Assembly (NCBI GenBank): GCA_002224055.1
Contig: AZLU01000061.1
Coordinates: 1 to 47,980, forward strand
Direction of reading: 5' to 3'
DNA from: Pezizomycotina sp. ARF18
Taxonomy: Eukaryota; Ascomycota
Length of the DNA: 47,980 nucleotides
In this document: positions 1-47,980 of the stretch, piece after piece
How the letters are laid out: the number at the start of each line of letters is the position of its first letter
How positions within the stretch are numbered: position 1 is the stretch's first letter
Translations under genes and position numbers: made by a program
Notes under the pieces: model-generated
What the model was told of the DNA's origin: nothing
Database searches by the model: none
What the model saw: the letters and a program-made list of their open reading frames with translations, nothing else

Positions 1-374
1 AATCGGTGACGGCGGTGGCGAGAGCGAAGTGGGGACCGAGTGGGGTGTGGGGATTTGGCGGCGTGGCCAGAAGTGTTCGGGCAATGAAGGAGCGACGGAG
101 CAAAGCCCTGGGACGCCGTGGGGGGTCGAGGGTCGCGAAGTGAAGGCTTCTTGCGCAGGTGCGCTCCTGGGTGTAGCCGTCTTGATACGCTTACTGGTTG
201 GCGTGGTCGGCGTCCCTGGCGACCGCTTCCTCTTCCGGCTAAGCTTGGGTGGACGACCGCCTTGCGACTGGACGAGCTCATGGCGTGCTTCTGGCGGCGC
301 AGACGTTGGCGTCTCCTTGAGGTGCTGCGCTTCGGATTTCGTGTGTATTTTGGGGCCGTACTGGTTGGATTCTG
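1..374 (-). CDS. Partial gene: basic AT-hook/NLS-like protein, cut by window edge
   Basis: On the minus strand one frame stays open for about 120 codons from about 374 to the left edge. It encodes a low-complexity basic protein containing GRPPKLSRKRKR, then a T/P-rich stretch TPTTPTSKRIKTATPRSAP, then a Pro/Ser-rich tail. GRPPK resembles an AT-hook core, and the KRKR and SKRIK clusters look like a nuclear localisation signal, so a chromatin or transcription factor is a reasonable guess. A TGGCCAG at about 375 could be the splice acceptor of this exon. The plus-strand frames through the same DNA look like shadows. The 3' part lies outside the window, so the family cannot be named. Confidence 0.45.
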
Positions 375-614
375 ACACTGGCCATTAAACAATCGTGAGG
401 ACTCACGTTTGGGGTCTCAAAAGGCTTCAGGGAAATAGAAGAAGGGCCGTTTGACTTGTGGCTCCGTTACTCGAGTCTGGATTGCACCGCTGGCGTGATA
501 TCAACACCTTTCAATGTTGATTTATATTTATTTATTTATTTTGCCTGAAAAGTGCCTGTTTATTTGAAGCTCTCACTTTGAAGGTAATTATTGAGTATAA
601 CTTTTTTTCCCGAA

Positions 615-625
615 AAATAAACAAA

Positions 626-668
<43 letters not shown>

Positions 669-750
669 AATAAATAAATAAATATAAATAAATAATAAAT
701 AAATAAATAAAATAAATAAATAAATAAATAAATAGATAGATAGATAAATT
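615..750. repeat. (TAAA)n tetranucleotide microsatellite
   Basis: About 130 bp of nearly uninterrupted AAAT/TAAA units with a few one-base interruptions, ending in a short run of TAGA units. It creates a false minus-strand reading frame rich in Tyr, Leu, Phe and Ile (532-915), which is not a gene. Confidence 0.97.
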
Positions 751-1153
751 AGTTAGTGAGTCGACATCAGAGAAAAGTGTAGTATTAGAAAGTTTATCTT
801 CAAGTACCCTTTCTAAGATAAAGAAGGAAACTTTGCGCAACACAGCATGATGATGCACGGGCACAACAGACGGTTTGTAACAGCACGACACGATGGCCAG
901 TTGACAACACGACATGATGGTCTACAATATCACGACATCATAGATTTGCCAGTACGATATGACGTTTGTAATTGTCACAGCGCGAGAGCTAATAGATGTT
1001 TATGAAACGGTCTTTGTTATAATAAGAAAGGCAACATTAGCCGCTCAGCCTTTCCCTAAGCTTCTGACATTTCCAATTCGACCAGAAAAAAAAACCCTAA
1101 TCAGGAATCTAATGGTGTCTGCAACTGCAACTTCTGCTTAAGCTTTAGCCGAT

Positions 1154-1330
1154 GCCAAAAAAAAAAAAAAAAAAAAAAAAAAAGGAACGTTCTTTTCGGA
1201 TGTTCCATGCAGGAAACGAAACTGGACGGAAAACGCCAATCAAAGCTAAATCCAAAAGAACGTGTCTTTCTGTCTTTTGGACGATCGTGAATTAGCTTCC
1301 TTTTTTTTTTTTTTTTTTTTTTTTTTTGGC
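1154..1330. repeat. Foldback: inverted A27/T27 arms around a 109-bp centre
   Basis: Left arm is GCC, then 27 A, then GGAA (1154-1187). Right arm is TTCC, then 27 T, then GGC (1297-1330), the exact reverse complement over 34 bp. Inside, CGTTCTTTT at 1188 can pair with AAAAGAACG near 1253, giving a second stem. The unit could be a small foldback or MITE-like insertion, or two independent homopolymers with a coincidental flank. No target-site duplication was identified. Confidence 0.6.
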
Positions 1331-2956
1331 GAAACTGTAAAAGTATTGTTATTTACTAATATATAGATCTTTCAATGATTATTATTGTTTTTACCGATGG
1401 AGAAAACGTTGAAAACTGGCATTATTCATATACAGAAAAGTGCATGAACATGAGCAAACCTTTGCATGCATACATGTAGTAGTGCATATAGTGCCAGAAG
1501 TCGGCCCATCTGATAAATTCCATCACACTATCTAGGAAAAAGATGTAATTTCGCCGACAGCGCTGCAATATTCATTATTATATCAACTTTACTAGCTGGG
1601 AATAAATCTCAGTCTTACGGTTCCTCGTGGAACGAAAAAAACTCCTGTGTAACTCTAATAATCAATAACAAAAAAAGAAAAAAAAAAAAAAAAAAACAAG
1701 CCGGAAGAGTAAGAATACCTGTCATTACCAAACATTTTTTTTTCCGAATCGTAGTCGAACCGAACCGAGAAAACTGAGAAAAACACTGAACGCCTATATA
1801 TCGTTTACCGTGAGGTATATCGTGAACACATAATCTGGGCGGGTTGTGGGTAGGCGTTGCGTGGAGTAACGAGGATATTTACAAACGAAAAAGGGTTTTA
1901 ATCCATTTATTAAGGAATATAGGACAAGAAGGCGTACAAAAATACATCAAAGACGATGATCAAATACATTAGCCGTACCGTGAAGAAAAAAGCGAAACGA
2001 GCGCGGGTACAAAAAGTAAGATATGTAGACCAAGTTGGAGGAGATGCGCCGTCTGCCTTTCCATCGAAAATGAGAAACGATCATACATAAAGGTTGAGAG
2101 ATCACTAAAGGTGGTAAAACGTATAGAATTCGATATTTAAAATTTACGACGAAACGTATACCATATAAGGAAAAAGGAAGTAACGTAAACCATCAAATCA
2201 TCGCAAAATAATTCAAATAATCGTGAAAAAGAAGTTATATATGTGGAAACAAAATGAACGATAACGTGTGCAGAGAGCAGATCGTATTAGAAAAGATACT
2301 TGAAGAAAGAATTAAATGGACGAAGAAGAAAACGGAATTAAGAGTGAAGAAACACAGAAAATGAAAAAAATATAAGAAACATAAAAGCATTAGAAAATGA
2401 AAAACATTAGAAAATCAAAAACGTTCGAAAAACGACCAATATAGGAAAAATGACTAACATAGGAAAGTGAAAAGACAAGCAATGCACAAATCGTAATACA
2501 TGGATGACGTGAACAAAAGGGAAAAAGGAAAATTACAAAGTGGAGATGAAGAAAATACGGAGGGAAAATGAAGAAAATACAAAGGAGAAATAAAGGAAAT
2601 CAAATGAGAAAATAACGAAGGTATTAAAAAAATATGATAAAATGTTCTTTCGTACAATCTTTAGGAAAAAAACTAAAATTCTCCTTTTTTTATCGTTGCA
2701 GAAGGAGACCTGTGAGAGAAAAGAACTATCATTGAAATATGGGGATTAAAAGATGTAATAAACTCGCTCGCTCAACCAGAAGTTTGTATCCGTGAAGAAA
2801 GAAAAAATGAAAAAAAATGAAAACGTGAAGGATCTCCCGATCGGAAAATTCCAATGCTGGAGTTTTTTCTGTTTTACGACGACGCAGGAACTGGAGGTGG
2901 AACTCTGGAGATGGCGTTCGTTCTGTTGATCCTTCGAGTTGGGAACCGTTAACAGG

Positions 2957-3522
2957 CTAAGACTCGATGATCGGACGATATTCGACAGCCGATCCAGATC
3001 CACCGACTCCTTTAGTACTGGCGACTGTCTCATCAGCTTGATGTTGACGGCCGGTTGGAGTTTGCAACGTTCTTTCCGATATTTTTAATATGGCGGATTG
3101 TCGGCTGGGATCGGGAGAAGACGCGGCGGATGATGTTGAAGAGGCTGCCGCGCTTGTAGATTGGCTGACCGATCTGTAATCGACGATACTTGTTAGCAAG
3201 TAGATCTCCAACAGAGAGAAATTGTAGACAAGAATTTTGTCATTTTTGGTGGGGAAGAACTTACGTGATGTGTTTCCACGGTTCAGGCAGAGAATCACGG
3301 CGGAGTAGTGCGCTATTATCTGACGGTGTCCTGTGGGAAGCAAAGAAGCTATGAATCAGCAACCATCGAGTTTTGGAAAAAAAAAAAAAAAAAAACAGAC
3401 TGGGAGAGCTGGAAGTGAGGGTCGGAAGGTGGTTGAGGAAAAGCTACTCACGATATCGGTGCCGCCATGACCAGTGCCACTAATGCGTACACGATGAAGA
3501 GCGTGAACGAGTTGAGCTTCAT
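2957..3522 (-). CDS. Small secreted protein, three exons, intact
   Basis: Exons 3522-3452, 3330-3265 and 3173-2957 are joined by introns with donors GTGAGT and GTAAGT and acceptors CAG. The spliced frame is open for 117 codons to TAG at 2957-2959. The N terminus is a classic signal peptide: MKLNS, then a hydrophobic core TLFIVYALVALVM, then a likely cleavage after MAA. A dibasic LLRR|D near residue 35 could be a Kex2 site. The mature part is Ser/Ala/Thr-rich (SSTSSAASSP) with no cysteine and no recognised domain, ending in EYRPIIES. The first intron carries a 19-A run. Secretion is inferred; the function is unknown (effector-like or cell-wall protein). This is the only gene here with no apparent frameshift. 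Confidence 0.8.
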
Positions 3523-4320
3523 CGTGGAGGAATGTCGGGTGGATCTCTATGAGAAAGTTACGATGATCGTGGTTAGCTTCAGCAATGCAAATACAGATGA
3601 AGCAATAGCGCATAGGACTTGAAGGGGTCGTCCGACATACCTGATGGTTAAAGTTGATGTCTGAGTATCTCCAGATCGTAAAGAGCTTCGAAGAAATGTG
3701 AAGATGATGGAATTGGAGATTTTAATAACCTGTACAGTATACTTTTGTTTGATGGTTTGAAGGTCGAACCTTTTTGTCGTAAAAGGAAGAGATGACTTTT
3801 GCAATACTACTAGAAAAGTATTTAGTATTGTCCGTTATATTCGTTTCGATTGATTGTTCGTGGAGGGATCTTTTTTTTGTGGGAAAGGTGTTTCCGTTTG
3901 GGAGGGAGAGAATGGGAGGTGAATATTCAGGGCTGTCATAGCGCCAAGTGAATAGAACCTGATCTGTAGAACCAGGGGCGGATCAGGATGGTTCGCCATT
4001 GTGGATAGTGTTGAATAGCCAGTTTGTGTTTTTTTTTTTTTTTTGGGCTATTGAGGGTGAATAGAGCCATGTGGTGATGTCTATTGAGAGTGAATAGAGG
4101 GGAGGTTGGCGATAGTGGTGATAGTGGGTGTGGTGGTGGTGTTGAGGGTAGAAAATGTTTAATAATTTTTGATTTTTTCCTATTGAGGTCAATAGAAGTA
4201 GAAGTAGAATAGAGGAGGAGGAGAGAAATATAGGTGTGAGAATTAATTATTTATTATTATATTATATTATTAGGTGGCTTGTGAAATAGAAATTCTCAAT
4301 AGGCTCAATAGAGGGAAAAT
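3523..4320. other. Intergenic upstream of the secreted-protein gene
   Basis: This contains the presumed promoter and 5' UTR of the secreted-protein gene and a T16 run near 4028. From about 4048 a recurring imperfect palindrome appears. No reading frame here looks protein-coding. Confidence 0.5.
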
Positions 4321-5023
4321 AACTGTTAGCCTGCCATACTGATATCACAAGTCCTATTGACAGGGCAGCTACTGCAGCGAAAAAAAAAAGAAAAAAAAAA
4401 AAAGGCTTTACTGATCCAAAATAAAATCAGTATATCGAAAATGAAGTTCTCAATGAGGTATACCTGCCATTGCGAAGCAGGATGAAGCTTGGAGTCTTCG
4501 AGACGGTAATGAACCATCTGGCTTATAGTCATGCCCGAATATAAATATCCGCCAAGAGCACTGTAGCTGGGTAGGAGGAACCTGCACGCCAGGCACACAA
4601 GACGCTCCGTAGAATTTCGCTCTTCTTCGGATGTTCTGGTTACGAGACTGGAATTTCGCCTAAAGCCGAAGTTGCTAGAGTTGAAGACATTTTCCAAAAG
4701 CCTAGTTTGCTGCGGATGTCCAATAAACTAGCTTCTTTAATAGGAATCGGCTCGTCTCACTTTCGGCATGACACCCGGTTCCAATAACGCGGGGTGTGCT
4801 TCAAAAACCCCACAGGTCACAAAAAAAAAAAAAAAAAAAGCAATTGTCAATAGAAGAGAAATATGATATAAGTTTTCTAGACAGTAAGCAGTGTATATCT
4901 TCTACTGACAGGGCGTATAACATCAAATCAACCGTTAGTCGTGAAATTCCCAGACTTCGGTTTCAGGTCTTTGTTTATTCAGGCTTGATATATGCGTGCA
5001 ATCTCGCCTATTGAGGTGAATAG
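4048..5023. repeat. Dispersed imperfect palindrome CTATTGAG-n-GAATAG
   Basis: Near-identical copies lie at 4048-4064 (CTATTGAGGGTGAATAG), 4081-4097, 4180-4195 and 5008-5023. Partial or inverted versions lie near 4290 and 4352. Each has CTATT and AATAG as inverted half-sites around a GAGGTG-like centre. A related copy sits at 41324-41339 beside a T30 run. The layout suggests a repeated binding site or repeat-element debris; no factor is assigned. Confidence 0.6.
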
Positions 5024-8000
5024 ACGTGCGTGCTATAGAGTTGAAATACTTTTTTTTTTTTTTTTAACCTTGACAAATTATTGCAGCATCTTTCACAAAG
5101 GGCTTTTTTCCACCAGGGTCTCTCTGAGACTGTATCACGATAGATACCTGTATAATCGATTCTTCCATACTCCGGTGGCTTTTGGAGACAAAGCGATTTA
5201 GAGTGCCGATTCTTTTCTTTCTTTCTTTCTTCCTGTTTTTTTTTTTTTCTTTTCTTTTTTTTTGGGGTTGAGAACCTTCACGACCGTAGATCCCGCGGAT
5301 TTTCCGTCATATTCAATGCGCTTGAAAAAAAAAGGAACCCCTAGGTAATAAAAATAAATAAATCATACCTACCACTACTCAAGCGCTCAAAATTCAACTA
5401 TACTGAGTAAATCATCGCTATCCATTTACTAGCCATCGCGTTTTCTTTCTCAGCACGGAATACAAATTATACTCTTTACTCACTTTTAGGATGAAATCCC
5501 CCAAAAAAAAAGTTTGCCCACATTTGGATCTTCGGAGGTTCTGGTTACGAGACGGATTTGGATCTATAGAAGTCCAATCGAAATATCTTTCGATAGCGCA
5601 CTAATCAAACAGTATACTGCACAGAGAGGCGATATGAGCAGCGTAGTATTCCCGGCGCAAAAATTACTACCGTTTCATATTCTCCTCAAACACCGGTATG
5701 CCGTAGTATCGTATCAGTATAATTTCTTTTCATAAACATATTTCGCTTCCTAGCTCTAGGCGTGCTTGAAATGTCGAGTCCGCGAGCTCATGAGATAATC
5801 TGTACTAAACGTTGATGTTTTTGACGGGAAGCTGATATCGACAGGAAACTACTGCTGTCTCGAGCTACGAGATTAGTATGATACTAGCTACGAATTCTAC
5901 AATTCCAGCGCTGGAAGCATACCAGTAAACCCCCATTCTTCATGGATGCAGAGTATAACAGTAGAAAAAGACCCGATTGCGTCGTAGCTCCCAAAAGTTC
6001 CACGGATAAGTATCCACCGCGTGAAGCCAGTAGCTTTCAGATTGCTAGGTCTCGAGAGGCATAGAACACGCCGCAAGGATTTGACATGAAAACAGTATAG
6101 GACAGTGTCAAACACGAAGGCTACGAAAACCCATCTTGCATCATAATCGGTAGCGAGTGAATCATGCTCTCGGGATTGGATTGAGAGAGGTATGATATTG
6201 TCAAAACTGAACGTTAAAATCTAATACCAGCCAGCAATTAATAACGCGATAGGGAGGTGGATAATTTGCTACTAGCCTATCACGATGAACAACAGGCTCC
6301 GAGAGAAGCTCTCGGAACGATATGCTATTTTACGTCTAGAGAAGCCGCGTTCTGTATCAGCTTCTTGACGTATTCAAAGTTTCGCAATATCGTCACAGCA
6401 TAAGGCGTTGCATAACGCAAATAATCCCTCGTAACTTTATGGACCCCTTCAGTATCTACTTAGGATAAGACGGGATGGATCTAAGGTCTCTCGTTTGATA
6501 GAAAGTTATTGAGACAAGAACAACGGAGAAGCATGTAGACGCGTAGGACATACGTGTCCCCAACTTTCAAATTTTCCAGTAGTATACACGTCCTTTACGG
6601 CATATCAGTAAGAACTACATCGACGGTTGGTGGGAAAAGCTTACCAGTAAAAAAAAATGAAATCCTCTCTTGTAGGCCACTAGATAAGTATTCACTGCAT
6701 CAAATATTGGGCACATGGCAAATACCCCCGTCATATATCCTTTCTCGAACGTCCGTAGAGTCGTATTAATGTGGAGTATTCTACAACCCGTATCATCAGT
6801 TCATAATTCTAGATGAGATCGAAGCGCGTAAACTTACAAGATCATTGGATAATACGACTAATAGCCATCTTAGGAGTCTTACGAAGACTTTCAACACAAA
6901 TAGACAGTGGGAGACCCAAGCAGCTAGAGCATATGCATTCCTAGCCTCTAGATTTCTAGAAAACACGCCCAGCGGATATCAGTAAACTGCACATCTGCCG
7001 GAGACCAGTACATAACGAGTAGAGAAGCACCCCCCCCCCCCTTCTCTTTCTTCCAGTTTCTTCTTATCTCCGAGCGATCTCTATTGGATACTAAGTAAAG
7101 CATCCCATCGCGTAAAAGCCGTTGATAATTCATATCACTACTTTAATACGCGTGGAACTGCCCTGGGGATGATATTAGAACACAACCGTGAAATAGCATC
7201 GAGGTGTATGATACACGAAACGCTACGAAGAAGCGTATTTTACGTTGCACTGGTATGAGAGTATCAAGCTCGATAATTTAATTCACTCGCAACCTGTTAT
7301 CGCATGATTAACAACGAAGAATTCACGCAGCAGTATGATATTTTTAAAACTAAGCTTTAAAATCCAATACCGTCCATAGTTCATGGAAGAAAAAGGATAA
7401 TTTCTTTTACCTACCATTCCTATCTTGATGAAGAGCGGTTCCGGTAGAAGCTCCCTTAAAAGATATGGTATTTTAAGCCTAAAAGAAGCGCGTTCCGCAT
7501 AAGCTTTTCGAACATAATAATCGTTTGGGTATCGTTGGCGGCATAGAGCGTTATATAGCCTGCGTCTTTCAAGTTATAACTCCGGAGGCACTTCAGTGTC
7601 TATTCACCGAGATCCGCTTGGGATAAGACGGGGATGAAAGACCGTTCCTTTAACAGAAGGGTTACCAGGTAAGAAACGACGACAGTTCTCGAGACGTTGA
7701 ATTATGTTTGTTTTAACCTTCAGGTTTTTTCTCAGTATACTCTCTTTTACAAGATATCATTTGAAAAAGTACAATGATGACTTGGAAGCAAAAAAGGGAT
7801 AAATAGTAGAGAAAAGTCGAAATACTCTCCTCGGGTCTACTAGATAAGTATTTACCGCAAGCAATCCCTTCGTCCTCATATTACTGTTTTCAAATATCCG
7901 CTGTGTCTTCTTACAGCTTATATGAGAACATCGTGGATCCTTGAGGGGAGCATACGAACACTATCAGTTCCTCTAGTGCGATACTATTAACACGAGCATC

Positions 8001-11000
8001 GAGAGCACACGGTTATAAAAATTCACAGGGACCCCTTTGCATAGTTAGAAACAGAACGAGGCCGGTAACTGCGATATTAGTAGACCAAGCGTAATATATC
8101 TAATCCCGACGGCGATCAAAGCAACGCTCGCTTGACGAAAGTGTTATTAAGTCTTGAGACAGGAAATTGGGGAACCGAAAACTATAAAGCATACGTATTC
8201 CGAACTTTCAAGCTTCTTAGCCTTATACACCTTCAAGTACATTACTAAAAGCTACACCGGCAGATTGGTTGGCGGTGAATGATCAAGGCGTTTCCCAACG
8301 ATCTCACAGAACAACCTCTTCGGATAGAATATCAATATCCTAGAGACTGGAGATGAGCGAAAGAGAATTGCTAACGTCTAGAGCCGGATGAAAATCGGCG
8401 ATTCATATAGGCCGCAGTATCCAAGACGGACCGAAGAAAATGAATACCGGTGAAAAAAAAATCGAAATACTATTATCTAACCTTGAATAGAGCGACCCTT
8501 TGGATAAAGTATCCACCGCAATGCCCCTTTATATCTCAGAATACCGCTTCTAAAGGCTCTCCGAGAATATCCTTACGGATATTATGAGAACGCCTTGGAA
8601 TTGTTCGGGGGCATTGGGTATACAGAAGCTAAAAATCGTATTTACATCGTAATTGTAGGGAATATCATACAATCGTGGTTGAACGAGCCATGGGATAACT
8701 ATCAACGGCCAAAGAAGCGTAGGGATAATATTGCTAAAAATGAACGTGATTAGTCCCGACAGCTGCGAAGCTACGTATGGCTTGACGCAAAGTTTAATGA
8801 GACAGAAGTCGACGAAAACTCAGACAGCTAGAACATATGTATACTTGGCTTCGAAATTTTTTCCCTAGTAGTATACATCCTCTAGATACCACTAAGAACT
8901 ACGCTCGAGGAATTGGGGAACAGAGGATACCAGTAGCGAAAATCGAGATAATCCCATCGGGTCTAATCGATGAATTGTTGACTTCAACGCTTCCTCGTCG
9001 TTATCACTCCTTCCCGAGGAAACCTCAAGCATCCTGCCTGACAAAATGAAAAAGTATCGCGAACATGGTAATGGAGGATATGGATAATAACGGGCTTTCT
9101 ACCTCCTGTCCATACTAGTAGCAGGAGTATTAAGCTTTCGTGATTAGGAGTAATCCGTAAATTCGACGTATATCAAAAAAAAAAAATTTATCAACAGGCA
9201 AACGACGCCGGTTATGAGGGCTAAAACAAAGGTAATCTAATGTTGACGGCGGCTGAAGCACGCTCACTTGAAGAAGAAAGCCTACTGGGATGGGAAATCG
9301 GCGGAAAGGGTCGAAGGATCCGTATTCCTAGCATAATCTCTAGCGGCATTATGCTAGAGGGATACTAGTAGACCGCGTATATTATAGGAGGGGCTTCTTC
9401 GACTTCTTGATCCGGGGTGCAAGTATACGAGTAGAACGAAAACTACTATGATCTCTTGGCTTGGAAAAGAGCCCATGAGATAAGTATCCCTTGCGTCAGC
9501 CCGTTGCACCTTCATGATACTACTCCTGAAGGCCGACCTGTTGATAACACGCACGACATACATGAAAACCCAATGCCGTCAGATCATCGCCCAAGTCAGC
9601 GGCACGCGAATGCTGTGCGATACTTTCTTCGCGATGACAACCGCGGATTCACATTCTCAATACGTGATTGTGCTCCACCTGGATACTGAATTTCTCCACA
9701 TAAACGGTCCATATACCGCCAGCAGACATACTGGTTAGCAAACTCCTCGGCTTTGCAAGTATAAGGGACAGGCGAAACAAAACCAGCCTTTATCTAGTCT
9801 ATTATCCTGTGGCATTACCATTCATATGGCACTCTTACGCGTGAGCGGATTCCGTTGCGGTAGAAGCTTCAACTCCTTTCTATTGAAAGACCCGCAGTTC
9901 AATAACAAAGGGAGGAAAGTAGAGTAGCGCGATAAGAATCTTTAAGTAAATTCAATTTACGTTTCACCTCGTGGTCGATAACCATCAAGTGGAAAATTGT
10001 ATTGAGACATCGCTTCGAAAAGTAAACCCTCGACAGGACAACAGAACATATCCTCCCATCCAACCCTGAGCGGAGCAGGATAGCAAATGTATAATTAAGA
10101 AGAATATTCTTGATTCATAAGAGCAACACTTTTCTGAAATTTCTCTTTATCCTCGTTCCACACGATAGTCTTATTCCCACCTATCTGCCACTTCTTCCGA
10201 TGAATTAGAGAAACGTAGACGACACAGTTATCTGCTAAAGACAGTTACTCTCACTGGATAAAATGAGCTAGTGGCTATTCAGTGATGCAACGTAAGCAAT
10301 TTACTCTCATGAGGTATGTGTCTAGTTGACGCTGAAGAGGTTGTAGTTAGTCTCGCTTCGTGAGTACGAGTCCGTGGGCAACGATAGGGTTCAACAATTC
10401 TAAGCTTAATTAAGAAGAGGGGGAGGGGGTTGTCTCAGTTTAATGCAATACAGCAAGTATCTCGCACACGTCCGCTAGAGATACGCATTACCATTAGCCA
10501 ATGGAAACGCTCGCCTACTATACAAAAGTCTGAGCTGTAACTCTAGATTTGAATGTAAGGATGCTCTAAGATGACAGATATTAATACGTTGAGCTACCAA
10601 CGACTGACGTCGCTTTACATATTATCCATGTAATATGCCAGCCAACAAATGGGATCATAAAACCTACGAATCAATTACAGAGTGAAGATATGATATCCAA
10701 CAACCGCTCTTCCACAGGATATGGATTTTTCTTTCTCGTAAAAGTACGTATCATATCAAGACGAGCAACCCCATTTTTTACGGCAGTTCTTAGGACTCGT
10801 CTGCTCTGTTATAATATCACCTATGATAACAAGAGCCTTGTAAATTCAGCTCCAGCTACGATGCTACAACGAAAGCAGGAGACCCGCTTGTGTAAAATGC
10901 GTTCTAGAAGATTTTCGAGGTCTACCTTGATATTTTATGGATCGACTGCTTGTTCGAAATCATATACAGCATGCGTAAGGGCCGCCAAATCATACTACTG

Positions 11001-14000
11001 GATCTTTTGATCAACAAACTGGAAATTTTCTATCCCTCACCAATATGCGTGCGTGCCAACCTCGCCGTCGCCGGCCAGAGCAGAGTATAAAAATCCGATC
11101 CCAATCTTAGAAAAACAAATGGCTAAAAGCGGAAAGCAAAAGTCCGCGGCCCGAAAACGAAGACGTATCTCTTATGGCTCCCGCATCATGTTAAGGTTAG
11201 GAACGCTCCGAAACTATCCAGCGGTTATAGTCTTTTTTTCGGGAACGCAGTCATAAGCGCTGAGTGATACTCAAGATTAGAGGTCCCGATATAAAACCGT
11301 GCTTGATGATATCAAAAGTGAAATTTTCCGCAGCGTAAGAAATGCTACGCTCAGCAACATTATCACATAAAAAGCCATCTCTACGCTCTGGAACTAGCAA
11401 CTGTTTATGGGAATAACTCCAAAAGCTCAATGTCTTCGGATCTCCTGGCAGCTTCCCCCAGTATAATAAATCATGTAAATGAAAAGCTAAAGGTAGCGAA
11501 GCATGTACAGATGCGCGACCGACAAGGGAAGTGCAGGATATCCCGGCCTTCCTTTAAGGAATTCTTCAAAATTGAAGACCGGATACTCACGTGGCGTGAA
11601 AGATGGGAATTTAGAAAGCGACGTTGATATATCCAACCTCTATTCAAGCACACGAAGTAAAAGATGGGGCTACGCCGAAGATCTCGCTGTTGATACCTAG
11701 AAAGATGCTGCTGTCTGGGTTTTCAGAATATTAATAGTTCTCAAACTTAGGCACCCAACACTAGCATATAGACCTTGTGAAGAAAAGAGAGGTTACCTGG
11801 AAAGGATTCGGGTTTTAATACTTCAGTCTTTATAAATTTATCTTAAATCGCTCTCGATTAAACAGCCAAATACAAAATAGGCCTTTTTTCTTTTATATTT
11901 CAAAAGTACTAAATTTATTTGACTATTTCCATCTTCGAATACCGTGCTAACCCTCGAGCACAACGATACATAAGCAAACAAACGATTCTGCCTTCTCTCT
12001 TCCTTATCGGATACCATACCCCCAAATGGAATTTAATGAGAGCTGGTATTGGGTGATATTTTACCGCGATCTACAGTCTTACATTCAATGCTGATCATCT
12101 AATCAGAAGACACTGTATTTCTAAACAAATCGCCTTCACGCCTTTAAAATTAGTGTAACGCTTCCGTTGCGACACTCCCGGCTGATACTCAAAAGTCTTG
12201 TCGTCGTCGAAGAAGAAAATATGAAAAGTATTAGGATGCTGATTACACACGGGATATGTTCTCCTCGAGCTCAAAAGAAGTTTTTAGCTAGTTCGAGAGT
12301 AGAGCATCATGGATTATATTAGAAGTTGTAACAATAATAAAGTCATTTCTCGCAGACGACGATGATCACAGACAACATAAAACATAGTAATCACCACGGC
12401 ATCAGTTTTCTTGGATAGTACCTATTTGATTTGCAGCATATAAGGCTCTTTCTCCGTACGATACAAACTTTGTGAGCAACCTAAACGCTCCTTAGGAACA
12501 TCGGGCTCCAGCCGCTTTTTCCCAATTACATTAGCAACCCATAATAAGAGCAATGAGCCTTCCTGACTGCGAAATAACTTTGATCTATATCTGTCCCCGT
12601 CTTCCAAAAATAATCCTAAGCGTTCAGTCAAGATACGATACATGAAACCCAAAAACCCTCAAATTTATCGTACAAGTCAACGGCACGCGAATGCCGTGCG
12701 ATACTTGTAGTTTTTCTCCTCGCGAGGACAATTGCGGATCCATATTCAACGCGACGGCGCCGGCGTCTACCCATACCTACGCTTTACACTTTCGTACAAG
12801 ACAAACCATGAAGATGTCGATTGAGTGATATAAGCGCCGCCTCCGACACGCTCATTCGTAAGCGATATTCTGAAGCCATCTTCTTTCGAGAAGCTCAGCA
12901 TCATGGATTGAAAAACCATCTAGTCTCTTAACAGAAGATCTACGGAACAAACGATAACGCAACCGTCGGCCTGGATGTGGGAGAGTATGTCTACTTTTCG
13001 TTATTAAAGAAGTATGCAAAGTTCCGCGATATAGAACACATGAAACAAAAGGATGTATTGTGGTCCAGAAGCTGCGCTCCGATACTACTTACTCTGTTTC
13101 TCTCGCGATGGAAGCCCTCTGCGATATCAAATGCAGCAAGCTTTCGTCTTCGCTGATGGGGTTTATGTCCAGCGCGCCCCACCCCTGCATATTCCATTCC
13201 ATGGAAGCAATAAAGGCTCATCCTGAAGTGGCCATAATTTAATTGCTGCACGACAAGTCCTCCCGCGTCATAAAAGAAAGAACCCATCCCCGTCTTTCAA
13301 CATAAACAAGGAACCCATCAGGAGGTATCGATACTTCACTTCTCGCCACGAAAGACAAGAAGTAAACAAGGAATTCCTTGCTGCCAGTCGCTAGCAACGC
13401 CTGAAGATCCCGATTATAGAATGCCGTAGGAGTCGTGTCGACTGGCTCAATCATACGAACCTCGATGCTAGAATGGGAATATCCCGAAAGGTGCAGTGGA
13501 AATATTATGTGAAAATGAGCCTAAGGGATCCGTCCGATAGGTAAAGAAGCTAAACCTACTACCTTCCATGGCGATGAAATATAAACACTACCGTGGTCGA
13601 TACCGTTCGCGATACGAACGCAGGTTGCATACATTGAATGCTATGGCCCCAGGGGTGCTATATCATTGAAATAGGACAAGGAACCCCACACGATATTAAA
13701 CGTGCAACATTTGAAGGAACATTATACATCGATTTTATGTCAAAAAAAAAGGCGGGAAAATATAGAATTTCTTTTTCTTTATCGGTCGCGGGGGAAAACT
13801 GCTTTGGAGCCCTACAGCCGGTTTTGCTCAAATTCGATCAACATGAGACGAACATCGATATAATTACTTCCTAAGATGTATTTCACCGGTGTGCCATAGT
13901 GACAAACCGGGGTCTCCCGTTTTGATATGCCTTCAGTTACGATGGTCTCATACTGACAAATAACCGGGTTTGTAGATGGGTCTTTTTGTTCAAGTAACTT

Positions 14001-14152
14001 TCTTGGTTGTTCGGAATCAAGATACAGTACGGAAACAGGGAAAGAAAACGAACACAGTAATATCGAAATGTCTGTTGACAGGAACAAATGTCAGGGGAAA
14101 TCGTATAGGAGAGAAAAGATTCATACATTGTAAAGAACACGACATGAAGTTC

Positions 14153-14192
<40 letters not shown>

Positions 14193-16600
14193 GGAATCTT
14201 CAATGGGTCCTATAATAGCTCAAATCAAATGCTGGCGTTTAAGGATCCCGTACCGCAGTGTACGGTATCTGTTGTCGACGAATCTGACGCATACTTAAAA
14301 GATCACCCGTCGCCGAATTACTTCTCCATAGAGTAGGATGTAGATTCGAAAATCACGCGTGTTCTTTAGGTAGTTCGACCTCGCACCTCGATATGGATAA
14401 CAGCACCAACCGGTAGCGATATTGGATTTCCTCTCTCGGTGCAGATGTCATAAAGCGTAGCAAACACCAATGATGCCAACCTCCGATATGATACGTAACT
14501 TCTCTGCCGCATCCAGTCATCATAATATCGACGGTACAACACACAATAGTCGAGGCTCATGAACAAAACCGTTCAGCGCATCGACATTCGAGCATTGATA
14601 TTTAACCGATTATCTATCCTCTGATCCCACAAATCATACGTCTGCTCGCGCCTGGAGGACGATATCATATCACGTCGACCTCTACTACAGAGATGAAAAG
14701 TTTTCCAGTTCCACAAAGGATGGCTAATACATAAACTTAGCAACGGAGTGCTAGTACCGTAAAAGCCCAGGAACACTATATCATAACTCTAGATTATCTT
14801 TTTCGCGACGAAGACACGCGGCTTCATATCGGGCCCAGAAGTTCCACAAACCTAGTCAACATCATATACTTTTCTACAAAACAACCCCCTCCAGACCTCG
14901 TCGAGAAACATAAGCACTCCTTTCGCCATCAACCGTGGTCCCATATCAGGTACCCTAAAACAGTAGTGCTTGTTTCACGCGGGATAATACGGATTTAAAG
15001 ACTCTCTCTTTCCATTACATACGAGGAGAGAGAGATAAAATAGCTGCCCGCATGGTTGCGGAATACTAGGTCGGCTCCTTACTAGAGCTTCTCCTGACGC
15101 CCTCGACATAGAACACATTGAACGAAAACAAGCATTGTAGTTCCCTGGGGTCGTCCGGTCGATAATTGGTCGCTTTCTCTCACGAAAAGAAAACCGCGTC
15201 AAGGATATTATACGCTAGAGAACAGATTCTTTTTCCGCTGATATTATGTACGAAAGACTTTGGGCTACGACATATTCTATTTGTAGGAAAAAAATAAACC
15301 TTGATGAAGAACGTATAACTTCCTCGCCGCATCGCCGTAGAAGCAATCGACAATATGGGGAGTAAAAAGTATCCCCATTCTCGAAAAAAGCACGAAGTTC
15401 TTTCAACACAGCTCATACTCTACTCCTCATCAAGAACAAAGCATTCTAACTGGCGACCCTCAACGATAACAGAAATCTGTATCTACGAGAGCTTTTATAG
15501 AATGTTGTCAAACCTATCGCCAAAATACGATATTCTTCTTTTCTTGGCATACTTACGTTTAACTCTAGGAACGAGGTTGGTGTCGGAAATGATAAAGTTC
15601 ATGAGATAAACTCTCTATTCAACTTCATAATATAAGATGCTACGGCCCGTCCCGCTTCCAGATGTATAGACTACTTCGGAACGAATGGAAAATCTCCGTA
15701 AATAATGAAAATTCACAACCATTGTGGCATTAGCTACGCCAATCGAAGTCACATAGAGCTTAAAATCGTATTACAAATTGGTTTTCAAGCACTTTTATGA
15801 TGGCACTTTTATGATGGCGGAAACAGTAAATTAAACTATTGGGTAGGACTCTAATGACCCCCTTCAGAAGAAATGCAGGGTGGGTGGGATCTTACCACTA
15901 TCCCCAAATCATTTAGAACATGGAAGGACCGATCAGCATTATTACTACACGAGATAACAGTCCAACGATGGTAAAACATCATAAGCGATCGCTGGCAACT
16001 GGGAAGATATACTCTACATTACTCGAAGGGGGAAAAGAAAAAGTACGAAAGGAGTACTATGCGTACATAAAACTTCACAATATTTCAATACAGAATACCT
16101 TGGATACACAAATAGGGAAGGATAATACGATCAGTTTTTCTACATACCAGCAGCAATAACATAAACCCCAGCAAAAAACAAAAGCTCAGTCTACCAAATC
16201 AGGATTCGACATAAGTAGTTAACTTCGAGCAGTTCGCCACTATACGGATAGTGAATGCTTCTGCTTCTGCTATGATTTGATATTCCCCTAAATTTCTCTC
16301 CTTTTCATAGGTCTAAAAAAGCATCCCATCTAGACGACCGACAGGCGATAAATGCGTGTTTTTGTCCAAGAAAGCTTTTTTGTTTATTTTAAATTTAGTA
16401 TCTCATGGAGACAAACATACGAAAACAGGAAAGCTACGAACACCAGGAAAATACTACAGATATAATGGTAGAAAAACTGTACAGGAGTTAAAAAATTACA
16501 CGATGGCAAACTTGGAGAAACACCGCAAAGGGCGTTATACATGGGACGGAAACGGTTCAAGCCATCATTGATCAAGAAAAAAATTGATAGCTGGTGTAGA
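4320..16600. repeat. Field of highly diverged repeats without supported genes
   Basis: About 12 kb of roughly balanced composition with only short, unconvincing reading frames. Many segments recur in diverged form. One word, GATAAGTATCCACCGC-like, occurs near 6004, 6682, 7841, 8502 and 9477. Blocks 6290-6720 and 7428-7870 align in order throughout, about 1.14-1.16 kb apart. Shorter matches link 4625/5530, 9593/12674, 13025/15100 and 14488/15310. By eye many mismatches are C/T or G/A, so this looks like an old repeated family decayed by point mutation. No LTR, transposase or reverse-transcriptase motif was recognised. Block boundaries are approximate. Confidence 0.6.
14154..14190. repeat. Poly(A) tract, 37 bases
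   Basis: An uninterrupted run of 37 A, the longest homopolymer in the window. It lies inside the diverged-repeat field. No retroelement body was recognised upstream of it. Confidence 0.95.
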
Positions 16601-17017
16601 AAGATACGAACGGGGAGCAAATAACGGAAGAGAAGCAGAGGTAGGGGTGGAATAAAAGGGAAAGGGGAGCAAAAAGCGGTATATATGGGATGATATAAGT
16701 TCAGTTCTACTTTTGTTAGAGTAAGGGCTACACTTCCTAATCGAAAAACTTTGAAGAATAAAAGCTGGATAGTATATTAGGAAGCTCTGAGTAAAGGATA
16801 AGATTAACGGTAGGGGAAAAATACATGAGCATTTAAAAAGTGAAACCTAACGATAACTAAAAAAAAAAAACGACAAAACCGTAGAATGCATCGAAGAAAC
16901 CAACATCCGTCTTTACAAAGGAGAATTACAGATGCCTTTTTTTCTTCCAGGTAAACCCTTTTTAATTTTTATTTTTAGCCGTAACTTTTTTTTTAGAGAA
17001 ACACCTCTTTGAACCTG
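16600..17017. other. Intergenic, 3' side of the eIF2 gamma gene
   Basis: AT-rich sequence with short A and T runs and no coding signal. It probably contains the 3' UTR and polyadenylation signals of the minus-strand eIF2 gamma gene. Confidence 0.5.
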
Positions 17018-18962
17018 TTAATTACCGGTGCCGTTTTCCATTTCCACGTCTTCAGCATCGAGGATGCTGCTGTCATGGCTCTCCAGTAATTCCTTGAACT
17101 TGACCAGCGACCTATCGTGGCGTTTGAAAATTTTCGCGACCTCCGCCACGGTCAGACCAGTCTCCTTGCACTCCCTCGGGAAGTCCTCCTAGGAACTCTC
17201 CTCGGGTAGCTCAATGGTAACACAGTGACCTAAAAACGAAAGAAAGTAAAAATTGTAAGCATAAAACAAACATGAGGTGAAAAAAGCATTCGTGGAAAAG
17301 CGTTGTGTCCTTACAATATTAGCCCAACCAATAAGACGCCAATGGTTCTCGATTCTCCTGCTGAGCGCAATCTTCTCTCCTTCCTGCGTGCAAGCCGGCG
17401 ACGTGAGCTGCAGCTTGGCGGCATCGAGCTTGACGTTGACAACTTTAGCACCGTAGCCGTGCTGCCGATGTTTACCATCAGGACTTCCCCTTTTGTCAAG
17501 CGCGAGACCTTGGCCTGCTTGCCGTCGGCGGTCTTGACACCCAGCAGGCGGCGGAGGAGGAAGTAGTTCACCTCGAGCTCGACGAAGATGCTCGGGAGGT
17601 ATCGCGGAGGCGAGGACGAAACCGACGAGGCGATCGGCACGGCAGAGTGTGGGATCGACGCGGGTACCGACGCCGATGAGACCTCCGGGACGGCGAACTT
17701 GAGGTCGTTCTTTTCGGTGGAGATGGAAATGACGCGCGAGAAGATGGGCTTGCACTGGACCCTTCCTTCGTCGCCACGGGTGACGAGACCGGGGCGGATT
17801 TCGATCTCGTCGCCGATCTTCAGGACACCGGTCAGTATAGATCCACCGGCGACACCACCCTTGAGGTCTTCAATTTCAGCTCCGGGCTTGTTGACGTCGA
17901 AGGAACGGATGACGATCATGTGCGTCTCGCGGTGAAGTCGCGGACGGGGACGGGGATGTGCGAGACGATGCGCTCGTTGATGGCGTCGATGTTGAACTTG
18001 AGCTGGGCGGATATCGGGATGATGGGCGAGCCGTCGGCGACGGTACCGCGGATGAACCTCAGGATCGATTGGTAGTGCTCCGCGGCGGATTCCTTCCGCA
18101 TCAGGTCGACCTTGTTCTGGAGGATGATGACGTGCTTGAGCTTCATGATCTCGATGGCGGCCAAGTGCTCGGAGGTTTGCGGCTGAGGACACGATTCGTT
18201 ACCGGCGATGAGGAGGAGGGCTGCGTCCATCACAGCGGCTCCGGACAACATGGTACTCATCAGAATATCGTGACCGGGCAATCGACGAATCTAAAATGCA
18301 CAGTGGCTTTTAATTAACTTCCTTTGCCACCATGTATATAAAGCCTTCTTCCTTCAAGAGTTTTATAACTCATTTTTTTTCTGTCAGACTTACGAGACGT
18401 GGCGGAGAAGCTTATAAGTACCGCCGCAACCTTCCCTCTCGCACGGGGGATCTATCTCCTTCTCACTTTTATAACTCCTAAAGCAACCCGGCCGGGGCAC
18501 TGCTTGTTGTCGCATTTGTAAATCTTGGCATTGGCGTACCGAGCTTGATAGTAATATTCCTCTCCAGCTCGTTCTTGAACCTGACGGTCTGCACCCCCGA
18601 GATGGCCTTGACGACCGTACTCTTCCCGTGCGCGACGTGGCCGATGGTGCCGATGTTGATGGTGGCCTGGCGGGCTATGATCTCCGGCGACAGCGGGGTA
18701 AAAGTTGAAAAGTCGACCGTGTCCGGGTCGGGCTGCTCGGGCAGGAACGGCTTGGGGGACTCGGGGCGGACCTCCTCCTTTTGCTTCTTGAGGGAGGATT
18801 TCAGCGGGATTTCGTCTTCCGATTCTGACTCCGACGACGGGTCGAGCTGCGTGTTACCCAGGCGTCCGTCGGTACGTCTGCCAGGTTCTCTGTGGTCGGG
18901 TCGAGATTCGGGGAGTCCCCGGGGGATTCTGGTATCCCCGTTTGCCATGTACCGTTCGACAT
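17018..18962 (-). CDS. GCD11: Translation initiation factor eIF2 subunit gamma
   Basis: GTP-binding core subunit of eIF2, which delivers initiator Met-tRNA to the 40S ribosome in the cytoplasm. Likely exons are 18962-18394, 18290-17315 and 17229-17018. In order: an acidic N-terminal region, the P-loop GHVAHGKST, the switch region [11 protein letters not shown], a zinc-ribbon-like Cys cluster (YKCDNKQC, then EREGCGG), [18 protein letters not shown], then the beta-barrel domains ([30 protein letters not shown]). At least eight single-base losses interrupt the frame, for example near 18,538, 18,277, 17,932 and 17,690, mostly in G or C runs. An in-frame TAG at 17189-17191 precedes about 56 further codons that look coding. 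The start at 18962 (MSNGTW) fits fungal orthologues. Identity is certain; the exact C terminus is not. Confidence 0.94.
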
Positions 18963-19987
18963 AATGATAGCGGTGGTGGTGTAGGTGGGTGTAGGTGGGG
19001 TGTGAATGTTCGCCTTCTTTATTACTTCCTGCGACAAAGTTGAGAGTAAGAGCTTGTTAGCGGCCAGTAAATCGCCCTGAGAAGCTTGAGCTAGCACTCT
19101 AGAATGCCCAACCTGTCCAGCCCAAAGCTCCGCGACTTTGAAAAAATTTTCCCTGTTACTTTCTTCGTGTTCGAGCTCCTTTCCTAGCTTGTGATATTCG
19201 CTTGGTTGATTAATTGAGCTTCCTTCAGTACCTCCTAGCTGCTATACGTCTGAGTGACAGTTGCTTTCCTCTGGTGCTTCCTTCTATATTCTACCAATTC
19301 GTTTCTTTATTTCTCGTGATCTATTCTTTTCCGTTGGTGCTGAGCAGGTGTATTGTGTTGATTGGATGACAGGAAAAATGAATTGAAGTGGGAAAGGTGG
19401 AGAGAAGTGAGAGGTCCTTGGTCCTTTTTTTTTTATTCGGTGAGTAAAAAAAAGAATTTTTCTTTCAGTAGACTCACACTGAGATTTTTTTTTTTTTTTG
19501 GCCTTTGTGACACACACCTTACCCAAATTAGTCATCTTTTGAGTTCGAGGGAGCGTGCAACTAAATTTGCACACAAATCTCAGCATATTTCATTTTGAGC
19601 TAGCTCACTTTCATATGAATCCCTTCTTTACAGCTTCTAGAAGGGTATATTATGTCCTTTATTGATTGTATCCTTGATGCTAACTACTCAGCTTATGATT
19701 ACCAATTCCAGTGACGTGAAATGCACAGCGGAAATGCTATATATATATAGCATTGTGTCTTTATATTTTCCTTTTTTTTTTTTTTTTTTTTTTCGTAAGA
19801 CTATATGCTTTATGCTTATAGAGGATCCCAAATAAAGGATGATATCTGGAAAATACGATGTAATATTTGAGGGGAAGCGGTGGGATTTAACAAAGAAATG
19901 GAATGACAAATGCAAGGCGTCAAATGAACATATACAACCGTGCGTGAAATGAATTCGGACTATGCTTTTTTTCCCCTCGATTCTCCT
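18963..19987. other. Intergenic between eIF2 gamma and the mannosidase gene
   Basis: Presumed promoter and 5' UTR of eIF2 gamma, followed by the 3' flank of the mannosidase gene; both genes are on the minus strand. It holds several T/A homopolymers (near 19,425, 19,484 and 19,770). No gene was recognised. Confidence 0.5.
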
Positions 19988-22286
<2,299 letters not shown>

Positions 22287-22828
22287 TCGATGAAATGCCG
22301 TGAAAAAAGAGAGAGGATAACGGAAGAAAGGAAAGGTCGAATGTCACAGAACAGACATTAAAGCAAGCCGGAATTGGAAAGAGGTCTCAAGACTAAATAT
22401 TAGAGAGGATGGAGGTAATGAAACTCAATTGCTTGTGGAGAAGAGGCAGGTGAAGTTCTAGACGGGCAAAAGGGATTCCAATAGATTCTTTCCCGTGGTT
22501 TGCGTTTAAGTGTTGAGTTTCTGTCTGTAAGTATACCGTGTCTAGATCGCCATCTCGAAAGAAGAGCGTTAAATGGGTTGCAATGGGCTACGTTGGTGGC
22601 ACGAGCTGGTTTCATCAATTGCAGGCTAATTTTACCGCAACAGGAAAATTAAATCCCATGCAACGCCGAGACAAATTCTTAACCACCAAAAAAAAAAAAA
22701 AAAAAGCTAAGACTTCCAAATCATATACAAATCTTCATTCAAAGCATCACTGCACTAAAACTGTCGAAGTCAATTCGTCACGTAAACCCTTCCAACCGAC
22801 GGGTTGGGATATCGAAATCTACTTCACC
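22287..22828. promoter_or_regulatory. Divergent intergenic region, mannosidase / uS13m
   Basis: A 542-bp gap between two start codons on opposite strands, so it should hold both promoters. It contains an A17 run near 22,688. No recognised binding site stands out. Confidence 0.45.
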
Positions 22829-23290
22829 ATGTCGAATCTAGTGTTCTTGGCGGGTATCAAGATGGAAGAAGGGCGTTTCGTCCGAGTAAGCCCCCCCCCC
22901 AACCCCCAACCCTTCCTCCACCATCTCCACCATTTACTAACAACTCCTCATTCCCCTACTAGGACGTCCTGAAATCCTTCTTCGGCGTCGGACCTAACGT
23001 CGCCGCCCGGCTAATGGCAAGGCTTTCGATCCACAACGCCGCGAAGATGGGTAGCCTCCCCACAAGACCGTCACCCAGCTGACCCACGACCTCGGCCGCC
23101 TGAACATCGAAAACAGCCTGCGGAAGGAATTACTGGAGAACATCGAGCGGTTAAGGAAGATCGGCACGACGAGGGGCAGGAGGCACGCGCTGGGTTTACC
23201 GGTACGGGGCAGCATACACAGACGCAGGCGATGACGGCGAGGAAGTTAAACATGACGGCGAGGAGGTTTAAGATTAGGGCTACGACGTAG
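22829..23290 (+). CDS. SWS2: Mitochondrial small-subunit ribosomal protein uS13m
   Basis: Component of the mitochondrial 37S subunit head (bacterial S13 family). Exons are 22829-22885 and 22963-23290, with donor GTAAG and acceptor TAG. The protein starts MSNLVFLAGIKMEEG. It continues with the helix-two-turn-helix region (SFFGVGPNVAARLMARLSI), then RLNIENSLRKELLENI and the basic C terminus RGRRHALGLPVRG, then TARKLN, ending in RATT. Length is about 127 residues, normal for the family. Two single-base losses interrupt the frame, near 23,060 (C run) and near 23,208 (G run). The intron starts with a C10 run. It is divergently transcribed from the mannosidase gene. Confidence 0.92.
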
Positions 23291-23652
23291 TAGGGGGTGA
23301 TCTGATATGTATTGGGAGAGGGAGGACGTTTTTATATACGGCTGGTGGCGGGGTTATTTAAGCTACGAGCTTTTTTGTATAAAAGGAGATAAAAAACATC
23401 GGCGCCTCTTTTTCACGTTACTTATTCTACAGGCGTTTCTGCTGTCACATACTAGGAAGGAATGATACGCAAATTAAAGCGCTCTATATTATTTTATACA
23501 GGAAATTATTCAAACTCCGTTTCAAAAAAGAAAAAAAAAGGGAAAAAAAAGGGAAACAAAAAGAAACCAGCCTTCAAGAAAACCAATCAAAGCAAGGCAG
23601 TAGTCGTCGTGGTAGTGTGAGTTTTACATAAAACCATGCACGTTCGTATCTC

Positions 23653-24499
23653 TCAGTTGAACGTACTCGGCCTCCTCCCCGTGACTTTACCAACGCCCAT
23701 TGCCCCCGCCGTCTCCCCTATCCAATTCCACGTCGATTCGAAGATCTGCTTGAACATACCCGTCCTCTGTTTCTTCTTCCCCTTCCGTCGCTACCATCAC
23801 TGTCGAATTCGCTCGTGCTCGGCAATACGTTCTCCCCGCACTCAGGCTGACGAACAGCGAAAAGGGAACCAGCCACACGCATATCCCGAAGAACGACGAG
23901 ATTTCCGAAAACTTCGGTCCGGGAACGTACTCGTAGTTGTAGTTGTACTGGTTCCTCTGCACGTTCGCGAGCTGCTCGTGGTGGTATTCAGTGAAGTAGT
24001 TGAACCAGAGGAAGTGGTTTGCGACGACGAGGACTAACAGAATGACAACAACACTAATTAGACCTCTACTCTCAAGAATGAAAAAAGGGGGAGGAAAGAA
24101 CAGAGGAGCGTGATTATTATTACCGCAGCTTGATAAAAACCATATATCCGTAAGTTGAACCAGCGGGAACTTCCGGAGTTCAAGCTGTACACGAAGTGGC
24201 TGAACACCGTGAACACCGAAAGCATGAGCGGGAAACCGTCAACATCCACAGGAGAACTTGGACGAGCATTATAGCTTGTATCAGGCGCGCGAGGATCTTT
24301 TTTGTTATGACTGTTGCTCTTCTACCAGCTCTGAGAGGTAGTACAGGCCGGATGCTGCAAGTTAATTTTTTGTTCTTTGGTTAGTTTCGTAGCTCTTTGA
24401 AAGACGAAAGAAGATGGAGAAAAACGAACCTATTGCCAGCGTTAGAAAAGTAAAGCCGAAGGCTATACCGACGTATCCTAATAACGGTAATATCCACAT
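23653..24499 (-). CDS. SVP26: Svp26/Tex261-family ER-Golgi membrane protein
   Basis: Multi-span membrane protein; yeast Svp26 is a COPII cargo adaptor for Golgi mannosyltransferases. Exons are 24499-24430, 24354-24124 and 24033-23653. It begins MWILPLLGYVGIAFGFTFLT (first membrane segment). It continues with ASGLYYLSELVEE, FPLMLSVFTVFSHFVYSL, RKFPLVQLTDIWFLS and VVANHFLWFNYFTEYHHEQL. Then comes the family signature [32 protein letters not shown], and it ends near ESTWNWIGETAGAMGVG. Several one-base losses shift the frame (near 24,330, 24,235, 24,170 and 23,825). Intron phases agree. It lies 520 bp from, and divergent to, IDH1, and shares the glycosylation pathway with the nearby mannosidase. 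Confidence 0.9.
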
Positions 24500-25019
24500 C
24501 GTTAGGGGTGATTTATGGTGGATTTCGTGTCTATAGAGAAGGAGGAGATGTATGCAAAAGTTGGAGATATTTAAACGTTGATCGTTCCGTGGGAATGGAC
24601 AGAGTTTCAAGGTCAGGCACTGCAGCTCCTAACAAAATAAGTACGCAAGGGTGACGACTTGCGCAAGCTCCCCCAACCTTCTTATTCTTTGCCGGGACGC
24701 GCTTTTGGCGGTAGATTAGATAAGATAAGATTGATCAGATTAGTAATCTCTACTTACGTAGCCTGTTAATTTTTTTTTTTTTTCGCCATGTCCTGCCAAA
24801 TTCATTCGTAGGACGTAATTAGGATCCTTGCCCTCCTCCGAAAGAACAAAAGGGAATGATATACCGATTTTCCCACTATCATATCTTTACAGCAAAACTG
24901 AAAAATCTTCTCTCCTTCAGAAACACCAGGTCGTCCCCATCCAGCCGGTTCCCTCGAGTCGGCAATTGAATATCACCATCTTTACCAATCTCAGTAGACA
25001 ATTGCTTATTGCAATCGCG
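24500..25019. promoter_or_regulatory. Divergent intergenic region, SVP26 / IDH1
   Basis: A 520-bp gap between opposite-strand start codons, expected to hold both promoters. It has a T-run near 24,770. No specific factor site was recognised. Confidence 0.45.
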
Positions 25020-26542
25020 ATGTTCACGAGAAACGTTTGCCAGGTATGGAGCTCAAGAACTGCTCGCATTGAAGTTTTGCGGACAAGTGGAAATTTTATG
25101 TCGGCTAACATTGAAACGTCTAGACCGCCGTCAGAGCGGCTTCGATGCGGCCATTAGCACCCGCCAGTGTCCCTGCGGCGAGAAGTATGTCTTTTTATCT
25201 CCGTTCTTGTGGAGCTGTTCGTTTTCAGGCAATTGGCGACTAACATTTGCTTTGCAGTGGTCTCTTCCCTAGCTGCCGACCTCCACCAGCCGACCAAGTA
25301 TGGTGGAAAGTACACCGTTACCTTGTTCCAGGTACGACTCCATTCATTGTATTTCATAACGACTCGTTGCGAGCTCAATTGACCGCTTGATAACTAGGTG
25401 ACGGTATCGGTGGGGAAATCTCCGAATCGGTCAAGACGATCTTCAAGGCCATGAACGTGCCGATCGAATTCGAGCAATTGGACGTCAGCGGTGTGGAAGC
25501 GGATCCAAGCACACGGAGGACCTGTTCAGGGAGAGTATCTCTTCGCTGAGGAGGAACAAAGTCGGACTGAAAGGTGCGAAAAATAGCTTCTTCAGAAATA
25601 TGCCTTATCTCTTTGAGCTATATAACTAAATTTCGATCATTTGTGATAAGGTATCCTATACACACCCGTCGAACGCTCCGGACACGCATCCTTCAACGTC
25701 GCTCTCCGCCAGGAGCTCGACATCTACGCCTCCGTCGTCCTGATAAAGAACATCCCCGGCCTCCAATCCCGCCACAACAACGTCGACATGTGCATCATCC
25801 GCGAAAACACCGAAGGCGAGTACTCCGGCTTCGAGCACCAATCTGTCCGGGAGTCGTCGAATCCCTCAAGATCATCACCCGCGGCAAGTCCGAGCGCATC
25901 GCCCGCTTCGCTTTCTCCTTCGCCAAAGCCAACAACCGGAGGAAGGTCTCCTGCATCCACAAGGCGAACATCATGAAGCTCGCCGACGGCCTGTTCCGCA
26001 GCACCTTCCACGAGGTAGCGAAGGAGTACCCCACGCTCGAAGTCAACGACCTCATTGTCGACAATGCCTCCATGCAGGCAGTCTCTAAGCCGCAGCAGTT
26101 TGACGTGCTGGTCATGCCGAACCTTTACGGTAGCATCCTGTCCAACATCGGCGCGGGACTGGTCGGCGGACCGGTGTTATTCCCGGCTGCAACATCGGCC
26201 GCGAGCACGCCGTCTTCGAGCCCGGATGCAGGCACGTCGGTCTCGATATCAAGGGCAAGATCAGGTAACCGACGGCCATGCTTCTGAGTTCCACGATGAT
26301 GCTGCGGCACTTGGGCCTCGACCAATACGCCAATACTCTGTCTCAGGCTATCTACAAGACGATCGCTGATGGGTAAGAATTCCTTTTACGAATTCATTGT
26401 ATTTTTACTCCTGTTTAACGAGTTCTGTGCAACTAAATATACTAATAATTCAAACAGTAAGGTACGGACGAGGGACATGGGCGGCGAGAACTCCAACCAG
26501 GACTTCACTAAGGAGATTCTCCAGCAGATGGAAGCCCTCTAA
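25020..26542 (+). CDS. IDH1: Isocitrate dehydrogenase [NAD] subunit 1, mitochondrial
   Basis: Regulatory subunit of the octameric TCA-cycle enzyme that converts isocitrate to 2-oxoglutarate in the matrix. Six exons: 25020-25043, 25124-25184, 25258-25331, 25398-25573, 25651-26372 and 26458-26542. The N terminus [20 protein letters not shown] is Arg/Ala-rich and lacks acidic residues, as in a matrix presequence. Next come [85 protein letters not shown] and [20 protein letters not shown]. The end is [20 protein letters not shown]. One-base losses interrupt it near 25,328, 25,503, 25,850 and 26,171. KGK...PTA also lacks about three bases, which leaves an in-frame TAA at 26266-26268. Confidence 0.95.
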
Positions 26543-26842
26543 AAGTATGAAGACTTAAAGACAATTACAAGTCAAGCTCCGGCAAACGCGTTGAACAATC
26601 GGCATTTTCGTAAATTCTTTATATATCCGCTAGTCACGTCATTCCATTTCTCTTTGTATTATTCTCGTGGTCGTTTCACTATAATATCATAATTGTTCTT
26701 CTCTCCGCTTTCAGCACTCTTATCGTGTATATCATATATCTGTTAAGCAAAGTCTATTCAAATACGAAAAAAAAAGAAGAAATTATTGAATTGATTTACT
26801 ACAACGTCCCTTTTTCTTGAGACCAAAAAGCAACAAACGAAT
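26543..26842. other. Convergent 3' intergenic region, IDH1 / thioredoxin-like
   Basis: A 300-bp AT-rich spacer between two gene ends that face each other. It should contain both 3' UTRs. Confidence 0.5.
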
Positions 26843-27310
26843 TTAAGCATCTACAACCTCCATACCCAATGCGCTCTCCAGCATCTCCGCCACCTTCTGC
26901 GGTTCCGCCGCCCCCACAACCTCACCAATCCACTTCTTCCCCCCATCAGCGTCACCACCTTATAAACCCTAAAAGTCGGAATAACATCGATCTCCTGCTC
27001 CTCCATAATCCCCTCCATTCCGTCCGCTAAAATATCTAATTTATAAATTTTATTTTACTGTAGCGTGGATCATTCGAAAGGATTCGATGAACGGGTACAT
27101 TTCGTTGCAGAAGGTGCATTCGATAGCGTAGAAATCTATGAAGACTATGGAGGAGTAGCGTAGGGCTGTGGTGAAGTAGAGGGGGTTGGGAGGGGGGTTA
27201 TTGGTATTATTTTTTTTTTTGAGGATGAAGGGTGTGAAGAGTTTAATCGGAGAGTTTGATGTTGTGTAGATATAGGTACACGTCCAATATTGCATTTTCA
27301 AAGTTGGCAT
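26843..27310 (-). CDS. Thioredoxin-like protein with atypical CTFC active site
   Basis: The minus-strand reading shows a thioredoxin fold: SSIVFIDFYA (beta strand), then IECTFCNEMYPFIESF, with C-x-x-C but Glu where Trp normally precedes it. The cis-proline region VIPTFRVYK follows, then a C-terminal helix EPQKVAEMLESALGMEVV ending in DA. Likely introns separate the N terminus, the CTFC exon (acceptor near 27,164) and the PTF exon (intron about 27,023-27,051). About eight residues between CTFC and PTF seem short against the family, so a small exon or bases may be missing. One base is lost after FRVYK. Start 27310 is tentative. It lies 495 bp downstream of a canonical thioredoxin gene on the same strand, which suggests duplication. 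Confidence 0.7.
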
Positions 27311-27804
27311 TTTTGTGTAGATGGGCGTTTCTACGGTGGGTGGAGATGTAGATGTTTAAAGAGGGAGAGGTATTTATATAGTTTTACTTGCTCCAGGATA
27401 CCATAAGCAAACGTCTTTCTTGATATATCGTTCAGAGGACATTACGTTAAACGAGATCGTCCTCTCCGCGAGATCGCGCAATTACGAGATACAGCCTGGT
27501 CGCCCCATGAGCTCAACGTCTCGTATTTGTCGACGTTGCTTACGCACTCACGCATCAATATCAGATCATGCAGCAGAAAAAGAAAATTTTTGTTTGGAGC
27601 AAAAAAAAAAAAATGGAAATGGGCCCCTCTGAATAAGGACTCGATGGTCCTTCTCCTTTCGTTTATGCCTGTCTATATGACAAGTAAGAATGCGTGACAA
27701 CGCACTACGTAGAACGAATGTTTCTTAGCAGAAAAAGTCCACTCGACAATATATCCTCCAGATGCAGATGCAAAAAGAGTGAAAACATAATGGACGTTCA
27801 TTTA
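27311..27804. other. Intergenic between the two thioredoxin-like genes
   Basis: About 490 bp containing a short A-run near 27,601 and no coding signal. It should include the promoter of the atypical thioredoxin gene and the 3' UTR of the canonical one. Confidence 0.45.
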
Positions 27805-28156
27805 TTAATATCCAATAAACCTAAAGAGAAGACCTCCTACTCCAACTCTCGCCAACAAACTCTGAACAGCCGGCGGTTCGCCCCCACTAATTCCCCCACC
27901 TTCTCCCCCTTCTTAAATATTAAAAAAGTAGGCATAGCAGAAATCCCGCACTCCTGCGCGACGTCACCGACCTCGTCGACGTCTACCTTCGCGAAGGTTA
28001 TCTTCCCGTATCGTCCTCTTCGGACCATTTTTCGATCATGGGCGCGATGGCTTTGCAGGGGGGACACCATTGAGCGTAGAAGTCGATGAAGACGACGTCG
28101 TTGTTCTCGAGGATTTCTTGGAAGGATTTTTTGGAGGTGATTGCTGTGACGGGCAT
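27805..28156 (-). CDS. Thioredoxin, canonical WC-PP-C active site
   Basis: Small cytosolic-type disulfide reductase, intronless as seen here. It starts MPVTAITSKKSFQEIL, then DVVFIDFYAQWCPPCKAIAP with a WCPPC active site (WCGPC in most thioredoxins). It continues ITFAKVDVDEVGDVAQECGI, SAMPTFLIFKKGEKVGELVG and a C-terminal ANPPAVQSLLARVG. There is no signal or targeting peptide, and the length of about 105-115 residues is typical. Two one-base losses occur: one before ITFAKV, and one in the C-run at ANPP. The second decides whether the stop is at about 27,838 or at 27805-27807. It would be reduced by thioredoxin reductase; no partner gene is nearby. Confidence 0.9.
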
Positions 28157-30551
28157 TTTGACTGTGGAGGAGGAGGGGTTTTGTTTGGTGAGAGTTGGTT
28201 GTAGGTGGGGTTTGGTTTGGTGGGGGTTTATGTTGGTTATGGTGGGGTTGTTTTGTGTTTGAAGTTGCTAGTTGAGTTGAGAACTGATAAAAGGGAGATT
28301 CTTCACGGGGTATATATACTAGAATTCGCTATATCTATCCACCTATCTATCTACTTCATGCTGCTAGTGAAACCGCGAATACTACCCCCCAAATTCAATG
28401 AGTCTGGCCTCCCCCAGCTCAAGAATCAAATGGAAGCGGTTAGAACTTGATCGGCTTATCTGGCTTTGACGACAAGGCTTCTTTCACGAAAAATGAGGCA
28501 ATTTTGCGCAGCAGGGCCAGCCTCCCCGCGATTTTATGCATGCGCATGTTACAAAGTAGACTTGGAAGGAAGGGATCTTCACTTTATTTATTTATTTTTT
28601 TTTTTTTGTTGAATTGATTCGTCAAAAAAAAGTTCCGGTGGACTGCGTATATCATGGATTTCACTGCCTAGCTAAGTAGTTTACCAGCAGCTTGCAGTGA
28701 TTGCTCACAAAGTTCTTGCTCTGCTATTTTGTACAGAAACCCGTCCGTCAAGCTCGTAACGAGTACTCCAGCTGCTTTCCATGCAGAAGTTGGTTCTTGA
28801 TTAGTAGTCATTGGAGATAAATAGCATATAGCCTCGTTGGGGCTCTTTTAGAGTCCAAATTAGCATCAATGAGTGGTCCTTTTCTCTCTCTCTCTCTCTT
28901 TTTTTTTTTCTTGAACAAATTACGTGATAAAGTTTGCTCCGCGTGTGATATATAGTGAGATCTGTTCTTTTGCAAATGCGCAGGCTGAATGCATGAATGA
29001 GTTGATCGAGAGAAAGGCTCGTCACTTTTTCGAGGTTGTCGTTATCGTTCTAGGTTAGCTGAGGTGGAAGCTTCCATAGCTCTCTTCTATTGGCAGATAC
29101 CGAATACGAGCTCGAGGTTACCGTGATACTTGCTACCGCAGCGGGGGGAGGCTGAGAGATAAGCGGGAAGGCTTTAGAAGCTAGTAGAAGACTGATCTTA
29201 GGGTTTTTGATATAGTTATTTCGCTATTGTACTTTTTTTTTTTTTTTTTTATCCTTTCTGGCAGCGATATCGATACCGACACCAAGAAGAGCGGGCTTAG
29301 CTTGAGACTTATAAGCTTTTTTTCAAGGGTATTCAAAGAGCTTGGTAGGTTCTTTCGTCTTTCTCATCCATGACAGAGTTACGACGATACGGTCTCGCGC
29401 ACAAAGGAGCTTCTCTTGACTGCAAACCGTCTCTACGGGCAGGAAAGGACCCGAGTTCAGAGAAACCTATCTCGAGTGTAAGCGCCAGTCCCTTTAAAAG
29501 AGATCGTGAACACGTGACCCGGGTGTACCAAAAATGAGGTCACTTCCGATGCGAAGGACGAGTAGATCAGATCGCATCTAATGCCGAAAATACGATCCGT
29601 CTCATGCAGAATAAATGCCTTCATTGAATGAGATATTATTATTGCAAAATAATGACTTTGACACTTTTTTGTAGCTGATATCGAGATATAGAAGTGAGCC
29701 CGTGAGAATGTATTTAAATAGAATGTATTGTTGACAATAATGATAGTAGTGTTATATTTCCACGTGTAAGAAGAAGACGTAAGATGTGGTTCTTGTTACA
29801 GAAACGAAACTGTGTGGATTTGTCGGGTTTGTTAATCCGCGAAAAAAGAAAAAGAAAAAGAAAAGAGAGACAGAAGAGAGAAAGAGAAGAGGGAGGAAGA
29901 CAGGAGAGGAGACGTGATGTGATCACACCAACACAGACACGCACTTTATTTCTGCTCCCTCCTATCTACAAAAATATACCTTTTTTTTTTTTTTTTTTTT
30001 TTTTCTTCCAAGTTCCAATCCGCCAACAATTCTTTTCAAGCCCTCCCTCCCTCCCTCATCTATCTAGTATCTATCTACCTTTTCCTTTCCTTCCTTTCCA
30101 TCTTCCCTATCTCAACTCAATTCCCATCCATCATCCATCGTCCATCATCACGATCATCATCAACTATCAACTATCATCTCTATTGATCGTATAGACTTCA
30201 TCTCTTTGTCCGAGAGAACAGGCCAAATACGATCGTTATCTTTTTCTTTTTGCCCTTTGTTTCTCGGAGCTTTTTTGCAACCTTTTCGCGGCTCCAAAAG
30301 AGAACACTTGGCATCCTATTATTCCTACTTTTTTTTTTTCATTCCAGGCAACTTTAATACTTTTAATTCCTTTTATACAATTGCCCTTTTTTTTTCCTTT
30401 CGCTTTTCTTTCAATCTCCATCGACCTTTTTTTTATTTTTTTGCTTCGGCAAACCATCTTTGTTTTTTTTTTGAATTGAATACATTTGTTTCATCAGTAT
30501 TAGCAGGTAGATAATGTCGAGGGCGGAACTTCGGTTGAACCTCCAGTAACA
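28157..30551. other. Intergenic, 2.4 kb, divergent promoters
   Basis: This lies between the starts of the canonical thioredoxin (-) and the Ies1-like gene (+). It contains a CT dinucleotide run followed by T's near 28,885, a T20 run near 29,231, and from about 29,950 a strongly pyrimidine-rich stretch before the Ies1-like start. No protein-coding gene was recognised. Confidence 0.5.
29950..30540 (+). promoter_or_regulatory. Pyrimidine-rich promoter/leader of the Ies1-like gene
   Basis: Nearly 600 bp of C/T-dominated sequence on the coding strand, with a T-run at about 29,980-30,004, CCCTCCCTCC words, TCTATCTA units and CATCATCA units. CT-rich tracts just upstream of the start are common in fungal housekeeping promoters. 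The transcription start cannot be placed. Confidence 0.4.
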
Positions 30552-33500
30552 ATGTCATTCACGCCGGCAAACAGCAGCCGCACCACGATGCTGTCCTCCT
30601 CCCACAGGCCGCCGCTCGTCGACCGCTCTTCGACCGGACCGGGAAATGACAACGCCAACGACGCCGCTCGGAAGACGAGAACGGGGAACGTGACCAGCCC
30701 TCGGACTCGGAAGTACTCGCCAAACGGCGCAAGACGCTCAGGGTTAACGGCCGGGCCGCGGGGGGTGAGGCGGCAGCGGAACAGCCGACCGGGAGCAGGC
30801 ATAGCAGCAGCCAGCAGCAAGGTTGCGAGCAAGTAACAACACGCCACAGGACGATGAGCGGCCGCCAGAAGCGTCGCACAGCGCGATGGAGGTCGATAAT
30901 TCCCCGACGCGTAACTCGGTATCGAGAAGTAGCGCCAGCCACATTCCCACCACGCACTCCCCCACCATCACCACCACCACCACGGGACGGATAACGAGGA
31001 CAGCTAAACTCGGAAAGAAGAAGACGAGCCGCAGGGACCGTATAACGAGGCTCGCCCAGGGCAACCCGGAACAGGCAGGACGAGCAGCGGGAAGAGAGCG
31101 CGGTAACGACTCGCTCCGAAGATCAAGCACCTCAAGAAAGCCGACGGCGAGCCGCTGTGGAGGAAGGATATCCAGTACGAGTTCCTGTACGCGATATTCA
31201 CGGACGAGCAGAAGGTTTTCACGAACAGCTACGACGGCAAAGCCAACCAGACGTTTGCGGATGTCTACATCGACGCCATGGCGAGGAGTTCCAAGACGTC
31301 CAAAGTTCTGAGGGATAAGCTTATGACGACCGCTCGAGTGCCCTGAATTCGCCATGGTTGCCTTTTGGTCAACATCGGAAGGATGATACGACTCTTAACT
31401 GTACGTTCTGAATTTTTTTTTTTTTTTTTCCTGAATCCTAGATGGTGCTGATACTCGAGACTTCAATTTGCTAATATTACAACTTTTTCCAGTCTTCCCC
31501 GAAATGCGCGCTCAGCTTCGTACCTACCACCCCATCCCATGCAACTATCGCCGACCCAAATGCGTACAAGCAGCTCCAGGACGCACCCCGCCTGAAGTCC
31601 ATCCTCAAGGGAGCTTGCGAAACAGGAAGGAACCCGCCGACCTCACCTCCCTCATCAAGATCGATATCCTACCCGTACCAACCGATCAACCTTACGTTCC
31701 TCCTCGCTTCCTTCGCTCCCCGGGTTACGGAGATACATTTTTCCCCTCCGGGATTTCTTCGACCTCGTCATGGGCATGAACCTCAGCAGCAAAGTCGCGC
31801 GCCCGTGCTTTCCTTTGGTTACAGTGTTCTACCTGGAGAGTAATTTCACCGCGGAGGAAGCGTTGAGTAATCCATTCGGCCGGGATTGGACGCGGAGACC
31901 GCCAGGAGCCTTTCTGTGCAGCCGACGAGTACGACGAATAATAGTCGGAGGAACAGTACTGTGCCAGCATCGACGGTGAGATGGATACCGATAAGAAGAC
32001 AGAGAAGAAAACTGACGAGAAAGATGACGATGGGAAGCCCGACGACGAAAGAAGATAAAGTCGGAAAAGGCTGAAGAGTCCAGTTCTGACGATGACGACA
32101 AAGAGGGAGGCGATAGGAAAAGGAGGGCAGCAAGGAGAAGTCAGCTCCACCGCACCAAAGGAGCCTGTTGACGATGCTTTAGGAAGGTTACTTAACGGGA
32201 AACCATCATCGTACCTCCTTTCATGCCACTCACGGAGGAAGAAGAAGCCAAGAGAACGTCGACCTTGAGGCGGAAATCGAGTACGGCAATACCATGCAGG
32301 AGGATCGTAAGCGTAAGTAATACTTTTTTTTTTTTTGGAGTATTTAAGTAAATTATTTCCTCGAATTATTTAAGTGAATAATTTCTTTGAATTATTTAAG
32401 TAAATAATTTTGTTTGGTTTTTTATGTATAATTTCGTTGTTTTTTTATGTATATAATTTCTTTGGAGTATTTACTGGACTTCATCAAAAAGTTCGTCAAA
32501 AAAAATTCGTCCAGAATTCGTCGATTTAGTATCAACAGCAGCTAACACTGAATAACTCTTATAGGCAACATGGAGGCTCAGGAAGCCGGCATTACCCCCT
32601 CCCGCTCTGCCAAGAAGCCTAAGAGGCGTAAGTATCTCTTTCTCAAATTATATTCTTACCAAACAGCTCAGACTAAAGTTCTTCCGATTATAGGTGGTGA
32701 AGATGATCTCAATTCTGTTGACGCTAGTCCCGCTCCTGAACGTAAGTATCCCATTAATATATATTGGAACCTCTCTTTCATATGAATACCCTATTCTAAC
32801 AGTTTCTATACAGTTCTCCGCATCCGCGGCCGTCGTCAGGTCTTTGATGATGATGGAGTTACGGACTCTGATGGTTCCCGCGCCATGTCTCCCGACACGA
32901 CTTCAAGGCCGCCGCCTGCCCCGTATCAATATCGCCATGGACCCCGTGACCCTGAAGAAGAGAAACGCCGCGGCTCCAAGACTTTCCGTCGCGAAGGCGG
33001 TGGCATCGCTCGTATAATCCTCAAGACGCGTCCGCCGGGCGACGAATCAGAAACCCTCGCGCCCGGTGAAAAGCGCCCAGGCCGCCGACGCAGCACCAGC
33101 TCGCCATCCAAGAAAACAGGAAGGAGCGGGTCGACCACGAGGTCGGAGGTTGATCCGCCAGGCGCGCGCGAAAGCCAAGAGGAAGCGCCACAACGAGGAC
33201 CCTTTAAGAGGTGCTGGAGGCGCATCAAGTACCTCGAAGACCCCTTTGCAAAATCCGACGACGAGGTCGACGGCTGGACGATGAAAACTCCAGCGACGAC
33301 AGCGATTCCCACCGCCGCCGCAAGATTTCTTTAGCGACGGTAAGAGGAAGAGCATTTCTGGCAAAAGCGCGGTAATGGGAGAAGAAGAAGGCTAATAGGC
33401 ACTTATAATAACGGGACGAATTTCCCCGGACCGGCGGGGTGCATTCCGCTTAGTGATGAGGAGCCCGATTTCGGAGAGGAGACGACGACCTATGCTGATA

Positions 33501-33891
33501 CTCTGAGGCGTGTTACGCGCCGTCTCGGAAGGTGGGAGGACTTTGCGGACTCGTTCGCCGATAAATCCTCCGAGAAGAAGAAAGAGGAGCTTGCTGCTGC
33601 TGCGGCTGCTGAAGACGCCGGATCTGATGAAGGCGAAGAGACCGAGAAGGATGAGGAAATGCAGAACGGCGACGACAGGGACGACGAGAACGAGAATGAG
33701 GATGAGGACGTCGAACTCGCGGAAGCTGAAGCGGAGGATGATAACGTGGATAAAAACGAGGACGATGAGGAAGCCGAGGAGAATGGAGTCGACGTTGACG
33801 TCGACGACGATGTTAAGGAGAACGGGGTCAAGGAGAAAGACGGGGACGGACGAGAGAGGTCGATCCGGATGTTACCATGAATGACGACTAA
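30552..33891 (+). CDS. IES1: Ies1-like subunit of the INO80 chromatin-remodelling complex
   Basis: Nuclear, fungal-type INO80 subunit. A long disordered N-terminal part (Ser/Thr/Arg-rich) is followed by the conserved core: DGEPLWRKDIQYEFLYAIF, FADVYIDAMARSSKTSKVL, LLVNIGRM, FFPEMRAQLRTYHPIP, YKQLQDAPRLKSILKGAC, PINLTFLLASFAPRVTEIHF, DFFDLVMGMNLSSKVARA and YLESNFTAEEALSNPFG. The 3' half has small exons 32565-32627 and 32694-32741, then KYLEDPFAKSDDEVDGW, TNFPGPAGCIPLSDEE and YADTLRRVTRRLGRWEDF, and ends in a long Asp/Glu tail. Introns include 31401-31492, 32313-32564, 32628-32693 and 32742-32813. At least six one-base losses break the frame. The stop is 33878-33880 or, after one correction, 33889-33891. 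The family name is from memory of fungal orthologues; the core is clearly conserved coding sequence. Confidence 0.75.
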
Positions 33892-35044
33892 GAGGACCTT
33901 TTACTATTTTCTTCTTAAAATTTAATATCGCCGCTACGACAAAAAACTCCAACGACAAAACCCCGAGGATATACACAACATTAATAAACAACTAATAAGC
34001 ACTACGTACTCACTAATACCAGAGGGGACTATTAATCACCATTGTTGGGATTATTCTTTTAATTACTATTATACAAAAACGGATATTATTCATTTTCTAT
34101 TATTAATTACTGGAATTTTGTTTACGGGGTGGGGTGTCATTTCTTTTTCTTATTCTTTCGGTATCGTATCATCTTTTTCGTTTTCTTCTCACGGTATATT
34201 CAGTTTACCTTTTTATATCGCTCGGTATAAAAGACAATTTTTTTTCTGTTGTTTAGTATTCTGGGGACCTTTAATAATTACAAAGACATATTTTTCCTAA
34301 TAATAATCGCTCTTGACAGTCGATCGCGACAATATCATTGGAAATTCTCGCCCATAGTGTAGCTTTGATATCACCCTTGACTGTGAGCTGGTAACAATTA
34401 ATCGCTTATACCGGAAGAATTAGGCGCATATGTATATGCAGCCTTTCAATTGATATTTTTTTTTTCCTGATCCGTGAAGCTCAACAGAATCGTTCATACT
34501 TCGCTATCTGCTGATTTTTCAAAAGACGTGGTAACATCGGAGGTTGTCTTTTATATGAGCAAACGCAGGGGGCCATTGCGAGACGTTGGTTTCGTCCCCC
34601 GATTCTTGGCAATCTGTGTCTCGCATGAACGTGCCAGATTTGCTACTCTCCCATGAGCTCTACGGCGCATATAAAACTGTTCACACCCACTCTGTCCTTC
34701 TTTTTTCCTCTCATTCTTTTCTTTTCAAGCATATTTTTTTTTTTAAATCTTTGGATCGCGATTCGCGAATATCGCGTGAGTTACTAGTATTTTATTCATT
34801 TTCAAAGCTTGAGGATTGGTCCAGATCCCTGGAAGATTTCCTGCTGCTCTCTTTTTTCTTTTTTTAGCTCATGAGCTCAATCGGCCACAAAGTTTGAAAT
34901 TGTCCTTTTCTCTCGCACGCTCCACACTCCTCTCTTTTTCCAACCTTCACGACGGATAGTAAAGCAGCGCTTTCTTGCCCTATATATTCCAACTTACATC
35001 AGTTCTACAATATCCGGGGATAAGGCTTTTCCCAAATCGCAGCA
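33892..35044. other. Intergenic, Ies1-like 3' side and ERJ5 promoter
   Basis: About 1.15 kb. The first half is AT-rich and likely 3' UTR. The second half is T-rich with several T-runs (near 34,455, 34,735 and 34,855) leading to the ERJ5 start. No gene was recognised. Confidence 0.5.
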
Positions 35045-36297
35045 ATGCGCTTCTCATCGCTGGTGCTGGTCTCGTTCGGCCTGCTCGCGGGCAATGCGGC
35101 CGCTTGACGAAGGAAGGTGAGTTAAACCCACGCTACAATTGCTCTAAAAACTTCCGGACAATTGGAGTTGATAACTGACGAATGCATTGCTACAAACCAG
35201 ATCACGAAATCTTCCGCGTGAAGGCCGAGATCGATGAGACAGAAGGTCCTATTACTTTCTACGGTATAATACCCATCTCTCCACTTTCTCTCCCTCCACC
35301 AATCTTGAAACTCACGCTTTCAGTCGTGCTTTCTACAAATCATCGTACTGATCGCTTTGTGATGTCGTTTTTTAGAATTATAACTGCCCCTCCGCTCGCC
35401 TGCACCCAAGACGAGCTCACCAAAATCCTTCAAGCGCACACTCCCTAAAATGCACCCGACAAGTTCAAAAAACCCACGAAATCAAACCCCGGAACCCCAT
35501 CCTTCCGAAATCAACATACATCCCTCAAAACCTTAAAGCCGCATCGGAACGCTACGCGCGTTTATCTCTCGTATCGAACATTCTGACAAGGTCCGAGCGC
35601 GCGCGATACGACCACTTTTAAGGAACGGTTTCCCGATATGGAAGGGACGAATTACTATTACTCGCGCTTCAGGCCGGATTGGGTACCGTGCTCATCGGGT
35701 TGTTTTAGGTTTGGCGGGTGGGGCATTACGGGATGCAGGTCGTTAGTTACAGGCAGCACAGGAAGTTCATGGAGGCGTATATCAACGAAGCCAGGCAGAG
35801 CGCTGGGGGTCTACAGCCCTCCATCACGCTGGAATCGCTCTAACGACTCCGCCGCCGATGATAAAGAAGAAGAGCTCGCCGCACCGACGAATCGCCAAAG
35901 AGCGCCGCGCGAGGGAGAAGGGAAGACCGCGCGCGGGAATAAACGCCGAAGAGGACTGGACGCCTACTCCTGGAGCTACTACGCACGTGGCGAAAGGGAA
36001 GGTTACTGCGCCGAACGGCAAGACTTTATGGTTACGCAGACTGGTGATGTTTATTTAGTGAGGAGGATGAGGACGGTGTTAATCAGGAGTACTTGTTGGA
36101 TTTGGAGGAGATTCCGAAGCGAGTTGGGGACGTACTGCTGTTGCGAAGCTTCCGGGGTGGATTTTGGGGAAGGTTGGGTTGGGGAGGAAGGAGAAGGTTG
36201 ACGGCGACGGTGGTGATGTTGTTGAGGGGGAGGAGATGAGGAGCTCGAGGAGAATGAGGAGAAGGGGGTTAAGAAGAGGAAGAATGCGAAGAAATAA
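35045..36297 (+). CDS. ERJ5: ER membrane J-domain protein Erj5
   Basis: J-domain co-chaperone of ER Hsp70 (Kar2/BiP) in the ER membrane. Exons are 35045-35116, 35201-35263 and 35376-36297. The signal peptide MRFSSLVLVSFGLLAGNAAA is followed by KEDHEIFRVKAEIDETEGP, then a J domain (QDELTK, SLKMHPDKF with the essential HPD) and RYARLSLVSNIL. Next come WKGTNYYYSRFRP, a membrane segment (GLGTVLIGLF) and HYGMQVVSYRQHRKFMEAYI. The C-terminal part is basic then acidic (KGDVYLVEEDEDGVNQEYLL-like in one frame), ending KKRKNAKK. At least six one-base losses occur. One converts TGG to TGA right after the signal peptide (near 35,104), another breaks the J domain. It is convergent with the proteasome gene. 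Confidence 0.88.
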
Positions 36298-36906
36298 ATG
36301 TAACGGGGAGGGTCTTTGATTCGCTATTCATCTCGAACATAAAGAGGTCTTTGGCGGAGACAGAGCTTCCTTTGAAACTGTTTACTATCATTGTCATTAT
36401 TTTTCTGACTTATTGTTTCCATACTTTTTTTTTCTTTTTTCCCTTAGTGTTCGGTATTATCGTCACACATTATGTATACTTCTATTATTCCGCGGTCTAT
36501 AGTAGATTAAATATGTTAAAGCAGTACAAAAGGTTTACTTTCGAGAAAAAGTCGAAAGGCATATAAAGTCATATTATTAATTTTCATACTAAAATACCAG
36601 AGAAAGGTGTGGGAGTACTCCGTGCGTCCACCATGGCATACATCTTGAAGTGGTGTCCATATATGGATAATAAATCGAACAGATTATTTTCTTGGTAAGA
36701 AATAGTTTCTTTAGTAATCTCTCTATCGCTGAATTCTTCTCTTTTAGTGCTTGTAAAATATAGAAGAAACAATGCATACACGCTATAGCTCCGACTATTA
36801 CTATCCATGCCTTCTCTCTCTCTTCCTTTTTATTCGAGGTGCATGCATAGACACGAATATATATATTAATCGTTAAAAAAAAAAAGAGAAAAGCAACATG
36901 TCACAA
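36298..36906. other. Convergent 3' intergenic region, ERJ5 / proteasome gene
   Basis: About 600 bp of AT-rich sequence between two gene ends that face each other. It should hold both 3' UTRs. No other signal was seen. Confidence 0.5.
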
Positions 36907-38288
36907 CTAATCCTCCTCCATCTTCTCCCCCTCCGCATCCTTCTTCCCACCCTCCTCCTTCTTCCCCTCACCGCCAATCCTCGTTATCCTCATCAGCCGC
37001 CTTCGCAAGCGCCAGCGCCTCGTCAACGAGCTCTTTGGGTACCTCCTCGTGTATCCACCCGTTCCCGATAATCTTCTTGTCACGCCGGGGATACCGCCCT
37101 GGGGATCCTGGCGGACCCACGTCATTTCCAGCTCGAAGGGTTTGTCCTTGTTATCGTCGTGGGCTACGTGGATTATGCGCGCGGCTTCCTTGACGGCGTC
37201 GGTGAGGAGGAGCTCGGAGAGCTTGAGCTTTCGATTTCTGATTTTGCGGCTTGGCGGCCTTTTCCGGTGGGCGGCGCCGAAGTAGCCCTGTGAAAGGGGG
37301 TGAGGTTAGTTATATTACATTATTATTCTTCCTTCCGTTTTTCCTTTTTTTTTTTTTTTTTTTCTGTATACGGAGAAGGAAAGACGTGGAATGGTATAAA
37401 AAAATAAAAAATAAAAAAAAAAAAAAAAGGAAAAGAAGAGAAAGGAAAGGGAGGGAAGCCTTAAAAATTGGAGTAGGAAACGGTGGTAGAAGGGGGAATA
37501 TGAAAGTAGAGCTCCTTACCCAGTACAGCCCGCTCGGCTCGACCATGTACAGCCCGGCCCGTTCTCGTCCGCGCCGCCGATGATGGCCGTTATCCGAAGG
37601 GGCGGACGGACGAGTACAGGGTGTAGGCCTGCGCGTACCCTCCCATGCGGTCCGCTATCGAGGCTACGGGGATGGCTCCTTGTAGATGCGGCGCCAGCTC
37701 AGGACTCGTCGCGGGCGCGGTTGACGAAGTGGCGGCCGTCGGGACCATGCCGGCTGTCGTCTGTTTAAGCGAGCGGTGGTTAGCGAGCTCCGTCTGACCT
37801 CAAAAAAAAAAAAAAAAAAAAAAAAAAAGCACAGAGGAGGTGCTGCCAGTAGTGGCGGGTAAGTTGAGAGAGGTGATGATATGGGGTATGTTTGAGGAAG
37901 AGGGTGGTATTTTTACGATTCCAATGTGCTATCGACGGTAGATATGCGCTTGTTGCTTCCGGAGACGAGGAGCTTCGAGGTGATCAGCTTCTCGCAGGCG
38001 AGGACGACGCCGTCGGCGCAGCGCAGACCTATGGCCGTTCCACCGTTTTCGACCGCTTTGCCGGCGTATTCGACCTATAAATTCATCCCCTCCCATAATT
38101 TGTCGTCAGCCAAAACAAAACAGTTGGAGAGCTTGCGAAGCTTGAGGTTTAGGATGTTGTGGTGCGTTCTTTGCGTACTTGGAAGTTTCGGCCATCTGGT
38201 GAGAAGACAGAGTTTGAAAGATCGTAACCGGTTCCAATTGACGTCTGCAAAGAAGAAGTGTTTAGAGGTTAGCTATAGCATACGACAT
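36907..38288 (-). CDS. PRE10: 20S proteasome subunit alpha type-3 (alpha7)
   Basis: Structural alpha-ring subunit of the 20S proteasome. Likely exons are a short 5' exon at 38288, then 38244-38179, 38074-37917, 37760-37520 and 37288-36907. The alpha-subunit signature [20 protein letters not shown] is followed by [60 protein letters not shown] and [20 protein letters not shown]. Then come [34 protein letters not shown], the long C-terminal helix region [20 protein letters not shown] and an acidic tail ending KMEED, typical of this subunit. One-base losses occur near 37,927 (DSHIGI), 37,268, 37,080 and 36,970, among others. Start 38288 needs one added base to stay in frame. Two introns carry long T/A runs. 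Confidence 0.93.
37338..37434. repeat. Foldback inside proteasome intron: inverted T19/A15 arms
   Basis: Left arm TTTTTCC then 19 T (37338-37363); right arm 15 A then GGAAAA (37414-37434). The arms are reverse complements over about 21 bp with a 50-bp centre. It lies within the intron at 37289-37519 and resembles the A27/T27 foldback at 1154-1330, which also has GGAA/TTCC beside the homopolymer. Confidence 0.6.
37802..37828. repeat. Intronic poly(A) tract, 27 bases
   Basis: 27 A on the plus strand, so 27 T on the transcribed sense of the proteasome gene. It lies in the intron between exons 3 and 4 (37761-37916). Confidence 0.95.
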
Positions 38289-39164
38289 CTACAGAGACCT
38301 TATCGGAGAAAAAGTAAGAGGATGAGATTCGTGCCATAGCTTATGACGTTTTATGAGAAGGAGGGGAGTGATTATGAGGATAAACAAGGGACGTAAGAGG
38401 AGAACGAGAAGGGAGGGTTCGTTTGGTTGTTTATGGGGAGGCCGTTAAGTATTGTCGTGAAGTTGGAAGTGTTTGGAGGTAGTGAAGGTGGGATAATATT
38501 GGAGCTTCTTGCTGTGGGAAGCTAAATTTGCTAGCATAGAAGTTGCTTGTACGCGTGGGCTTGAGTTTTGTATGGGATTATGTAATTTCACGTGAGAAAG
38601 CTATTTCCTTATTTCGCGACGAATTAAAAACTGAACACTCCTAGGCCTCTCGCAAGAACCAACAGTTACGTGTAGACAAGGGAGGATTCTCCCACTCTGA
38701 CAGTATGAAATACATTTTTGAAGAAATTTTTAGCTATAGAAATTAAAGTGATCAAAATCAACATCGAAATCGGTATGACCCTCCTTTGTCCGATTGCCTA
38801 TTTCAGAGAAGTGCTATTATTAACGCCGCTCATCTCCGTCTACGGCTTCCACGATTTCATTTTTCCTTACGATAATTAAGCCACGAGGCCATAGATCAGT
38901 CCACCAACAGAAATACTATCCTGTTACACAGCAGGCATAAGGCATATATATACATTGGTGTAGTTCAGGGAAGACCCGGCGTCGCGTTGTCAGAAGCCAT
39001 AATCATCAAAACATCCTGTCACAAGTGTCAGCAGGATCCATCTTCATACGGATGTTCCTTTATGTCGTGATTTGAGAAGAGGAGGATGATACTCACCGAC
39101 TGCTCGTGAACTTAGCAGCCTTTCATATCGCCTTCACACCCTCGTCAGCCTGTACATTTTCACC

Positions 39165-39440
39165 TAACCTGGCACCGTCTGCCTCTCCATGCTCTGGCTG
39201 ATGCTTATGACGTCGATGTTGCTGTTGTAGCCGATGCGCCAGAGGGTGGTGCTGAGAAGGTTTGTGGGCATGTTGATGACGGGGATGATGTGGAGAGCCC
39301 TCAGGGGCCTCTATATCTTCATCCAGCCCTACCCTCTGAAGAACCTCCTCCGTCGACTTTCCCGCGCTCATATACGGCCATGCATGCATCGAGGAAGGAG
39401 ACGGGCATCTCAGCGTACACATCCTCGGAGGCCTTTTAAA
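39165..39440 (-). other. Coding-like fragment, unassigned
   Basis: On the minus strand two short stretches have strongly codon-like base use. One contains EDVYAEMPVSFLDACMAVYE (about 39,430-39,360), the other HIIPVINMPTNLLSTTLWRI followed by GYNSNIDVISIS (about 39,300-39,170). They are in different frames and interrupted by stops. They may be parts of an exon broken by single-base losses, or a decayed gene. The family was not recognised. Confidence 0.3.
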
Positions 39441-41288
39441 TACTGCCACGTACAGGTGGTGTACGACATGGGTCCTCAGCGAATTTATAGAGATGGATCC
39501 ATTTGGCGAGGGAAATTTCTGCTTCCCCAATCGTGGGATGCATCGTCTTATTGAGAGGTATTCCTCACAGTGTTACTCCCGGAGAGCAAAAGGTACTTAT
39601 CCGGGGATGAGGCCAGATTTCTTCGATTTATCGGAAGAGAAAAACTCGCGGACCGGTTCGGTTTCGTTCGGCACGGACGCAGATGGGTCTACCCAATTAC
39701 TTCTAGTAGAACGCAATCGAGTAAAACGCGTGAAGTTTACGTCGTCGTTCTGGGTCTGGATTCAAGATTGTTAGCAAAGATTGAGATTGAACGAGGTTGA
39801 AGGCTACACGATGCTCTGAGTTACCTTCACGAGGTTTACTTCGTGTTTGAGATCTTCAATTCGGCGGTGCAGCGCGATTCTGACGCAAATGTACTTTGCC
39901 TCCGCGGACTTGAAACTCAACGCAGCTTCCTCTGAAGCTCTTGCATAGATCTAATCTTCGCATTTAACGAGCCTTGTATTCGTGCCGCCTAGGGTTTTTT
40001 GGTCACGGAGTTAAAGATCGCAATAAGTGGCATGAGACAAGAAAAAGATTGCCACTTACCATTGCGGCCGGCACGAGATCTTCATAACTGAGCGTTAGAG
40101 ACTCTGCGTGCGCGACACTACGGCCTTTAAATGAGCCCGGAATTTTGCCGCAGGAAGGCTGTCCTAAGTTCGAAGATGGACGGGTGATTAAGGAATTTGG
40201 AAGGAATAACGATTTTTAATCTGTATTTCAGTGATTAGTCGCAGCCTGACGGTATTCAATTTAGCCATTGTGAGGTGATGGTGGCTATAATTTGTTCTCT
40301 GGCTAAGGGATACGCGATGTTTTTTACTTTCCAAGGGAGAAGAGCAGCAGCAGAGCTACGGAAGGTAAATACTCAGGCAGTAAACTTGATAAATTTTCTC
40401 TTACATTAGACATCTGGGTCCCGTGGGAGCACACCGGGGAGGGAGGGAAGATGAGACGGTTCTCGCCGTGGATCGTGAGAGAATTTTAGTGATTCGTAGA
40501 TGTGAGAAATATACATATATTTCCTAATAGGTTTATTTACTCAAGTAAGGAAGGAAGGGCGTGCCCCTTATAAAATAATAAATTGGAGGGCTGCATGCAT
40601 AATTCGCATGCACTGGAAATTCAGTCACGGCTATCTTACCAGATAGATTAAGTACAGCCAGTGCTTTTTTTCACTTCTATCCCTAAGCCCGTCCGAAACG
40701 TATTGAAGCAGAAGGGAAAGTTCACGCTCTCATACCAGGAGAAAAAGTTCACATCATGATAACAACAAAGTCGATGAAGAAGTTAGTTACGTGATGGCAA
40801 AAATGAGGTGGCACAAACCTTTTTTTTTTGTGATCGCTCGTGGTTACTTGAAAACCAAAGCAGTCCCCACTAATTCCAATGACTTTAGAGAAAGAAAATC
40901 GTTCCAAAACATGCAGTATGTACATTCCCTATCCCACCCTTGGCCCAGAGAAAAATAGAAAGACCCTCAGGTCAATATATAGCATGGAGGAGTTTCACAA
41001 GACGAAGATGCTTGATTTCTACGGGTGTCAACTACGGCCGCTGAAGGGCTTCTTTCTACAGCCTGCGCGGCTCCCGACAAAATAAAATAATAACTAAATA
41101 AAATAAAATAAAATAACAAGCCAACATAAAAGCTTAAAGGCTCAAAACTGCATGAACACCATGATACTCGAGCTTTTCTTGATTTGACCGGCAGTTTCGA
41201 AATAAGGAGCTGGAAAAGCGGGGAGAGATAGATAGGGATTAGGCCATCACCCCTGGTGCAGCTACCAAATGCAAAGCTCCGCGAAAAT

Positions 41289-41290
<2 letters not shown>

Positions 41291-41320
<30 letters not shown>
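41291..41320. repeat. Poly(T) tract, 30 bases
   Basis: An uninterrupted T30 directly followed by ATCCTGTTGAGATGAATAG. That sequence is related to the palindromic motif found next to the T16 run near 4028-4064. Confidence 0.95.
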
Positions 41321-41322
<2 letters not shown>

Positions 41323-42873
41323 CCTGTTGAGATGAATAGTTTCTCGGCCTGCTTTTCACAATCTTAATATCATGTAGGGAATCCATTGCCGTTCTATATT
41401 AACGCTATAATGCAAACGAAACTAGTTCAGCTGCGAGTTAAAGTAGGCTTGGTAGAGGATCTTGTATTTATCCATTCCTCATCTTTCTTTTAGCACCTGC
41501 CCAAAATGACCTGAAGCCGTCTAATTTTCCACCTAGAGGCAGCAATCATCGTAACTTACGTCGGCGATTTTCCTTTGCGCTATGGAAACAATCCGTTCTT
41601 TTGTGGCTTGAGAATTTGGAGAGCGAAGTGCAATCGACGAGGATGTGAGAGGTAGCGCCGAAGCGCAGATCAACCGAACCTTGCATATTCCTCTGTCTCT
41701 GTTGTTTGTGTATCGGATGGGAACCGTTGCAGAGCGGCTAAGCAGTTGAGGACAGACGAATATATTGTTAAGCCTGCTTTTAAACGAGAAAAACGAAATG
41801 AACGAATATGAAAATACGAAGAAAAGAAAAAAAAATGATGAAAGAAAGAAAAAAGAAGAAAAATATCCTACGGTCATACATCTCAGTGTAACAAATTTTT
41901 TTTTTTTTTTTTTTTTGCTTTTATTCGGTGTCCGACTGTGCAGGAAGCCCTTCGCTTTACGGCCAATTGATCAGTGTTATCCGCAAGGGCATTTTATACC
42001 AGAAAAGGAATAATTGTGGGCGCCATTATGCGTGATGACCAAGGTTCCACAGCGTGATTCGTATTCTTCAATTAGGGCGAAGGACACAGGCTACAGTGCT
42101 TGTGTAATGTATTGAACATGTAATAATATCTTTCGCGATATATGTTGCTATTATTATACATTCTTACTGCTTTTGATTAATTATAATCCGGGATATTTGC
42201 GGACAAGTATCGGAAAATAAATATAATAATGAATAAAAATAAAAAATACAATATATTGTAAATTATTCTCTGTTTCTTTGGCGTGGCTGACCAAAATTTT
42301 GTCATACTTCATTCTCATTACACCCTTCTCCCCTCCATCTCCGTCACAGTTTGCTAACATTTAAAACAACTTCTCTTTCATCCTCCAATAAACATGTCAT
42401 CCCTCGAATGCTACCTGATAAATAAAAGCAGTGCGTACGCAAGCCTTAGATTCGAAGAATTCACGACTGCAGAGTCATAGTACAGCTCACTAGGCCCGTT
42501 CTCTGCCCGATGGTTACCAATTTTGCCGTTCTAGATCTTATCGGAAAACGTCGTACCTTTTATCGCTCATCGACAACCCCGTCCCCCTTCGTCGACCGTA
42601 TCACATTAAACCCCATGCACAAGCAGGAAGCAAGGCTTTCCACCTTTCTATTCACGGCCGCCAATCCCCTTCCGAACCGCCGACGGCAAGCACAACCCAT
42701 GAACCATGAAAAAGCTTGGAGCAGGGAGGCAAAAGGGTGGACCAATGAGTGTGGACCCTGAGATCGCTTTTCTCTCATTCGATCCCGGAATCTCCAAGCG
42801 AGGAAGACGCCCAGAAAAAAAAAAAACTAAACCACCGGATGTTGGGCAAATGGGGTGGGTGTCCTGCTGAGGA

Positions 42874-42904
42874 CAGGGTATTTAGCGTTGAGACGCCTTG
42901 GCGC
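42874..42904 (+). repeat. Left terminal inverted repeat of the hAT element
   Basis: It starts CAGGGTATTTAGCGTTGAGA and continues CGCCTTGGCGCC. It pairs with the right terminal repeat over the first 19-20 bases with one T inserted, and then loosely with CCTTGGCG. Confidence 0.85.
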
Positions 42905-42911
42905 CAAAGTA

Positions 42912-45114
42912 CTATAGAGCCTCATTATCTACATATTCATCTTCCTCTAAATCTACCTCCGAATCCGACTCCTCTTCCCAATCCGAATCTTCTATATAAT
43001 CCGGTTCTAAATAATCTACTTCTTTATCTATAAAATTATAATATTTTAATAAAATAATCTCTATAAAAGTATTAATTTTAATAAATTTTCTAGCTCTAGT
43101 ATAAATATTTTTAGAAAAGAAAAGGTAGACTCGCTAGCAGCACTAGTATAGGTATACTAAAATAATTACGTGCTAAAAGCTAAAATACGATATTTTTCTT
43201 TATTTTACGCCAATAATCTAATATATAATAGAATTATTAGAATCTATAGATCTAAAGGCTCTTTAAATATAATTCTAGCTCGTCTATAGTAATAATACTA
43301 TTATTAATAGTATTATATTCTTTTTTATACTATTATATATTTCTTTTAATTCTTTTAATAGTATATCTTTATCTCTTCTTTAATATTATAAATTTTAAAA
43401 ATATTTAGTTAATAGTAGGATCTAAAATAGAAGCTATAAAAATATTTAAATAAGTAGTACCTATAGTAGTAAATTTAAGGTAGGAAACCACTTTTCTAAT
43501 TTTTCTATACCTTTTTTAAGCCTTCTTTAATTAATAAATTAAATCTAATTCTATAGAATTTAAATCTATAGAATTTAAAGTAATAGTATTTAAATCTATA
43601 GAATTTAAACTTATAGTATTAATATCTATTAAATTTAAATTTAAATTATATTTTAAATTAATAGAATTAAAATTAGAAGAATTTAATTCTATAAAAGCTT
43701 TAACTTATTTTTTATAGTTAAAATAAAAGGTAAAATATAAGGTATTGTTATATACTTTGACCTTAACTAATTATAGTAGATATAAAAAATTTCTAATATA
43801 TAAATAAATATTTAATAGTATTTAAATCTTTTAAAACTAATATTTTAATATTAGGATTATTTATTTTTTAAAGCCTTTTCTATATTAAATATAATAAAAT
43901 AAATTTTTAAGTATTTCGTAAGTAGAATTCTATCTAGTTTCCGAATCTAAAGATAAATATAGATTATTATTAAGAGTAAAATCTTTTTTAATTAAATCTT
44001 CTAAAATTTTTTTATTATTTTCTAATTTAAAGAATTTAATAATTTTTCTAATATTTAAAAAAAATATTTTTAATTTTAGTAAATAGTAGAATTTTTATAT
44101 TAAAGAATTTTCTAAATTTAAATTACTAGTAGTTAAATTATTAATATTTAAAGAATTTAAATTTAAATTATTAAAATTTAAAATATTTCTATTTAAATTA
44201 TTAGTAATAAAAAAAAAATCTTCTAATTCTTTTTCTTCTTTTTAGTTAATAAAATAAAATTTAAAATTTTCGTAACTATATTATTTAAAGTATGTGCTAA
44301 ACAAAAAAAAATTTAATTTATTATTATAATATTCTTTATTTAATTTTTAAAGCTTTAATATTATTACTAGCTTATCTACTGTTATAGTAATAATAGAATT
44401 AAAATATTAAAAGATTCTAAAGAATTTTTAAATATTTTTAATAAATATTCCGCAGTTTTTTTTTCTTTAATTCTATAATATCTAATAATAAGATTTTAAA
44501 TTAAAATTAAAATCTAAATAAGATATATTAATAGTAAAAAAGCTTTTACTATTTATATTAACCAGCTATCTATAGAATAGCTAAATTTAGTTAAATTTTT
44601 TCTTTTCTATATTTAATTCTTCTTTTATATTTTCTCTAGCCTTTAAATAAGTAGTATCTAAAGACTTTTTTAATATATTATAATTTATAGTAGGTAAATA
44701 ACGTCTTAAATAATTAATTAATAAAGAAAAACTTTTAGAATAAACTATATTAAAGGCTAAATATTTTCTATAATAAAATAATATTAATTTTATAAAAAAT
44801 AAATTCTAAAGCCTTTTCTATAGTATTTTAATTTATAGTTTTCTTCTAAAATTAATAGTCGGATGTTTACGTTTATAGTGTTTCTATATTTAGAAGTACT
44901 AAAAATCGTATCCGTACTATAATTAGTAGTATAAGTATTACAGCTTAAACAGCTAATTTTAAAGTTCTAATTTTTTATTATATATAGTTTTTATTTAATA
45001 TTATTCTTTTTTAAAATAATTATTTTAAATAAATAATTAGATATTTTAGGTCTTTTTTTCTCTTTCTCTATAGTATATACGGTAGAACTTCTTTTTCTTT
45101 AATAAAGTTAACAT
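42912..45114 (-). pseudogene. hAT transposase remnant (BED finger plus dimerisation domain)
   Basis: Possible start at 45114, end at TAG 42912-42914. Near the N terminus ISCLSCN gives C-x2-C, and HYKRKHP about 25 residues later (after a one-base shift) gives H-x4-H, forming a BED-type zinc finger. Near the C terminus RILAF, LARNYFSIP and TSAASESTFSF, then KNIYTRARKFIKI, reproduce the hAT dimerisation region (family form: LARDYLSIPATSAASERVFS). An acidic tail EDSDWEEESDSEVDLEEDEY closes the protein. Between these the frame is filled with TAA and TAG, consistent with CAA/CAG/TGG codons hit by C-to-T change. It is not functional as written. Confidence 0.88.
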
Positions 45115-45129
45115 TTTTTTTTATTAAAT

Positions 45130-45360
45130 AATAATAATAAATTTAATAAGTATTTAATTAATTAAATAAGTAGATAGTTAGGTAGGTAGCTAAATATATA
45201 GCTAAGTAAGTAACTACTATCTAATTAATTAATTAATTAATTAATAAAAAAGTTTATTAAGATATATAAGTAGGTAGATAAGTAATAGATAGTTAAGTAG
45301 GTAACTATTTTTTTAAAAAAAACAGTTAAGTAGGTAACTACTATCTAAATACTTAAAAAA
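45130..45360. repeat. Subterminal short repeats of the hAT element
   Basis: TAGGTAGCTAA and GTAACTACTATCTAA-like words recur: near 45,180, AAGTAAGTAACTACTATCTAA near 45,205, TTAAGTAGGTAACTATT near 45,293 and AAGTAGGTAACTACTATCTA near 45,328. Clustered subterminal repeats are typical transposase-binding regions of hAT elements. Confidence 0.55.
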
Positions 45361-45544
45361 AAAATTAAAAAAAAATTTTTTTTTTAATTTATTAAGTTTT
45401 TTTTTATAGTTTATTAAGAATATAAAAGAAGATAGATAGATAACTAGATTAATTAAAAGTTAAGTTAAAACTTAAAAAAAAGAGGGAATAAGACTACTCT
45501 TATATTAACATTTTAGCTACATATACTATTTTTCGAGGTGTCAT

Positions 45545-45581
45545 GCGCCAAGTAACGCCAAGGTCTCAACGCTAATACCCG
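45545..45581 (-). repeat. Right terminal inverted repeat of the hAT element
   Basis: The reverse complement begins CGGGTATTAGCGTTGAGACC, then TTGGCGTTACTTGGCGC. A T seems to be missing from the expected CCCTG end. Confidence 0.85.
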
Positions 45582-46533
45582 CTTGAGGAACTTTCCATCC
45601 GCTGCGTTTTTTCTTTTTTCTTTTTTCTTTTCTGTTTCTGTTTTCTGTTTCTTTTTTCTTTTTTTCTTTTTCTTTACGGTAAGCTTCTCCTTCCCCTTGT
45701 CCCCTCATAGCTCTTTGCAATCAAGGCTGATCAGCGACATGCATGTGCCCCAAAGGTTGACCCAATGTGTGCGTGTGCTTCCCCCAAGCTTTGCCCCACA
45801 TTAAAGCAGCGAGCAGCGGTCCACTCCTGGAGCTTCTTTTTCGCTTTCCTTGGAGGATCACACTAAGGGAAAGAAAAAGAAAGAAGCAGAAAAAAAAGAA
45901 AACAGAAAATAGCAAAAGGGACTTCTAAAAAAGCGCTCAAAATAGAGAAAAGGAGCGGTACTGACGCAGGTTTGAGAGAATGGCATTTTGTCTCGCAGAA
46001 GGAAGAAGAAGAAAAGAAGAGAATAAAAAAAACAAACCGAAGAAAAAGGAAGCAAAAGCAAATAGCAGCATTTATCGATGCCGATGCCGATCTCCAACGA
46101 GGGTTAAAACTTAAAAATATTGAACTGAACTGATAGCACTTTAGGGGCAGACAAAATCTATCCCTTAATCCTGGAAATCATGTCCATGCCCTAAACACTT
46201 AAAAAAGAAATATATAAAATACTGAAATATAGCTTTTTTTTTTTTTATCCTCTTGAAATATATCCACTCATCACAACTGCTTCCTGGTCCGTTCGTTCGC
46301 AATCTATTCAGAAACGGGAAAGTGACCGCCGTCATGCTCAGACAGCGTCAAGAAATAAAGAAGAAATAGGAAAATAAGAAAAAGAAAGACGAAGAGGCTG
46401 ATACTAATTCAGTAAGCAAGACTTAGTAATTATAAAAAAAAAAAAAATTGGAGAGAATTACATGATGAAGAGGTGCTAAAAGTAAGGTTCAGAAGATAAA
46501 ACCGCCCGCCCTTGCAGCGATCCAGGGATTAGG

Positions 46534-46569
<36 letters not shown>

Positions 46570-47205
46570 ATTTAGAGACGAGAGACCAGTCGGACGAACG
46601 CCATTTGACGTAAGATCATCGATATCGGCCTTTTCCATCCCTCAAGCATTAAGAATAAATACTAGTCACACGTCGCTTCCATTCTTTTTTTCCTATCCCT
46701 CTTTTCTATTCATTCCTCGTTCTCTAATACATCATATTGCTTGCTTTAAGCATCTGATAGAAACGGCAAATATATAACTGTACATTTTCTTTTTAGGTTG
46801 TTGCTTACCCTCTTGCCTATTCACCAGGACGTGACAGCTGCGACGGAGCTCGGTTAAAAAGAAGGGAAAAAAAAAAAAAAAAAAGTCCAAGCAGAAGAGA
46901 GCTTAAAATTAAAACAAAACACGCTACACTTTGACACCACACGAGACAATAATCAGATCGCACAAGAAAGAGATCAAAAAGACACGACGTCCGTTATCGT
47001 TTTGAAACATTTCCGCTCTGCCGGATCCATTGCGATATAGAATTTATTTTTAAAGAGAATCTTCTTTGAAGAACGCGATACAACACAATACCAAATCTAA
47101 ACATGTACCGCCGCAAGATGTAGTAGCTCCACCGTGAGCAGAAAAAACCGGAGCTAGAGCAAACGAAACTCAAGAGCAGGAGCAGGTTGCTGCGCCGACC
47201 AACAA
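45582..47205. other. Intergenic, low-complexity
   Basis: This includes a polypyrimidine T/C run (about 45,607-45,675), purine-rich patches (45,870-46,060), a T12 run near 46,235, an (AG)n tract and an A-run near 46,868. No gene was recognised. Confidence 0.5.
46537..46567. repeat. (AG)n dinucleotide microsatellite
   Basis: About 15 uninterrupted AG units. Confidence 0.95.
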
Positions 47206-47619
47206 ATGGATCACCAAATGCTATCTCCGAGACAGCAGCAGCAGATGGAGCTGCCTTTAAACACACAAATGCAGCAGCATATAGAGCCGCAGCAGCTTTA
47301 CTGCAATGTCAGGTTTGCGGAGGGTTGTCGCTTTTGGTACCGACCAGATACAGCCTGGAGCTGAAATAGGTTGCGGATTCGTACGTCGCGCCTTTCTGTT
47401 GATAATTCTTTGATATTTAATCGTCCAAACCGTATTTTTATACTGACTGTATTTTGTTTTCTTTCCAGTGCGGTCACCGTCCGTAATAATACAAGACACA
47501 AATGTCCAGCCTTCAATATCAATGGATACTCCTACGCACCACCCATAGACCTCTTCGCGGGATGAGCCTCAGCGACGGCCTTAATAATCTTAATATAGCA
47601 GACTTGAACGATGTGCAAG

Positions 47620-47651
<32 letters not shown>

Positions 47652-47980
47652 ACGCATCCATGTTCGACCTTCACTACCCTTCGGAAGCGGAATGCTAGCA
47701 CAACACAATTCCAAGACAAATGTTCCCACAAATGCAACCAATGCCACACGAGGTGCCAAAGACCGGGGTGGAAATAGCGGATTGACAGCTGACAGTAGGA
47801 GAAGCAGGAGCAGATGACGTAACGCGAGAAGACGGCGACCTCTGCCGTCTCCGGGTTGAAAACGAGATGAAGAGGAGAAGCTGGGTTGTAAGTAATCTCC
47901 GGGAACAGCACGAGGAGTTTTATGGCGATTGCTGGAAGAAGAGGAAAAGGCCGAGGAGGCTAAAAAGAGCAACGGACAAT
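47206..47980 (+). CDS. Possible start of a Gln/Pro-rich gene, cut by window edge
   Basis: A 52-codon frame at 47206-47364 is rich in Gln and Met (DHQMLSPRQQQQMELPLNTQ, then QQHIEPQQL). A second stretch from about 47,500 encodes SDGLNNLNIADLNDVQAP followed by about ten prolines and then, in another frame, QMFPQMQPMPHEVPKTG. The two could be exons: a GTACGT donor lies near 47,380 and a TTTCCAG acceptor near 47,468. Frames do not join cleanly, and apparent one-base losses are common elsewhere in the window. This may be a polyQ/polyP regulatory protein; the family was not recognised and the gene continues past the window. Confidence 0.3.
47617..47650. repeat. (CCG)n trinucleotide repeat
   Basis: About ten CCG/CGC units, read as a polyproline run in one plus-strand frame. 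Confidence 0.95.

Follow-up and report, generated by a model that had tools for sequence, protein, structure and literature searches.

An old, strongly diverged tandem array in a gene-free stretch beside an eIF2-gamma-like gene of Pezizomycotina sp. ARF18

We analysed a window of 47,980 nucleotides (bases 1-47980 of contig C61, which measures 206,787 bases in a genome of 46.4 Mb). Beside an eIF2-gamma-like gene, this window carries an array of strongly diverged copies in direct orientation. With a probability of about 0.7, we read the locus as intergenic DNA that was duplicated locally long ago and has since been decaying without clear constraint. The array is an ordinary kind of sequence and no new kind of element is needed to describe it; the data support neither a new repeat family nor a satellite.

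The array (field A) was compared with itself by blastn over 4301-16700. The best pair, 6186-6705/7329-7865, lies on the same strand at an offset of 1143 and is 63% identical (135 bits, E 2e-33), whereas none of ten dinucleotide shuffles exceeded 30.8 bits on either strand. An earlier note, made by eye from the sequence, had matched 6290-6720 with 7428-7870, about 1.14-1.16 kb apart, and had proposed a self-comparison against shuffled sequence: the match is real and the repeat signal stands well above the shuffles. At E<=10, eight same-strand pairs were obtained, six of them at E<0.001 (Table 1); the four opposite-strand rows, including a reciprocal one, all had E>=0.47. Over 4300-17000, six direct and no inverted pairs were found at E<=0.01, the directness being that of a tandem array. 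Most array pairs are 55-65% alike. Such low identity, together with weak matches at the left edge that involve poly-A/T, might point to chance similarity or low-complexity matching. The distance between 135 bits and the shuffles and the recovery of five of the seven proposed units (see below) nevertheless refute this explanation for the main pairs, and we hold it to be extremely improbable.

Window-by-window alignment with reversed-query controls located the signal at ~5.7-9.9 kb and 12.1-16.6 kb. None of the alignment windows starting at 9701-12001 exceeded the reversed-query control, and below 5.6 kb a single one was barely over it (228 versus 216). The repeats within the field previously delimited as 4320..16600 are thus genuine, with altered limits: their clear onset is at ~5.7-5.9 kb, the stretch of starts just given is without signal, and similarity to a second field of the contig (see below) extends to 16.88 kb. 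At window 4040-5020 we also observed a cluster of the word CTATTGA (five copies and four reverse complements) with a near-palindrome, CTATTGAGGTCAATAG, at 4180; this word occurs 20 more times, scattered over the other 200 kb of the contig.

The left half of the array was cut at a recurrent 16-base anchor word into seven segments of 406-748 bp, with borders set by us and the last one arbitrary. The anchor had been reported near 6004, 8502 and 9477; it is exact at 6005-6020, occurs with at most two mismatches at 6683 and 7843, and has looser copies near 8502 and 9477. Leave-one-out profiles recovered five of the seven proposed head-to-tail units of ~500 bp at E<=1e-4. The other two (0.3 and 0.046) did no better than the control, a reversed window with a best E of 0.082 against the seven-unit model; this, like our own choice of borders, counts against the local-duplication reading. 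Pairwise unit scores, with units named by their first base, were highest for 5996/7088 (z 24), followed by 7836/8494 (12), 7836/8968 (8.5) and 7088/8494 (8), and reached at most 3.8 for 9469; the spacing of 1.13-1.14 kb therefore corresponds to two proposed units. The observed offsets (1127-1158, 641-662 and 492) fit a unit of ~500 bp plus a two-unit level. The right half is tied to the left by the similarity of 8.9-9.7 kb to 12.1-12.8 kb and has longer-range copies of its own; no one unit covers all 12 kb. The best conserved short pair of the array, 9558-9656/12638-12747, contains a GC-rich hairpin-like word, CGGCACGCGAATGC(C/T)GTGCGATAC.

Table 1. Copies, units and modules of the array and the gene beside it (window positions)
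Feature	Position	Strand	Remarks
Array unit 1	5996..6681	+	Anchor GATAAGTATCCACCGC at 6005; leave-one-out E 4e-9; closest to unit 7088-7835
Array unit 2, short, weak	6682..7087	+	Leave-one-out match at 6892-7016, E 9e-5
Array unit 3	7088..7835	+	Leave-one-out E 3e-10
Array unit 4	7836..8493	+	Leave-one-out E 4e-11
Array unit 5	8494..8967	+	Leave-one-out E 2e-10
Array unit 6	8968..9468	+	Leave-one-out only E 0.3; first part matches unit 4 (7650-8207/8782-9334, E 5e-14)
Possible array unit 7	9469..9989	+	Right border arbitrary; leave-one-out E 0.046; 9558-9656 matches 12638-12747, 75%
Right-half copy	12102..13352	+	12.1-12.8 kb matches 8.9-9.7 kb; 12369-13352 matches 14442-15436
Right-half copy of 12369-13352	14442..15436	+	E 1e-16
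Gene-proximal module, inner copy	13826..14180	+	Matches ~16184-16583 and C61:67986-68331
Gene-proximal module	15928..16882	+	Present in fields A and B
Neighbouring gene, eIF2-gamma-like	17018..18948	-	Flank, outside the array; upstream limit approximate
Direct pair	12369-13352/14442-15436		Offset 2073; 55%, E 1e-16
Direct pair	7650-8207/8782-9334		59%, E 5e-14
Direct pair	9558-9656/12638-12747		75%, E 2e-10
Direct pair	6496-6634/8142-8272		65%, E 1e-5
Direct pair	13913-14134/16295-16510		60%, E 7e-4
Two further direct pairs, weak			E 0.034 and E 0.045

At its right end the array adjoins the eIF2-gamma-like gene, which carries Pfam eIF2_C and GTP_EFTU_D2 on 17311-18192 and a sub-cut-off GTP_EFTU match on 18478-18948. 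Its C-terminus is followed by a stop codon at 17018-17020, and 135 bp separate the gene end from the gene-proximal module. Genes nearby are of eukaryotic kind: among proteins of solved structure, their best relatives are an NAD-isocitrate dehydrogenase subunit 1 (3blw) and a class I alpha-1,2-mannosidase (1dl2), both yeast proteins, and the sequence is accordingly taken as fungal.

A second gene-free field (field B, C61 ~67.6-87 kb), 51-55 kb away, has six direct pairs of its own and is inverted relative to the window array. Window 15928-16612 matches C61:71542-72171 (66% over 700 columns, E 1e-48) and window 16178-16882 matches C61:67636-68332 (57%, E 2e-15), both in inverted orientation. Field B also matches parts of 11.1-11.6, 12.4-13.4, 13.8-14.2 and 14.6-15.1 kb, with scores of 264-325 where controls reached at most 267. 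The matches between the two fields follow no single colinear order, which counts against local duplication. Homology from end to end was considered and rejected: the homopolymer-masked left edge scores 262, below some controls (up to 315), and a relation is claimed for the right half of the array only. In field B the copy of the module lies ~380 bp beyond the end (67255) of an open frame of the PRA1 family. Each module is placed 3' of its gene and oriented alike relative to it, an arrangement that might exceed chance and weighs against neutral decay.

The array is not unique of its kind on this contig, where stretches of more than 4 kb without a 150-aa open frame make up 49% of the bases (assembly gaps and an AT-rich island counted in). 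For comparison, a 10-kb sample of contig C30 has a frame of more than 200 aa in 6 of ten 1-kb bins. Four of the seven gene-free fields of C61 (A, B, E and G) carry old direct pairs, 14 in total and none inverted. The single old direct pair in each of the two fields besides A and B counts for local duplication; fields C, D and F, where internal repeats were looked for and none found, count against it. Five gene blocks compared likewise gave two direct pairs and one inverted pair, all of 34-36 bits. Best scores of the array against fields D, E and G (250, 257 and 289) were at or near the control maxima (242, 258 and 289). A vocabulary common to the gene-free fields was also rejected, 6-mer correlations between different fields in either orientation reaching at most 0.095 (A/B pair) as against at most 0.115 between gene blocks. 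We also observed, in a gene-free field, an old direct pair (C61:175427-176099/178839-179528, 59%, 108 bits) with no detectable relation to the window array and, at C61:147573-147947, two short, diverged copies in tandem (period 188 bases), likewise in a gene-free field. Elsewhere on the contig, C61:107426-108022 and 110675-111810 hold inverted pairs ~3 kb apart, with 70-84% DNA identity and open frames that correspond, which may reflect partial duplication of a gene.

With the whole array as query, its own genome yielded 51 matches at E<=10; 18 of the 19 candidates were scored, and the matches listed did not include the position of the array itself. One of them, C61:71544-71809 in field B, on the opposite strand, is a true relative (75%, E 2e-43). 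Each of the remaining 50 measures at most 60 bases, and in the query they are confined to five stretches of poly-A/T or C+T. No copy of the array was found in 46 Mb besides field B, in a search that is insensitive below 75% identity: with query 15900-17000, the 75% copy was found and the copies at 67636-68332 (57%) and 13834-14179 (~60%) were missed. Queries from fields B, G and D (9.0, 6.0 and 8.0 kb) returned self-matches only. Profile searches covered 36 loci (263,564 bases of the 46.4 Mb). In these loci, the unit model picked up the four copies used to train it plus two weak places within the array (E 6e-6 and 0.0013); with the module model, its own four training copies were followed by 23 matches whose E values start at 0.009. 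A keyword search of open-licence literature for a precedent of the locus gave no match, a search that proves little. The suggestion of an undescribed repeat family is thus not borne out, the negative being weak at 57-60% identity, where known copies were missed.

Could the array be part of a diverged satellite, centromeric or heterochromatic, spread over the genome? Its head-to-tail units of ~500 bp with their two-unit level and the second field on the contig would fit. The anchor also has, within two mismatches, 29 genome matches (20 forward, 9 reverse), of which 3 fall in the array and 26 outside, against 10 for the reversed word, a mild excess. One of the outside matches (locus L013) was examined and shows no array: the unit model finds nothing there and the flanks stay within reversed controls (best 282 versus 292). 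Moreover, the genome search found one further field at its limited sensitivity, the array has 42% GC, ordinary genes adjoin both fields, and instead of many homogenised copies most pairs are only 55-65% alike. We therefore consider a genome-wide satellite very improbable. Of the two descriptions offered earlier, an old tandem array agrees with the direct pairs and the five recovered units; the satellite-like one does not agree with a single related field.

A coding origin of the array was rejected on its flat period-3 signal (1.3-1.4, compared with 19.1 in GH47 exons) and on its short stop-to-stop frames, of which the longest in each 2-kb bin between 4 and 16 kb measures 89-141 aa. Intron-like motifs occur in the array at shuffle level; they are uninformative, as gene blocks also did no better than shuffles. 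In a mismatch-phase test, the widest spread was 0.28/0.37/0.33 in one pair; this test is crude, since phase is lost at each indel. A Pfam search of 4301-16700 in six frames, with X at stops, gave no match at E<=0.1, in agreement with the earlier statement that no element type is recognisable, and the array thus shows no protein of a transposable element.

Divergence was characterized on eight aligned pairs (three within field A, one between A and B, three within B and one in field G). Transition/transversion ratios were 0.73-1.16. Each pair had between 29 and 86 indels over 410-917 aligned bases, or one per 10-15 bases, and block-to-block variance of identity was 0.69-1.41 times binomial, about what chance gives: the copies are evenly diverged. 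In the left array, conservation in disjoint copy pairs is nearly uncorrelated (phi -0.05, 0.115 and 0.02, se 0.063). In the gene-proximal module it is slightly correlated (phi 0.08, 0.19 and 0.155, se 0.078), dropping to 0.05-0.12 (se 0.098) away from gaps, which may hint at a weak constraint on this module. The even divergence, the many indels and the few common conserved positions are best explained by independent neutral drift, the module hint aside.

An AT-rich island in the same window (43000-45500) has 15% GC and a strong RIP signature (TpA/ApT 1.36, (CpA+TpG)/(ApC+GpT) 0.14); it ends some 2.5 kb before an assembly gap, C61:47981-49600. The composite RIP index is +1.22 in this island versus -0.09 in the array, which is thus not marked as a RIP-mutated duplication; the seven gene-free fields range from -0.18 to -0.01 and two gene blocks gave -0.20 and -0.38. 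Contig C51 carries pieces of a C-5 cytosine methyltransferase. Tandem copies of ~400 bp and 80% identity are described as RIP targets in ascomycetes (PMC4165359). When young, the array units (406-748 bp) would have been such targets and yet they show no RIP signature, so that the array would have arisen when or where RIP was inactive, or the trace would have faded. The array resembles the RIP-mutated tandem duplications described there in its target-sized units and in the RIP-like DNA at 43-45.5 kb of this genome, and differs from them in being itself without the signature (PMC4165359). A nest of decayed transposon copies is quite unlikely. The locus is repetitive and gene-free, the genome carries five reverse transcriptase matches and the island is strongly RIP-marked, but no protein remains in six frames, copies are direct only, transition/transversion is near 1, similarity on other contigs, in a search that missed known copies of 57-60% identity, is confined to poly-A/T or C+T stretches and the RIP indices of array and island differ as given above.

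Structured RNA is unsupported, as there is no general folding excess over the flank, no Rfam match at gathering score and no tRNA in the array. Mean folding z was -0.26 (+) and -0.10 (-) in the array, +0.07 and -0.25 in the flank; windows with z below -2 amounted to 4.8% and 5.4% in the array, 3.6% and 7.1% in the flank. A single sub-threshold Rfam match was to mir-2780 (E 0.015, 26.6 bits versus 95.5). Three of 334 window-strands fall below z -3, all on the + strand (8476, -4.2; 16576, -3.2; 6226, -3.1), and count against decay. These minima, the slight common conservation in the module, the recurrence of the anchor across units and one-stranded words such as GGATAA (11 to 0 in 5500-9700) would suit a lncRNA gene, or a regulatory or chromatin element of repeated motifs, in which a few short words are selected and the rest drifts. 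However, folding does not exceed the flank overall, no Rfam family is found, divergence is even, conservation in the left array is uncorrelated and the array has no 6-mer vocabulary in common with the other gene-free fields beyond that common to gene blocks. One-stranded words are also ordinary outside the array (CTACGG, 10 to 0 in 28000-42900; GAAAAT, 11 to 0 in 1-4300), and we consider selected motifs of this kind unlikely. A bolder version, very unlikely in our view, would make the two related fields paired long non-coding transcription units, each running toward the 3' end of a housekeeping gene; their repeated words might act in RNA or chromatin, with fast turnover by tandem duplication that escaped RIP.

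Local duplication followed by decay, the reading that we prefer, could have proceeded as follows. A gene-free non-coding stretch beside the 3' end of the eIF2-gamma-like gene would have grown through repeated head-to-tail duplication, of the ~500 bp unit and also of blocks of at least two units. An inverted copy of a block with the gene-proximal end would also have arisen on the same chromosome, at a distance of 51-55 kb. Base changes and numerous small indels would then have accumulated independently in each copy, leaving ~55-65% column identity. From the sequence we infer the order of these events, the absence of function and a duplication by unequal exchange or replication slippage. Some long gene-free blocks in this genome may accordingly owe their growth to local duplication of ordinary non-coding DNA and not to transposons. 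In the array, old tandem copies are free of RIP marks, ~26 kb from strongly RIP-marked DNA.

Satellite arrays with higher-order structure also consist of head-to-tail units with a two-unit level, as in the present array. The latter differs in its few units, the lack of homogenisation, the lack of amplification found elsewhere and the ordinary genes beside it. A parallel in setting may be the genome of Pyronema confluens (50 Mb, 29.2% coding regions, 0.46% RIP-like DNA), in which few repeats are highly identical to their consensus and the authors read the repeats as evolutionarily old (PMC3778014). The repeats described there are transposable and other repeats, recognised by RepeatMasker/RepeatModeler, whereas the present array is without transposon signature. 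That genome is similar in size and its repeats are mostly old and strongly diverged, which makes for a resemblance and not an identification (PMC3778014).
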